From Ariolimax columbianus (lineage: Eukaryota > Mollusca > Gastropoda > Stylommatophora > Arionidae), in contig JAVGWX010000014.1 in NCBI GenBank assembly GCA_036924085.1, positions 36,598,056 through 36,662,055 on the forward strand: DNA of 64,000 nucleotides, in the 5' to 3' direction. A program made the position numbers and the translations under genes. Position 1 is the stretch's first letter. Every line of letters starts with the position of its first letter. The notes under the pieces are model-generated. The model was not told the DNA's origin. It was given only the letters and a program-made list of their open reading frames with translations, and did no database searches. This document shows, piece after piece, positions 1 through 64,000 of the stretch.

Positions 1-400
1 CAGAAACAGAAAGACATAATCTGAAGCTAGCAAACCGAACCAGGACTAAATGATTTGAAGATAGTGAATAGTGGGCGAGGGTCAAAATAATTTTCATTAC
101 AAACGTTTGTGCATATCAAATAGTTTGGCATACGAATAAGTACATTGTAGATAAAAGGCTACCGTTACAGGCAATCTACACAAGCAGATGAATAAAATGA
201 TCAATGGAGAAATAATCGAATAAGTACAGAAGTATGCATAGTTAAGGCAAACCATCACAGACGATGTACGAAATGAGACGGACAGTAAGACAAAAATTGC
301 ATTCGCAAAAAAATTACTTCAGAGAATACTATGAATTACTATCCTCAGAGAATTTCAGGATGGAATTTATGAGAAGAATAATTACTAATTGTGTATTGTA
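1..400. other. no recognisable feature
   Basis: AT-rich sequence with no open frame, structured RNA or repeat that I can recognise. It may be the 5' continuation of the LINE relic that follows, but nothing in it proves this. Confidence 0.3.
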
Positions 401-835
401 AAATGCTGTTTGGGACTGAAATATAGACCATCAAAGAAGGATTTTAAAAGTTCGGAAGCGTTTGAAATGTGGTGCTATCGTAGAATGAATTGAACGAGTG
501 AATTGGACAAGAAGGAGATCCATTGACAATGTCGTCACAAATGTACAAACACAAATATTGACAATATGATACAAAAACAAAGCATTAGTTGGCTAAGACA
601 CAACACGTGACATAAAAGTCTTCTATATGAAAAACTAGAGGCAATATCCAGGGCAAAAGAAGATGGGGATGACTAAGACTCACATTTACATCTCAGGCAT
701 GCAGAGACATTCAAGTACGGACATGCTGAAATGAATAGAGAGCTGCAGATGATTGGGTTACATGAAGAGTCATTTTCAGGCATCATTACAACCAGCCTTA
801 GGACTGAGCAACCAGATGATGATGATGATGATATC
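400..835 (+). pseudogene. decayed LINE 3' end with (GAT)n tail
   Basis: Conceptual translation shows FEMWCYRRMN at 461-490 and, after several stops, RRWG followed by LRLTFTSQACRDI around 658-710. These resemble the carboxy-terminal region that follows the reverse transcriptase domain in a common invertebrate LINE lineage ('EMWCYRRML', 'RGRPR.TF'). The relic ends at a GAT microsatellite at 814-832, the usual kind of 3' tail for such elements. Frames are broken throughout and no function is expected. The clade is not certain. Confidence 0.55.
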
Positions 836-1010
836 AAAATATGTATGTTGATATTACTTTGGTTTTTCTGTGTCAGTCACAGTTTGTGAAATGTCGGTCA
901 ATTAATGCTTCTCCGTATTTTTCTTGCGATGGTACATCTACGATGGTCTGATCATGAATTTGTTATCATCGCAAGAGACTCCTGCTTCTCGACCCCTGCT
1001 TTATGTAGAT

Positions 1011-1260
1011 ACACCTCAAGTTGATGTCAGAGATTATGCGAAGGAGAAAAATACGCGCTATAGAGATACAAACAACCTCAAGTTGATGTCAGAGATTATG
1101 CGAAGGAGAAAAATACGCGCTATGGAGATACAAACCACCTCAAGCTGATGTCAGAGATTATGCGAGGGGAGGGACACGCGCTATAGAGATATAAAAAACA
1201 CCTCAAGTTGATGTCAGAGATTATGCGAGGGAGAAGGACACGCGCTAAAGTGATACAACA
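1011..1260. repeat. minisatellite, about 62-bp unit, 4 copies
   Basis: The words ACCTCAAGTTGATGTCAGAG and ACGCGCTATAGAGATA recur at 1013, 1075, 1137 and 1200, a spacing of 62-63 bp. The copies differ by a few substitutions. The short open frame across it follows from the repeat and is not a gene. Confidence 0.9.
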
Positions 1261-1533
1261 TAACATCGGAATGGCATAAGAAATGCATGTATTTGGTCGA
1301 ACTTGAAAGATATCCCCCGTGTGGTCGAGACCGGGCCATACACATTACTGGCTTCTGTCCGGTGTGGGAAGTAAACCCCTGGGAACCCAAGCACTGTAAT
1401 CTAAGATCCCCCAAGAGATGATAACTCAGAAAGGCTGATTAATAACAATAATAACAACAATAACAATCATAATTATAACAGTATCATTACCACCTACTCT
1501 GGATTAGCTTGATAAGGCTTAAAACTACCTATT

Positions 1534-2442
1534 TAATGATGGCAAAGCACCAGGGGGAGATGATATCCCACCCAAAGCAATCAAATGCTGGAAATCAGCA
1601 CTAGCTCACACGATGTTTCTAGACGTCACCATAGCCTTCGACTTGTTTAGTAGAAAGGGTCTATTCAAACTCCTCGAGAAAATCGGATGCCCCCAAAACT
1701 GCGTAGCTTGATAATTTCTTTTCACACTGATATGAAGGGCTCAGTTCTATACAACGGATCAACTTCAAACGCTTTTTCCATCAAGAGTGGAATGAAGCAG
1801 GGATGTGTACTCGTGCCGACCGTCTTTGGGATCTTCTTCTCCATGTTCCTATCCTACGCTTATCACACGTCTGTAGACGGTGTTTATCTGCGCACCAGGT
1901 CAGATGGGCGGCTGTTTAGCCGGTCCCGTCTGTGTGCGAGGACCAAGGTGAGGACAGTGCTCATTAGAGAGATGCTATTTACGGATGATGCAGTTTTAGT
2001 GCCCAGTAGTGAGGAGGCCTTGCAGAGACTGGGAGACAGATTCGCCTAGGGGTGCAAGCAGTTTAGGCTCACCATAAGCCTGGAAAAGACAAATGTCTGA
2101 GCAAATGGCATTACCACTACCCGCTCCATAAGGATTGAGGACGTCACTCTGGAGGTCGTCAACAGTTTCACTTATCTGTGGTCTGCCATCAGCAACACGC
2201 TCTCGCTCGAGAAGGAGATAGACAGTAGGCGTGGCAGGGGGAGTGCCGTCATGGCTCTCCTGTCGCAGAGATTCTGGGAGAACACTGCACTGTCTCACTA
2301 CACCGAGGTCTGTGTCTATCAGACCTGCGTTCTTGGCACTCTTATATATGGAAGCAAGACTTGGAGCACTTACACTAAACAGGGACGGCGGCTCAAAACC
2401 TTTCACATGAGGTGTCTACGGCGTATATTGGGGATTGGGTGG

Positions 2443-2487
<45 letters not shown>

Positions 2488-2992
2488 GTCACATAATACG
2501 CTATTACGGAGAGTAAACACTCACATCATGTACTCGATGATGAGCCAGCGACATCCACGGTGATTGGGACATGTTTATCGCATGGAAGACGAGAGGCTGA
2601 CAAAGGATATCCTTTATGGAGAGCTAGTTAGAAGAATCGCCCGTCCCACACTGCGTTGCAAGGACGTATGAAAGAGGGACATGAAGTCACGTGACATTAC
2701 ATCCGAAGGCTGGGAAGAAATTGCTCATGATCGAGCTATCTGGAGACAGTCAGTTGGAGGGGGCACAGTGACTGCTGACGCTTGTAGAGCTCTTCTGGCT
2801 GCAGAGAAAAGAGAAAGACTAAAGATATCAATGAACGGCCAGGAAAACCAGCCTCAGTTTGGTTGTTCGATCTGTGGCAGGGACTGTCACTCGTGGATCG
2901 ACCTTCACAGCTATAGCAGACAGTGTCGAAATACAGGAGGCAGTGCTGGACAAAACTTACAGGGCGCCACTCGCATGGTCTATAGAGACTGA
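1534..2992 (+). pseudogene. LINE reverse transcriptase relic with C-terminal zinc-finger-like motif
   Basis: Fragments in shifting frames follow the order of a non-LTR reverse transcriptase. They are a DGKAPGGDDIPP entry motif near 1537, an active-site region near 1618-1680 (DVTIAFDLFSRKGLF), KQGCVLVPTVFGIFF near 1795-1840, an FTDDAVL catalytic box near 1979-2000 (canonical F/YADD), a YGSKTW-type thumb motif near 2345, LRCLRRILGI-like sequence near 2410, and a C-terminal cluster CSICGRDC with downstream H and C near 2860-2925. Several frameshifts and stops separate the pieces, so this is a dead copy. A GA microsatellite (2446-2488) has expanded inside the coding part just after the GIGWQ motif. 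The endonuclease part is missing, so the copy is 5' truncated. It resembles abundant lophotrochozoan 'endonuclease-reverse transcriptase' genes; the exact clade is unresolved. Confidence 0.85.
2446..2488. repeat. (GA)n microsatellite inside the RT relic
   Basis: About 20 GA dinucleotides with one AA interruption. It lies where related LINEs encode the region after 'LGI.WQ(E/D)R', so it probably grew from the local GAGA-rich codons. Confidence 0.9.
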
Positions 2993-3002
2993 GACACATA
3001 TA

Positions 3003-3095
3003 ATTGAACAATTACAATAATAATAATAATAAAAATAATAAAAATCATGACAACAACAACAATAATTGACAATAATAATAATAAGAAGAAGACGT
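3003..3095. repeat. (AAT)n/(AAC)n simple repeat, probable LINE 3' tail
   Basis: Runs of AAT and AAC triplets begin directly after the end of the RT relic at 2992. This is consistent with a degraded microsatellite tail left by target-primed reverse transcription. Confidence 0.75.
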
Positions 3096-3600
3096 CTTAA
3101 AGTGTTCACAGAAAGACACGCTCTATGAAGGTACCAATGGCTTCAGGCTAACAAATATTTTCGTAAAATAAATGAAAGTTGACGCCTGAAAATGTACACC
3201 TTATGTTTTGCATACCGGGTAACATAATCTTTGTTAGGTTTTCTATGCAGTTCGTTGTTTGAGAAACACTGAGATTAAAAACAAATTTAGGCAAAGTCAG
3301 GCCTGCCCTGCTACATTATCTCTGACACATACTTTGTAAAGAGCGGTGCTTACGTGTATTTCCTTACGGAGAGATTATTCCACCCTTAACGCAATCCACC
3401 AATTGAATTCTTTGAGAACAACAATTTACGCCACGAAAACAAACTACATAGTTGTTTACTGATCTCAGTGCTCTATATAGAACGCTGTGACTTTGCCGCG
3501 TGATCTCGAGATAAGGCCGTTTGACTAAATCTCCTATGACCACACCTTCACAATGGCGGCTAATTCCCATGTTGAGGTTGCCAGATATATTTTAAAGACA
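3096..3600. other. no recognisable feature
   Basis: Short frames only. I see no domain, RNA gene or tandem structure here. Confidence 0.3.
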
Positions 3601-3612
3601 GCAAGGGTAAAT

Positions 3613-3905
3613 AAGAACACACAGCCAAATTTGGACTGAATATCAACATCAATAAGACCACGCTCCTTAACATTAACCTGATCAACGAAGAACCAATCAT
3701 ATTGGAGGCAGAACCATTTAAAGAGGTAGGTGTTTTTACTTATTTGGGCGACACAATTGAAAAGTCAAGAGGTAAAGATGCAGATGCGAAGGCCAGAGCT
3801 GGAAAGAAAAAAAATGATATTCCTGGCACTAAACAACATGGAGATTCAGAGAAATCAAGATTCACACCAAAGTTAGAATATTCAACGCCAGTGTTAACTT
3901 TACTT
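3613..3905 (+). pseudogene. LINE RT thumb fragment
   Basis: The translation LNININKTTLLNIN, then EAEPFKEVGVFTYLGDTIEK, then DADAKARAGK is the stretch downstream of the catalytic box in many LINE reverse transcriptases (K-T-K, 'V..F.YLGS.I...G....DV..RI.KA'). Both ends are truncated and no catalytic residues are present. Confidence 0.7.
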
Positions 3906-3924
3906 AAATTAACTTAACGTCTTT

Positions 3925-4385
3925 ATACTATTTTAGAAGACTGTCGAGTCTGTATACAACCAGTTTCTGTTACATTCACTTAATCTAAAAATAACTTTGC
4001 TCATCACTTCTATTCTTGAATGCATTAATTGACCTGTTTCCACTATTTCCTTTGGCAATGCATTACAAACATTCACCACTACTTCCTCATTTTTAATCTG
4101 GACCTTTCTTTATTTAATTTGTGACTGTGCCCTATTGTTCTTGTAGGCGGCTGTATTAAACAAAAACACAACTTATTTTAGTCTACTTTTCCTTTCCGTT
4201 GATTATCCTATACGCCTGTGTTAAGTCACCTCGAATTCATTCTTCTCTTTTGTAAACATTGTATCCCGGCTTTTCTGAGCCTTCCTTCATAACTATAATT
4301 CCGGAATCCAACGATCAGCTTTGTCGCTCTTCTTTGTATCCTTCCAGACTATTTATGTCCCCTCTATGGTAAGGACTCAGTACTC
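3925..4385 (-). pseudogene. CR1/Daphne-like LINE 3' fragment, antisense
   Basis: Read on the minus strand, 4340-4250 gives an RRATKLI-type motif with SYEGRLRKAG. A second block at about 4080-4030 gives VVNVCNALPKEIVE, the equivalent of the 'S.VVN.WN.LP..VV' signature at the C-terminus of CR1-like reverse transcriptases. Several stops and frame changes lie between them. It is in opposite orientation to the neighbouring LINE fragment at 3613-3905, so it is a separate insertion. Confidence 0.65.
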
Positions 4386-4481
4386 AAATCTAGGTCAGGG
4401 TATATAGCCACTTCGATGATCTGTTTAAAACAAAAACTGGCCATTGACTCGAAAATATTTCGGATTATAACGAGTTCATCC

Positions 4482-4765
4482 AAACGGATGAGGGAAGATG
4501 TAGTGGATGAGGGACGATGTAGTGGATGAGGGAAGATGTAGTGGATGAGGGAAGATGTAGTGGATGAGGGAAGATGTAGTGGATGAGGGAAGATGTAGTG
4601 GATGAGGGAAGATGTAGTGGATGAGGGAAAATGTAGTGAATGAGGGAAGATGTAGTGGATGAGGGAAGATGTAGTGGATGAGGGAAGATGTAGTGGATGA
4701 GGGAAGATGTAGTGGATGAGGGAAAATGTAGTGGATGAGGGAAGATGTAGCGATGTAGTGGCTGA
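4482..4765. repeat. minisatellite, 19-bp unit, about 14 copies
   Basis: The core TGGATGAGGGAAGATGTAG repeats with few substitutions. Two overlapping minus-strand frames stay open because 19 codons make one full cycle. This is a property of the repeat and not evidence of a protein. Confidence 0.95.
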
Positions 4766-4884
4766 TCTTCCTGTCAAGAAAGACATAAAAAATCGTTACA
4801 ATTTTGTTGTTTTTGAGCAAAGTGTTATCCTCTTTGTGATAAATTTCGTGTCTCTTTGAACTGTCAATGTTCCGTCATGTCATC

Positions 4885-5970
4885 GTTTGTTCACTCAGGT
4901 CAGTGTCTGGCGCTGTCAGGTCAGCTTCTGGTTCTGTCCGGTCAGCGTCTGGTTTCATAAGGTCAACTTCTGGTTTCATAAGGTCAGCTTCTGGCTCCGT
5001 CAGGTCAGCTTCTGGCTCCGTCAGGTCAGCGTCTGGTTCTGTCAGGTCAGCGTCTGATTTCATCAGGTCAGTGTCTGGCACTGTCAGGTCAGCTTCTGGC
5101 TCCGTCAAGTCAGCGTCTGGTTCTGTCAGGTCAGCGTCTGGTTCTGTCAGGCCAGCGTCTGGTTTCATAAGGTCAGCTTCTGGCTCCGACAGGTCAGCGT
5201 CTTGCTCCGTCAGATCAGCATCTGGTTCTGTCAGATAAGCGTTTGATCCTGTTAAGCCAGCGTCTTGCTCCGTCATGTCAGCATCTGGTTTCATAAGGTC
5301 AGCTTCTGGCTCCGTCAGGTCAGCTTCTGGCTCCGTCAGGTCAGCGTCTGGTTCTGTCAGGCCAGCGTCTGGTTTCATAAGGTCAGCTTCTGGCTCCGAC
5401 AGGTCAGCGTCTGGCTCCGTCAGGTCAGCGTCTTGCTCCGTCAGGTCTGCATCTAGTTCTGTCAGATAAGCGTCTGATCCTGTTAAGCCAGCGTCTTGCT
5501 CCGTCAGGTCAGCATCTGGTTCTGTCAGAAAAGCGTCTGGCTCCGTCAGGTCAGCGTCTGATCCTGTCAGTTCAGCGTCTGGTTTTATCAGGTCGGCGTC
5601 TTGTTCGGTCAGGTCAGCATCTGGTTCTGTCAGACAAGCGTCTGATCCTGTTAAGCCAGCGTCTTGCTCCGTCAGGTCAGCATCTGGCTCTGTCAGATAA
5701 GCGTCTGGCCCCGTCAGGCCAGCATCTGGCTCCGTCAGGTCAGCATCTGATCCTGCCAGTTCAGCTTCTGATTTCATCAGGTCAGTGTCTGGCTCTGTCA
5801 GGTCAGCGTCTGGCTCCGTCAGGTCAGCGTCTGATCCTGTCAGGCCAGCGTCTGGCTTTGTCAGGTCAGCGTCTGATCCTGCCAGGTCAGCGTCTGGCTC
5901 CGTCAGGTCAGCGTCTGGCTCCGTCAGGTCAGCGTCTGGCTCCGTCAGGTCAGCGTCTGGCCAGTTTCTG
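4885..5970. repeat. minisatellite, 21-bp unit, about 51 copies
   Basis: The core GTCAGGTCAGCGTCTGGCTC plus one base recurs through the block with a mosaic of variants (GGTTTCATA, GATCCTGT and others). Because 21 is divisible by three, the plus strand can encode a seven-residue SVRSASG cycle and the minus strand a DADLTEP cycle for 300 residues (5777 to 4875). There is no start context, splice signal or non-repeat domain, so I treat it as noncoding. Confidence 0.93.
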
Positions 5971-6311
5971 GTTTAGTAAAACTGTAACCGACATTGAAGC
6001 ATATAATGACATTGACGTTAGCAACTGAATGCATTATTTAGGCTAGGTTATCAGTAAACCAGTGTTGGGGGGAGGGGGTGGCGTATCCGGTTAACACGTT
6101 ATACAGAGTCTGTTTCTTAAATAGATCAAGTGTCCAGCCCTTTGTCTGGGGAATAGTTTAATAAAGTGATAACGCAGATTGCAGTGACACAATGTTATCA
6201 ATTTATATACTGCTGTTATTTTAAGTATTTTGCCCGGTTAATAAATGAGGTAATAAAATACATTGCTGTCGCAAACAGCACAAATGGATGGTTCAGAATT
6301 AATTTTATTAA

Positions 6312-6592
6312 CTTTATAATGTAAATGGAAGGATTAAACATGAAAGAAATCAAATTTGGCATGTAAATGGAAGGATTGAACACGAAATAGATCAACTTTG
6401 TCATGTAAATGGAAGGAATCAACACAAGAGAGATCAACTTTGTCATGTAAATGGAAGGAATCAACACAAGAAAGATCAACTTTGTCATGTAAATGGAAGG
6501 AATCAACACGAGAGAGATCAACTTTGTCATGTAAATGGAAGGAATCAACACGAGAGAGATAAACTTTTTCATGTAAATGAACTGGTTAACAC
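6312..6592. repeat. minisatellite, 42-bp unit, about 6.5 copies
   Basis: ATGTAAATGGAAGGAATCAA recurs every 42 bp. The unit spans 14 codons on the minus strand, which explains an open frame there. Confidence 0.93.
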
Positions 6593-6599
6593 GAAGGAT

Positions 6600-7260
6600 A
6601 TCATCAATGCCGTCTCTCGGCACGGCATGACTTGCAAAAATCAGCCGGAAAAGGACGTATTTTCATTATGGTCAAAACACACTAACAGTCAGTACCGGCT
6701 CTGGAATGATACCTACAGGAACTATAACAACCGACTAACGTACACACGCCACTTCATCGACCACTATCGCTGTGTTGTCGTTGCGTTTATTTTCTTTCAT
6801 TTGTGTGCGCTTATCAGTTCGAACTGATAGTTTAGGATCACGAGGATAGTGAATGTTACAGACATCGTGGATCTTATTAGGAAAATGGTAAGGATAGCTT
6901 CAGAACCGACACTGCTGTCAGCGATGAAGTGTTGAATATTTTATTGTATTTTATTGTATTTTTATTTTTATTTCAGACGTATTTTATAAGGAAGGGGTGG
7001 TCAGTGCCTTTTCTCGCTGCCTTGTCTTCTATGGCATTAAGTTAGGTGCACATTTAAATATATTAATACTGGAGATTGTCCATTGCCGGTTTAAGGTTTT
7101 GTAGGACTCTGGACTACATTTACTGTTATCCCTCCAGCAATATCTCCAGCAGATCTGTAACATGGATCGAACACTGCACCGGGATCAAGATGCTGAGCAG
7201 CGCAAGAACTGCAGTGGTCAGCGACCCATAGCTGACTGCTAGCGTCAGGGCCTGCGAACC
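6600..7260. other. no recognisable gene
   Basis: Contains a T-rich stretch near 6940-6975 ending in TTTCAG that could pass for a splice acceptor, but no adjoining coding sequence follows. Nothing else is recognised. Confidence 0.3.
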
Positions 7261-7269
7261 ATAGCTGCC

Positions 7270-7541
7270 AAGACCCTTCTACACCTCCACGCGGTGATCC
7301 TGGATAACAGGCTGCATCAGGGCAGACTGGCTAAGAAGAAGGGATCGAAGAGTGAATGCTAACACGGTACTCAAAAAATGCTTGCTGAAGTCGGATGTGT
7401 TGGACTGAAAGGTGCAAATATCGCAGCTAAGCTGTAAACTACGACACAACGCATTCCGTTCTCTGGACTACATTCTGCTACTTAAGCCCTTTCAGTGTTT
7501 GATATTGGGAGATTGAGAACGAACGAAGAAGAAGAAGAACA
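7270..7541 (+). repeat. interspersed repeat with (GAA)n tail, copy 1
   Basis: This 270-bp segment recurs in the window at 33225-33498 (reverse complement) and, 5' truncated, at 34632-34808. Shared landmarks are ACCCTTCTACACCTCCACGC near the 5' side, CAAAAAATGCTTGCTG in the middle, CTACATTCTGCTACTTAAG, and a 3' end GAGATTGAGAACGAACGAAG running into GAA triplets. The GAA tail is the same type as that of the LINE at 42485-46500, so this could be a nonautonomous partner or another LINE's 3' region. The original coding content is unknown. Confidence 0.8.
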
Positions 7542-7544
7542 CTG

Positions 7545-8190
7545 CACCTCCACAGTGAAAGGAATGTGCTCTGTTACTGTGCCCTGCTCTTGCAGTCATT
7601 GTGACTCATGCCTGTCTAACATAACTCCTTAATTTCAGGTTATTTTAAATCTCTTTAAAAGGTGCAGCCATACTCACAATTTATTTCAGAGACTAAGACA
7701 TAAGTGAAAAGCAGAGGCGGACGCTAGGGTTGCATCGATAATCACAATGGCCGATTACGGATTAATCGGCGTTCCTTACCGGTCGATACCGATTAATCTG
7801 CCACCGATTAATTATAGTGTAATTATGTATTGTGATATGAAATGTGAATTGTAGTTAAATGTCGGTAATTTACGATAATATGCCATAACAATTCACACTT
7901 ACGATGATGATAAGTAATAAGTGGTACACGCTATACTGCATTAAATATTATTATCTGAATTATACTTACAGTAAACACTTTTGTTTTTTTAATCCTATTG
8001 AGCTTTGAAAATTGTCAAATAGCTGTACACCCGCTGATTAATCCATCAACAGTTTCCTATATTGTGTAACTAGTGAGTAAAGTAAAGAAATATGAATATT
8101 TTCTGATCCTACATGACGGTATTGGATTGTAGAGTGGAACAGCGCGCCAGCTTGACTTGAAGAAGGCAGCAGATTGTCAACCGCTTAGTA
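7545..8190. other. no gene; recurrent GATTAATC words near 7730-7815
   Basis: The segment near 7730-7815 repeats the palindromic-looking word CGATTAAT(C) several times and may be a fragment of a small DNA transposon. No terminal repeats can be delimited. The rest is unremarkable. Confidence 0.3.
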
Positions 8191-8197
8191 ATCGCCC

Positions 8198-8530
8198 ACT
8201 CTTTTTTTTCTGCTTTTTCTTCTTCTCATTGTTTCTCTTTTTTTTCGTTCATTTTTTTCTTTGTCTGTCTTTCTTTTTCTCTTTTTCTTTCTTTCTCTTT
8301 CTCTTTTTTTTTCTTTTTCTTTCTCTTTTTCTGCTTTCTCTTTCTCTTTTTTTCTTTATATTTTTCTTTCTTTCCTTTCCTTTTTATTTCTTTCTTTCTT
8401 GTCCTCTTTTATTTTGCTTTCTCTTTCTCGTTTTCTTCTCTTTTCCCCCTTCCTCCTTCCACATCCCACCTGTCTCCTTCCTTCTTCCTCTCCTTCTTCC
8501 TCTCCCTCTTCCTTCTTTCTTCTTCTGCGT
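8198..8530. repeat. polypyrimidine (C/T) tract
   Basis: More than 300 bases almost wholly C and T, with TTTCT and CTTCC motifs. The open frames encode only F, S, L and P runs and are low-complexity artefacts. Such mirror-rich polypyrimidine DNA can adopt triplex structure. Confidence 0.9.
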
Positions 8531-8636
8531 TCATTTTGAAAAGGACGTAAGCCGCTGGCTGCTGTAAGCTCATTTTACTGCTGCTTTTTCAGACCCAACC
8601 CATCGCACCACTCTGTACACATCAAATAGTATTACT

Positions 8637-8790
8637 ATGGGTGGTGCCGAGTATCAGCAGCTTCAGATAAAAGCAGGCAAGATGGAAATAGAGCTTCTGA
8701 ACTACTACTACCAAAATGACAAGCCTCTGGGTCTCAGCTCTATACAGACACCAGCCACCAACTTGATAGCAGTGGGAGACTTTAATAGCT
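8637..8790 (+). pseudogene. LINE APE endonuclease fragment (5' part of the host LINE at 8637-17110)
   Basis: The translation includes YQLQI-like sequence, then NLIAVGDFNSSSHSWGYNHLG. The GDFN motif carries the catalytic Asp and Asn of apurinic-like (APE/EEP) endonucleases in LINEs, and 'S.WGY' follows it in this superfamily. The frame runs directly into a 35-bp tandem array whose unit encodes the same SWGYNHLG stretch. This is the first of several pieces of one decayed LINE that is continued by RT and RNase H pieces up to 17110. Confidence 0.75.
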
Positions 8791-9090
8791 CTTCCCATAG
8801 CTGGGGCTATAATCACCTCGGTCACAGAGCCAGAGCTGGGGCTATAATCACCTCGACCACAGAGCCAGAGCTGGTGCTATAATCACCTCGGTCACAGAGC
8901 CAGAGATGGGGCTATAATCACCTCGATCATAGAGCCAGAGCTGGGGCTATAGTCACCTCGATCACAGAGCCAGATCTGGGGCTATAATCACAGAGCCAGA
9001 GCTGGGGCTATATTCACAGAGCCAGAGCTGGGGCTATAATCACCTCGATCACAGAGCCAGAGCTGGGGCTATAATCTCTTCGATCACAGA
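8786..9090. repeat. 35-bp minisatellite grown from LINE endonuclease codons
   Basis: The unit AGCTGGGGCTATAATCACCT followed by CGGTCACAGAGCC repeats about eight times, some copies shortened. In the LINE frame it reads SWGYNHL then GHRA, so the array extends the endonuclease coding sequence it lies in. Confidence 0.9.
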
Positions 9091-9094
9091 GGGG

Positions 9095-9960
9095 AAAAGG
9101 TTGAAACCTGGCAAGATGACCACTCTCTATGCTTTATCAACTCTGCAAACGAAGGCAAAAGAAGGCATCTCTAAAAGATGCAGACCCAACTACACACCGT
9201 ACTGGTCCACCACACTCCATGAACGTCAGAAAGCCATGAAAATAACCATAACGCATGTAGAGACTCATCGCTCAGTTGAAAATGACAATAAATGGAAGGC
9301 TGTAGCTGACTGTCAGAGAACCAAACTAGACGAAAAACGGAAAAGCTGGAGCAAATAAAACAGCAGCGCTCAATCCAGAAAAGGAAGACAAGCAAGTCTG
9401 GAGATTAGTAACATCCCTTAATGAAGAGTGTATTCCGCCCAGACAGACCGTAACATTGGATGAGGATGGTCAAAGTACGTACAGGGAAACAAGCTGCAGA
9501 CCTCTTTGCCAGCAGGTACAGTGCAGAAAGCAAACTGGCTATTAACATTGACCAGCGGAGAGAAATAATAGAAGAAATGTGCACAAGCAAGGGAGAGACG
9601 GATATCCCTGCTCCAATGAGAGAATCCATCACACTATCAGAACTCCAAAGAGGTATATCCAAGCTTATGACAAGAGAGGCACCCGGCCCAGATAAAATTA
9701 ACAATGATCAGCCACGAAGACAAAAATGCTTGAGATATCCAACCTCAGCTGGGCGAAAGGAACGGTAGCGCAAGTACGGAAAAAAGACATCACAATACCT
9801 GTACTAGAGAAAGGTAAATGCAAGAGAAAAACTTCAAGTTACCGAGAAATCAGTCTTACAAGCTGTGTAGTAAAGACCACGGAGCGAATAGTTAACACAA
9901 GAATGAAAAGGTATCTAGAGTCTGAGCAGATTCTGGTGCCGGAACAAGATGGATTTTGTT
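9095..9960 (+). pseudogene. LINE linker and N-terminal RT of the same relic
   Basis: Pieces in changing frames include ITIPVLEKGKCKRKTSSYRE then ISLTSCVVKTTERIVNTRM, followed by LESEQILVPEQDGF at about 9785-9957. This matches the early RT block of the intact LINE at 42569 ('LVPVPK.GKDK..PNGYRPISLLSCVGKLMERMINTRL ... LIPQQAGFRQ'). The frame arrives at the point where the intact LINE has 'GFRQHRSTEDQV', and there the 30-bp satellite starts. Confidence 0.85.
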
Positions 9961-12900
9961 AATGCTACAGTACATAAGATTAAGTCACTTACTGCTACAG
10001 TACATAAGATCAAATCACTTACTGCTACAGTACATAGGATCACATCACTTACTGCTACAGTACATAAGATCAAATCACTTACTGCTACAGTACATAAGAT
10101 CAAATCACTTACTGCTACAGTACATAAGATCAAGTCACTTTCTGCTTTAGTATAGAAGATCAAGTCACTTACTGCTACAGTACATAAGATCAAGTCACTT
10201 ACTGCTTTAGTATAGAAGATCAAGTCACTTACTGCTACAGTACATAAGATAAAGTCACTTACTGCTTTAGTATAGAAGATCAAGTCACTTACTGCTACAG
10301 TACATAAGATCAAGTCACTTTCTGCTTTAGTATAGAAGACCAAGTCACTTACTGCTACAGTACATAAGATCAATTCACTTTCTGCTTTAGTATAGAAGAT
10401 CAAGTCACTTACTGCTACAGTACATAAGATCAAGCCACTTACTGCTACAGTACATAAGATCAAGTCACTTTCTGCTTTAGTATAGAAGACCAAGTCACTT
10501 ACTGCTGCAGTACATAAGATCAAGTCACTTACTGCTTTAGTATAGAAGATCAAGTCACTTACTGCTAAAGTATAGAAGATCAAGTCACTTACTGCTACAG
10601 TACATAAGATCAAGTCACTTTCTGCTTTAGTATAGAAGATCAAGTCACTTACTGCTACAGTACATAAGATCAAGTCACTTACTGCTTTAGTATAGAAGAT
10701 CAAGTCACTTACTGCTACAGTACATAAGATCAAGTCACTTACTGCTACAGTACATAAGATCAAGTCACTTTCTGCTTTAGTATAGAAGATCAAGTCACTT
10801 ACTGCTTTAGTATAGAAGATCAAGTCACTTACTGCTACAGTACATAAGATTAAGTCACTTACTGCTACAGTACATAAGATTAAGTCACTTACTGCTACAG
10901 TACATAAGATCAAATCACTTACTGCTACAGTACATAAGAATTAAGTCACTTACTGCTACAGTACATAAGATCAAGTCACTTACTGCCACAGTACATAAGA
11001 TTAAGTCACTTACTGCTACAGTACATAAGATCAAATCACTTACTGCTACAGTACATAGGATCACATCACTTACTGCTACAGTACATAAGATCAAATCACT
11101 TACTGCTATAGTACATAAGATCAAATAACTTACTGCTACAGTACATAAGATCAAGTCACTTTCTGCTTTAGTATAGAAGATCAAGTCACTTACTGCTACA
11201 GTACATAAGATCAAGTCACTTACTGCTTTAGTATAGAAGATCAAGTCACTTACTGCTACAGTACATAAGATCAAGTCCCTTACTGCTTTAGTATAGAAGA
11301 TCAAGTCACTTACTGCTACAGTACATAAGATGAAGTCACTTTCTGCTTTAGTATAGAAGACCAAGTCACTTACTGCTACAGTACATAAGATCAATTCACT
11401 TTCTGCTTTAGTATAGAAGATCAAGTCACTTACTGCTACAGTACATAAGATCAAGTCACTTACTGCTACAGTACATAAGATCAAGTCACTTTCTGCTTTA
11501 GTATAGAAGACCAAGTCACTTACTGCTACAGTACATAAGATCAAGTCACTTTCTGCTTTAGTATAGAAGATCAAGTCACTTACTGCTACAGTACATAAGA
11601 TCAAGTCCCTTACTGCTTTAGTATAGAAGATCAAGTCACTTACTGCTACAGTACATAAGATGAAGTCACTTTCTGCTTTAGTATAGAAGACCAAGTCACT
11701 TACTGCTACAGTACATAAGATCAATTCACTTTCTGCTTTAGTATAGAAGATCAAGTCACTTACTGCTACAGTACATAAGATCAAGTCACTTACTGCTACA
11801 GTACATAAGATCAAGTCACTTTCTGCTTTAGTATAGAAGACCAAGTCACTTACTGCTACAGTACATAAGATCAAGTCACTTTCTGCTTTAGTATAGAAGA
11901 TCAAGTCACTTACTGCTACAGTACATAAGACCAAGTCACTTACTGCTACAGTACATAAGATCAAGTCACTTACTGCTTTAGTATAGAAGATCAAGTCACT
12001 TACTGCTACAGTACATAAGATCAAGTCACTTTCTGCTTTAGTATAGAAGATCAAGTCACTTACTGCTACAGTACATAAGATCAAGTCACTTACTGCTACA
12101 GTACATAAGATCAAGTCACTTTCTGCTTTAGTATAGAAGACCAAGTCACTTACTGCTACAGTACATAAGATCAAGTCACTTTCTGCTTTAGTATAGAAGA
12201 TCAAGTCACTTACTGCTACAGTACATAAGATCAAGTCACTTTTTGCTACAGTACATAAGATCAAGTCACTTTCTGCTTTAGTATAGAAGACCAAGTCACT
12301 TACTGCTACAGTACATAAGATCAAGTCACTTACTGCTTTAGTATAGAAGATCAAGTCACTTACTGCTTTAGTATAGAAGATCAAGTCACTTACTGCTAAA
12401 GTACATTAGATCAAGTCACTTTCTGCTTTAGTATAGAAGATCAAGTCACTTACTGCTTTAGTATAGAAGATCAAGTCACTTACTGCTACAGTACATAAGA
12501 TCAAGTCACTTTCTGCTTTAGTATAGAAGATCAAGTCACTTACTGCTTTAGTATAGAAGATCAAGTCAATTACTGCTTTAGCATAGAAGATCAAGTCAGT
12601 TACTGCTTTAGTATAGAAGATCAAGTCACTTACTGCTACAGTACATAAGATCAAGTCACTTACTGCTTTAGTATAGAAGATCAAGTCACTTACTGCTTTA
12701 GTATAGAAGATCAAGTCACTTTCTGCTTTAGTATAGAAGATCAAGTCACTTACTGCTTTAGTATAGAAGATCAAGTCACTTACTGCTTTAGTATAGAAGA
12801 TCAATTCACTTACTGCTTTAGTATAGAAGATCAAGTCACTTACTGCTTTAGTATAGAAGATCAAGTCACTTACTGCTTTAGTATAGAAGATCAAGTCCCT

Positions 12901-15093
12901 TACTGCTACAGTACATAAGATCAAGTCACTTACTGCTTTAGTATAGAAGATCAAGTCACTTACTGCTTTAGTATAGAAGATCAGGTCACTTACTGCTACA
13001 GTACATAAGATCAAGTCACTTACTGCTTTAGTATAGAAGATCAAGTCACTTACTGCTTTAGTATAGAAGATCAAGTCACTTACTGCTTTAGTGTAGAAGA
13101 TCAAGTCACTTTCTGCTTTAGTATAGAAGATCAAGTCACTTACTGCTTTAGTATAGAAGATCAAGTCACTTACTGCTTTAGTATAGAAGATCAAGTCACT
13201 TTCTGCTTTAGTATAGAAGATCAAGTCACTTACTGCTTTAGTATAGAAGATCAAGTCACTTACTGCTACAGTACATAAGATCAAGTCACTTACTGCTTTT
13301 GTATAGAAGATCAAGTCACTTACTGCTTTAGTATAGAAGATCAAGTCACTTTCTGCTTTAGTATAGAAGATCAAGTCACTTACTGCTTTAGTATAGAAGA
13401 CCAAGTCACTTACTGCTACAGTACATAAGATCAAGTCACTTACTGCTACAGTACATACGACCAAGTCACTTTCTGCTACAGTACATTAGATCAAGTCACT
13501 TTCTGCTTTAGTATAGAAGACCAAGTCACTTACTGCTACAGTACATAAGATCAAGTCACTTTCTGCTTTAGTATAGAAGATCAAGTCACTTACTGCTACA
13601 GTACATAAGATCAAGTCACTTACTGCTACAGTACATAAGATCAAGTCACTTTCTGCTTTAGTATAGAAGACCAAGTCACTTACCGCTACAGTACATAAGA
13701 TCAAGTCACTTTCTGCTTTAGTATAGAAGATCAAGTCACTTACTGCTACAGTACATAAGATCAAGTCACTTACTGCTACAGTACATAAGATCAAGTCACT
13801 TACTGCTACAGTACATAAGATCAAGTCACTTTCTGCTTTAGTATAGAAGACCAAGTCACTTACTGCTACAGTACATAAGATCAAGTCACTTACTGCTTTA
13901 GTATAGAAGATCAAGTCACTTACTGCTTTGGTATAGAAGATCAAGTCACTTACTGCTACAGTACATAAGATATATTCACTTTCTGCTTTAATATAGAAGA
14001 TCAAGTCACTTACTGCTTTAGTATAGAAGATCAAGTCACTTACTGCTTTAGTATAGAAGATCAAGTCACTTTCTGCTTTAGTATAGAAGATCAAGTCACT
14101 TACTGCTTTAGTATAGAAGATCAAGTCACTTACTGCTACAGTACATAAGATCAAGTCACTTACTGCTTTAGTATAGAAGATCAAGTCACTTACTGCTTTA
14201 GTATAGAAGATCAAGTCACTTACTGCTTTAGTATAGAAGATCAAGTCACTTTCTGCTTTAGTATAGAAGATCAAGTCACTTACTGCTTTAGTATAGAAGA
14301 TCAAGTCACTTACTGCTTTAGTATAGAAGATCAAGTCACTTACTGCTTTAGTATAGAAGATCAAGTCACTTACTGCTTTAGTATAGAAGATCAAGTCACT
14401 TACTGCTTTAGTATAGAAGATCAAGTCACTTACTGCTTCAGTGTAGAAAATCAAGTCACTTTCTGCTTTAGTATAGAAGATCAAGTCACTTACTGCTTTA
14501 GTATAGAAGATCACGTCACTTACTGCTTTAGTATAGAAGATCAAGTCACTTTCTGCGTTAGTATAGAAGATCAAGTCACTTACTGCTTTAGTATAGAAGA
14601 TCAAGTCACTTACTGCTACAGTACATACGATCAAGTCACTTACTGCTTTAGTATAGAAGATCAAGTCACTTACTGCTTTTGTATAGAAGATCAAGTCACT
14701 TTCTGCTTTAGTATAGAAGACCAAGTCACTTACTGCTACGGTACATAAGATCAAGTCAATTACTGCTACAGTACATAAGATCAAGTCACTTACTGCTACA
14801 GTACATAAGATCAAGTCACTTACTGCTACAGTACATAAGATTAAGTCACTTACTGCTACAGTACATAAGATCAAGTCACTTACTGCTACAGTACATACGA
14901 TCAAGTCACTTACTGCTACAGTACATAAGATCATGTCACTTGCTGCTACAGTACATAAGATCAAGTCACTTACTGCTACAGTACATAAGATCAAATCACT
15001 TACTGCTACAGTACATAAGATCAAGTCACTTACTGCTACAGTACATAAGATCAAATCACTTACTGCTACAGTACATAAGACCAAGTCACTTAC
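9961..15093. repeat. 30-bp satellite, about 171 copies, derived from RT codons
   Basis: Monomers are exactly 30 bp apart except for one 31-bp unit near 10940. Two main variants alternate: A begins TGCTACAGTACATAAGATCA and B begins TGCTTTAGTATAGAAGATCA, both followed by AGTCACTTAC. In the frame of the surrounding RT, variant B reads CFSIEDQVTY and variant A reads CYST, stop, DQVTY. The intact LINE has HRSTEDQV at the same place, and the right flank continues in frame as LSKLVEDAFQEKKKVLAVWIDF. The array is therefore an in-situ amplification of the 'STEDQVTY' codons. A is dominant at both ends; B-rich blocks lie at about 12400-13440 and 13980-14700. A 330-bp higher-order repeat is visible at 11271-11600 and 11601-11930. 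Long minus-strand frames across it are artefacts. Confidence 0.95.
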
Positions 15094-15910
15094 TTATCTA
15101 AATTGGTAGAAGATGCCTTCCAGGAGAAGAAAAAGGTCCTAGCAGTATGGATTGATTTCAAGCAGGCCTTCGATAAGGTATGGAAACACGACCTTATGGC
15201 AAAACTAGGCAGAAGTGGGTTAAAGGCAACATGCACAACTGGATCCAGTCATATCCGAACAACAGGAGAACAAGAGTCACTGTCGACGAACAGAAGAGTG
15301 AACATATGCTGCTCTACCATGGAGTACCTCAGGGGGGGTTGGGGGGAGGGGGAGTCATTTCACCAACATTATTTCTTGTTTATATTAACGACTTGGTCAA
15401 GGAACTCCCCGCTGGAGCTGCCTTATATGCAGACGATGTAGTACTCTGGTGTGCTGATGAACACGCCACTAGAGCAAACCATAGAAGGCAGGTGGCAGCA
15501 GATATGCTGTCGGCGTGGGCAGAGAAATAGAGTGTCACAATAAGCACATACAAGACCCCCACGACGCTGTTTTCCCTTTCCCGAAAAGACCAAACAATGA
15601 ACTTGCCCTTAGGAATGTCCGTGATCAAGGAAGACACCTACCTATCTTGCGGTGACATTTGAGAAAAGGCTTACCTGGAATAAACATATAAGAAATGCAG
15701 GAGCGAAGGCCCAAAGCAGGCTAGGTCTAGTTCAGAAAACTAGCAGGCTCCAGCTGGGGAGCAAACAAAATAACCATCAAGAGTACACTAGAGTAATAAG
15801 ACCTCACTCGACGTTCGTATCCACAGCTTGGTCATCAGCTGCCAATACTAATCTGCAGCCATTGGACAAGGTTCAAAACCAAGCCCCAGCTTCATTACAG
15901 GAGCCATGAA
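15094..15910 (+). pseudogene. LINE RT palm and thumb, right of the satellite
   Basis: Resumes the RT exactly after the satellite. LVEDAFQEKKKVLAVWIDF then KQAFDKVWKHDLMAKL (15103-15205) holds the first catalytic Asp. After frameshifts come VISPTLFLVYINDLVKEL and AALYADDVVLW (about 15355-15445) with the two catalytic Asp of the YADD box. MTFEKRLTWNKHIR near 15652 is the thumb ('GVTFDRRLTW'). A G-run near 15330-15350 has shifted the frame at the PQGG motif. The catalytic residues survive but the frame does not. Confidence 0.88.
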
Positions 15911-16099
15911 AACTACGCCGATTTTAGAGATGCAGAAAGTTACTGGATTACAGAAACTGTCCCATAGAAGAGACACAATAAGTATGATTCAGATGGAAAA
16001 GTTCAACGGTATGCTACAGCACCCAAAAAGGCAAGACTAGAAGATTTGGCTTTGGGTCGTTTTAAACGAGGCAGCTTTGTACATCGGGGAAAGAGACTT

Positions 16100-16340
16100 A
16101 GAAGACATCACCAAGCAGACCTACCCATGAAGACAACACCAAGCAGACCTACCTATGAAGACATCACCAAGCAGACCTACCCATGAAGACATCACCAAGC
16201 AGACCTACCCATGAAGACAACACAAAGCAGACCTACCCATGAAGACATCACCAAGCAGACCTACCCATGAAGACAACACCAAGCAGACCTACCCATGACG
16301 ACAACACCAAGCAGACCTACCCATGAAGACAACACCGCTG
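16100..16340. repeat. 28-bp minisatellite inside the same LINE relic, about 8 copies
   Basis: CACCAAGCAGACCTACCCAT plus GAAGACAT recurs every 28 bp between the RT and RNase H regions. Two shorter tandem duplications follow: a 34-bp unit at about 16402-16470 (TCACTGGTCTCACGACTGGA) and a 37-bp unit at about 16525-16600 (CATGCCTGCACAGATGGATC). Confidence 0.9.
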
Positions 16341-16526
16341 AAGCCCACCCTATACCCAATACCTTGTGAAGAGAACAATGGAACTATACAGATAAACACA
16401 TCAGTCACTGGTCTCACGACTGGACACGGCTAGACAAGTCACTGGTCTCACGACTGGACACGACTACACCGAGCTGCAACAGCGAACTGCTACACTGAGT
16501 ATGGTCAAACTAAACCATTCTAAACA

Positions 16527-17110
16527 ATCGTGGGTACATGCCTGCACAGATGGATCAGCAACAATCGTGGATACATGCCTGCACAGATGGATCAGCAACA
16601 GATGCTGGCAAGAATGGAGACGCTGGTATCTTCATAACATACCCTAAAGACCATTGTGAGACAAGGAGTGTTCCCACTGGTAAATTCTGCTCCAACGATA
16701 CAGCTGAGGTGCAAGCTCTCACATAGGCTGCCAACATGGTCCAGAGCAGCAATTCTGAATGCCACCAACTAGTCATCTTCACAGACTCATTATCTGTGCT
16801 TCAAGCTCTTAATGATAACAAACTCTCGCTTTTAAGAAGGCAACTGGGCAGGATAGCTGATGGAAAGCGAACTATACTCCAGTGGCTGTCATCCCACTGT
16901 GGCGTGCCTGTAAATGAGAGGGCAGATGGGCTTGCAAAGAGGCGAGAAGAATGTGAACAAGAAGACAGCGAAATCACATACTTGAAGAAAAAGAGAGTTA
17001 TCCAGGCTGTCGGAAGAGAACAGAACCAACCCAACGATGACTATCACACCCTTGAGCGGCAGGGGCAGACTATCGTTCTTCGTCTCAGGACTGGGCTCAG
17101 TTGTTAAGAG
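16527..17110 (+). pseudogene. LINE RNase H domain, end of the relic
   Basis: ACTDGSATDAGKNGDAGIF near 16585-16640 carries the first catalytic Asp. FCSNDTAEVQAL near 16687 holds the Glu position, LVIFTDSLSVLQAL near 16770-16810 the second Asp, and LQWLSSHCGVPVNERADGLAK near 16875-16940 the His and last Asp. This D-E-D-H/D pattern is typical of LINE RNase H domains of the I/Jockey-like group. A TAG near 16724 and other changes break the frame. The piece ends at VLRLRTG near 17095, where family members normally continue into a Cys/His motif; here that part is found inverted at 17130-17416. Confidence 0.85.
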
Positions 17111-17129
17111 GCTGAAACGTCTATGATTT

Positions 17130-17416
17130 GAAAGATGAGGTATCTTCTTCAATCAATTGATGCCATTCTTCTAAGCCGGTGAGGTTCATAAAGCGGTTCA
17201 CTTTTTATATCTTCGTCGGTCCCTCACAGCTTTTCGTGCATGGTCGCTTCCCCGGACCAGACTGCTTCTTTTCGGTCTGTATACGAATGGCAGTCATTCA
17301 GGATATGTTCTGGTGTTTGTTTCGGTGCTTCCCAATCGCACGTGGCGGTGTCTCTAAGACCCATTTTGTGGAGGTGGGCCTTGAGTCTACAATGTGATGT
17401 TCTGAGTCTGAAGATC
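17130..17416 (-). pseudogene. LINE C-terminal Cys/His region, antisense
   Basis: On the minus strand, starting near 17416, the translation is IFRLRTSHCRLKAHLHKMGL, then DTATCDWEAPKQTPEHILND and CHSY. This is the post-RNase H tail of I/Jockey-like LINEs ('LRTGH.RL..HL...G......C.CG..QT.EHIL..C'). It lies tail to tail with the plus-strand RNase H at 16527-17110, which stops at the same 'RLRTG' motif. Confidence 0.75.
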
Positions 17417-17461
17417 TTTGTCGATATTTAATGTTCACTTAAAACACGCTCCCCCTTCTTT

Positions 17462-18212
17462 GGAGCTGGAGCTAAACGAACACCAAGGGAACTTTGAACT
17501 GTTGACAACAATCAAGAATGTTCCACTAAACGAACAGCAAGGGAACTTTGAACTGTTGACAACAATCAAGAATGTTCCACTAAACGAACAGCAAGGGAAC
17601 TTTGAACTGTTGACAACAATCAAGAATGTTCCACTAAACGAACAGCAAGGGAACTTTGAACTGTTGACAACAATCAAAAATGTTTCACTAAACGAACATC
17701 AAGGGAACTTTGAACTGTTGACAACAATCAAGAATGTTCCACTAAACGAACAGCAAGGGAACTTTGAGCTGTTGACAACAATCAAGAATGTTCCACTAAA
17801 CGAACAGCAAGGGAACTTTGAGCTGTTGACAACAATCAAGAATGTTCCACTAAACGAACAGCAAGGAAACTTTGAGCTGTTGACAACAATCAAGAATGTT
17901 CCACTAAACGAACATCAAGAGAACTTTGAGCTGTTGACAACAATCAAGAATGTTCCACTAAACGAACAGCAAGGGAACTTTGAGCTGTTGACAACAATCA
18001 AGAATGTTCCACTAAACGAACAGCAAGGGAACTTTGAGCTGTTGACAACAATCAAGAATGTTCCACTAAACGAACAGCAAGGGAACTTTGAGCTGTTGAC
18101 AACAATCAAGAATGTTCCACTAAACGAACATCAAGGGAACTTTAAACTGTTGACAACAATCAAGAATGTTCCACTAAACGAACATCAACGGAACTTTGAG
18201 CTGAAAACAAAA
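17462..18212. repeat. minisatellite, 54-bp unit, about 14 copies
   Basis: CTAAACGAACAGCAAGGGAA recurs every 54 bp. The plus strand can encode an 18-residue cycle, LNEQQGNFELLTTIKNVP, for 280 residues. There is no domain outside the repeat and minus-strand frames are open as well, so I call it noncoding. Confidence 0.93.
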
Positions 18213-18484
18213 TTAAAAAGTTTCACAAACTTGACTTTTATCGTAAATATGTCAGAGTAAAAGTATCTCAAGCTCACAGATTTTACTCGGAACAAAATAA
18301 CGCTGGCAAGAAGCACTTACAAATATCAGCATTATTTTTCTGGGATGGAGTTCCTTAAAATCCAAAGCCGGGATGAAAAAAACGGATTCACATCTAGAAA
18401 ACACTTTTAGAAATGAATTTAAGTTTTTTCCACGATCAAAGATTGTCTTGTGAGAGACTTGCCGTCTCAGCCATTGAATTGAAG

Positions 18485-18748
18485 TCTCAAACATTGACAT
18501 GGCGTACCAAACATTGACATGGCGTACCAAACATTGACATGGCGTACCAAACATTGACATGCAGTTCCAACCATTTGCATGCAGCCCCAAACATTGATGT
18601 GCAGTCCCAACCATTGACATGCAGATTCAAACATTGACAAGTAGTCTCAAACATTGACACACATTTCGAAAAATTGACATCTAGTCCCAAACATTGACAA
18701 ACAGTTCCAAACATTGATTTACAATCCCAAACATTGACATACAGTCAC
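18485..18748. repeat. degenerate minisatellite, about 20-bp unit, 13 copies
   Basis: The word CAAACATTGACATGGCGTAC and variants recur roughly every 18-20 bp. CAAACATTGACA is the conserved half and the other half diverges quickly, especially to the right. Confidence 0.9.
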
Positions 18749-19355
18749 TTCCAATAATTGACCACTAGTTTCGAACGTTTCAATGAATGAATCTTACCTA
18801 TCTTAAACATAACTTAATTGTATAACAAACGCCAAATTAAAAGAAAATTATATTCCGTAAATCTCCAATTTAAATATTTGTTTCACTGTTAATCATCACG
18901 TACATATTTTGTTATATTCATGACAACTTATATAAGTTAAAATAAGTAACTAAAACTAAAGATCGATCGTTAAATACATTTCAATATATTTCAATTTAAA
19001 AATAAAATGACACGGTATGGCCTCGTATATATAAAAAATTCGTTGACAGGCCTGCGCTTGTGATGAAGTTGCACACGTCTGGTGTATCCCATATACAGTT
19101 GAAGAATGTCCAACTTATGTTTTGCATACTAGACTTTCGCGCAAGAAAAATGTATGCTGAGTGACAATTAGCATTTTTTAAATCCGTATATTGCTTCATT
19201 TACATTTTGAATTAATATACTGTTATATATACATTTTATACACCCATTTGATTATTTATACATTTACATCTATAAAGAGCTTTAATACTTGTACATTTCT
19301 ATAACTACATTGTTTACCAAACATTTTGTTTACCAATACAAAAAGCAAATGCAAT
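18749..19355. other. AT-rich, no recognisable feature
   Basis: AT-rich unique-looking sequence. No frames with recognisable domains and no tandem structure. Confidence 0.35.
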
Positions 19356-19357
19356 TG

Positions 19358-19808
19358 CAAACCAGCTTTCACCATTATTGAAATACCCTAACATAAACAT
19401 GTCAAACCAGCTTTCACCTTTATTGAAATACCCTAACATAAACATGTCATACCAGCTTTCACCATTATTGAAATACCCTAACATAAACATGTCAAACCAG
19501 CTTTCACCTTTATTGAAATACCCTAACATAAACATGTCAAACCAGCTTTCACCTTTGTTGAAATACCCTAACATAAACATGTCATACCAGCTTTCACCAT
19601 TATTGAAATACCCTAACATAAACATGTCAAACCAGCTTTCACCATTATTGAAATACCCTAACATAAACATGTCAAACCAGCTTTCACCATTATTGAAATA
19701 CCCTAACATAAACATGTCAAACCAGCTTTCACCATTATTGAAATACCCTAACATAAACATGTCAAACCAGCTTTCACCCTTATTGAAATACCCTAACATA
19801 AACATGTC
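19358..19808. repeat. minisatellite, 45-bp unit, 10 copies
   Basis: ACCAGCTTTCACCATTATTG then AAATACCCTAACATAAACAT recurs every 45 bp with very little divergence, mostly AAA/ATA and CCA/CCT alternates. Both strands stay open for about 155-180 codons because the period is a multiple of three. Confidence 0.95.
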
Positions 19809-19864
19809 CACTAAAAGAATTTCGATCAACAATATATACTCATGACCTCGCTCCTTTCCCAGTG

Positions 19865-20242
19865 CCAAACGTGGAACAAAAATCTTTAGAGAGAAAGATC
19901 ACGCCATGTTGGACTAGGAGAGACAGAATGCGCAATGAATAGGTGCGAACAAAAGGTTGAAGCAAGATCTTGCAATGAATATATTGAGGAAAGAATCACG
20001 TGGTTCGGTCACATAATGAGAATGCAAACTCACTAACTACCCATGTTCAGCTAAAACGCACGACGATCGGGTTTTCGCAACCAGGGTAGACTGAGCACTA
20101 AATGGTTGTGCAATGTTGCAAATGTTCTGAACTGCCATGGAGTGATGACTACTTCAGTGACGCGTCTGGTCCTGGACAGAAAACTGCGGCTGCCCACACC
20201 ACCTCACGGCACAAGTGGATACGACAAGACAAGACAAGACGA
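19865..20242 (+). pseudogene. LINE 3' end with (CAAGA)n tail
   Basis: Conceptual translation gives RNEQVRTKVEARSC, RITWFGHIMRMQ and RRSGFRNQGRLSTKW, equivalent to the 'RRLRWFGHV.RM......R.GRP...W' end region of RT-encoding LINEs. It is followed by a DR-L-W-like block and then GACAAGACAAGACAAGAC, a pentanucleotide tail at about 20220-20240. Stops interrupt the frame. Confidence 0.65.
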
Positions 20243-20640
20243 TTTATATACATTTTCTTTACGAAAATGTTTTAAATAAATTGTGTAGGAACATAAATCT
20301 TTTACACACGCTTCAATGAGCAAATGGATCTACAACACTTAAGACAAAAATGTCTAATCACTCAGTAACATAAGCAAGCTGGGAAACACTACACCGTAAG
20401 TTAGTTCCGTGTATTGCCAGATCGCATATCTGCATGGGGCAACATTCAAGCTGTTGCTAGGATGTACAGAAAGCTTCAACCTTACCACTTCGGGGAATGT
20501 GTCACTTGATTAATACACTTCCTGTCGTACTGTTCTTATCTAGCAGTTGCCATTAGGTTCTGTCAGGAATAGGTCGTTATGTGCGATAGAGACTGGACAT
20601 TTTAGAATTATAACTTCACCGTGAATGATACAGTAAAGCT
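20243..20640. other. no recognisable feature
   Basis: Unique-looking sequence without supported features. Confidence 0.3.
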
Positions 20641-21465
20641 TCTAACTAAAATCGTTTTTACCGTGTTAGAAATACTATACATTTTCTAACTAAATCGGTG
20701 GCTGTAAAGTTGTAAACTAAAACAGTGGCTTCACCATGTGAGAGATGTAGTAAAATTTTTAATTAAAACAGTGGCTTTACCATGTGAGAGATGTAGTAAA
20801 GTTTCTAACTAAAACAATGGTTTTACCATGTGAGAGATGTAGTAAAGTTTCTAACTAAAACAGCGGCTTTACCATATGAGAGATACTGTAAAGTTTCTAA
20901 CTAAAACAGTGGCTTTACCATGTGAGAGATACTGTAAAGTTTCTAACTAAAACAGTGGCTTTACCATGTGAGAGATACTGTAAAGTTTCTAACTAAAACA
21001 GTGGCTTTACCATGTGAGAGATACTGTAAAGTTTCTAACTAAAACAGCGGCTTTACCATGTGAGAGATACTGTAAAGTTTCTAACTAGAACAGTGGCTTT
21101 ATCATGTGAGAGATACTGTAAAGTTTCTAACTAAAACAGCGGCTTTACCATATGAGAGACACTGTAAAGTTTCTAACTAAAACAGTGGCTTTATCATGTG
21201 AGAGATACTGTAAAGTTTCTAACTAAAACAGTGGCTTTACCATGTGAAAGATGTAGTACAGTTTCTAACTAGAACAATGGCTTTACCATATGAGAGACAC
21301 TGTAAAGTTTCTAACTAAAACAGCGGCTTTACCATGTTAGAGATACTGTAAAGTTTCTAACTAAAACAGTGGCTTTACCCTGTGAAAGATGTAGTAAAGT
21401 TTCTAACTAGAACAATGGCTTTACCATATGAGAGATACTGTAAAGTTTCCAACTAAAGCAATGTA
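20640..21465. repeat. minisatellite, 45-bp unit, about 18 copies
   Basis: AAACAGTGGCTTTACCATGT then GAGAGATACTGTAAAGTTTC recurs every 45 bp. Variants include GATGTAG in place of GATACTG. The left edge decays gradually into unique sequence. A second small block of the same unit lies at 23718-23865. Confidence 0.95.
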
Positions 21466-21855
21466 TGGTAGGTTGCCCTTCCTTTCAGCTACCCTGCTAA
21501 CTGGGACCAAATGATGATTTTATGTGTCAGGCTTTGTGTCTCTCGCGTCCGTTCCGTTAGGCAGCCGTTTATCTGTATTTATTAACTGCTGAACAAATAG
21601 TGATATCTGTCGAGACACACGTCAGAGGCACTCCTTCTCTCCTCTTGTCGAATATGAAAACCCTTATCTAGCCGCTCTAGACACTGACTTGCCCATGCCC
21701 TTAACACCAGTAAACATATACATAAATAAAACTTTTATTCAATTGAAACACAAAAGTAATTTAAAATCACAGCAAAGCAATTTCTAACTCACACTCTTGG
21801 TTTTTATAATATATGGCCTATCACTTTGTTGTCAACTTACTCTATTCCATTTTTG
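21466..21855. other. no recognisable feature
   Basis: Unique-looking sequence without supported features. Confidence 0.3.
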
Positions 21856-21985
21856 GAAGCCGAAAGAGGCTGCGTGGCCTAGGGATGAAACTCTCTTGGT
21901 TGTCATAATCCCAACGCACCCCGTTCGATTCCAACGGTGTCCAGTTTGGCAGACATTTGGTTCTTTTCTCAGGCGATGGCTCCTC
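21856..21985 (+). mobile_element. tRNA-like SINE fragment, family A
   Basis: Contains GCGTGGCCTAGGGATGAAAC, which resembles a Pol III A box, and GTTCGATTCC at 21923-21932, a near-perfect B box, spaced as in a tRNA. A minus-strand copy with the same order (GCGTGG, GGATGAAACT, GGTTCGATTCC) lies at about 31535-31650, so this is an interspersed family rather than a tRNA gene. Confidence 0.6.
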
Positions 21986-22265
21986 CTCGTAATCTACTGA
22001 ATCTACCGTAATTTACTTAATTTACCGAAATCTACTTAATTTACCGTAATCTACTTAATCTACCGTAATCTACATAATCTACCGTAATCTACTTAATTTA
22101 CCGAAATCTACCGTAATCTACCGTAATCTACTTAATCTCACGTAATCTACTTAATCTACTGTAATCTACCGTAATCTACCGTAATCTACTTAATCTACCC
22201 TAATCTACTTAATCTACCGTAATCTACTTAAACTATCGTAATCTACTTAACCTACCGTAATCTAC
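21986..22265. repeat. short-unit minisatellite, 9-10-bp units
   Basis: Alternating GTAATCTACC and TTAATCTACT units fill this stretch. It starts at the end of the SINE fragment, suggesting growth from the SINE tail. Confidence 0.9.
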
Positions 22266-22349
22266 TTGCCAAGAAACTGATACCCGCCAAATAGGTGACG
22301 GTTGAAGGAAGTGTCATTCTGTAAAGGACATGATATTTAATAATTTTTT

Positions 22350-22745
22350 AAAACCTGAGACCCTGTGGTATCGAGGTAAGGTGTTCGCCTCTGGTGCTGG
22401 AGGTCACCGATTCAAATCACGATGAAGACCGGGAATTTTTAACGTGGATCATCCAGCAAACATATCCTGATCTCCCGAGTAGTGAGATCGGACACCCGTG
22501 TTCCGTATCACGTTAAAAATCCCTTGGCAGTTATAAATCAAAAAGAGTAGGCTTAACGGTCGCTACTCGGGCAAAATTCAAATGAATAGGCCGCTTCTCG
22601 GGCAAAATTCAAATGAATAGGCCGCTGCTCGGGCAAAATTCAAATGAATAGGCCGTTGCTCGGGCAAAATTCAAATGAAAAATCTCCAATTATTCCAGGT
22701 ATTCTCGCCCAACAGGGGACAGGTCTCAATAAGTGGCTATAACAT
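22350..22745 (+). mobile_element. tRNA-like SINE, family B, with internal 31-bp tandem copies
   Basis: TGGTATCGAGGTAAGGTGTT is A-box-like and ACCGATTCAAATC near 22406-22418 is a decayed B box. CGGGAATTTTTAACGTGGAT and a body with CTCCCGAGTAGTGAGATC follow. Near 22560-22690 a 31-bp unit containing GGGCAAAATTCAAATGAATA is tandemly repeated four times, after which the body continues with CTCGCCCAACAGGGGACAGG. Confidence 0.6.
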
Positions 22746-23084
22746 CAGATTTTGTTTATATAGTTATCGGACAGGCATAAATGGCGCCTGACAGGCTGCG
22801 TGTCTACCTTGCTCAAATTTACTCTTCCACCACCACCAGTCCCCAAAAAGGCGATCGTATATTCTTTGACAACCAACCTAACGTTTAGTAACAGACACTC
22901 TGATTGACCTGGCAAGTCACAAGCGGATTTTTGCCTTCAAAAATAAATGCAACAAAATAGGTCACGCCTCCCCATGGCGTATAACGACACAAGTATACTG
23001 TAGATAGATATATAGAACTCTAGACTTTATGGTGTAATATCAAAACTGGTGGTATCTAATAAAATCTGAGAGTCCAATCTCTCC
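22746..23084. other. no recognisable feature
   Basis: Unique-looking sequence without supported features. Confidence 0.3.
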
Positions 23085-23352
23085 GACAAATGAACTTTTT
23101 TCTATATCTTCTATTTACGAACTGAATTTTAAGGCAAATTCTTTTTATAACTTCTATTTACGAACTGAATTTTAAGGCAACTTCTTTCTATATCTTCAAT
23201 TTACCAAATTAATTTTAAGGCAAATTCTTTCTATATCTTATATTTACGAACTCAATTTTAAGGCAAATTCTTTCTATATCTTCTATTTACCAACTGAATT
23301 TTAAGGCAAATTCTTTCTATATCTTCTATTTACGAACTGACTTTTAAGGCCC
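23085..23352. repeat. minisatellite, about 43-45-bp unit, 6 copies
   Basis: TTCTATTTACGAACTGAATT then TTAAGGCAAATTC recurs six times with small indels. Confidence 0.9.
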
Positions 23353-23717
23353 TTTCTTTATCACTGCTGCTTTCAGAGCTCTGTAAGTAGATCTTCTTTC
23401 GTTCGTTAGGACTTACAAAAAATATATGGGCTGCATATTCACAACTATTATGAATGTATCTACTGAGAGATATAATTTGTAAAGTTGATTTCTCTTAACT
23501 CATTTCAATTCTATCGAAATCGAACTGTGAGCTAACATAAGAAGCAAATTATAGTTTGGCGCTCACCTTCAATGATGAGCTGTTTATATCATTTCTATAG
23601 TCCTAATGTCTCCGAGTTTAATTAAACAGATTATATTGATGATTTCCGATGATTAGCAACTGGCACGTAGACTTTTTGTCTAGTGTTTCTCATTGAAACT
23701 CAACTGGCATGTGATAC
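23353..23717. other. no recognisable feature
   Basis: Unique-looking AT-rich sequence without supported features. Confidence 0.3.
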
Positions 23718-23865
23718 TGTCAAGTTTATAACTAAAACAATGGCTTTACCATGTGAGAGATACTGTAAAGTTTATAACTCAAACAGTGACTTTACAATGT
23801 GAGAGACAATGCCAAGTTTCTAACTAAAACAGTGGCTTTACCATGCGAGCGATCCTGTATATTCT
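23718..23865. repeat. outlying block of the 45-bp minisatellite of 20640-21465
   Basis: About three copies of the same unit (AACAATGGCTTTACCATGTG, GAGATACTGTAAAGTTTATA), separated from the main array by 2.2 kb of unrelated sequence. Confidence 0.9.
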
Positions 23866-25090
23866 AACAATGTGACTGTAGTTAATCTAATGATGTAACT
23901 ATTCAATATAACAGTAATTGGTTGAGATAATTATTTGGATACTTGAAACACGGTAATCGTACCTAACGTAATATGGCAATCAGCTGTTTAGTTAGTCCAT
24001 GACGCTTAGATTATTTGTTATATCGTATTGTTGTTGCTGAATGAAATATGTTTCAAGTGTGTTTACGTTCCGTGTACAGATGGCGGACGGTTTCTTAGAA
24101 AGGTAGGTTCTTAGTTATTAGTCGACCTGTACTTCTACAGGGACAGATAACCTGTAGCAGACCCTCTGCTGACCGTGATCTAACTTAGAACATTCTCACA
24201 CTCATCCACATCATCATGACCATACTCAGTAAATGACATATCACACAGCAGGTGGCATATTTATTTTATCATACTCATATCATACAATGAGTAGAGAAAT
24301 TACAAACATAATATAATACATATCTTAACTTAACATTAAACTAAAACGGGAATTGTAAGCATTAGCTATTGATGGAATTCCCAACTATCTAAAAACCCAG
24401 TTCTATTGCCTTGCAATTACATCACACACACATCGCCTTAACTGCGTCTTCAACACACCTTATCAAATACTCTTCCTCACTGAAATCCCCTCAGGCGGGC
24501 GATCTCGACATAACTCGTTCACAATGTGTCCTTGCTTACAAACACACTTTCAGATTATCTATTAATGCAAAACTCACACACCTATTTGAGCGATCCTGTT
24601 CTATCACTAAACATTCGTCTAACCGTCTATCAATCGCTCCTCTATCTAAGTCGGTGAGTTAAACATACTATCTACATTCAGTCTCTCTCTCACTCTCCTC
24701 CATACAGCCACTCTCTCTCTCCAGTCTCTCTCTATCCAGCCTCTCTCTATCCAGCCTCTCGAGCTAAACTTTGTCTCGAGTTATATATCCTCAAGCAAGG
24801 CCAGAGCTTGACCAATCGATCTCAGGTAATGGTCATCCAATTGGACCGAAATACTTTGCACACCTGTCACTCCATTTCTCTCGCAGCAAGCCCCGCTGCC
24901 AATTTAGTCTGTCAATCAATCTCCCCCTACCAAAATCGGAAGGCCAGTGGCAGTTTCTATCTGTCCACATTCCTTAACCCAACTCTGTTCTCCTTTGCTG
25001 AGACTGTGAGTGACCTTGACATGCATTCAGGTAACTTTAAGCTTTAACATGTTCAGGCATCCTAAACTCCCCTTGCTCCGGCGGTAACTG
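23866..25090. other. no recognised gene; CT-rich patch and isolated monomer
   Basis: One isolated copy of the 50-bp minisatellite core, AGTCGACCTGTACTTCTACA, sits near 24119, about 1 kb before the array that starts near 25095. A CTCTCTCTAT-rich patch lies at about 24676-24765. Short open frames at 24411-25047 have no domains that I recognise. Confidence 0.4.
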
Positions 25091-25094
25091 TTAC

Positions 25095-25610
25095 AGTCTC
25101 TGTGCTGGTCCCACTTAGTCGACCTGTACTTCTACAGGGACATATGTCTCTGTGCTGGTCCCACTTAGTCGACATGTACTTCTACAGGGACAGATGTCTC
25201 TGTGCTGGTCCCACTTAGTCGACCTGTACTTTTACAGGGACCGATGTCTCTGTGCTGGTCCCACTTAGTCGACCTGTACTTCTACAGGGACAGATGTCTC
25301 TGTGCTGGTCCCACTTAGTCGACCTGTACTTCTACAGGGACAGATGTCTCTGTGCTGGTCCCACTTAGTCGACCTGAACTTCTACAGGGACAGATGTCCC
25401 TGTGCTGGTCCCACTTAGTCGACCTGTACTTCTACAGGGACAGATGTCTCTGTGCTGGTCCCACTTAGTCGACCTGTACTTCTACAGGGACAGATGTCTC
25501 TGTGCTGGTCCCACTTAGTCGACCTGTACTTCTACAGGGACAGATGTCTCTGTGCGGGTCCCACTTAGTCGACCTGTACTTCTACAGGGACAGATGTCCC
25601 TGTGCAGATC
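25095..25610. repeat. minisatellite, 50-bp unit, about 10 copies
   Basis: TCTCTGTGCTGGTCCCACTT followed by AGTCGACCTGTACTTCTACA and GGGACAGATG recurs every 50 bp with very few differences. Each unit carries the inverted repeat CCTGT-ACTTCT-ACAGG, able to form a short hairpin. Confidence 0.95.
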
Positions 25611-26540
25611 CTAGGTCTGGTATGTTGTAGCCGGAAGAAAGGTGTCCTTGCTTAGCGGGCTAGGTTCGAGCAGCTTAATACTCCACTGCATTCGGACAAG
25701 AGCTTACGGTGGGTGGTTAACCGATGTGCGAGTAGATCTTAATGGACTCAAACAAAAGAGCAAAGTAGATCCTCAGCCTGTTGGGCCCCATCTATGCCGC
25801 TCTAAACAAACCCCTAACCATGGCCGGTGTTATGGAGTGTCACACAGTTAGTCGCCTCTTACGACATGCTCTTTGTGAGACAGTGGTGCTATTCTTGTCC
25901 TTGTCATACACAAAGACCCAGGTTGACCACTCGACAGGTAGGTACTGATATGCAAATCAACATTTACATTGGGATACGTATATAGTTAGATAGACAGACA
26001 TGCCAACATATGGACGAAAGGTAAGGTAGGCAGGTCGACACGCAATATTTAGATAAAATGGATTGATAAACATATATTTAGAGCGACAGGCTTGTAGGTC
26101 TCTCCTCTTCCCTCACTCTGTTTCATTTGACTCTGTCCTACAGTGACACTCTTGCACAACTTTCACACGCGCCCTCATGGTGAGGCCCTTCCATTGCACT
26201 TTGGTTGGGCTAGCTTCTGAGGGCGAACAAACCTAGCATAGGTACATACAGACGCACACGCATCTAAGCACTGGTTTATGCGTCCTGATATCGCCCAATG
26301 GACTACGGTCTGGGGTGGAAAATGGCGCGCCTCCACCAGTAGAAACTAGTGAGGCAAACATCTAAGCAAAAAAAATAAAAAAATTTCAAGTTCATAAGTA
26401 ATTTTTTTTCTTCAAGTTTTGATTTAAATAAAGTGTGTAACCTATTTCCTGACTTGTACTCGTATCATTTTCTTTCTTGTCATTGTGTCTGTCTATCCCT
26501 TCATAAACATATATATACATATATGAGAACTACTCAGAGT
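25611..26540. other. unassigned; possible SINE-like piece near 25830-25930
   Basis: TTAGTCGCCTCTTACGACAT near 25850 resembles a motif I have seen in invertebrate interspersed repeats, but no boundaries are visible. The remainder is unique-looking, with an A-rich and T-rich patch near 26365-26415. Confidence 0.3.
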
Positions 26541-26587
26541 ATCATCAACCACTCTTCCATGCCTTCATTGACTTTCGAAAGGCGTTT
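26541..26587 (+). pseudogene. host LINE RT, left part of the split gene
   Basis: The translation HAFIDFRKAF (about 26558-26587) is the start of RT motif A of a second LINE type. It is completed at 30313 (AFDRVSHAALW) on the far side of the inserted LINE at 26588-30312. Confidence 0.75.
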
Positions 26588-29500
26588 TCTATTGGCCAAA
26601 ACCTCAAGACCCTCAGAATACTACAGTGGAATGCGGAGGGAGTCATTAACAAAAAACTTTCCCTAACACACCACCTGCATGAAGGTAAGATTGACGTGGC
26701 ATGTATCCAGGAAACGCACCTCAACAATAACCATAAATTCTCAATCAGAGGATACCAGACCTTCCGTCTAGATAGAGAAGGCCACAAAGGAGGGGTCCTG
26801 ATACTGACCAGAAACAGCATACCGAGTAGCGCGGTACCTGTCAATCACACCGGACAAGCAGAAATTGTAGGAGTTGACATAATGGCTCAAGAGACGAAGC
26901 TCCGCATTTTCAATCTGTACGGACCACCAAACAGAGACCTATCGCTCTCGAGTATGGAGGTCAGAGACTCCAACTGCATAGTAGTTGGAGATTTCAACAG
27001 CCACTCGGAGAGATGGGGATACTCTGACACAGACAGCAGAGGTGACGAAGTAGAAGATTGGGAGATAGATGCAAATCTCTCCCTAATCAATAGGCCGGAG
27101 GATAGCCCTAGCTTGTATTCAAGAACATGGCATACCACCTCGACTCCAGATGTGGCCTTCTCCACACAGGACATACACTATAAAATAGACCGCCAGGTGC
27201 TAAACCAACTGGCAGGTAGCGACCACAGGCCGATCAGGCTAACCATTGACATGGAAGTAGGCCCACAGGAAACAAAACCGCTCCCACGTTGGAATTACAA
27301 ACGAGCCGACTGGGACAGATTTGCAATCCTGACAGATGGGCTGTGTGAAACCATCAACACACAAAACACCAAAATGAAGCCCATGGTAGAGAGCCTAAGC
27401 AAGGCAATAATGCAAGCCGCCACTGAAACCATCCCAAGAGTAGCTAGGAAAAACTATAAGCCCTACTGGAATAATGAGTTACAGAAAGTGGAAGATGCAG
27501 TAACAAATGCTAGGAACATGGCAGAACGAGGAAAATCCATGGAGGCAAACATCGCCCTCAAAGCCGCCGCGGCGAAGTACAAACACACTCTCAAGCAAAC
27601 AGCAAGAGAAAGTTGGAAAAATAAAACGGAAAGTCTAAACCTGGACAAAGAAGGGAACAAGCTATGGAAGCTAGTCAGAGCCATGAATGACGAAACCCCG
27701 TCAAATAAACAAATTACTATCAAGCAGGGCGAGAACTTGATCACAGGTAAGAAAGCCGCAAACGCCTTTGTCGATCACTATTCCAAAGCAAACCACATCG
27801 AGGTCCCTGCAGATAAGCATACAGACATTAGCGAAGAGCTAAAGGGTCACGAAAACATAAATACGGCTCCTGAAGAGCACATTATGGCCAAACTAACAAT
27901 GCGCGAAATGGAAGAGGCTATGAGAACACTAAAGAAAAGGAAATCTCCCGGAAAAGACGGGATAACAAACGAAATGCTGATGGGGCTGGGCCAAACAGAG
28001 AAGAAAAAACTACTATCAGTCCTGAACCAAAGCTGGAAAAGGGGTATTGTACCCCAGGCATGGAAAGATACAATACTGGTACCAGTACCAAAAACAGGAA
28101 AGGACAAAACAGATCCAAATGGATACAGGCCCATAAGCCTACTGAGCTGTGTCGGCAAGCTGATGGAACGGATGATAAACACCAGACTGATGTGGCATCT
28201 GGAAGAAAAACGAATACTAATTCCACAGCAAGCTGGCTTTAGACAGCACAGATCCACTGAGGACCAGGTCATCCTCATAGCCCAGGAGATAGAAGATGCC
28301 TACCAGGCACAGAAACACACAGTAGCTGTTTGGGTGGATCTGGAAAAGGCATTTGACAAAGTCTGGAAGGATGGACTTAGAGTCAAGCTAAGAAGAAGTG
28401 ATGTCTGTGGGAAGATGTACAAGTGGATCAACCACTACCTCAAACAAAGAACGGCCAGAGTCCAAGTACAAGGGCAGATGAGCAAAAAGGTGACACTCGA
28501 GCAGGGAGTACCCCAACGGGGAGTATTGTCACCCACACTCTTCCTGGTATATATAAACGATATTACAGAGAATATACCAAGAAGAGTCCATAGCTCAATG
28601 TTTGCAGACGATCTGGCTATGTGGACCTCTGAAAAGAATCTCACCATAGCAAGAAATCGGATGCAGACGGCCCTAACATCGCTGGAAGAGTGGGCGAACT
28701 CATGGCTGGTCAAAATAAACAAGGAGAAAACCACGTGCACAATATTCTAGCTCTCATTAAAACCCCAAAGTACCAAATTAAGCCTAAATGGCAAAATCCT
28801 GCAGCCAAACGACATCCCAACCTATCTGGGAGTCACATTTGATCGGCGCATGACATGGAAAAGTCAGATTGAGAGAAACCGAATGAAAGCCAGAGAAAGA
28901 ATGGCGATCATGAGGAAACTTGCTGGCACAAGCTGGGGGGCAGACGAAGGCATACTAAAGAAACTGTACACTGGAAGAGTGAGACCAGTTCTCGAGTATG
29001 GCATTGCGGCATGGACAACAGCAGCGAAGGCGAACTTCGATAAAGTTAACAAACTTCAAAACCAAGCCATGAGAATTATAACAGGTGGCATGAAGTCAAC
29101 GCCAATTGTAGAACTTGAAAAGATTACAAAACTGCAATCCATGACCGACAGAAGAGACTGCAGAGCCCAGCTGCAGTCAGAGAAACTCCGAAGACTGACG
29201 GACCATCCAATGTACCAGAGACTAAACAATTTGGGAACTGGGAAACTAAAGCGGAGAAACTTTGCAGAAATAGCCAAAGCAAAGATGCACGAAGATCCCA
29301 TAAACGCACTAACAACACCAAAACCCATCACTACTGTACGAAAACCTACTTGGAGGCAGGATATATTTCCAGAGGTGGTAGAAAATATACCAGGTATTGC
29401 AAACAAAAACTGCCAGACCGAAAAAGAAAGGAGAGACACTACCCTAAGCTTCATAACGAAAAGCTACCCAAGCATGGACTGGACCCATGCATACACCGAC

Positions 29501-30283
29501 GGTTCTGTAACAAACACTACACAGAACGGAGGGGCAGGAGCATTCCTGAACCTACCAAATGGCAGAAAAATAACACTGTCATTCGCTACTGGTAAGTACA
29601 CAAGCAATTTCAGAGCGGAGGCAGAGGCACTGAGGGCGGCAGTGGAAGAAATGGCAACACACAGTGAAAATGAGAGCCACATGGTCTTGCTAACAGATGC
29701 TCTCGCTGTAGTCACAGCGCTAAAAAGCCAGAAAAACACTGAGCTTAATGACTTAAGAGCAGCACTCTGCAAACTGTGCCAGCTGTCCGCACCAAAAAGG
29801 GTAGTGGTACAGTGGGTTCCGTCACACTGCAACATCCAAGGCAACGAGGAGGCAGACAGACTGGCAAAAGAAGGTGCAAGGCTACCACAAACAGATACCA
29901 GTATGACGTACGAAGAGTCAAAACGGCTTATCAAAGCCAGGTACATGACCAAATGGGAAACCGAACATACTGGTTACACCAAAAACGATGCCTATTACCA
30001 GTTGAACCGAAGAGAGCAGGTCGTTGTCTTCAGACTTCGCACTGGCCACAATAGACTGAGGTACCACCTATTCAACAAATTGAAGATAGGGTGTACCGAC
30101 GAATGCCCGTGCGGTACTGGTAAAATGACCACTGAACATCTGCTGCAGAACTGCCCGACATACGGGGATCAGAGAGAGCAGATGTGGCCATTGCCAGTGG
30201 AACTGCAAGACAAGCTCTATGGTAGTGGCGAGAGTCTCAGGATGACCGCCGCTTTTTTCGAAAAAATAATGGTTACTGTCTGA
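26588..30283 (+). pseudogene. LINE polyprotein (APE, RT, RNase H), one nonsense codon
   Basis: Same protein as at 42569, entering at its residue 72. The endonuclease (VACIQETHL, VVGDFNSHSERWGY, GSDHRPI) and RT (DLEKAFDKVW, FADDLAMW) catalytic residues are present. RNase H (YTDGS, FRAEAEAL, LTDALAV, SHCNIQGNEEAD) and the final Cys/His motif (CPCG, TTEHLLQNC) are also present. A TAG at about 28748-28750 replaces a TCG serine codon of the other copy and splits the frame into 26588-28750 and 28751-30283. The RT motif is PQRG instead of PQGG near 28513, a second likely defect. The proper stop of the family is seen here (IMVTV then TGA at 30281-30283). Confidence 0.93.
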
Positions 30284-30312
30284 CTGTGTACGCAGAAGAA
30301 GAAGAAGAAGAA
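26588..30312 (+). mobile_element. LINE copy 1, 5' truncated, nested in another LINE
   Basis: Bounded by perfect 11-bp direct repeats GAAAGGCGTTT at 26577-26587 and 30313-30323. It starts at the position equal to 42782 of the intact copy, inside the N-terminal coding region, and ends in the same GTACGCAGAAGAAGAAG tail. By eye it differs from the copy at 42485-46500 by roughly one percent. The target duplication, 5' truncation and triplet tail are standard marks of target-primed reverse transcription, and show insertion outside rDNA. Confidence 0.95.
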
Positions 30313-31395
30313 GAAAGGCGTTTGACAGAGTGTCGCATGCGGCGCTATGGTCAACAATGAGGCATTATAAGTTCAACAGTGATATTGTGAGGGTAATTGC
30401 AAATCTTTATCAGCAGGCGACAAGCGCAGTCTCGGTAGAGGGAACGCTAGGCGATTGGTTCCGTACGACGGTGGGTGTGAGACAGGGTTGTATACTCTCC
30501 CCCACACTCTTCAATATCTTCTTGGAGAGAATAATGGAGACGACCTTAAAAGGACATGTTGGCACGGTTAAAATAGGTGACAGGCTAATCACAAACTTCC
30601 GCTTTGCTGATGATATTGATGTATTGGCAGGCACAGAAAGGTAACTCCAGGAGTTGATTGGTAGATTGGATAGAACGGCCCTGAGTTTTGGTATGGAAAT
30701 AAATTCTGATAAAACAAAGCTCATGACCAAAAACGTTGCAGGGTTTCAATCTGTCATATAGCCAAATAGGCAGGTACTTGAGGTGGTGAAACGTTTCAAA
30801 TATCTGGGATCGTTGATCAGCGAAGAGGGTTCGAAGCCAGAGGTAATTGCAAGAATAGCACAAACAACAGCTGACTAGGCTGCAACCTATTTGGCGAGAC
30901 AAGCGCCTCGCCCTAGGCATAAAAGTCAGACTACTGCGCTCTTTGGTGCTGTCAATATTTATGTATGCCTGCGAGACCTGGACCAATACAGCAGATATCC
31001 AGGACAGAATACGTGCAATGGAAATGAGGTGCTATAGAAAACTCCTAAATGTTACATATAAAGATCGTGTCACGAACGTTGACATCCGCCAGAGAGTTGA
31101 AGACGCTATTGGTCCTTTTGTAGATCTGTTCACAACTATCAAAAGACGAAAGATGGCCTGGTGCGGGCACGTCGCGAGGTCCAACGTAATTCCCAACTCG
31201 ATACTCTTTGGATCCGTACCGGGTCAGAGAGGGCGAGGACGTCCAAGGAAGAGATTGGTGGACAACATCACTGAGTGGTCAGGCCTTCGTCCCGGTGAGA
31301 TACGTCAGGCGGCGACAGACAGAGAGAGCTGGCGTGGGATTTTCATGTCTTTATGTGTGCCCCAACGACCTGATTATTACGGGATGAACTGAACT
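30313..31395 (+). pseudogene. host LINE RT, right part
   Basis: Continues from 26587: AFDRVSHAALWSTMRHYKF, VRQGCILSPTLFNIF near 30480-30520, and FADDIDVLAGTE (catalytic box) near 30602-30640, then stops. After these come the thumb (EVVKRFKYLGSLISEEG), YACETWT near 30965, MEMRCYRKLLNV, KRRKMAWCGHVARS and RGRPRKRLVDNITEW up to about 31270. It ends in CCCCAACGACCTGATTATTA near 31361. The same 3' end type occurs at 32839 and 34037. RTE- or CR1-like in organisation; decayed by several stops apart from the LINE insertion. Confidence 0.88.
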
Positions 31396-31534
31396 GAACT
31401 GAGTGCCATGTCATTTGCAGAACATCGCTTCTTACAACCGCTTCCACTTATTTGGCTGTTATAAGCTTCTTGTCTTGGCAAGTATGCAATACGATAGGTT
31501 GTCATTACTTTCTGTACGCGGAGGATTAATCGCT

Positions 31535-31650
31535 CGAGATACAAAGTCCAGTGCATGCAAAATAGGACATGGTTGGAATCGAACCAGGTGCACTAGAATT
31601 GTGAAAACGGACCAAAGTTTCATCCATAGTCCACGCAGATTCGTACATAT
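31535..31650 (-). mobile_element. tRNA-like SINE fragment, family A, antisense
   Basis: The reverse complement contains GCGTGGACTATGGATGAAAC and the B box GGTTCGATTCC (minus strand of 31574-31584), in the same order and spacing as the plus-strand copy at 21856. Confidence 0.6.
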
Positions 31651-31974
31651 ATATTCTAATAGAGACGGGTGGTTACCAAATAGGGGTATTGATACATATT
31701 TACAAAGATAGTTTGATTACAGAAACAGACATAGAGACATATATATTCTTTGAAATGTCATACTTTGTAAAAACGAACATGATTTTGAAATGAATATTTC
31801 GCTCGATATTTCAAAGTCCAGGGTAATTCCAAAGTAGACCCTGTTATGTGAGATAACGTGTTACAGACGTGTACTAGGCCTCAGTTTTATTGTGTGGTAT
31901 CAGATGGGGTGACAGTTTCCCTAAGAACCTAAACTGGAGCTGTCAATTCACGATTAATGATATTACAGAGGAAA
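31651..31974. other. no recognisable feature
   Basis: Unique-looking sequence without supported features. Confidence 0.3.
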
Positions 31975-32740
31975 TGGTTTGTCAAGAATTGGATGGGTTC
32001 AAAGTGGATAGATGTCGAGTCAAGATGGTATTCATCCAAGATTCCTGTTTGAAATTGAAGACCAGTTAGCAAAACCATTGGCTATATGTTCTCAAGTACG
32101 TGCGGAGAGATTGTTCCATGGGATTGGAAAGATGTAGGAGTGATCCCTTTGTTAAAAATGGGAAAATAATCAGATCCAGCAACTTATAGATCGCTGAGTT
32201 TAACGAGCATAGTCTACACTCTGCTTGAGTCAATAATCAAAGAAAACATTGTAATGCATGTTAAACAAATTTAATCTAATCAGAAATAGTCAGTGTGGGT
32301 TTACTAGAGGGATAGCGTACTTAACAAATCTAGTAGAATTCAGGGAGGAGGTTACCAAAATGATAGATGGTGGGTAGCCAGTGGATGTTATTTATCTAGA
32401 CTTTGCAAAGAACTTTCATAGGGTACCTCATAAAAGATTGTTTTGGAAGTTAAAATCACATGATATAGGGAGCGAAGTTGCCAAATGAATTGAAAATTGG
32501 CAGAAGACAGAAAGTGGGCAAAAATAAGTACTCGGAGTGGTACGAGATAAATGGTAGAGTGCAACATGGCTCGGTTGTGTGAACAACATTTTGTTAATGA
32601 AAGGTTTATATTTATATACGATTTGGACAATGATATCGGAATCCATGATTGCAAAATTCGCGGATGACACAAAACTATGCAGAAGTGCATGGTTTGAGAG
32701 CTGGCAAATAAAGTTTATTGTAGATACATTTACAGTCATC
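31975..32740 (+). pseudogene. CR1/Daphne-like LINE RT relic
   Basis: A decayed frame shows VIPLLKMGK and YRSLSLTSIVYTLLESIIKE (about 32140-32250), then QCGFTRGIAYLTNLVEF, VDVIYLDFAKNFHRVPHKRL (motif A, first Asp), and IAKFADDTKLCRS (catalytic box near 32650-32690). 'LDFxKAFDxVPH' and 'KFADDTKL' are characteristic of CR1-like elements. Several stops are present. It carries no endonuclease, so it is a 5'-truncated fragment. Its lineage differs from the LINEs at 26588 and 42485. Confidence 0.8.
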
Positions 32741-32774
32741 CAATTGGGTAGATCGTATGTGAAACATAATTACA

Positions 32775-32885
32775 ACATAGGAACAGACAGCGGCCGCTGA
32801 CAGAGAAGGGTGGCGTGGGTTTGTGATGGTGTCTTTATGGATGCCCCAACGACATCACCAGTTACGGGATGACCTGACGTTATCT
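32775..32885 (+). pseudogene. RTE-like LINE 3' end fragment
   Basis: AADREGWRGFVMVSLW is followed by GATGCCCCAACGACATCACC and TTACGGGATGACCTGACG. The same end is seen at 31320-31400, where it follows a full RT C-terminus. Confidence 0.65.
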
Positions 32886-33224
32886 GAGATATAATATAGA
32901 AGAGGAAATAGAAGAAGAAGAAGACGAACATGAATGAGATGAAGAAAAAGGAAAAAAGACGGGAAAGAAAAAGAAGACATGAACGAAGAAATAAATAACC
33001 AGACATACAGCAATTTCAGAATTTGTTTCAAAAGTTAGATGTATTGAATGTTTGCACATCTGAACCAAAGTGCACACGAAGTGAACACAATATCAAAATG
33101 AGTTGTCCATTTTCATATACTCATACTTTTTACGTGGACAAAGCGAGTGATGTCTATTTAAACTATAACACAAGAAAGATATTTCAAGTCACCAGGTAAA
33201 TTCAAAGTGTTAACTATAAATATA
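32886..33224. other. no gene; purine-rich patch
   Basis: A GAAGAAGAAGACG-rich patch lies near 32900-32980; otherwise unique-looking. Confidence 0.3.
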
Positions 33225-33498
33225 CTTCTTCTTCTTCTTCTTCGTTCGTTCTCAATCTCCCACTACCAAGCCCTGAAAGGGCTTAAGTAGCAGAATGTAG
33301 TTCAGAGAACGGAATGCGTTGTGTCGAAGTTTACAGCTTGGCTGCGAGATTTGCACCTTTCGGTCCAACACATTTGACTTCAGCAAGTATTTTTTGAATA
33401 CCCGGTTAGCCTTCCTCTTCGATCCCTGCTCCTTAGCCAGTCTGCCCTGCTGCAGCCTGTTATCCAGGATCCCCGCGTGGAGGTGTAGAAGGGTCTTG
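33225..33498 (-). repeat. interspersed repeat with (GAA)n tail, copy 2
   Basis: Reverse complement of the segment at 7270-7541, closely similar over its whole length. The tail CTTCTTCTTCTTCTTC at 33225-33240 shows the orientation. The word AAGCCCTGAAAGGGCTT near 33272 forms a perfect 7-bp stem with a three-base loop; in copy 1 this stem is broken. Confidence 0.85.
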
Positions 33499-33619
33499 TT
33501 ACGTATCTAACAAAAACATGTGTTTGGGGTTGCACTAATGCAGACACGCAAGGGAAAGGCTTCAATGGAAAAAGAAAGTATGTAGTTGGCTTTGTAGTGA
33601 AAATGTCATTGTCACGCAT

Positions 33620-34022
33620 GGTTGAACAGCTGCTACCCTGCAGGCAGGCTGGAGACAGCCAAGGGCTAGGGAGGCGGCCCCGGACAAATGCAGGCTGACG
33701 TCGGATGCACTGAGCTACGGCGCATAACACAGTGCAACGCAGTACGTTTAATGATGACGACACCAAAATGACTGAACGAGATAGTGCTCGACCCAAGGAG
33801 TCCCGCCAGATGGGAGGAGTGCCGGACCCCCCCCCCCCCCCGCATCGAAGAGGTCGACCAAATGCTACTGGTGGTCCCCTACCTCCGTGCTGTGGAGCCA
33901 GGGCACCGACAGTTAGGGAAACCACTACTGACCAAAACACAAATACAAGGGCTCTAAATATACTTCAATGGATTGTAGAGGGTGTCCTTAATAAGAAGTT
34001 ACAGTTGGAATTCGTCCAACAA
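33620..34022 (+). pseudogene. 5' end fragment of a related LINE
   Basis: Aligns with the LINE 5' region at 42485-42860: GGCTGGAGACAGCCAAGGGC, TCGGATGCAC, ACAGTGCAACG, AGGAGTCCCGCCAG, then ILQWIVEGVLNKKLQLE, matching ILQWNAEGVINKKLSLT of the intact copy. It is clearly more diverged than copies 1 and 2, so it belongs to another subfamily. A run of 15 C at 33827-33841 breaks the frame. At about 34022 it switches abruptly to an RTE-like 3' end. Confidence 0.8.
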
Positions 34023-34075
34023 TCTGCAGTATTGGTGCCCCAATGACCTTTCAGTTTACGGGACTAATGCTGATT
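34023..34075 (+). pseudogene. RTE-like LINE 3' terminus joined to the preceding LINE fragment
   Basis: GGTGCCCCAATGACCTTTCA then GTTTACGGGACTAATGCTG matches the 3' ends at 31361 and 32839 (GCCCCAACGACC, TTACGGGATGA). It directly abuts the 5' fragment of an unrelated LINE. Confidence 0.5.
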
Positions 34076-34449
34076 TGTATTTATATTTGTCATTTCATTC
34101 GTTTCGTTTCATTACATATTCATTTAATTAAATTCTTTATTTTGAATTAGTTTTCTTTGAAAATGTGTTAATGATGATTTGATTTGCACATGAATATAAT
34201 GATTTGATGACTTAACAAAATGTAAAGACACAAAGAGAAAGAGAAAGAAGGTAATTAAATATTGAACAAAATGGTTAATACTTAAAGTAAATATACCCCC
34301 CCCCCCCCCCCCCCCCCGTTTCCAGTCTCCCCCCTTCACCTAACACAAAAAATATGGTCCGACAAATTGGTAGATATCGGGGCTTGATCTCATGATTTGG
34401 ATAACAAAATACTGACCAGGTCGTCGCGTCTGAGTCAATACACTGAAGA
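34076..34449. other. no gene; 22-base C run at 34296-34317
   Basis: AT-rich sequence with a perfect run of 22 C. Nothing else recognised. The exact run length is uncertain because homopolymers are prone to sequencing error. Confidence 0.5.
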
Positions 34450-34630
34450 AGACCACAATCTCTCTTCTACGTAGCGTTCCCTGGAAACCTTTATTTTTTC
34501 GAAAAAAGCAGCGGTCATCCTGAGGCTGTCGACACTGCTATAGAGCTTGTCTAGTGTTGCCACTGGTGATGGCCACATCTGCTTTCTCTGATCCTCGTAT
34601 GTCGGGCAGTTTTGCAGCAAATGTTCAGCG
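34450..34630 (-). pseudogene. LINE 3' coding end, antisense
   Basis: On the minus strand the translation AEHLLQNCPTYEDQRKQMWP, followed by LDKLYSSVDSLRMTAAFFEK, matches the last 50 residues of the LINE at 42569 (TTEHLLQNCPTYEDQREQMW, DKLYGSGESLRMTAAFFEK). It is diverged and so from a sister subfamily. It keeps the two G residues that the intact copy has lost near its stop. It abuts a plus-strand GAA-tailed repeat fragment at 34632. Confidence 0.8.
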
Positions 34631-34631
34631 G

Positions 34632-34810
34632 GAGAAGGGATCGAAGAGGGAACGCTAACCCGGTATTCAAAAAATGCTTGCTGGTCGGATGTGTTGGATC
34701 GAAAGGTGCAAATATCGCAGTCAAGCTGTGAACTACGACACAACGAATACCGTTTTCTGGACTACATTCTGCTACTGAAGTAGCAGGAGATTGAGAACGA
34801 ACGAAGCCAA
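34632..34810 (+). repeat. interspersed repeat with (GAA)n tail, copy 3, 5' truncated
   Basis: Matches the last 180 bp of the copy at 7270-7541 (GGGATCGAAGAG, CAAAAAATGCTTGCTG, CTACATTCTGCTAC, GAGATTGAGAACGAACGAAG). A stretch including the stem near the 3' side is deleted and the GAA tail is lost. Confidence 0.8.
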
Positions 34811-34997
34811 GCCACTTCATACATCCGTTTGGATCTCACACCTGCGTTTGTTGACTTTCGGAATGTGAGTAATTTTCTTGCTTAGTTTTTTTGTTTTGTT
34901 TTGTCTGCTTAAAATATTGCTAATATTGATCGCTAGAAGAAACGTAAAGGTGATACAGAAAGGAAGAAGGAACGGTTCTTATGGAACTACTACCGGA

Positions 34998-35620
34998 GGG
35001 TTGGGATTGGCGAGTATAGAACTAATGATTGTCGAGAATAGAAATGGTGATTGTCGAGTATAGAAATGGTGATTGTCGAGTATAGAAATGGTGATTGTCG
35101 AGTAAAGAAATGGTGATTGTCGAGTATAGAAATGGTGATTGTCGAGCATAGAAATGGTAATTGTCGAGTATAGAAATGGTGATTGTCGAGCATAGAAATG
35201 GTGATTGTCGAGTATAGAAATGGTGATTGTCGAGTATAGAAATAATGATTGGGGAGTATATAAATAGTGATTGGGGAGTATAGAAATAATTATTGGGGAG
35301 TATAGAAATAATGATTGTGGAGTATAGAACTAATGATTGAGGAGTATAGAACTAATGATTGTGGAGTATAGAAATAATGATTGTGGAGTATAAAACTAAT
35401 GATTGTGGAGTATAGAACTAATGATTGTGGAGTATAGAAATAATGATTATGGAGTATAGAAATAATGATTGTGGAGTATAGAACTAATGATTGTGGAGTA
35501 TAGAAATAATGATTGTGGAGTATAAAACTAATGATTGTGGAGTATAGAAATAATGATTGTGGAGTATAGAAATAATGATTGTGGAGTATAGAAATAATGA
35601 TTGTGGAGTATAGAAATGAT
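34998..35620. repeat. minisatellite, 22-bp unit, about 28 copies, two subtypes
   Basis: Left half: GATTGTCGAGTATAGAAATG plus GT. Right half: GATTGTGGAGTATAGAAATA plus AT, with ACTAAT variants. The switch occurs near 35240, where GGGGAG intermediates lie between them. Minus-strand frames are open only as a consequence of the repeat. Confidence 0.95.
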
Positions 35621-36258
35621 GTCTGCCACCCAAGGGACATTATGTGAGGTTTCGAGTATCAAAAGGTCCCTACATATTAACAGCTGTTGTGAGGTCTTTA
35701 GACGTCTACACCTCACGGTAGAAGAGGAGCGACTAAGTAAGTGAGTTCTTTAGTATCACACTTTATCTTGTTATACCTGCCTTTATCATTTATTGATCGC
35801 TCCTGAAAACGTTTCCACCTTCCCAAGTTAACAGTACAAACAGAACACAAGAATTTTTTACTGTTTCTTTACTTGTCACGATCTATGTGTCAACATTTGA
35901 GTATCTAGTAACTACTCACAAACATCTGTGAAATAACATCCTGTTTTATTACAGAAAGCTGTGACGACACCCCATCTTACAAGTTACAAACAAGAAAAAG
36001 CGAATCAATCCAGCAATAAACAGATCAACGACAACCCAGTATGTACGATAGGAACAAGAATGATATCTGATGTGTATGGATAATACATCTTCTAACATCC
36101 CAACCAATTAATCAGAAACGGATTAGAACTAATGATGCCCATGCATTATCCTTGACCTACTAAGGGATAACCGATTACATTCATTTGTGTCATTTGAGGA
36201 AGCGGGCAGAATTTGGTGTCATCAAGTTCCAGAGCTGGTGTTCTGTTGAAAGCTTACA
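35621..36258. promoter_or_regulatory. 5' region of the GT92 gene; possible 5' UTR acceptor near 35954
   Basis: No promoter element can be identified. CCTGTTTTATTACAG ending at about 35954 would make a good splice acceptor for an exon containing the GT92 start codon at 36259, implying an upstream noncoding exon. This is inference only. Confidence 0.3.
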
Positions 36259-36641
36259 ATGGCCTATAAGGCTAGGATAATGTTTTTCGCAACCCTGCTC
36301 TCACAAGTCATACTACTCCTAATCTACATAGCTGTTAAGGAGTACTCGATTGAGAATACAGTTACGAGTCGACAAACCATAAAGTACTTTACAGCTTTTC
36401 AAGACATTTCAACATTCCAAGCTGCAATATCAACTCACATAGGTCCAAGCACCTTCCCTGTAGCCACACGATTGTCACAGAGGACTACAAATCTGACTTC
36501 ATTTACAGAAGAACAAGAACGTAAGCGAAGTGGAAGTACTGTGGGTTCATCGGATCATCAGAAGGGGACGTCTGTGTATAGGACAACCCCACGTCCGTCA
36601 GATTTCCAAAAGGAGACACCTGTTCATCAAAGAACTCTAGG
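36259..36641 (+). CDS. GT92 exon 1: signal anchor and stem
   Basis: The start ACAATGGCC fits a good animal context. Residues 1-7 are a basic tail (MAYKARI), residues 8-26 a hydrophobic helix (MFFATLLSQVILLLIYIAV), and the rest a Ser/Thr- and basic-rich stem with no domain. This is the topology of Golgi glycosyltransferases. The donor AGG/GTGAGT leaves the exon in phase 2. Without splicing the frame stops four bases later at TGA 36643-36645, which supports a real exon end. Assignment to GT92 rests on phase matching and order with exon 2; cDNA would settle it. Confidence 0.72.
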
Positions 36642-37079
36642 GTGAGTTATTATTACTGTTTTGTCGCCGCTTACGATTTGAATTGATAGTTTCTAAACAT
36701 ATACTGCTGTTGGGTGATGAGGTGGTATAGGTACTAAAACTCAACACTTTTTATGAAGCGGGGGTACACTGTTTCCTTCCTCGCTGTCTTTTAATTTCTA
36801 GAATAATGCCACGTACTTATTTGCAGCTGGGTTGACTGGAGTGTGCCGATAACAAGGATATAAATTGTTTCGTTTGTCCTCTCAACCTTATTTATTAAAC
36901 GCTCCTTAATATTATCCCAGCTCAACAGTGGGCTCTGACGCGCACACAGTGCTCTCCCTGAAATCACTAGGGATTAAGAAGAACAGTGTGACAACCTTAC
37001 TCAATTGTGGAATACATTGTATGGCGACGAGAGAAGCTTGGACGGACCGCCAAGTGTATAAGGAAAATAGATGCGAGTA
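36642..37079. other. start of GT92 intron 1, no feature
   Basis: Begins with the GTGAGT donor. Nothing else recognised. Confidence 0.4.
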
Positions 37080-37460
37080 TTTCTCTTTCTCCTTCTTCTC
37101 CTTTGCTTTTGCCTCTCATTCTTCTACTTGTTCTCCTTCTTGCTCCTCTTTCTTGCTCCTCTTTCTTGCTCCTCTTTCTTGCTCCTCTTTCTTGATCCTC
37201 TTTCCTGCTTCTCTTACCTGGCCCTATTTTTTGCTTTTCTTTCTGGCTCCTCTTTTTTGCTTATCCTTCTTGCTCCTCTTTCCGTTCCTCTTTCTTCCTC
37301 CTCTTTCTGCTCCTGTAGGATCGCCTACTTTGCCTCCTGGCTGTGGGATCGCCTACTTTGCCTCCTGTGGGATCACCTGCATTGCTTCCTGGCTACGGGA
37401 TCGTCTGCAATGCCACCTGACTGTGGGATCGGCTGTATTGCCTCCTGGATGTCTCTGACC
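37080..37460. repeat. CT-rich tract and short imperfect tandem repeats in intron 1
   Basis: 37080-37318 is pyrimidine-rich with TCTTGCTCCTCTT repeated. 37318-37460 has four imperfect copies of a 27-36-bp unit (GGGATCGCCTACTTTGCCTC, CTGGCTGTG). Frames here are low complexity. A run of 13 G follows at 37581-37593. Confidence 0.8.
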
Positions 37461-37784
37461 TTCTCATATCTATCTGAGCCAGTCATGCCCGACAGGAGGC
37501 CATCTTCAAATGTTAGTGTTTGCCATGTACCTTTTCATTTAATCTTGTTCACCGTTATTGTGTAGACGTTGAACAGATCCGGGGGGGGGGGGGAACGGAG
37601 AACCTTGTGGTAGTCTGGTCATATTGGTCTCGGCTATATTGTCCAAGATCCCAATGAAAATGCAACTTTTCTTTATCAGGGCAGCTGGTATCAGCTCACC
37701 AGCCATGCATTGATTCCAGAGCGCATCAAACAGCATCAATGTCCCAAATCTAAACGGTTGTTTTTAGTGTCTATAATGTTACCT

Positions 37785-38156
37785 TAATACAGTCATACCT
37801 ACCCTCGTACCAACGATCTAAGTACATGTTACCTTAATACAGTCATATCTACCCTCGTACCCCCGATCTAAGTACCTGTTACCTTTATGCAGTCATATCT
37901 ATCCTCATAACCCCGACATCAGTACATGTTTCCTTTATACAGTCATACCTACCCTCATACCCCCGACACCAGTACATGTTACCTTAATACAGTCATATCT
38001 ACCCTCGTACCCCCGATCTAAGTACATGTTACCTTTACGCAGTCATATCTATCCTCATAACCCCGACATCAGTACATGTTTCCTTTATACAGTCATACCT
38101 ACCCTCATACCCCCGACACCAGTACATGTTATCTTAATAGAGTCATATCTACCCTC
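37785..38156. repeat. 50-bp minisatellite, left part, about 7.5 copies
   Basis: CAGTCATACCTACCCTCGTA, then CGATCTAAGTACATGTTACC, recurs every 50 bp. The array stops mid-unit after ATATCTACCCTC at 38145-38156 and resumes at exactly that word at 46501. Confidence 0.95.
38145..38156. other. 12-bp target duplication, left
   Basis: ATATCTACCCTC, identical to 46501-46512 on the other side of the 8344-bp insert. Because the word belongs to a repeat unit, chance identity is more likely than in unique DNA, but both sides are cut at the same unit position. Confidence 0.75.
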
Positions 38157-38783
38157 TAGTTGTCTCGCCGCAGCGACTCAATTTCAACCAGTGTTCGTAA
38201 AGCGATCTCAGTCCCGCCAGGCGGAGCGATAGCGCGGGCTTGCGGAAAACGCTCGCCTGCCTTTCCCCGTAGTGCGAATTGGGTGCGGTTTGTGGTAGTG
38301 GCTCCTCCACCGAGGTGCGCTAGTCTGGTCCGTATCAGGAAACGTGGTCCGTCCGTGGTGATTTATCTAAGGCTTATAGCAGAGCTCGACAGTACGTCTC
38401 GCTGGTGGTCCGACTCTCGCAAAGAGCTTGTGACCGGCAAATGGAAAGCAGGAATCGTTGCCTCGAGGCCCTGCGTTCTCCCTACGGAGAAGGGCAGGCC
38501 AAATTGTGTCTCTAGTCCCAGTGAAATTCGTCGCCGAGGTCGTTGGGATCCGTTCTGCACAGAGCGCTGCCATCCCTCCTCGAGCGAGCCCGGTCGGTCG
38601 GTCGTCTGGTGCGTGTGGGAGGCCCCTGTCAGCAGGCGGTCCTAGGTCGACGGAGTGAGGGACGGGTGGAACAAACCGTCCGTCCCGTCAGTCGGTCCCT
38701 GCGGCCGTCGTCCCAGCGAGGCTTTTTTACACGTAACCCTTCCTCCGCCGACCGGTGTGTGCTGTACGTACGTCTCCGACAGA
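38157..38783 (+). other. probable 5' external transcribed spacer of rDNA
   Basis: GC-rich sequence immediately upstream of the 18S start, with CGGTCGGTCGGTCG-like and GTCCGTCCCGTCAGTCGG-like motifs typical of such spacers. No coding frame is supported. The first 90 bases include AGTCCCGCCAGGC then GCGATAGCGC, which also occur at 42668-42700 inside the LINE 5' coding region, so the extreme left edge may be LINE-related rather than spacer. Confidence 0.6.
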
Positions 38784-39513
38784 TATCTGGTTGATCCTGC
38801 CAGTAGTCATATGCTTGTCTCAAAGATTAAGCCATGCATGTCTAAGTTCACACTGTCTCACGGTGAAACCGCGAATGGCTCATTAAATTAGTCGAGGTTC
38901 CTTAGATGACACGATCCTACTTGGATAACTGTGGCAATTCTAGAGCTAATACATGCTTACCAAGCTCCGACCCTCGCGGAAAGAGCGCTTTTATTAGTTC
39001 AAAACCAATCGTCGTTTCCCCTCGCGGGGTTGCGGAGTCCCCACTGGTGACTCTGGATAACTTTGTGCTGATCGCATGGCCTCATGTGCCGGCGACACAT
39101 CTTTCAAATGTCTGCCCTATCAAATGTCGATGGTACGTGACATGCCTACCATGTTTGTAACGGGTAACGGGGAATCAGGGTTCGATTCCGGAGAGGGAGC
39201 ATGAGAAACGGCTACCACATCCAAGGAAGGCAGCAGGCGCGCAACTTACCCACTCCCGGCACGGGGAGGTAGTGACGAAAAATAACAATACGGGACTCTT
39301 TCGAGGCCCCGTAATTGGAATGAGTACACTTTAAACCCTTTAACGAGGATCTATTGGAGGGCAAGTCTGATGCCAGCAGCCGCGGTAATTCCAGCTCCAA
39401 TAGCGTATATTAAAGTTGTTGCAGTTAAAAAGCTCGTAGTTGGATCTCAGGCGCAGGCGGGCGGTCCGGCTCGCGCCGGTTCACTGCCCGTTGTCTCCTG
39501 CCCTGCCGTCTGC
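38784..39513 (+). rRNA. 18S rRNA, 5' part, pseudogene
   Basis: Starts with TATCTGGTTGATCCTGCCAG (canonical TACCTGGTTGATCCTGCCAG). It continues through CATGCATGTCTAAG, GCGAATGGCTCATTAAAT, AATTCTAGAGCTAATACATG, CACATCCAAGGAAGGCAGCA, GCCAGCAGCCGCGGTAATTC and AAAAGCTCGTAGTTGGATCT. Close to complete for the first 730 nt, with scattered changes, several of them C to T or T to C (for example AAATTAGTCG for AAATCAGTCG). It stops in the V4 expansion region at CCGTCTGC, where a 28S-containing element is inserted. Confidence 0.95.
39506..39513. other. 8-bp direct repeat flanking the 28S element in 18S, left
   Basis: CCGTCTGC occurs here and at 40473-40480; together they bound the interruption of 18S. 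The last three bases also fit the 28S sequence that begins here, so the true duplication may be shorter. Confidence 0.55.
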
Positions 39514-39903
39514 TACGGTAATCCTGCTAATCCCGAGAGAAGCCGCAGACATTTGGTTCACGTACTAGGCGGATAAGCCAACGGTGCAAGGTGAGGGATT
39601 ACGGCCAAACGCCTCTAAGCCAAAAATCCCGCCCAAAAGCAGCCCAGCACGAATGCAAAGGGAGGCTTCGATATGGTGGGGACCTGGGGGCCACGCTCCA
39701 GCCCCGCCCGGTCAAGCCGCAGAATGAGGTCTCTGCCGTCCGCTGATAAAAGCGGGCGGGAAGCTGCTCGATATTCACCCCATACGGCGATGTGGAATGA
39801 AATCATTTGTAGAAGACTTAGTTCTCGGTCGGGTGCCCTAAGCAGTAGATCAGCTACCTCACTGCGAACTGCTGAGACTCAACCCTTGACCACGAGATAT
39901 GTC
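39514..39903 (+). rRNA. 28S rRNA 3' end, copy 1, inside 18S
   Basis: TACGGTAATCCTGCTAATCC then CGAGAGAAGCCGCAGACATT is the sarcin/ricin-loop neighbourhood of 28S (canonical AGTACGAGAGGAACCGCAG). GATTACGG, CGCCTCTAAGCC and ATCCCGCCCA follow, then ATCATTTGTAGAAGAC, GTCGGG and CTACCTCACTGCGAACT, which match the extreme 3' end of animal 28S. The loop itself is altered (AATCCCGAGAGAA), so it is a pseudogene copy. Confidence 0.88.
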
Positions 39904-40472
39904 CGCTCCCTAGGCGGACAACATCTCCGTGCAAGACTAGGCTTGTCACCTGGTCAAATGCACTATTTCGAGAGGAATCACAGGTCGCTGACATTTGGTC
40001 CACGTGCTTGGCTGATAAGCTACCATCTGAGGGATTACGGCCGAACGCCTCTAAGCCAGAATCCCGCCCAAAATCTCAGCGCCGCTGAGATGGGAGGCTA
40101 CGACATGGCTGGGGCTTGTGTCCCGGCCCGATCGAGCCGCAGGAATGCACCTGGTAAAATGCACTCCTTCCTCGCTCTTTGCATCTGTCTGCTATCAGTC
40201 ATTCCAATGGACGCAGAAGATATGCAGTCCAGCGGACATTGCACCTCCTGTCCTATGGTGATAAGCTCCCGGGTGGCGGGGAATGCTAGGCGTACCATCA
40301 CTGCAGATGAGCCGAGAAAATAAAGCGAGCAAAAAGATACCTCACTCATATGCATATGCTACGTTTCTGGCAGGACGTGACGATCCTGGGAAAAAGTCAT
40401 ACTGGACTGCCTCTCTTCCGGGATAGTACAAACTAGTACATAGTCCATCATATCATTACCAAACGCTATATA
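39904..40472 (+). repeat. non-rRNA tail of 28S element copy 1
   Basis: Sequence after the 28S end shared with 42050-42425: TGGACGCAGAAGATATGCAG, GGTGGCGGGGAATGCTAGGC, TGCTACGTTTCTGGCAGG, GTGACGATCCTGGGA, GGACTGCCTCTCTTCCGGG. It ends in TATCAT-rich sequence. A 183-bp 28S fragment is inserted in it at 39965-40147. Confidence 0.85.
39965..40147 (+). rRNA. nested 28S fragment with 18-bp target duplication
   Basis: Begins ATTTCGAGAGGAATCACAGG and contains TGACATTTGGTCCACGTGCT and CGCCTCTAAGCCAGAATCCC, a second copy of the 28S 3' region. Flanks are CACCTGGTCAAATGCACT (39947-39964) and CACCTGGTAAAATGCACT (40148-40165), 17 of 18 identical. The uninterrupted tail is seen in copy 2 near 42090-42110. 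Confidence 0.8.
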
Positions 40473-40480
40473 CCGTCTGC

Positions 40481-40917
40481 CGGCTCTCTCCCACGGGTGC
40501 TCTTCGCTGAGCGTCCTGGGTGGCCGGCGCGTTTACTTTGAAAAAATTAGAGTGTTCAAAGCAGGCCTCGGCTGCCTGAATAATGGTGCATGGAATAATG
40601 GAATAGGACCTCGGTTCTATTTTGTTGGTTTTCGGAACTGGAGGTAATGATTAACAGGGACAAACGGGGGCATTCGTATTGCGGCGTTAGAGGTGAAATT
40701 CTTGGATCGCCGCAAGACGAGCTACTGCGAAAGCATTTGTCAAGAATGTTTTCATTGATCAAGAACGAAAGTCAGAGGCGCAAAGACGATCAGATACCGT
40801 CGTAGTTCTGACCATAAACGATGCCGACTAGCGATCCGCAGGAGTTGCTTCGATGACTCTGCGGGCAGCTTCCGGGAAACCAAAGTGTTTGGGTTCCGGG
40901 GGAAGTATGGTTGCAAA

Positions 40918-40966
<49 letters not shown>

Positions 40967-40990
40967 GCGGCTTAATTTGACTCAACACGG
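40481..40990 (+). rRNA. 18S rRNA, middle part, pseudogene
   Basis: Resumes 18S after the insert: TGGGTGGCCGGCGCGTTTAC, TTAGAGTGTTCAAAGCAGGC, GAGGTGAAATTCTTGGATCG, AAGAACGAAAGTCAGAGG, GATACCGTCGTAGTTCTGAC, GGAATTGACGGAAGGGCACC, CGGCTTAATTTGACTCAACA. It ends at ACACGG at 40990, where true 18S would continue GAAACTCACC; the last 700-800 nt of 18S are missing. Confidence 0.95.
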
Positions 40991-41460
40991 CCAACACTGA
41001 AATGATTGTTATGCCGAGACCACTCTTCTGGGGTCTAATATGGAACTGGTGCTGGACTTAGACCCCCAGAAATCTGGGGTTATGCCCCCTGTGGCTCGGT
41101 TTTGTCTGCATCCAGTGTTTGATAAAGGAATTGACGGAAGAGCACTATCAGGAGTGGAGCCTGAGACCTAAGTTAACTTACCACGCCAATACTGCAGAAT
41201 GACTATCAAAAAGTACACCATCGTGGGGTCTAATAGAGAACATGTGCTGGAATTAGACCCTCGAAAATTTTGGGGCTACCCTCTAAGAAACTTGATTGTC
41301 TCGCTAAGGGAATTGACGGAAGGGCACCACCAGGTGTGGAACCTGCGGCTTAATTTGACTGAACACGCCAATACTGTAGAACGACTGACAAATCGAGAGC
41401 ACTGCCGTTTGGGTCTAATAATGAACGTACGCTGGTATTAGACTCACGGATGACAAGTCA
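40928..41460 (+). repeat. tandem 18S/28S chimeric module, three copies
   Basis: The 18S block beginning AAAGGAATTGACGGAAG (to AATTTGACTCAACACG) occurs at 40928, 41124 and 41305. Each copy is followed by a piece resembling 28S (GGTCTAATAGAGAACATGTG then CTGG and TTAGACC; canonical CTAATAGGGAACGTGAGCTG and TTAGACC). Unit spacing is about 196 and 181 bp. The three copies differ considerably from each other, so the triplication is old. Confidence 0.8.
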
Positions 41461-41554
41461 GCTCTCAAACACTCAAATGAAAGAACGCTACGGAAATCGT
41501 GTTTAACTCCGCAGAAACCGCAGATTTCAAATACCTGGTCATTGACAAACAAAA

Positions 41555-42049
41555 GCCCTCAATAAATTCGTCTGACCAAATAGTGAACGGGTGCTGGAAA
41601 TAGATCATCTGAAGACAGGTCAGTTTTACCCTACAAATGACAGGGCGTTGCTACGGAAAACCAGCTCAAATCGAGAGGAGCCGCAGACACTTTGGTTCAC
41701 GTACCAGGCTGATAAGCCAAGGGCGCGAGGCTACCATGTGGGGGATTACGGCCGAACCCTTGTAAGCCGCAATCCCGCCCAAAATCTCAGCACCACTGCA
41801 ATGGGAGGCTCCTACATGCTCGGGACCTGGGGCTTGCGCCCCAGCCCTATCAGGTAGAGCCACAGTAAGAGGTCCTTGCCGCCCGCCAATCAAAGCGGGC
41901 GGACAACTGCTTGATACTCACCCTATACGGCGATGGGGTGCGAAAAACACCAAAAAAAGACTTAGAACCTGGTCGGGGTGTCGAAAACAGTAGAGCAGCC
42001 ACCTCACTGTGAACTGTCAAGACTCAACCACTGACCATGAGAGTTGTCC
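41555..42049 (+). rRNA. 28S rRNA 3' region, copy 2, pseudogene
   Basis: AGACAGGTCAGTTTTACCCT, GGCGTTGCTACGG, TCGAGAGGAGCCGCAGACAC, GGGGATTACGGCC, AATCCCGCCCA, CCACCTCACTGTGAACTG. It follows 28S order from upstream of the sarcin/ricin loop to the 3' end, with more divergence than the 18S 5' part. Confidence 0.85.
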
Positions 42050-42425
42050 GCACACCAGGCGATCAACATCTCTGTGACATTACCAGGCTTGTCCTCTGGC
42101 TGAATGCACTCCGGCTACGATATCTACCTCTGTACGTTATCAGCCATAACTATCATGCTGGACGCAGAAGAGATGCAGACCAGCGGACATTGCACACCTG
42201 CCCCACTGTGTCAACACCGCAGGTGGCGGGGAATGCTAGGCGTAACATCCCTGCATAGAAGCCAAGAAAATAAAGGGAAAAAGAGATACCCCACTCACAT
42301 GCAAATGCTACGTTTCTGGCAGGGCGTGACGATCCTGGGATACAGACACACCGGACTGCCTCTCTTCCGGGTAAACCAGTCCATCTCATATATCATCACA
42401 TATCATCATTGCACCCTATAGACAC
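42050..42425 (+). repeat. non-rRNA tail of 28S element copy 2
   Basis: Homologous to 39904-40472 without the nested insert (CTGGACGCAGAAGAGATGCA, GGTGGCGGGGAATGCTAGGC, GCTACGTTTCTGGCAGGGCG). It ends in ATATATCATCACATATCATC then ATTGCACCCTATA. The LINE 5' end follows about 60 bp later. It could be the 3' external spacer of rDNA or the 3' tail of a retroposon carrying a 28S head. Confidence 0.8.
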
Positions 42426-42484
42426 GAGTAGTGAAGACTCGATAGTCTGGTAAGACAACTTCCATAAGAGAGAAAACTCTGATC

Positions 42485-45400
42485 GTAAACAACTGCTGCC
42501 TTGCAGATAGGCTGGGGACAGCCAAAGGCTAAGGAGCGCATCCCTACAGAAACGCCTGTTGAAATCGGATGCACGGGGCCGCAAGCCTAACAAAACAGTG
42601 CAACGTAAATCACAGTATGATGGCAGTACAACCTATTAGAAAAACGTATGGCGCTCATCCTGAGGAGTCCCGCCAGGCAGCGATAGCGCCGGGCCCCACG
42701 CCTCGAAGGGGCCCACCCTTGACTACTGGTGGTCACCCACCCATGTGTCGTGGAGTCAAGGCACATGGCTATGGGGCAACGTCTATTGGCCAAAACCTCA
42801 AGACCCTCAAAATACTACAGTGGAATGCGGAGGGAGTCATTAACAAAAAACTTTCCCTAACACACCACCTGCATGAAGGTAAGATTGACGTGGCATGTAT
42901 CCAGGAAACGCACCTCAACAATAACCATAAATTCTCAATCAGAGGATACCAGACCTTCCGTCTAGATAGAGAAGGCCACAAAGGAGGGGTCCTGATACTG
43001 ACCAGAAACAGCATACCGAGTAGCGCGGTACCTGTCAATCACACCGGACAAGCAGAAATTGTAGGAGTTGACATAATGGCTCAAGAGACGAAGCTCCGCA
43101 TTTTCAATCTGTACGGACCACCAAACAGAGACCTATCGCTCTCGAGTACGGAGGTCAGAGACTCCAACTGCATAGTAGTTGGAGATTTCAACAGCCACTC
43201 GGAGAGATGGGGATACTCTGACACAGACAGCAGAGGTGACGAAGTGGAAGATTGGGAGATAGATGCAAATCTCTCCCTAATCAATAGGCCGGAGGATAGC
43301 CCTAGCTTCTATTCAAGAACATGGCATACCACCTCGACTCCAGATTTGGCCTTCTCCACACAGGACATAGACTATAAAATAGACCGCCAGGTGCTAAACC
43401 AACTGGCAGGTAGCGACCACAGGCCGATCAGGCTAACCATTGACATGGAAGTAGGCCCACAGGAAACAAAACCGCTCCCACGTTGGAATTACAAACGAGC
43501 CGACTGGGACAGATTTGCAATCCTGACAGATGGGATGTGTGAAACCATCAACACACGAAACACCAAAATGAAGCCCATGGTAGAGAGCCTAAGCAAGGCA
43601 ATAATGCAAGCCGCCACTGAAACCATCCCAAGAGGAGCTAGGAAAAACTATAAGCCCTACTGGAATGATGAGTTACAGAACGTGGAAGATGCAGTAACAA
43701 ATGCTAGGAACATGGCAGAACGAGAAAAATCCATGGAGGCAAACATCGCCCTCAAAGCCGCCGCGGCGAAGTACAAACACACTCTCAAGCAAACAGCAAG
43801 AGAAAGTTGGAAAAATAAAACGGAAAGTCTAAACCTGGACAAAGAAGGGAACAAGCTATGGAAGCTAGTCAGAGCCATGAATGACGAAACCCCGTCAAAT
43901 AAACAAATTACTATCAAGCAGGGCGAGAACTTGATCACAGGTAAGAAAGCCGCAAACGCCTTTGTCGATCACTATGCCAGAGCAAACCACATCGAGGTCC
44001 CTGCAGATAAGCATACAGACATTAGCGAAGAGCTAAAGGGACACGAAAACATAAATACGGCTCCTGAAGAGCACATGATGGCCAAACTAACAATGCGCGA
44101 AATGGAAGAGGCTATGTGTACACTAAAGAAAAGGAAATCTCCCGGAAAAGACGGGATAACAAACGAAATGCTGATGGGGCTGGGCCAAACAGCGAAGAAA
44201 AAACTACTATCAGTCCTGAACCAAAGCTGGAAAAGGGGTATTGTACCCCAGGCATGGAAAGATGCAATACTGGTACCAGTACCAAAACCAGGAAAGGACA
44301 AAACAGATCCAAATGGATACAGGCCCATAAGCCTACTGAGCTGTGTCGGCAAGCTGATGGAACGGATGATAAACACCAGACTGATGTGGCATCTGGAAGA
44401 AAAACGAATACTAATTCCACAGCAAGCCGGCTTTAGACAGCACAGATCCACTGAGGACCAGATCATCCTCATAGCCCAGGAGATAGAAGATGCCTACCTG
44501 GCACAGAAACACACAGTAGCTGTTTGGGTGGATCTGGAAAAGGCATTTGACAAAGTCTGGAAGGATGGACTTAGAGTCAAGCTAAGAAGAAGTGATGTCT
44601 GTGGGAAGATGTACAAGTGGATCAACCACTACCTCAAACAAAGAACGGCCAGAGTCCAAGTACAAGGGCAGATGAGCAAAAAGGTGACACTCGAGCAGGG
44701 AGTACCCCAAGGGGGAGTATTGTCACCCACACTCTTCCTGGTATATATAAACGATATTACAGAGAATATACCAAGAAGAGTCCATAGCTCAATGTTTGCA
44801 GACGATCTGGCTATGTGGACCTCTGAAAAGAATCTCACCATAGCAAGAAATCGGATGCAGACGGCCCTAACATCGCTGGAAGAGTGGGCGAACTCATGGC
44901 TGGTCAAAATAAACGAGGAGAAAACCACGTGCACAATATTCTCGCTCTCATTAAAACCCCAAAGTACCAAATTAAGCCTAAATGGCAAAATCCTGCAGCC
45001 AAACGACAACCCAACCTATCTGGGAGTCACATTTGATCGGCGCATGACATGGAAAAGTCAGATTGAGAGAAACCGAATGAAAGCCAGAGAAAGAATGGCG
45101 ATCATGAGGAAACTTGCTGGCACAAGCTGGGGGGCAGACGAAGGCATACTAAAGAAACTGTACACTGGAAGAGTGAGACCAGTTCTCGAGTATGGCATTG
45201 CGGCATGGACAACAGCAGCGAAGGCGAACTTCGATAAAGTTAACAAACTTCAAAACCAAGCCATGAGAATTATAACAGGTGGCATGAAGTCAACGCCAAT
45301 TGTAGAACTTGAAAAGATTACAAAACTGCAATCCATGACCGACAGAAGAGACTGCAGAGCCCAGCTGCAGTCAGAGAAACTCCGAAGACTGACGGACCAC

Positions 45401-46500
45401 CCAATGTACCAGAGACTAAACAATTTGGGAACTGGGAAACTAAAGCGGAGAAACTTTGCAGAAATAGCCAAAGCAAAGATGCACGAAGATCCCATAAACG
45501 CACTAACAACACCAAAACCCATCACTACTGTACGAAAACCTACTTGGAGGCAGGATATATTTCCAGAGGTGGTAGAAAATATACCAGGTATTGCAAACAA
45601 AAACTGCCAGACTGAAAAAGAAAGGAGAGACACTACCCTAAGCTTCATAACGAAAAGCTACCCAAGCATGGACTGGACCCATGCATACACCGACGGTTCT
45701 GTAACAAACACTACACAGAACGGAGGGGCAGGAGCATTCCTGAACCTACCAAATGGCAGAAAAATAACACTGTCATTCGCTACTGGTAAGTACACAAGCA
45801 ATTTCAGAGCGGAGGCAGAGGCACTGAGGGCGGCAGTGGAAAAAATGGCAACACACAGTGAAAATAAGAGCCATATAGTCCTGCTGACAGATGCTGTCGC
45901 CGTAGTCACAGCGCTAAAAAGCCAGAAAAACACTGAGCTTAATGACTTAAGAGCAGCACTCTGCAAACTGTGCCAGCTGTCCGCACCAAAAAGGGTAGTG
46001 GTACAGTGGGTTCCGTCACACTGCAACATCCAAGGCAACGAGGAGGCAGACAGACTGGCAAAAGAAGGTGCAAGGCTACCACAAACAGATACCAGTATGA
46101 CGTACGAAGAGTTAAAACGGCTTATCAAAGCCAGGTACATGACCAAATGGGAAACCGAACATACTGGTTACACCAAAAACGATCCCTATTACCAGTTGAA
46201 CCGAAGAGAGCAGGTCGTTGTCTTCAGACTTCGCACTTGCCACAATAGACTGAGGTACCACCTATTCAACAAATTGAAGATAGGGTGTACCGACGAATGC
46301 CCGTGCGGTACTGGTAAAATGACCACTGAACATCTGCTGCAGAACTGCCCGACATACGAGGATCAGAGAGAGCAGATGTGGCCATTGCCAGTGGAACTGC
46401 AAGACAAGCTCTATGGTAGTGGCGAGAGTCTCAGGATGACCGCCGCTTTTTTCGAAAAAATAATGTTACTGTCTGACTGTGTACGCAGAAGAAGAAGAAG
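42485..46500 (+). mobile_element. LINE copy 2, near full length, (GAA)n tail
   Basis: The 5' boundary is placed near 42485 because the related fragment at 33620 starts to align there (AACTGCTGCCTTGCAG, GGCTGGGGACAGCC). The 3' end is GTACGCAGAAGAAGAAGAAG, ending directly at the target duplication. It carries one long frame with no upstream ORF1, suggesting a single-ORF, I/Jockey-like architecture with RNase H. Its high similarity to copy 1 at 26588-30312 indicates recent activity of the family. Confidence 0.9.
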
Positions 46501-46876
46501 ATATCTACCCTCGTACCTCCGATCTAAGTACCTGTTACCTTTATGCAGTCATATATATCCTCATACCCCCGACATTAGTACCTGTTTCCTTTATACAGTC
46601 ATATCTACCTTCATACCTTCAACATCAGTACCTGTTACTTGTTACCTTTATAAGTCAAATCTACCTTCACACCCCCGATATCAGTACTTCTTACCTGTAT
46701 ACAGTTATATCTACAGTCATACGCCCGATATCAGTACCGCTTACCTTTATACAGTCATATCTACTTTCACACTCCCGATATCAGTACCTCTTTCCTTTAT
46801 AGTCATTTCTACCGTCATACCTACGACACCAGTACATGTTACCTTTATACAGTCATACCTACCCTCATATCCCTGA
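42569..46876 (+). CDS. LINE polyprotein: APE endonuclease, reverse transcriptase, RNase H
   Basis: An in-frame TGA at about 42560 precedes this ATG. Domains in order: basic/proline-rich N-terminus (1-80); APE endonuclease (about 85-310: LQWNAEGV, IQETHL, VVGDFNSHSERWGY, GSDHRPI); RT (about 530-800: PISLLSCVGKLMERMI, GFRQHRSTEDQI, DLEKAFDKVW, QGVPQGGVLSPTLF, FADD at 743-746, YLGVTFD); RNase H (about 1035-1165: YTDGS, FRAEAEAL, LTDAVAV, SHCNIQGNEEAD); C-terminal Cys/His motif (CPCG, TTEHLLQNC). All expected catalytic residues are present. The family stop, seen in copy 1, is lost by a one-base deletion near 46465, so about 135 foreign residues from the GAA tail and the minisatellite follow residue 1299. 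Whether the protein still works is unknown. Confidence 0.93.
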   Translation: MHGAASLTKQCNVNHSMMAVQPIRKTYGAHPEESRQAAIAPGPTPRRGPPLTTGGHPPMCRGVKAHGYGATSIGQNLKTLKILQWNAEGVINKKLSLTHHLHEGKIDVACIQETHLNNNHKFSIRGYQTFRLDREGHKGGVLILTRNSIPSSAVPVNHTGQAEIVGVDIMAQETKLRIFNLYGPPNRDLSLSSTEVRDSNCIVVGDFNSHSERWGYSDTDSRGDEVEDWEIDANLSLINRPEDSPSFYSRTWHTTSTPDLAFSTQDIDYKIDRQVLNQLAGSDHRPIRLTIDMEVGPQETKPLPRWNYKRADWDRFAILTDGMCETINTRNTKMKPMVESLSKAIMQAATETIPRGARKNYKPYWNDELQNVEDAVTNARNMAEREKSMEANIALKAAAAKYKHTLKQTARESWKNKTESLNLDKEGNKLWKLVRAMNDETPSNKQITIKQGENLITGKKAANAFVDHYARANHIEVPADKHTDISEELKGHENINTAPEEHMMAKLTMREMEEAMCTLKKRKSPGKDGITNEMLMGLGQTAKKKLLSVLNQSWKRGIVPQAWKDAILVPVPKPGKDKTDPNGYRPISLLSCVGKLMERMINTRLMWHLEEKRILIPQQAGFRQHRSTEDQIILIAQEIEDAYLAQKHTVAVWVDLEKAFDKVWKDGLRVKLRRSDVCGKMYKWINHYLKQRTARVQVQGQMSKKVTLEQGVPQGGVLSPTLFLVYINDITENIPRRVHSSMFADDLAMWTSEKNLTIARNRMQTALTSLEEWANSWLVKINEEKTTCTIFSLSLKPQSTKLSLNGKILQPNDNPTYLGVTFDRRMTWKSQIERNRMKARERMAIMRKLAGTSWGADEGILKKLYTGRVRPVLEYGIAAWTTAAKANFDKVNKLQNQAMRIITGGMKSTPIVELEKITKLQSMTDRRDCRAQLQSEKLRRLTDHPMYQRLNNLGTGKLKRRNFAEIAKAKMHEDPINALTTPKPITTVRKPTWRQDIFPEVVENIPGIANKNCQTEKERRDTTLSFITKSYPSMDWTHAYTDGSVTNTTQNGGAGAFLNLPNGRKITLSFATGKYTSNFRAEAEALRAAVEKMATHSENKSHIVLLTDAVAVVTALKSQKNTELNDLRAALCKLCQLSAPKRVVVQWVPSHCNIQGNEEADRLAKEGARLPQTDTSMTYEELKRLIKARYMTKWETEHTGYTKNDPYYQLNRREQVVVFRLRTCHNRLRYHLFNKLKIGCTDECPCGTGKMTTEHLLQNCPTYEDQREQMWPLPVELQDKLYGSGESLRMTAAFFEKIMLLSDCVRRRRRRYLPSYLRSKYLLPLCSHIYPHTPDISTCFLYTVISTFIPSTSVPVTCYLYKSNLPSHPRYQYFLPVYSYIYSHTPDISTAYLYTVISTFTLPISVPLSFIVISTVIPTTPVHVTFIQSYLPSYP

Positions 46877-46965
46877 CACCAGTACCTGTTACGTTTATAC
46901 AATCATACCTACCATCACACCCCCGACACCAGTACCTATTACCTTTATACTTCACAATCAATGTA
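46501..46965. repeat. 50-bp minisatellite, right part, about 9 copies
   Basis: Same unit as 37785-38156 (GTCATATCTACC, CCCCGA, AGTACCTGTTACCTTTATAC). It resumes at the word where the left part stops, so the two parts were one array before the 8.3-kb insertion. Confidence 0.95.
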
Positions 46966-47003
46966 TGCCTGCTGAGTTGATTCATCTACGTCTTCCTTCA
47001 CAG

Positions 47004-47231
47004 ATTACCAAAACAAGAATATTTTCAAAGCGTCGACGGTAAAGAGGCGTGGTTTTATTCGGCTTTCTACGACTATGTTGCTGCAGGTCAAGGACACCCA
47101 TCTGTGCGCCTCTTCGGAGTGGTTGACAATAAGTTTCTCGTGAACGCTTTCTGCAACTTGAGCCTTGCCGACGGCAAGAGCCTGTTGACGAACGCCAGTG
47201 TTCAACCAATGCCTGACAATCATCACATGAA
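47004..47231 (+). CDS. GT92 exon 2
   Basis: Acceptor CTTCCTTCACAG at 46992-47003 and donor AA/GTAGGT at 47232. It reads LPKQEYFQSVDGKEAWFYSA, then FYDYVAAGQGHPSVRLFGVV and so on to NHHMK, residues 129-203. 'YSA(F/Y)YD.......VR..G' is the segment that precedes the catalytic domain in GT92 proteins. The 75 full codons contain no stop, in contrast to the surrounding intron. It lacks an ATG, so it is easily missed by ORF finding. Phases at both ends match exons 1 and 3 (codons GGA and AAC across the joints). Confidence 0.82.
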
Positions 47232-47655
47232 GTAGGTTGCCTGGTTACTGAAGCTTTACCATTGGCCATAGCTAGAGCTTGTTATCTCCAGTATTAAATC
47301 CCTGTCTGGCACACACAAAATGAATCAGGCCTTCTTATATGGATTTTTACCGCTATGAATCAATAGGCCCTCGGTACTTTACATATCGTGCTGTAAAAGG
47401 TGATCAACTAAGGCATAGGTCTGGTAAACTTATCGTGTCGTTGGTTGTGGTGTCTGAAGCTAATCGTGTCTTTGGTAGCAGGTTACAGTAGTTCTTCCTA
47501 TATTTCAGATACACAAAAGCAGGTGCACATGAGACGCCCTGGCTGTAGTGCTGTGTTAGCATAATCACCACTGTGAGAATAACACTCACAATTCCCACCT
47601 TGTTGGCCAGGTTGATGTATCTAAGCATGTTTTCAAGAGCAAGTCACGGACGTAA
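47232..47655. other. start of GT92 intron 2, no feature
   Basis: Begins with GTAGGT. Unique-looking sequence with no supported features. Confidence 0.4.
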
Positions 47656-47659
47656 AGTT

Positions 47660-47975
47660 TGGGTTAGTATGTTTCACCTGAGCCTTGAGTGAAATAGGGG
47701 TCTTGGTCACTACATTTTGATTTGACCATGGCTTGAGGTTGGAGTTTGGTCAACAAGTTTCACTGGGTCCTGACGTGAGATTACGTTTTGGTCAGTATGT
47801 TTCACCTGACCCTGAGATCACGAAGGGGTCTTGGTCAGTATGTTTCACCTAACCCTGAAATGAGGAAGAGGTCTTGGTAAGTATGTTTCACCTGACTCTG
47901 AAGTCAGGAAGGGGTCTTGATCAGCGTGTTTCACCTGACCCAGTAGTCAGGTGAGAGTTTTGGTCAGTATGGTTC
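47660..47975. repeat. degenerate minisatellite, about 43-bp unit, 7 copies
   Basis: GTATGTTTCACCTGACCCTG then GGGGTCTTGGTCA recurs with substitutions and small indels. Left copies are the most diverged. Confidence 0.88.
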
Positions 47976-47984
47976 AACATCTAA

Positions 47985-48245
47985 AAAAAGTTTATTCCAG
48001 GGGACTTGATCGAAGGCTCTCTCAGTCAGTAAAGCTAATAAATGGTGATCACCCTTAGCCGAACATTCTTTCTGCGAAAATTTGCAACGATCCGATGGCA
48101 TCCCGTGTACCTATGACCATGGGAAATCCTAACTATTCTTTTAGCGTCTCCTGTATCTTGCCCTCTAGTCATTGCTTAATTATCTGTAATGTAAAGTTAG
48201 ATACTTGTGGTATTACACTTATTGTTCGGAATTTGCTGCATTCAT
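47985..48245 (-). pseudogene. RTE-like RT fragment, antisense
   Basis: On the minus strand, CSKFRTISVIPQVSNFTLQI is followed by IGTRDAIGSLQIFAERM and AFDQVPWNKLF. This matches the early RT motifs 'FRTISL..H..K', 'GTRDAI..LR...ER' and 'KAFDRV.W..L'. Several frameshifts are present. It is not related to the plus-strand LINE that follows. Confidence 0.7.
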
Positions 48246-48329
48246 AAACATTCGATTTTGTTAGGTAAAGTAATTATTACGGGCATGTTTAAGTTGCGTG
48301 TTCCATTGGCAGGGGAGAGGCTTATGTAG

Positions 48330-49622
48330 ACCTTATCACCCGAGGCAGAGGTCGTAAATAACATACGTACAAGCAAAAACATAGCTCCAGGTCCTGATGG
48401 AGTACAGTATTGCCCCATCAAGCAGTTGGATGAGACAGATATAAGAAATATGGTGAAGGAGTTCAACCACACTGTAGAGAAGGAATATGTGCCTGAGGAC
48501 TGGCTTCATAGCTATCTTTGCCCACTGCCTAAACCTGGTAAGGACTCCACGCTTCTCGGCAGCTATCGAATAATCACCATACAAAATGTATATGGCAAAT
48601 TGCTCGAGAAGATAGTGGCCAGGAAAATAATGACCTTCCTTGAACGGGAGCAGATTCTACCCGATACGATGGGCAGTTATAGAACAGCGAAGGAGACATG
48701 GACTAACGCTGGAACTTTCGCGTGTGATGTGTACGAGGGGTTTGAGTCAAAGCAAGAAACAGTCGCGGTGGCACTCGACCTGGAAGACACATACAACCGT
48801 GTCGATTTCGGGACCTTAATTACCTGTCTGCAGCAGTGTGGTTTAAACCCGTGGCTGGTTAGTTGGATATCAGCGCTACGCGTGGGATCGTGGACATCAG
48901 AACCGAGGCGAATATGTCCAGGACTGTCTCAAGTTTCTCCGCTCTCACCGGTGCTGTTCAACATTTACACAGTAAAAGTGGCCAATATTCAACCCACAAA
49001 GACAGGGCGAACGTTGACATTTGCCGATGACATCCTAACGTACAGGACTGGCTCAGACAGGCAAGAGTTGGTCAAAGACATCCAGGAAATCTTGCAAGGA
49101 ATCTCACAGTGGTGCAGCGACTCAAGCTCCAAGATCAATCCGAACAAGGCCCGCATGATGTGGTGCTCTTTGAATAATTCCATAGTAAAGGCTGAACTCC
49201 CGGGCATCACTGTTAATGGTTGCACCATTGACCGGTATGACAGGTTGAAATACCTCGGAGTGACTTTTGATCGTAGTCTTTCCTATAATTGCTATGTTGA
49301 CCACATCGTACAAAGATGCAAGCGAGGGTTAGGAGCACTCAAGACCATGGCTGCTGCCGACTTGAAACAACTCCTCCTGTTCATCCTATTTCGTAAGGTC
49401 GTATTGTCTGTCATCGATTACGGACTAGGCATCCTCACACTATCAAGAACACAGTGTGAAAGGTTGGACTGCATCCAGAATGAAGGTATGCGTCTGGTTC
49501 TGGGCTGCACTAGAGATACCCCGATTGTGATGATGCGGTACATGTTGGGATTGTTGTCAGTGACATTCAGACATAAACTGGCACAAGTCAAAGCCTATAT
49601 GCGTGTCATCACAGATACTTGA
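48330..49622 (+). pseudogene. I-like LINE reverse transcriptase, nearly open frame
   Basis: Frame open from about 48330 to TGA at 49620. Motifs: NIAPGPDGVQY, PLPKPGKDSTLLGSYR, ITIQNVYGKLLEKI, VALDLEDTYNRVDF (first Asp), LSPVLFNIY, LTFADDILTY (two Asp), RLKYLGVTFDRSL, VIDYGLGI. PQG has become SQV and KAF has become DTY, so it is probably inactive. No endonuclease lies upstream; the copy is 5' truncated and sits in intron 2 of the GT92 gene on the sense strand. Confidence 0.85.
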
Positions 49623-49772
49623 CACCCTCTGCACAGTAGTATCTCAGACATCAAGGGACCAAGAATCAAGAGAGGGTCGTCATGGATGGTACAGACTGAG
49701 ACAACAATCGGACACGTCACTCCAGCTGAGACGATAGCCTAAGGGGAAAAATGGGTCCACACTGGTGATAGA

Positions 49773-50480
49773 ATGATAGAGTACCAGAGAGTCATCATAA
49801 CCTTAGGCAAGGAATGCAGAGAACGGAACAACGAGAGTGCAGAACACGATGTAAATCAGCTGACAACTGAGAACACCCAGGAGAGTGACGCTGTCATATA
49901 CACCGACGGATCAGTCGTGCGCAGTGGGACATCAGGCTGGGGTTTCTCGGCTAGAATGAGAGGAGAGGTCGTGGCTGAGCGCAGTAGGGCATACATATCA
50001 ACAACCTCCAGTATGAGAATGGAGACGGAAGCAGTGACCTCAGCATTGAAATGGATATCTGAGACTTCTATAACAAAGGCAGTCATCGTGACAGACGCGC
50101 CAGACGTACTTCAGAAAATACAGAAGGGATGGCTTAGGTACGAGTGGATAGCTGCTGTTGAGGCCTCGAACCTCCTGGCGCTGACCTGGATCTACTGTCC
50201 TGCTCATGCCGGGGTTCAGGGCAATGAAAGAGCTGACATCTTGGCTTCACGGGCTCCCATCATGGGCACATTGGTGATAAACAGAAGTGACATTTTGAAA
50301 TCAATCAATGACCGCCTGCTGGATGAGGACACCGCAATAGATGAAGCAGCAAATAGAGACTGCAAAGTTTTGACATTAAACGAGGTTCAAGCGGAGTGGG
50401 GCGCATGCGAGGGCGGCACAGGAGCATGTACAACCAGCGAGCTACAGGGACCATCAGCATCCATACTTTACGCCATTTAA
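49773..50480 (+). pseudogene. RNase H domain of the same LINE
   Basis: AVIYTDGSVVRSGTSGWGF (Asp), RMETEAVTSALKW (Glu), AVIVTDAPDVLQKI (Asp) and WIYCPAHAGVQGNERADIL (His and Asp) give a full RNase H signature. It follows the RT at 48330-49622 after stops at 49620 and 49741, in the order normal for I-like LINEs. The C-terminus SEL.....SILYAI has lost the usual Cys/His tail. Confidence 0.82.
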
Positions 50481-50639
50481 TGAGAGATACTGAGCACCTA
50501 TGGGTATGCCCGGAGTGCAGTGAAGTCGATTCTTAGAAACAGAAACAGAAACAGTTCCATTAGCCATATTCTATTGTTGTAGAGATCACCTTAACATGGT
50601 TAAAAAGTAAATTAGATAACATCTCTTTCCTTCTTTTTT

Positions 50640-51515
50640 GAGAATATGAAGAGGACAAAAATCATGAACTAGTGTCATGGATGGGTCACCTGGAGAGAAC
50701 GATTGGTCAGGGGACAACAGCAAATACCAGAAAGAAAGGGAATTAATTCACGCTGGAGATACCATGACATACTACAACCGGGTCATGATCATTCTAGTGG
50801 AGAGAATGCAGCAGATGGTACAGTTGGAATGCCTATATCGATGATTAATATCTGATAAGGGAAACTGTCCAGGATTATGATGCTGTCATATATACTGATA
50901 GATCTGTGCTTCGCGGCTAGGATGCAGTTTTGGGAGTATCTGATAAGAGTAAGAGGCAGGGTCGTAGCTGAGATAAGCGGTGCATACTTGACAACAACGT
51001 CCAGGATCAGAATGGAGATCGAGGGTTCGGTTCTGAGGTGGCTGGCTATCTTGAACCTTATTAACGAATGTCGTGATCGTCTCTGATTGTCTTTGCGTCA
51101 GCAGGTGCAGGAGGGTTGGCTGTGACGTTAGCTGATAGTGGACATAAAGGCCTTGAACCTCCAGGAACTCTTGTGAGGGCCTACTCACCTGGCCATGCTG
51201 GGGTTTGCGGGAATGAAAGAGCTGACATTCTGGCCTCAGAGGCTTTCAAAGTAGAAGCATTGTCAACAGATAGAAGCGACATTTAAAAGTTGATCAACGA
51301 CCGCCTTTTGGATAACGACGTTTGAATTGATGAACCAGCAATATACAGACTGCATAGTTTTGAAATCATACGCAGGCCCAGCAGAGAAGAGTATGCGTGT
51401 CTACAACCAGCGAGCTACAAGAACCATGCGTATCTTCACTCTTCGCAATTTTCTGAGAGGCATTGAGCACATAGTTGTCTTTACAAAGTGCGAAGGCGCC
51501 GGTTCTTAGCACAAC
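50640..51515 (+). pseudogene. second, more decayed copy of that RNase H region
   Basis: FAARMQFWEYLIRVRGRVVA then EISGAYLTTTSRIRMEIEGS parallels FSARMRGEVVAERSRAYIST of the first copy. YSPGHAGVCGNERADILASE (about 51181-51240) parallels YCPAHAGVQGNERADILASR. It is in the same orientation, about 1.1 kb downstream, with many stops. It is more diverged than the first copy, so it may be an older insertion of the same family or a local duplication. Confidence 0.78.
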
Positions 51516-51529
51516 AGAACCGAATAGAG

Positions 51530-51790
51530 ACTCAACAAAAGTAAGTGGTACCAGAATATAGCCCCAACAACAACAATACTGGTACAAGAATAAAGACACA
51601 ACAACAATACATGATACACGATTAGAGACACAACAACAATACATGATACAAGAATAGAGATACAACAACAATACATGATACAAGAATAAAGACACAACAA
51701 CAATACATGATACAAGAATAGAGATACAACAACAATCCATGATACAAGAATAGAGATCCAACAACAATACATGATACAAGAATAGAGTAA
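51530..51790. repeat. minisatellite, 32-bp unit, about 8 copies
   Basis: ACAACAACAATACATGATAC then AAGAATAGAGAT recurs every 32 bp. Antisense frames are open but are repeat artefacts. Confidence 0.93.
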
Positions 51791-51904
51791 TTGTTCTTAC
51801 ATTTGAGTAAGCGACCACTTCTACAGATGGTCTCAATGCAGGAACCCATGCGCCAAAGCATTTATGTACTACTGCATCAATTGTGCTTGTAGAATTATTC
51901 TTTA

Positions 51905-52110
51905 CCTGAGATTACCTGTCCATTAAAGACAGGGGTAAAACGAATTGGATGTCTGCCTCTTGACCAAAAGGTCCCTGGTTCAGCACCTGGGTAAAGTTTA
52001 CGGTTTTTATTTCTGTCGATGTAATATTAATACCTAGCTTGTACATTAAGTGGCGACTTCGGGCGCAAATGGCCTTTGAGACCTATCTCTATAAATTGTC
52101 CGTGTGGACC
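51905..52110 (+). mobile_element. possible tRNA-like SINE fragment, family C
   Basis: TGGATGTCTGCCTCTTGACC followed by CTGGTTCAGCACCTGGG (B-box-like near 51976-51987) has tRNA-like spacing. A body with TGGCGACTTCGGGCGCAAAT follows. No second copy is seen in this window. Confidence 0.4.
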
Positions 52111-52324
52111 TCTGCAATGAGAAACAAAACGCCATAATAAGAGCATGTGGTGTTTACCAGCCTCTTGTAAAATAGTGGTGACTTAGTAATGTCCGAGTTA
52201 TCAAACGCAATCATTTCCCTATCTTATGGATTTTGTTCACTTTTAAAAGACATTTCTATGAAGCTAATTTCACGATTTGCACATTTGTTACAATTATGTT
52301 ACATTCATTGTTTTTCTATAATAG

Positions 52325-53285
52325 CTTCAGCCCATCATATCTGGCATGTCCACTGCCCAGTAATGTCAGACCGACAAATGTCTCCATCAGCTTTCAGGAG
52401 AAGGCGACCCCAACCAATCATCTGCTGATCCAGTATCCGGGTCCTCGCATTAGAAACTTCACAGTCTGCTTTTCTGTCATGTACGGAAACAACATTTTGT
52501 TGTCCCAGTTCATCCAGTCGATAGAAATGAACCAGATACTCGGCGCTGAACATTTTATAGTGTATGTCTATAAGGTCTCGACACAGCTTGAGAAGATTAT
52601 GCGACTCTATGAGGACGATGGTATACTCACGATTAAACAATGGCCGCTTCCAACCAACAAAAGCCACTACTTCTCTCAAATGACCGCCTTAAGCGACTGT
52701 TTTTACACTAACCGAAATACCTCGAGATTCGTTGTCGTTGTGGACACCGACGAACTCATCATCCCAAGAAACAACAACAACTGGATGGAGCTCATCAACA
52801 ACATTTCACCTCAAGAAGTCGACGTTTCCAATTTCCTGAATTCTTCAGCCCCGGTCGAGTCCAGAACATCCCATAACGGGTGTTTCACGGTCAGATCAAG
52901 TTTCTTTTCCAGGTCTTCCTACCCAGACTGGGACAATCTCCCCAAACAATATTATTTCGATGAGAACGAAAAGCAGAACATTCTTAAATTCGCAATTCTC
53001 GCACTTTCACAATTTGTGCGAGAACAAAACATCTTTCCGCCAGGAGTCAGAACAAAATATATAGCTCGCCCAGAGCACGTATGGAACGCAGGCATTCATT
53101 ATGTACACAGTTTTGTCAATTCCATGACATGTGCTGACGTCAATGAAAGCTTGGCACTCGTCCATCACTACAGAAAGTTTGGTTTGAAAATTGGCATTAA
53201 TGATACCAGCATTCTTAAATATAAACATTTACTTTACCCACGAGTTATGCATCAGTTGGAACGGTTTCAGCAAATAGTTGCATAA
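52325..53285 (+). CDS. GT92 exon 3: catalytic domain and stop
   Basis: Acceptor TTTTTCTATAATAG at 52311-52324. It reads FSPSYLACPLPSNVRPTNVS from residue 205 and FTVCFSVMYGN at 249-259. QFIQSIEMNQILGAEHFIVY marks the start of the nucleotide-sugar fold and VVVVDTDELIIPR carries the metal-binding DTD at residues 344-346; GIHYVHSF lies near the end. This is the pattern of GT92 (PF01697, former DUF23), which includes C. elegans GALT-1, a beta-1,4-galactosyltransferase acting on fucosylated N-glycans. A galactosyl- or related transferase role in the Golgi is inferred; the substrate is unknown. It ends at TAA 53283-53285. The frame is open on the 5' side of the acceptor, so a first-exon reading from 52233 is possible but lacks a signal anchor. 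Confidence 0.88.
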
Positions 53286-53460
53286 CACCAATTTATGGTT
53301 CGACATGTTTCCCAAGGATGAGTGAGTTGTACCGTGTTTAGCGCTTAATGGTTCTTTGCATCCGATTTCAGGACTATTTGGAAAAAAAAGGAATTTATTT
53401 GAGGACAAGAGAGTTAAGGTTGTGTTGCGTACTTCACTACGGCACTCTATTTGTAGGTGT

Positions 53461-56400
53461 GTTTTCAATGGCTTGATTGTGGGATTGTTATGGGAGTGGG
53501 AGGTGGAGAGTGGGAGTGAGAGGTGGAGGTAGTGGGAGTGAGAGGTGGAGGTAGTGGGAGTGAGAGGTGGAGGTAGTGGGATGTGGACAGTGGGAGTGAG
53601 AGGGAGAGGTAGTGGGAGTTAGAGGTGGAGGTAGTGGGAGTGAGAGGTAGAGGTAGTGGGAGTGAGAGGTGGAGGTAGTGGGAGTGAGAGGTGGAGGTAG
53701 TGGGAGTGAGAGGTGGAGGTAGTGAGAGTGAGAGGTGGAGGTAGGGGGAGTGAGAGGTGGAGGTAGTGGGATGTGGACAGTGGGAGTGAGAATGGGAGGT
53801 AGTGGGAGTTAGAGGTGGAGGTAGTGGGAGTGGGATGTGGAGAGTGGGAGTGAGAGGTGGAGGTAGTGGGAGTGAGAGTTGGAGGTAGTGAGAGTGAGGG
53901 GTGGAGGTAGTGGGAGTGAATGGTGCAGGAAGTGGGAGTGAGAGATGGAGGTAGTGAGAGGTGGAGGTAGTGGTAGTGAGAGGTGGAGGTAGTGTTTTCA
54001 ATGGCTTGATTGTGGGATTGTTATGGGAGTGGGAGGTGGAGAGTGGGAGTGAGAGGTGGAGGTAGTGGGAGTGAGAGGTGGAGGTAGTGGGAGTGAGAGG
54101 TGGAGGTAGTGGGAGTGAGAGGTGGAGGTAGTGAGAGGTGGAGGTAGTGAGAGGTGGAGGTAGTGGGAGTGAGAGGTGGAGGTAGTGGGAGTGAGAGGTG
54201 GAGGTAGTGAGAGGTGGAGGTAGTGGGAGTGAGAGGTGGAGGTAGTGAGAGGTGGAGGAAATGGGAGTGAAAGGTGCAGGTAGTGAGAGGTGGACGGAGT
54301 GGGAGTGAGAGGTGGAGGTAGTGGGAGTGAGAGGTGGAGGTAGTGGGAGTGAGAGGTGGAGGTAGTGGGAGTGAGAGGTGGAGGTAGTGGGAGTGAGAGA
54401 TGGAGGCAGTGAGAGGTGGAGGTCGTGGTAGTGAGAGGTGGAGATAAAGGGAGTGAGAGGTGGAGGTAGTGGGAGTGAGAGGTGGAGGTAGTGGGAGTGA
54501 GAGGTGGAGGTAGTGGGAGTGAGAGGTGGAGGTAGTGAGAGTGAGAGGTGGAGGTAGTGGGAGTGAGAGGTGGAGGTAGTGGGATGTGGACAGTGGGAGT
54601 GAGAGGGGGAGGTAGTGGGAGTTAGAGGTGGAGGTAGTGGGAGTGGGATGTGGAGAGTGGGAGTGAGAGGTGGAGGTAGTGGGAGTGAGAGTTGGAGGTA
54701 GTGAGAGTGAGGGGTGGAGGTAGTGGGAGTGAATGGTGCAGGAAGTGGGAGTGAGAGATGGAGGTAGTGAGAGGTGGAGGTAGTGGTAGTGAGAGGTGGA
54801 GGTAGTGAGAGGTGGAGGTAGTGAGAGGTGGAGGTAGTGGGAAGAAGAGATGGAGCTAGTGGGAGTGAGTGGTGGAGGTAGTGGGAGTGAGAGGTGGAGG
54901 TAGTGAGAGGTGGAGGTAGTGGGAGTGAGAGGTGGAGGTAGAGGGAGTGAGAGGTGGAGGTAGTGAGAGGTGCAGGTAGTGGGAGTGAGAGGTGGAGGTA
55001 GTGGGAGTGAGAGGTGGAGGTAGTGGGAGTGAGAGGTGGAGGAATTGGGAGTGAGAGGTGGAGGTAGTGAGAGGTGGAGGTAGTGGGATGAGAGGTGGAG
55101 ATAGGGGGAGTGAGAGGTGGAGGTAGTGAGAGGTGGAGATAGTGAGATGTGGAAGTAGTGGGAGTGAGAGGTGGAGGTAGTGGGAGTGAGAGGTGGAGGT
55201 AGTGGGAGTGAGAGGTGCAGGTAGTGGAAGTGAGAGATGGAGTGAGTGAGAGGTGGAGGTAGTGGTAGTGAGATGGAGATTATGGGAGTGAGAGGTGGAG
55301 GTAGTGGGAGTGAGAGGTGGAGGTAGTGGGAGTGAGAGGTGCAGGTAGTGGGAGTGAGAGATGAAGGGAGTGAGAGGTGGAGGTAGTGGGAGTGAGAGGA
55401 GGAGAGAGTGGGAGTGAGAGGTGGAGGTAGTGAGAGGTGGAGGTAGTGAGAGGTGGAGGTAGTGGAAATGAGAGGTGGAGGTAGTGGGAGTGAGAGGTAG
55501 AGGTAGTGGGAGTGAGAGGTGGAGGTAGTGGGAGTGAGAGGTGGAGGTAGTGAGAGTGAGAGGTGGAGGTAGTGAGAGGTGGAGGTAGTGGGAGTGAGAG
55601 ATGGAGGTAGTGAGAGGTGGAAGTAGTGGTAGTGAGAGGTGGAGGTAGTGAGAGTGAGAGGTGGAGGTATTGGGAGTGAGAGGTGGAGGTAGTGAGAGGT
55701 GGAGGTAGTGGGAGTGAGAGGTGGAGGTTGTGGGAGTGAGAGGTGCAGGTAGTGGGAGTGAGAGATGAAGGGAGTGAGAGGTGGAGGTAGTGGGAGTGAG
55801 AGGAGGAGATAGTGGGAGTGAAAGGTGGAGGTAGTGAGAGGTGGAGGTAGTGAGAGGTGGAGGTAGTGGAAGTGAGAGGTGGAGGTAGTGGGAGTGAGAG
55901 GTGGAGGTAGTGGGAGTGAGAGGTGGAGGTAGTGGGAGTGAGAGGTGGAGGTAGTGAGAGGTGGAGGTAGTGGGAGTGAGAGATGGAGGTAGTGAGAGGT
56001 GGAAGTAGTGAGAGGTGGAGGTAGTGAGAGGTAAAGGTAGTGGTAGTGAGAGGTGGAGGTAGTGGGAGTGAGAGGTGGAGGTAGTGAGAGGTGGAGGTAG
56101 TGGGAGTGAGAGATGGAGGTAGTGAGAGGTGGAAGTAGTGGTAGTGAGAGGTGGAGGTAGTGAGAGTGAGAGGTGGAGGTATTGGGAGTTAGAGGTGGAG
56201 GTAGTGAGAGGTGGAGGTAGTGGCAGTGAGAGGTGGAGGTAGTGGGAGTGAGAGGTGGAGGTAGTGAGAGGTGGAGGCAGTGAGAGGTGGAGGTAGTGGG
56301 AATGAGAGGTGGAGGTAGTGGGAGTGAGAGGAGGAGGTAGTGGGAGTGAGAGGTGGAGGTAGTGAGAGGTGGAGGTAGTGGGAGTGAGAGGTGGAGGTAG

Positions 56401-59400
56401 AGGGAGTGAGAGGTGGAGGTAGTGAGAGGTGGAGGTAGTGGGAGTGAGAGGTGGAGGTAGTGGGAGTGAGAGGTGGAGGTAGTGGGAGTGAGAGGTGGAG
56501 GTAGTGGGAGGGAGAGGTGGAGGTAGTGAGATATGGAGGTAGTGGGAGTGAGAGGTGGAGGTAGTGGGAGTGAGAGGTGGAGATAGTGGGAGTAAGAGGT
56601 GCAGGTAGTGGGAGTGAGAGTTGGAGGGAGTGAGAGGTGGAGATAGTGGTAGTGAGAGGTGGAAATAGTGGGAGTGAGAGGAGGAGGTAGTGGGAGTGAG
56701 AGGTAGAGGTAGTGGGAGTTAGAGGTGGAGATAGTGGGAGTGAGAGGTGGAGGTAGTGGGAGTGAGAGGTGCAGGTAGTGAGAGTGAGAGATGGAGGGAG
56801 TGAGAGGTGGAGGTAGTGGGAGTGAGAGGTGGAGGTAGTGAGAGGTGGAGGTAATGGGAGTGAGAGGTGGAGGTAGGGAGAGGTGGAGGTAGTGAGAGGT
56901 GGAGGTAGTGGGAGTGAGAGGTAGAGGTATTGGGAGTGAGAGGTGGAGGTAGTGAGAGGTGGAGGTAGTGGGAGTGAGAAGGGGAGGTAGTGGGAGTGAG
57001 AGGTGGAGGTAGTGGGAGTGAGAGGTGGAGGTAGTGGGATGAGAGGTGGAGATAGTGGGAGTCAGCGGTGGAGGTATTGAGAGGTGGAGGTAGTGGGAGT
57101 GAGAGGTGGAGGTAGAGGGAGTGAGAGGTGGAGGTAGTGAGAGGTGCAGGTAGTGGGAGTGAGAGGTAGTGAGAGGTGGAGGTAGTGGGAGTGAGAGGTG
57201 GAGGTAGTGAGAGGTGGAGGTATTGAGAGGTGGAGGTAGTGGGAGTGAGAGGTGGAGGTAGAGGGAGTGAGAGGTGGAGGAAGTGAGAGGTGGAGGTAGT
57301 GGGAGTGTGAGGTGGAGGTAGTGGGAGTGAGAGGTGGAAATAGTGGGAGTGAGAGGTGGAGGTAGTGGGAGTGAGAGGTGGAGGTAGTGAGAGGTGGAGG
57401 TAGTGGGAGTGAGAGTTGGAGGTAGAGGGAGTGAGAGGTGGAGGTAGTGGGAGTGAGAGGTGGAGGTAGTGGGAGTGAGAGATGGAGGCAGTGAGAGGTG
57501 GAGGTCGTGGTAGTGAGAGGTGGAGATAGTGGGAGTGAGAGGTGGAGGTACTGGGAGTGAAAGGTGGAGGTAGTGGGAGTGAGAGGTGGAGGTAGTGGAA
57601 GTGAGAGGTGGAGGTAGGGGGAGTGAGAGGTGGAGGTAGTGGGAGTGAGAGGTGGAGGTAGTGGGAGTGAGAGGTGGAGGTAGTGGGAGTGAGAGGTGGA
57701 GGTAGTGAGAGTGAGAGGTGGAGGTTGTGAGAGGTGGAGGTAGTGGGAGTGAGAGGTGGAGGTAGAGGGAGTGAAAGGTGGAGGTAGTGAGAGGTGGAGG
57801 TAGTGGAGGTAGTAAAGGTAGTGGAGGTAGTGGGAGTGAGAGGTGGCGGTAGTGGGAGTGAGAGGTGGAAGTAGTGGGAGTGAGAGGTGGAGGTTGTTAG
57901 AGGTGGAGGTAGTGAGAGGTGGAGGTAGTGGGAGTGAGAGGTTCAGGTAGTGGGAGTGAGAGGTGGAGGTAGTGGGAGTGAGAGGTGCAGGTAGTGGGAG
58001 TGAGAGATGGAAGGAGTGAGAGGTAGAGATAGTGGTAGTGAGAGGTGGAGATAGTAGGAGTGAGAGGAGGAGGTAGTGGGAGTGAGAGGTGGAGGTAGTG
58101 GGAGTGAGAGGTGCAGGTAGTGGGAATGACAGATGGAGGGAGTGAGAGGTGGAGGTAGTGGGAGTGAGAGGTGGAGATAGTGGGAGTGAGAGGTGGAGGT
58201 AGTGAGAGGTGGAGGTAGTGAGAGGTGGAGGTAGTGAGAGGTGGAGGTAGTGGGAGTGAGAGGTGGAGGTAGTGAGAGGTGGAGGTAGTGGGAGTGAGAG
58301 GTGGAGGTAGTGAGAGGTGGAGGAAATGGGAGTGAAAGGTGCAGGTAGTGAGAGGTGGAGGGAGTGGGAGTGAGAGGTGGAGGTAGTGGGAGTGAGAGGT
58401 GGAGGTAGTGGGAGTGAGAGGTGGAGGTAGTGGGAGTGAGAGGTGGAGGTAGTGGGAGTGAGAGATGGAGGCAGTGAGAGGTGGAGGTCGTGGTAGTGAG
58501 AGGTGGAGATAAAGGGAGTGAGAGGTGGAGATAGTGGGAGTGAGAGGTGGAGGTAGTGGGAGTGAGAGGTGGAGGTAGTGGGAGTGAGAGGTGGAGGTAG
58601 TGGGAGTGAGAGGTGGAGGTAGTGAGAGTGAGAGATGGAGGGAGTGAGAGGTGGAGGTAGTGGGAGTGAGAGGTGGAGAAAGTGGGAGTTAGAGGTTGAG
58701 GTAGTGAGAGGTGGAGGTAGTGAGAGGTGGAGGTAGTGGGAGTGAGAGGTGGAGGTAGTGGGAGTGAGAGGTGGAGGTAGTGGGAGTGAGAGGTGGAGGT
58801 AGTGATAGTGAGAGATGGAGGTAGTGAGAGGCTGAGGTAGTGGGATTGAGAGGTGGAGATAGTGGGAGTGAGAGGTGGAGATAGTGAGAAGTGGAGGTAG
58901 TGAGAGGTGTAGGTAGTGGGAGTGAGAGGTGGAGGTAGTGGGAGTGAGAGGTGGAGGTAGTGGGAGTGAGAGGTGGAGGTAGTGGGAGTGAGAGGTGCAG
59001 GTAGTGGGAGTGAGAGGTGGAGGTAGTGGGAGTGAGAGGTGGAGGTAGTGGGAGTGAGAGGTGGAGGTAGTGGGAGTGAGGGGTGGAGGTAGTGGGAGTG
59101 AGAGGTGCAGGTAGTGTGAGTGAGATGTGGAGGTAGTGGGAGTGAGAGGTGGAGGTAGTCGGAGTGAGGGCTGGAGGTAGTGGGAGTGAGAGTGGAGGTA
59201 GTGGGAGTGAGAGGTGGAGGTAGTGGGAGTGAGAGGTGCAGGTAGTGGGAGTGATAGATGGAGGGAGTGAGAGGTGGAGGTAGTGGGAGTGAGAAGTGGA
59301 GATAGTGGGAGTGAGAGGTGGAGATAGTAAGAGGTGGAGGTAGTGGGAGTAAGAGATGGAGGTAGTGAGAGGTGGAGGTAGTGGGAGCGGGAGGTGGAGA

Positions 59401-62400
59401 GTGGGAGAGGTGGAGGTAGTGGGAGTGAGAGGTGGAGGTAGTGGGAGTGAGAAATGGAGGGATTGAGAGGTTGAGGTAGTGGGAGTGAGAAGTGTAGGTA
59501 GTGGGAGTGAGAGGTGGAGGTAGTGGGAGTGAGAGGTGGAGGTAGTAGGGGTGAGAGGTGCAGGTAGTGGGAGTGAGAGATGGAGGGAGTGAGAGGTGGA
59601 GGTAGTGGGAGTGAGAGGTGGAGGTAGTGGGAGTGAGAGGTGGAGGTAGTGGGAGTGAGAGGTAGAGGTAGTGGGAGTGGGAGGTGGAGGTAGTGGGAGT
59701 GAGAAGTGGAGGTAGTAAAAGGTGGAGGTAGTGGGAGTGCGAGGTGGAGAGTGGGAGTGAGAGGTGGAGGCAGTGGGAGTGAGAGGCAGAGGTTGTTGGA
59801 GTGAGAGGTGGAAGTAGGGGGAGTTAGAGGTGGAGGTAGTGGGAGTGAGAGGTGGAGGTAGTTGGAGTTAGAGGTGGAGGTAGTGGGAGTGAGAGATGGA
59901 GGTAGTGGGAGTGGGAGGTCGAGAGCGGGAGTGGGAGGTGGAGGTATAGGGAGTGAGAGATGGAGGGAGTGAGAGGTGGAGGAAGTGGGAGTGAGTGGTG
60001 GAGGTAGTGGGAGTGAGAGGTGGAGGTAGTGAGAGTGGGAGATAGAGGGAGTGAGATGTGGAGGTAGTGGGAGTGAGAAGTGGAGGTAGTGGGAGTGAGA
60101 GATGGAGGGATTGAGAGGTGGAGGTAGTGGGAGTGAGAGATGGAGGGAGTGAGAGGTGGAGGTAGTGGGAGTGGGAGGTGGAGTGTGGGAGTGAGAGGTT
60201 AAGGTAGTCGGAGTGAGAGGTGGAGGTAGTGGGAGTGAGAGGTGGAGGTAGTGGGGGTGAGAGGTGGAGTTAGTGGGAGTGGGAGGTCGAGAGTGGGAGT
60301 GGGAGGTGGAGGTAGTGGGAGTGAGAGATGGAGGGAGTGAGAGGTGGAGGTAGTGGGAGTGAGAGGTGGATGTAGTGGGAGTGAGAGGTGGAGGTAGTGA
60401 GAGTGGGAGATAGAGGGAGTGAGAGGTGGAGGTAGTGGGAGTGAGAGGTGTAGAGTGGAAGTGAGAGGTGGAGGTAGTGATAGGTGGAGGTAGTGGGAGT
60501 GGGAGGTGGATATTGGGAGTGAGAGGTGGAGGTAGTGGGAGTGAGAGGTGGAGGTAGTGAGAGGTGGAGGTAATGGGAGTGAGAGGTGGAGAGTGGGAGT
60601 GAGAGGTGGAGGTACTGGGAGTGAGAGGTGAAGGTAGTTAGAGGTGGAGGTAGTGGGAGTGGAAGGTGGAGGTAGTGGGAGTGAGAGGTGGAGGTAGTGG
60701 GAGTGAGAGGTGGAGGTAGTGAAAGGTGGAGGTTGTGGGAGTGCGAGGTGGAGAGTGGGAGTGAGAGGTGGAGGTAGTCGGAGTGAAAGGCAGAGGTTTT
60801 TGGAGTGAGAGGTGGAGGTGGTGGGAGTGAGAGGTGGAGGTAGAGGGAGTGAGAGGTGGAGGTAGTGAGAGGTGGAGGTAGTGGAGGTAGTAAAGGTAGT
60901 GGAGGTAGTGGGAGTGAGAGGTGGCGGTAGTGGGAGTGAGAGGTGGAAGTAGTGGGAGTGAGAGGTGGAGGTTGTTAGAGGTGGAGGTAGTGAGAGGTGG
61001 AGGTAGTGGGAGTGAGAGGTTCAGGTAGTGGGAGTGAGAGGTGGAGGTAGTGGGAGTGAGAGGTGCAGGTAGTGGGAGTGAGAGATGGAAGGAGTGAGAG
61101 GTAGAGATAGTGGTAGTGAGAGGTGGAGATAGTAGGAGTGAGAGGAGGAGGTAGTGGGAGTGAGAGGTGGAGGTAGTGGGAGTGAGAGGTGCAGGTAGTG
61201 GGAATGACAGATGGAGGGAGTGAGAGGTGGAGGTAGTGGGAGTGAGAGGTGGAGATAGTGGGAGTGAGAGGTGGAGGTAGTGAGAGGTGGAGGTAGTGAG
61301 AGGTGGAGGTAGTGGGAGTGAGAGGTGGAGGTAGTGGGAGTGAGAGGTGGAGGTAGTGAGAGGTGGAGGTAGTGGGAGTGAGAGGTGGAGGTAGTGAGAG
61401 GTGGAGGAAATGGGAGTGAAAGGTGCAGGTAGTGAGAGGTGGAGGGAGTGGGAGTGAGAGGTGGAGGTAGTGGGAGTGAGAGGTGGAGGTAGTGGGAGTG
61501 AGAGGTGGAGGTAGTGGGAGTGAGAGGTGGAGGTAGTGGGAGTGAGAGATGGAGGCAGTGAGAGGTGGAGGTCGTGGTAGTGAGAGGTGGAGATAAAGGG
61601 AGTGAGAGGTGGAGGTAGTGGGAGTGAGAGGTGGAGGTAGTGGGAGTGAGAGGTGGAGGTAGTGGGAGTGAGAGGTGGAGGTAGTGGGAGTGAGAGGTGG
61701 GGGTAGTGGGAGTGAGAGGTGGAGGTAGTGAGAGTGAGAGATGGAGGGAGTGAGAGGTGGAGGTAGTGGGAGTGAGAGGTGGAGAAAGTGGGAGTTAGAG
61801 GTTGAGGTAGTGAGAGGTGGAGGTAGTGAGAGGTGGAGGTAGTGGGAGTGAGAGGTGGAGGTAGTGGGAGTGAGAGGTGGAGGTAGTGGGAGTGAGAGGT
61901 GGAGGTAGTGATAGTGAGAGATGGAGGTAGTGAGAGGTGGAGGTAGTGGGATTGAGAGGTGGAGATAGTGGGAGTGAGAGGTGGAGGTAGTGGGAGTGAA
62001 AGGCAGAGGTTTTTGGATTGAGAGGTGGAGGTGGTGGTAGTGAGAGGTGGAGGTAGTGGGAGTGAGAGGTGGAGGTCGTGGGAGTGAGAGGTGGAGGTAG
62101 TGGGAGTGAGAGGTGGAGGTAATGAGAGTGGGAGATAGAGGGAGTCAGAGGTGGAGGTAGTGGGAGTGAGAGGAGGAGGTAGCGGGAGTGAGAGATGGAG
62201 GGAGTGAGAGGTGGAGGTAGTGGGAGTGAGAGATGTAGGGAGTGAGAGGTGGAGGTAGTGGGAGTGGGAGGTGGAGAGTGGGAGCGAGAGGTGGAGGTAG
62301 TGGGAGTGAGAGGTGGAGGTATTAAGAGTGGGAGATAGAGGGAGTCAGAGGTGGAGGTAGGGGAAGTGAGAGGAGGAGGTAGCGGGAGTGAGAGATGGAG

Positions 62401-64000
62401 GGAGTGAGAGGTGGAGGTAGTGGGAGTGAGAGATGGAGGGAGTGAGAGGTGGAGGTAGTGGGAGTGGGAGGTGGAGAGTGGGAGTGAGAGGTGGAGGTAG
62501 TGGGAGTGAGAAATGGACGGAGTGAGAGGTGGAGGTAGTGGGAGTGAGAGGTGGAGGTAGTGGGAGTGAGAGGTGGAGGTAGTGAGAGGTGGATGTAGCG
62601 GGAGTTAGAGGTGGAGGTAGTGGGAGTGGAGATGGAGAGTGGAAGTGAGAGGTGGAGGTAGTGGGAGTGAGAGGTGGAGGTAGTGGGAGTGAGAGGTGGA
62701 GTTAGTGGGAGTGAGACGTGGATTTAGTGGGAGTGAGAGGTGGAGGTAGTGGGAGTGGGAGATGGAGAGTGGGAGTGGGAGGTGGAGAGTGGAAGTGAGA
62801 GGTGGAGGTAGTGGGAGTGAGAGGTGGAGGTAGTGGGAGTGAGAGGTGGAGGTAGTGGGAGTGAGAGGTGGAGGTAGTGGGAGTGAGAGGTGGAGGTAGG
62901 TGGAGTGAGAGGTGGAGGTAGTGGGAGTGAGAGGTGGAGGTAGTGTGAGTGGAGATGGAGAGTGGAAGTGAGAGGTGGAGGTAGTGGGAGTGAGAGGTGG
63001 AGGTAGTGGGAGTGAGAGGTGGAGGTAGTGGGAGTGAGAGGTGGAGGTAGTGGGAGTGGAAGGTGGAGAGTGGGAGTGGCAAGTAGAGAGTGGAAGTGAG
63101 AGGTAGAGGTAGTTGGAGTGAGAGGTGGACGTAGTGGGAGTGAGAGGTGGAGGTAGTGGGAGTGAGACGTGGATTTAGTGGGAGTGAGAGGTGGAGGTAG
63201 TGGGAGTGGGAGATGGAGAGTGGGAGTGGGAGGTGGAGAGTGGAAGTGAGAGGTGGAGGTAGTGGGAGTGAGAGGTGGAGGTAGTGGGAGTGAGACGTGG
63301 AGGTAGTGGGAGTGAGAGGTGGAGGTAGTGGGAGTGGGAGATGGAGAGTGGGAGTGAGAAGTTGAGGGAGTGAGAGGCTGAGCTAATGGGATTGCGATGT
63401 GGAGGTAGTGGGAGTGAGAGTTGGAGCTGATGTGTGAGTAAGAGGTGATGTGTGGATCTGAGGTGGAGGTGATGTGTGACTGAGAGGTGGAGGTGATGTG
63501 TGAGTGAGATGTGATAAATGAGTGAGAGGTGGAGGTGATGTGAGTGAGAGGTTGAAGTGATGTGAGTGAGAGGTGGAGGTGATGTGAGTGAGAGGTGGAG
63601 GTGATGTGTGAGTGAAAGGTGGAGGTGATGTGTGAGTGAGAGATGGAGGTGATGTGTGAGTAAGAGGTGGAAGTGATGTGAGTGAGAGGTGGAGGTGATG
63701 TGTGAGTGAGAGGTGGAGGTGATGTGTGAGTGAGAGGTGGAGGTGATGTGTGAGTGAGAGGTGAAGGTGATGTGTAAGTGAGAGGTGGAGGTGATGTGTG
63801 AGTGAGAGGTTATATATGAGTGAGAGGTGATATATGAGTGAGAGGTGGAGGTGATGTGTGAGTGAGAGGTGGAGGTAATGTGTAAGTGAGAGGTGGAGGT
63901 GATGTGTGAGTGAGAGGTGGAGGTGATGTGTGAGTGAGAGGTGGAGGTGATGTGTGAGTGAGAGGTGGAGGTGATGTGTGAGTTAGAGGTCGAGGTGATT
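53461..64000. repeat. purine-rich satellite, 22/16-bp units, over 10.5 kb, runs off the window
   Basis: Long unit GGAGGTAGTGGGAGTGAGAG plus GT (22 bp) alternates with a short form lacking six bases (GGAGGTAGTGAGAGGT, 16 bp). Nearly all bases of the plus strand are G, A or T, giving strong strand asymmetry. Higher-order structure is visible: about 57790-58880 is repeated at about 60868-61985, offset 3078 to 3106 bp, and a 54240-54460 segment recurs in both. The left boundary word GTTTTCAATGGCTTGATTGT occurs at 53461 and 53994. From about 63430 the unit changes to 24 bp (GGAGGTGATGTGTGAGTGAG plus AGGT). Minus-strand frames are artefacts. Confidence 0.95.

Follow-up and report, generated by a model that had tools for sequence, protein, structure and literature searches.

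R2, R1, and the 18S-targeting R elements are non-LTR elements that are tied to RNA polymerase I (Pol I) transcripts. Structural RNAs are also found in RNA/LINE-1 chimeras (U6/L1, 5S/L1, and 28S/L1), in which the U6 and 28S parts are mostly in sense orientation and the 5S part is typically antisense, and the 28S/L1 chimeras comprise 18 single insertion events with a median rRNA segment of 269 nt (PMC13174262). Likewise, some SINEs have rRNA-derived parts, examples being the 5S-headed SINE3 and MeloSINE with its 28S 3' end (PMC7245038). We found no described rRNA-headed LINE family in the literature searched.

Here we describe such a family in the slug Ariolimax columbianus, starting from a copy in a 64,000-nt stretch of genomic DNA (the window). 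The family shares with the R elements the tie to a Pol I transcript and differs from them in that its copies are dispersed and carry the rRNA internally. Judged by their location and by visual inspection of 50-nt flanks, 0 of 20 fetched loci are inserted in rDNA, and these loci are not those of a site-specific rDNA R element. Like the RNA/LINE-1 chimeras (PMC13174262), the slug element has a structural RNA fused 5' of a LINE in one insertion; whereas the chimeras are single events, the slug family carries a single constant fusion, in which the pre-rRNA part measures 1.87 kb, with thousands of junction copies. Its subfamily B is similar to SINE3 and MeloSINE (PMC7245038) in that all are rRNA-derived non-coding elements with LINE machinery as the mover, but it is distinguished by its length of 2.5–3.5 kb, its start at the pre-rRNA start, its 5' external transcribed spacer (5'ETS) and 18S in place of 5S, and an autonomous sister with the same head. 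We suggest that the 5' end of pre-rRNA was taken up by a mobile element, which then spread copies of it through the genome.

The window copy and its components

A 50-bp minisatellite (37776–38156 and 46501–46950) is split in the window by an 8.34-kb block (38157–46500), all of whose components lie on the + strand. The block is a (GAA)n-tailed LINE insertion, one copy among many, with the tail (46488–46500) directly before 46501. On either side it is bordered by ATATCTACCCTC, a 12-nt target-site duplication (38145–38156 and 46501–46512, +) that is ambiguous at this locus alone because the word recurs within the minisatellite. The preliminary description had reported a minisatellite cut at one word on both sides and a LINE with its tail at the right junction, and both observations are borne out; the tail and the target duplication also support its proposal that LINE machinery made the insertion.

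The LINE open frame and 3' end occupy 42569–46487. Endonuclease, reverse transcriptase (RT), and RNase H are encoded in a single open frame starting at 42569 (Pfam; RVT_1, 7.5e-39; Exo_endo_phos_2, 7.5e-18), at about 42815–43432, 44282–45034, and 45683–46072, respectively. The best PDB sequence relatives of the protein are L1 ORF2p, with R2 also among the relatives. LINE-1 ORF2p-type proteins and the slug element have the APE endonuclease and RT arrangement in common, whereas the RNase H is additional in the slug element. With an RT and an APE-like endonuclease in one protein, short duplications, and a simple 3' tail, the element is an APE-type non-LTR retrotransposon (LINE). Only short frames of up to 105 aa, within the rRNA relic, are found 5' of the LINE frame.

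The front of the block is derived from rRNA. Rfam matches agree with the earlier report of broken 18S and 28S pieces on the plus strand (18S at 38787–40898, 898.6 bits; 28S 3' sequence at 41642–42045, 74 bits) and detect a 28S-like piece within the 18S. Based on alignment to an rDNA unit (L043) and on sister 5' ends, the block begins with 5'ETS (38157–38783); what had been called pre-rRNA spacer is more exactly 5'ETS, with 99.0% identity to L043 excluding 20 gap columns. The 18S rRNA follows in two parts, the first reaching as far as V4 (38784–39513; Rfam RF01960 and rDNA alignment) and the second running from V4 onward to ...AACACGG, the final modern rRNA base (40471–40990; rDNA alignment). 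Between them is an extra piece of ~965 nt (39511–40473), which is 28S 3'-end/spacer-like, belongs to the subfamily B type (L021/L034), and has CCGTCTG at both edges. Next comes a relic of tandem units holding decayed 18S pieces (40991–41641), with unit starts near 40927, 41123, and 41305; in the two older units the 18S part (71 nt) is 82% and 90% like rDNA. A decayed 28S 3' end and then spacer-like sequence (41642–42611), 74–80% like subfamily B, leads to the LINE. The earlier figure of 4.3 kb of rRNA-derived 5' sequence must therefore be reduced: modern rRNA accounts for only about 1.87 kb in the family, and the rest of the window front is the ~965-nt insertion together with ~1.6 kb of the element's own relic, which is decayed and derived from rRNA.

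Distribution of the composite in the genome

A genome search allowing up to 2 mismatches (controls 0) found the junction of 18S and relic at 6216 places and that of relic and LINE at 5617 places. The 20 loci fetched were chosen from the best 40 scored matches to a head query, which biases head identity and completeness upward; the composite is essentially whole in 14 of them, three have larger internal deletions, two are non-autonomous (no LINE ORF), and one is rearranged. The essentially whole copies are 98.70–99.66% identical to their own majority sequence (window copy, 99.47%), and the family is about 7.39 kb at full length. Copies start with ATCTGGGG in 17 of 21 loci examined; this 5' end is 8 nt upstream of the 38157-equivalent in full-length copies, and the window copy lacks these first 8 nt. 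Target duplications of 9–14 nt with (GAA)n occur at 18 of 20 scored loci including the window (17 of 19 sister loci), L033 having been left out of this scoring; none was found at L034, which adjoins a piece of another copy, or at L040.

All 100 of the 6216 18S-relic matches listed are on contig C1. Within its first 47.4 Mb, 39 of 100 exact 18S-relic junctions have an exact relic-LINE junction downstream on the same strand, with a spacing of 1590–1628 nt in 38 of the 39 pairs. The other 61 have no such partner and 33 of 72 exact relic-LINE junctions have no exact 18S-relic junction upstream, so many copies must be non-autonomous, truncated, or mutated.

The preliminary description had proposed a search for the rRNA/LINE junctions as a check, and it was positive, many copies sharing them; these thousands of junctions and the architecture shared in 14 of the 20 loci speak strongly for its suggestion that the composite is an established element and not a one-off. 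Assembly of the composite from rRNA and LINE at the window locus itself is unsupported, as the order of 18S, relic, and LINE came with the family and the window copy is set apart by the extra ~965-nt piece alone. We therefore favor, with a probability of roughly 0.83, the reading in which the block arose by retrotransposition from an established composite LINE family and was inserted via target-primed reverse transcription, the head of this family having been captured once, with expansion afterwards.

The pre-rRNA head and its transcription

The family opens with 1875 nt of modern pre-rRNA, namely 5'ETS and 18S nt 1–1237, followed by the ~1.6-kb decayed rRNA-derived relic and then the APE-RT-RNaseH LINE. 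The head corresponds to L043:757–2631 and is 98.6% identical to this genuine rDNA unit, the one unit against which it was compared base by base. Two top-scoring 5.8S loci, considered as pointers to rDNA, were rejected; they are not rDNA units and resemble another dispersed family. The rDNA around the start of the head (357 nt before, 244 nt after) is identical in 40 of 40 scored array places, and the rDNA sequence upstream of the start does not precede the fetched copies. Judging from position and sequence, the head probably begins at the Pol I start and lacks the promoter.

The claim that the rRNA modules are older than the LINE holds for the decayed 28S and the 18S repeat units. It fails for the 5'ETS-18S head, which is near-identical to present rDNA and undepleted in CpG (observed/expected 1.07, the relic having 0.63 and the LINE 0.59). 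Sequence similar to the family 5' end precedes relic unit 2 (equalled by 0 of 500 plain shuffles), and the stretch before unit 3 has no such resemblance (167 of 500); that the relic contains stacked old heads is offered as a suggestion. The motif AGTCCCGCCAGGC...AGCGATAGCGC is present in both the LINE leader (consensus position 3551) and the genuine 5'ETS (L043:818–846). In a scan of the 5' end and LINE leader for known RNA motifs, with an E limit of 10, the only Rfam matches were weak and below family cut-offs (E 4.8; 1.8, 4.1). Folding of the first 104 nt is no better than that of shuffles (119 of 200 as good), and the LINE leader folds slightly better (14 of 200).

In most full-length sisters the RNA copied runs from the fixed pre-rRNA start through 5'ETS, 18S nt 1–1237, relic, and LINE ORF to (GAA)n. 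The head would have been captured once and recently, before the family expanded, either by a template switch to pre-rRNA that began in the 18S piece of the relic itself, or through a relic/LINE copy inside an 18S gene that was read through by Pol I. Of the earlier idea of an RNA begun at a Pol I promoter, one part stands, in that the family 5' end lies where a Pol I transcript would presumably start, and formation of the composite at the window locus does not.

An internal promoter, either for Pol II or as a downstream Pol I element, could drive transcription of the copies, the pre-rRNA start being merely the historical 5' end. This is quite plausible, if short of even odds: internal promoters are common in LINEs, and the fetched copies lack the rDNA sequence that lies upstream of the start, yet the 5' end is fixed in 17 of 21 loci. 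Against it, 8 exact matches to family-type 5'ETS joined to 7 nt of promoter are still present, including 5 in a tandem array on contig C86, and thus supply by Pol I is possible; such promoter-joined starts also lie on C236, at C5:86646539, and at C13:24609058. Because the fetched dispersed copies have no upstream promoter, much of the element RNA may, with less assurance, be supplied by Pol I at rDNA-linked copies; no Pol I-transcribed source copy was seen. Tentatively, the family may live off Pol I, with nucleolar transcription of rDNA-promoter-linked copies that bear native 5'ETS-18S leaders, promoterless 7.4-kb composites dispersed genome-wide by retrotransposition, and heads exchanged with non-autonomous "pre-rRNA SINEs" and pre-rRNA by template switching in shared 18S.

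The head might instead be renewed at each insertion, a headless or short-headed LINE RNA being extended when copying jumps, within the 18S relic, to native pre-rRNA. The undepleted CpG fits this scheme, as do a head that is nearer to present rDNA than the relic is and copies whose heads differ less from one another than their LINE parts do, although selection of the loci explains at least part of this low head divergence, because divergence rises beyond the queried part. We consider renewal unlikely, given that the sampled copies that retain the joint share it as AACACGG/CC, and that at least four changes relative to L043 are common to all autonomous copies with letters there, namely 24 G>A, 531 C>A, 1543 A>G, and an insertion of 3 nt at 564; the first of these is also present in rDNA-like tandem units.

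Subfamily B, the extra piece, and implications

Subfamily B (L021 and L034) begins as the family does, has its own (GAA)n tail, contains 5'ETS and 18S, and in neither locus gave a tblastn match to the LINE ORF; a target duplication of 14 nt was found in L021 and none in L034. With no LINE ORF, an rRNA-derived head, and a LINE-like tail, it fits an rRNA-headed SINE. Among the scored places only the window copy and L021 show the V4 piece, and these two alone among 20 aligned copies have 18S sites 1222 and 1357 in common, site 1302 of L021 being absent from the window copy. The evidence for mosaicism in the window copy consists of the two shared sites and the subfamily-B segment. For the extra ~965-nt piece the best reading is a template switch from one element RNA to another, with a non-autonomous relative as the source, and this piece, with its window junction CGCTATATACCGTCTGCCGG, likely arose in a one-off event. 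While copying 18S V4 of the autonomous RNA, the RT would have switched to an L021-type RNA of the non-autonomous subfamily B and then gone back to a family-type 5'ETS, leaving the extra ~965 nt.

The restriction of the V4 piece to these two copies is what could be cited for a one-off chimera, in which read-through or serial template jumping fused the LINE with rRNA in a single insertion; for the composite as a whole this is refuted by the 6216 and 5617 junction matches and sits ill with the like architecture in 14 of 20 fetched loci, and we regard it as very improbable. Misjoining of rDNA reads to LINE copies in the assembly has a negligible likelihood, for although rDNA is prone to misassembly and one rDNA stretch (L044) reads N, the same joint is found at 6216 places (100 listed, all on contig C1) and target duplications are found at 17 of 19 scored sister loci.

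The 5' ends of LINEs change over time, and the capture of a new 5' region is seldom visible. In the slug family one can read the donor, which is present rDNA, as well as the joint and the older relic that underlies it, and, in the window copy, an apparent further exchange; the family also makes the dependence of a LINE on Pol I a testable matter. Furthermore, the dispersed near-native 18S/5'ETS copies would disturb rDNA copy counts in Ariolimax columbianus, as well as 18S barcoding from genomic reads and pre-rRNA RNA-seq.

The composite block and its family

In the window, which occupies C14:36598056-36662055 of the 2.29-Gb assembly (C14 is contig JAVGWX010000014.1), a 50-bp minisatellite is cut and the same word, ATATCTACCCTC, flanks the gap between 38156 and 46501. 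Between these edges, Rfam matches mark 18S sequence at 38787-40898 and 28S 3′ sequence at 41642-42045, a further 28S-like piece lies inside the 18S, and downstream of the rRNA parts there is an open frame encoding endonuclease, reverse transcriptase and RNase H domains; on the right the block ends in a (GAA)n tail. All of these are on the plus strand. The Rfam matches and the domain-bearing open frame bear out the preliminary description, which had read 38157-46500 as an rRNA/LINE composite retro-insertion, and its observation is confirmed. The window is otherwise rich in minisatellites (62 Tandem Repeats Finder rows, with 4486-25605 and 53491-64000 noted), including arrays of 5.1 kb at 9969-15094 and of ~10.5 kb reaching the window end.

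That such composites form an established family, as had been suggested, is strongly supported by a genome search for the two internal joints, that is, those between the 18S and the relic (the decayed rRNA-derived part preceding the LINE) and between the relic and the LINE. With up to 2 mismatches, the 18S/relic pattern has 6216 matches and the relic/LINE pattern 5617, counts that take in truncated and non-autonomous copies, and the control count was 0 for each. The first 100 places listed for each pattern are all on contig C1. Within the first 47.4 Mb of that contig, an exact relic/LINE joint follows downstream on the same strand for 39 of 100 exact 18S/relic joints, at a distance of 1590-1628 nt in 38 cases and 2272 nt in one; no such partner follows the other 61. 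Conversely, 33 of 72 exact relic/LINE joints lack an exact 18S/relic joint upstream. Provided that this stretch is typical, extrapolation gives about 1900 genomic loci with both joints exact; many further loci are truncated, altered or non-autonomous.

A query with part of the window copy (38157-40157) yielded 41 scored rows, which belong to the top 40 of 4788 first-look candidates; the window aside, these represent 39 loci (two rows are from L033), 20 of which were fetched with flanks. Head and LINE are essentially complete in 14 of the 20, one of which (L030) is without ~190 nt of the relic, although this completeness and the low head divergence are overstated because the sample was picked by head similarity; beyond the queried part, head divergence increases. 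Three loci (L024, L037 and L040) retain head and LINE with larger internal deletions, the LINE ORF is absent in two (L021 and L034), and L033 is rearranged. At L033:5926-8460, two oppositely oriented heads join inside the 18S and the LINE is absent. The majority sequence of the 14 complete copies is 7386 nt long; each is 98.70-99.66% identical to it, and the window copy 99.47% over 7377 nt. Of these 15 copies, 7 have an open stretch that is 1304 aa long or longer.

Full-length copies start with ATCTGGGG in 17 of 21 loci examined, the exceptions being an altered form in L025, starts cut short in L022 and the window copy, and the rearranged L033. Target duplications of 9-14 nt, at most 3 nt from the ends, occur in 18 of 20 scored loci (the window included, L033 not among them) and were not found at L034 and L040. 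Since the window's duplicated word recurs within the minisatellite, the argument for duplications rests on the sister loci.

Origin of the head

The 18S 3′ end was found at 37 places, two of them 12,287 nt apart on C222, and by way of this search a genuine rDNA unit (L043) was identified and fetched. The head (family nt 1-1875, comprising 5′ETS and 18S nt 1-1237) is 98.6% identical to L043:757-2631, with 7 mismatches, only one of them in the 18S part, and 20 gap positions. With gap columns left out, the 14 copies match L043 at 99.1-99.9% in the 18S part and at 97.3-98.9% in the 5′ETS. By this sequence likeness, the head is modern pre-rRNA. The older 18S pieces of the relic match rDNA at 82% and 90% over 71 nt, and the 28S/spacer part differs by 20-27% between the autonomous family (copies with the LINE ORF) and its non-autonomous relatives, subfamily B. 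The CpG observed/expected ratio is 1.07 in the head and lower in the relic (0.63) and the LINE (0.59), which likewise suggests that the head joined later. The LINE leader and genuine rDNA 5′ETS share a motif, AGTCCCGCCAGGC(GG)AGCGATAGCGC (window 42669-42697 and 38213-38240).

Upstream of the point matching the family start, rDNA reads ...GGAATGTATATT. The 601 nt around this start (357 before, 244 after) are identical in 40 of 40 scored array places (21 on C50, 15 on C67 and 4 on C86), and the upstream rDNA sequence is absent before the fetched copies; we therefore infer that the family begins where Pol I starts transcription and lacks the promoter. An 18S 3′-end match lies at the expected distance from only 4 of the 40 promoter places, each of them on C50; gaps may account for the missing matches (the rDNA stretch L044 reads N). 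Some neighbouring promoters are 4-6 kb farther apart than the 12.3-kb unit, a surplus that inserted elements would produce.

An 18S piece common to relic and rRNA would offer reverse transcriptase a natural crossing point from element RNA to pre-rRNA, and copying pre-rRNA to its end would place the start exactly where it is observed. Another possible route is Pol I read-through of a relic/LINE copy inside an 18S gene; the two routes yield an identical joint. All autonomous copies with letters at the sites concerned depart from L043 in the same four ways (24 G>A, 531 C>A, a 3-nt insertion at 564 and 1543 A>G), and several other differences vary among copies, which favours one capture followed by spread. 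Exact matches to the family 5′ETS variant with 7 nt of promoter attached number 8, of which five form a tandem series on C86 at spacings of 12.5-12.6 kb and the others are on C236, C5 and C13; 2 further places match with one mismatch. C86 also has ordinary rDNA promoters. None of the listed 18S 3′-end places lies 2.4 kb beyond the C5 and C13 starts, so these may be composites that bear a promoter, partial rDNA orphons or chance 7-nt matches.

Subfamily B and possible head exchange

L021 (2542 nt) and L034 (3532 nt) start identically to the autonomous family and contain 5′ETS, 18S, their own 28S/spacer part and a (GAA)n tail, with no match to the LINE ORF. The head and first relic units of L034 are 95-99% identical to the autonomous family and the remainder only 75-80%, which suggests that heads were exchanged between the two. 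Directly before the L034 insertion lies an inverted autonomous-element piece (L034:1-1474), as in twin priming or second template use.

The window copy carries an extra ~965 nt at 18S V4. This piece resembles the B type at ~97%, and each of its edges has CCGTCTG. At 18S sites 1222 and 1357 (the left edge) the window copy matches L021 alone among 20 aligned copies; its 5′ETS agrees with the autonomous family, and it does not have the L021 form at site 1302. On these few sites, a double template switch during first-strand synthesis would be the simplest account. Conversion from L021, which is on the same strand at a distance of 71 kb, is unlikely, as the right edge is without homology past a few bases.

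Other rRNA-derived elements

Two 5.8S loci, L041 (G000:C5:86037900-86041700) and L042 (G000:C4:128058700-128062760), have a common 5′ end that lies in ITS1-like sequence (GGTACCTGAGCGTCC...); 5.8S comes next, and there is no 18S upstream. The 40 scored 5.8S matches are spread over many chromosomes, and these loci likely represent a second dispersed rRNA-derived family.

As far as the accessible texts go, LINE-1 chimeras with 5S (27) and 28S rRNA (18, median 269 nt) are single events each (PMC13174262), and there are 5S-headed SINEs as well as MeloSINE, with a 28S 3′ end (PMC7245038). Passages of PMC13370334 concern an unrelated subject. An rRNA-headed LINE family was not met in the literature searched, whose coverage was partial, with few subscription papers. 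What appears to be new here is a LINE family whose head is present-day pre-rRNA and begins at a putative Pol I start, together with its non-autonomous partner and the signs of head exchange.
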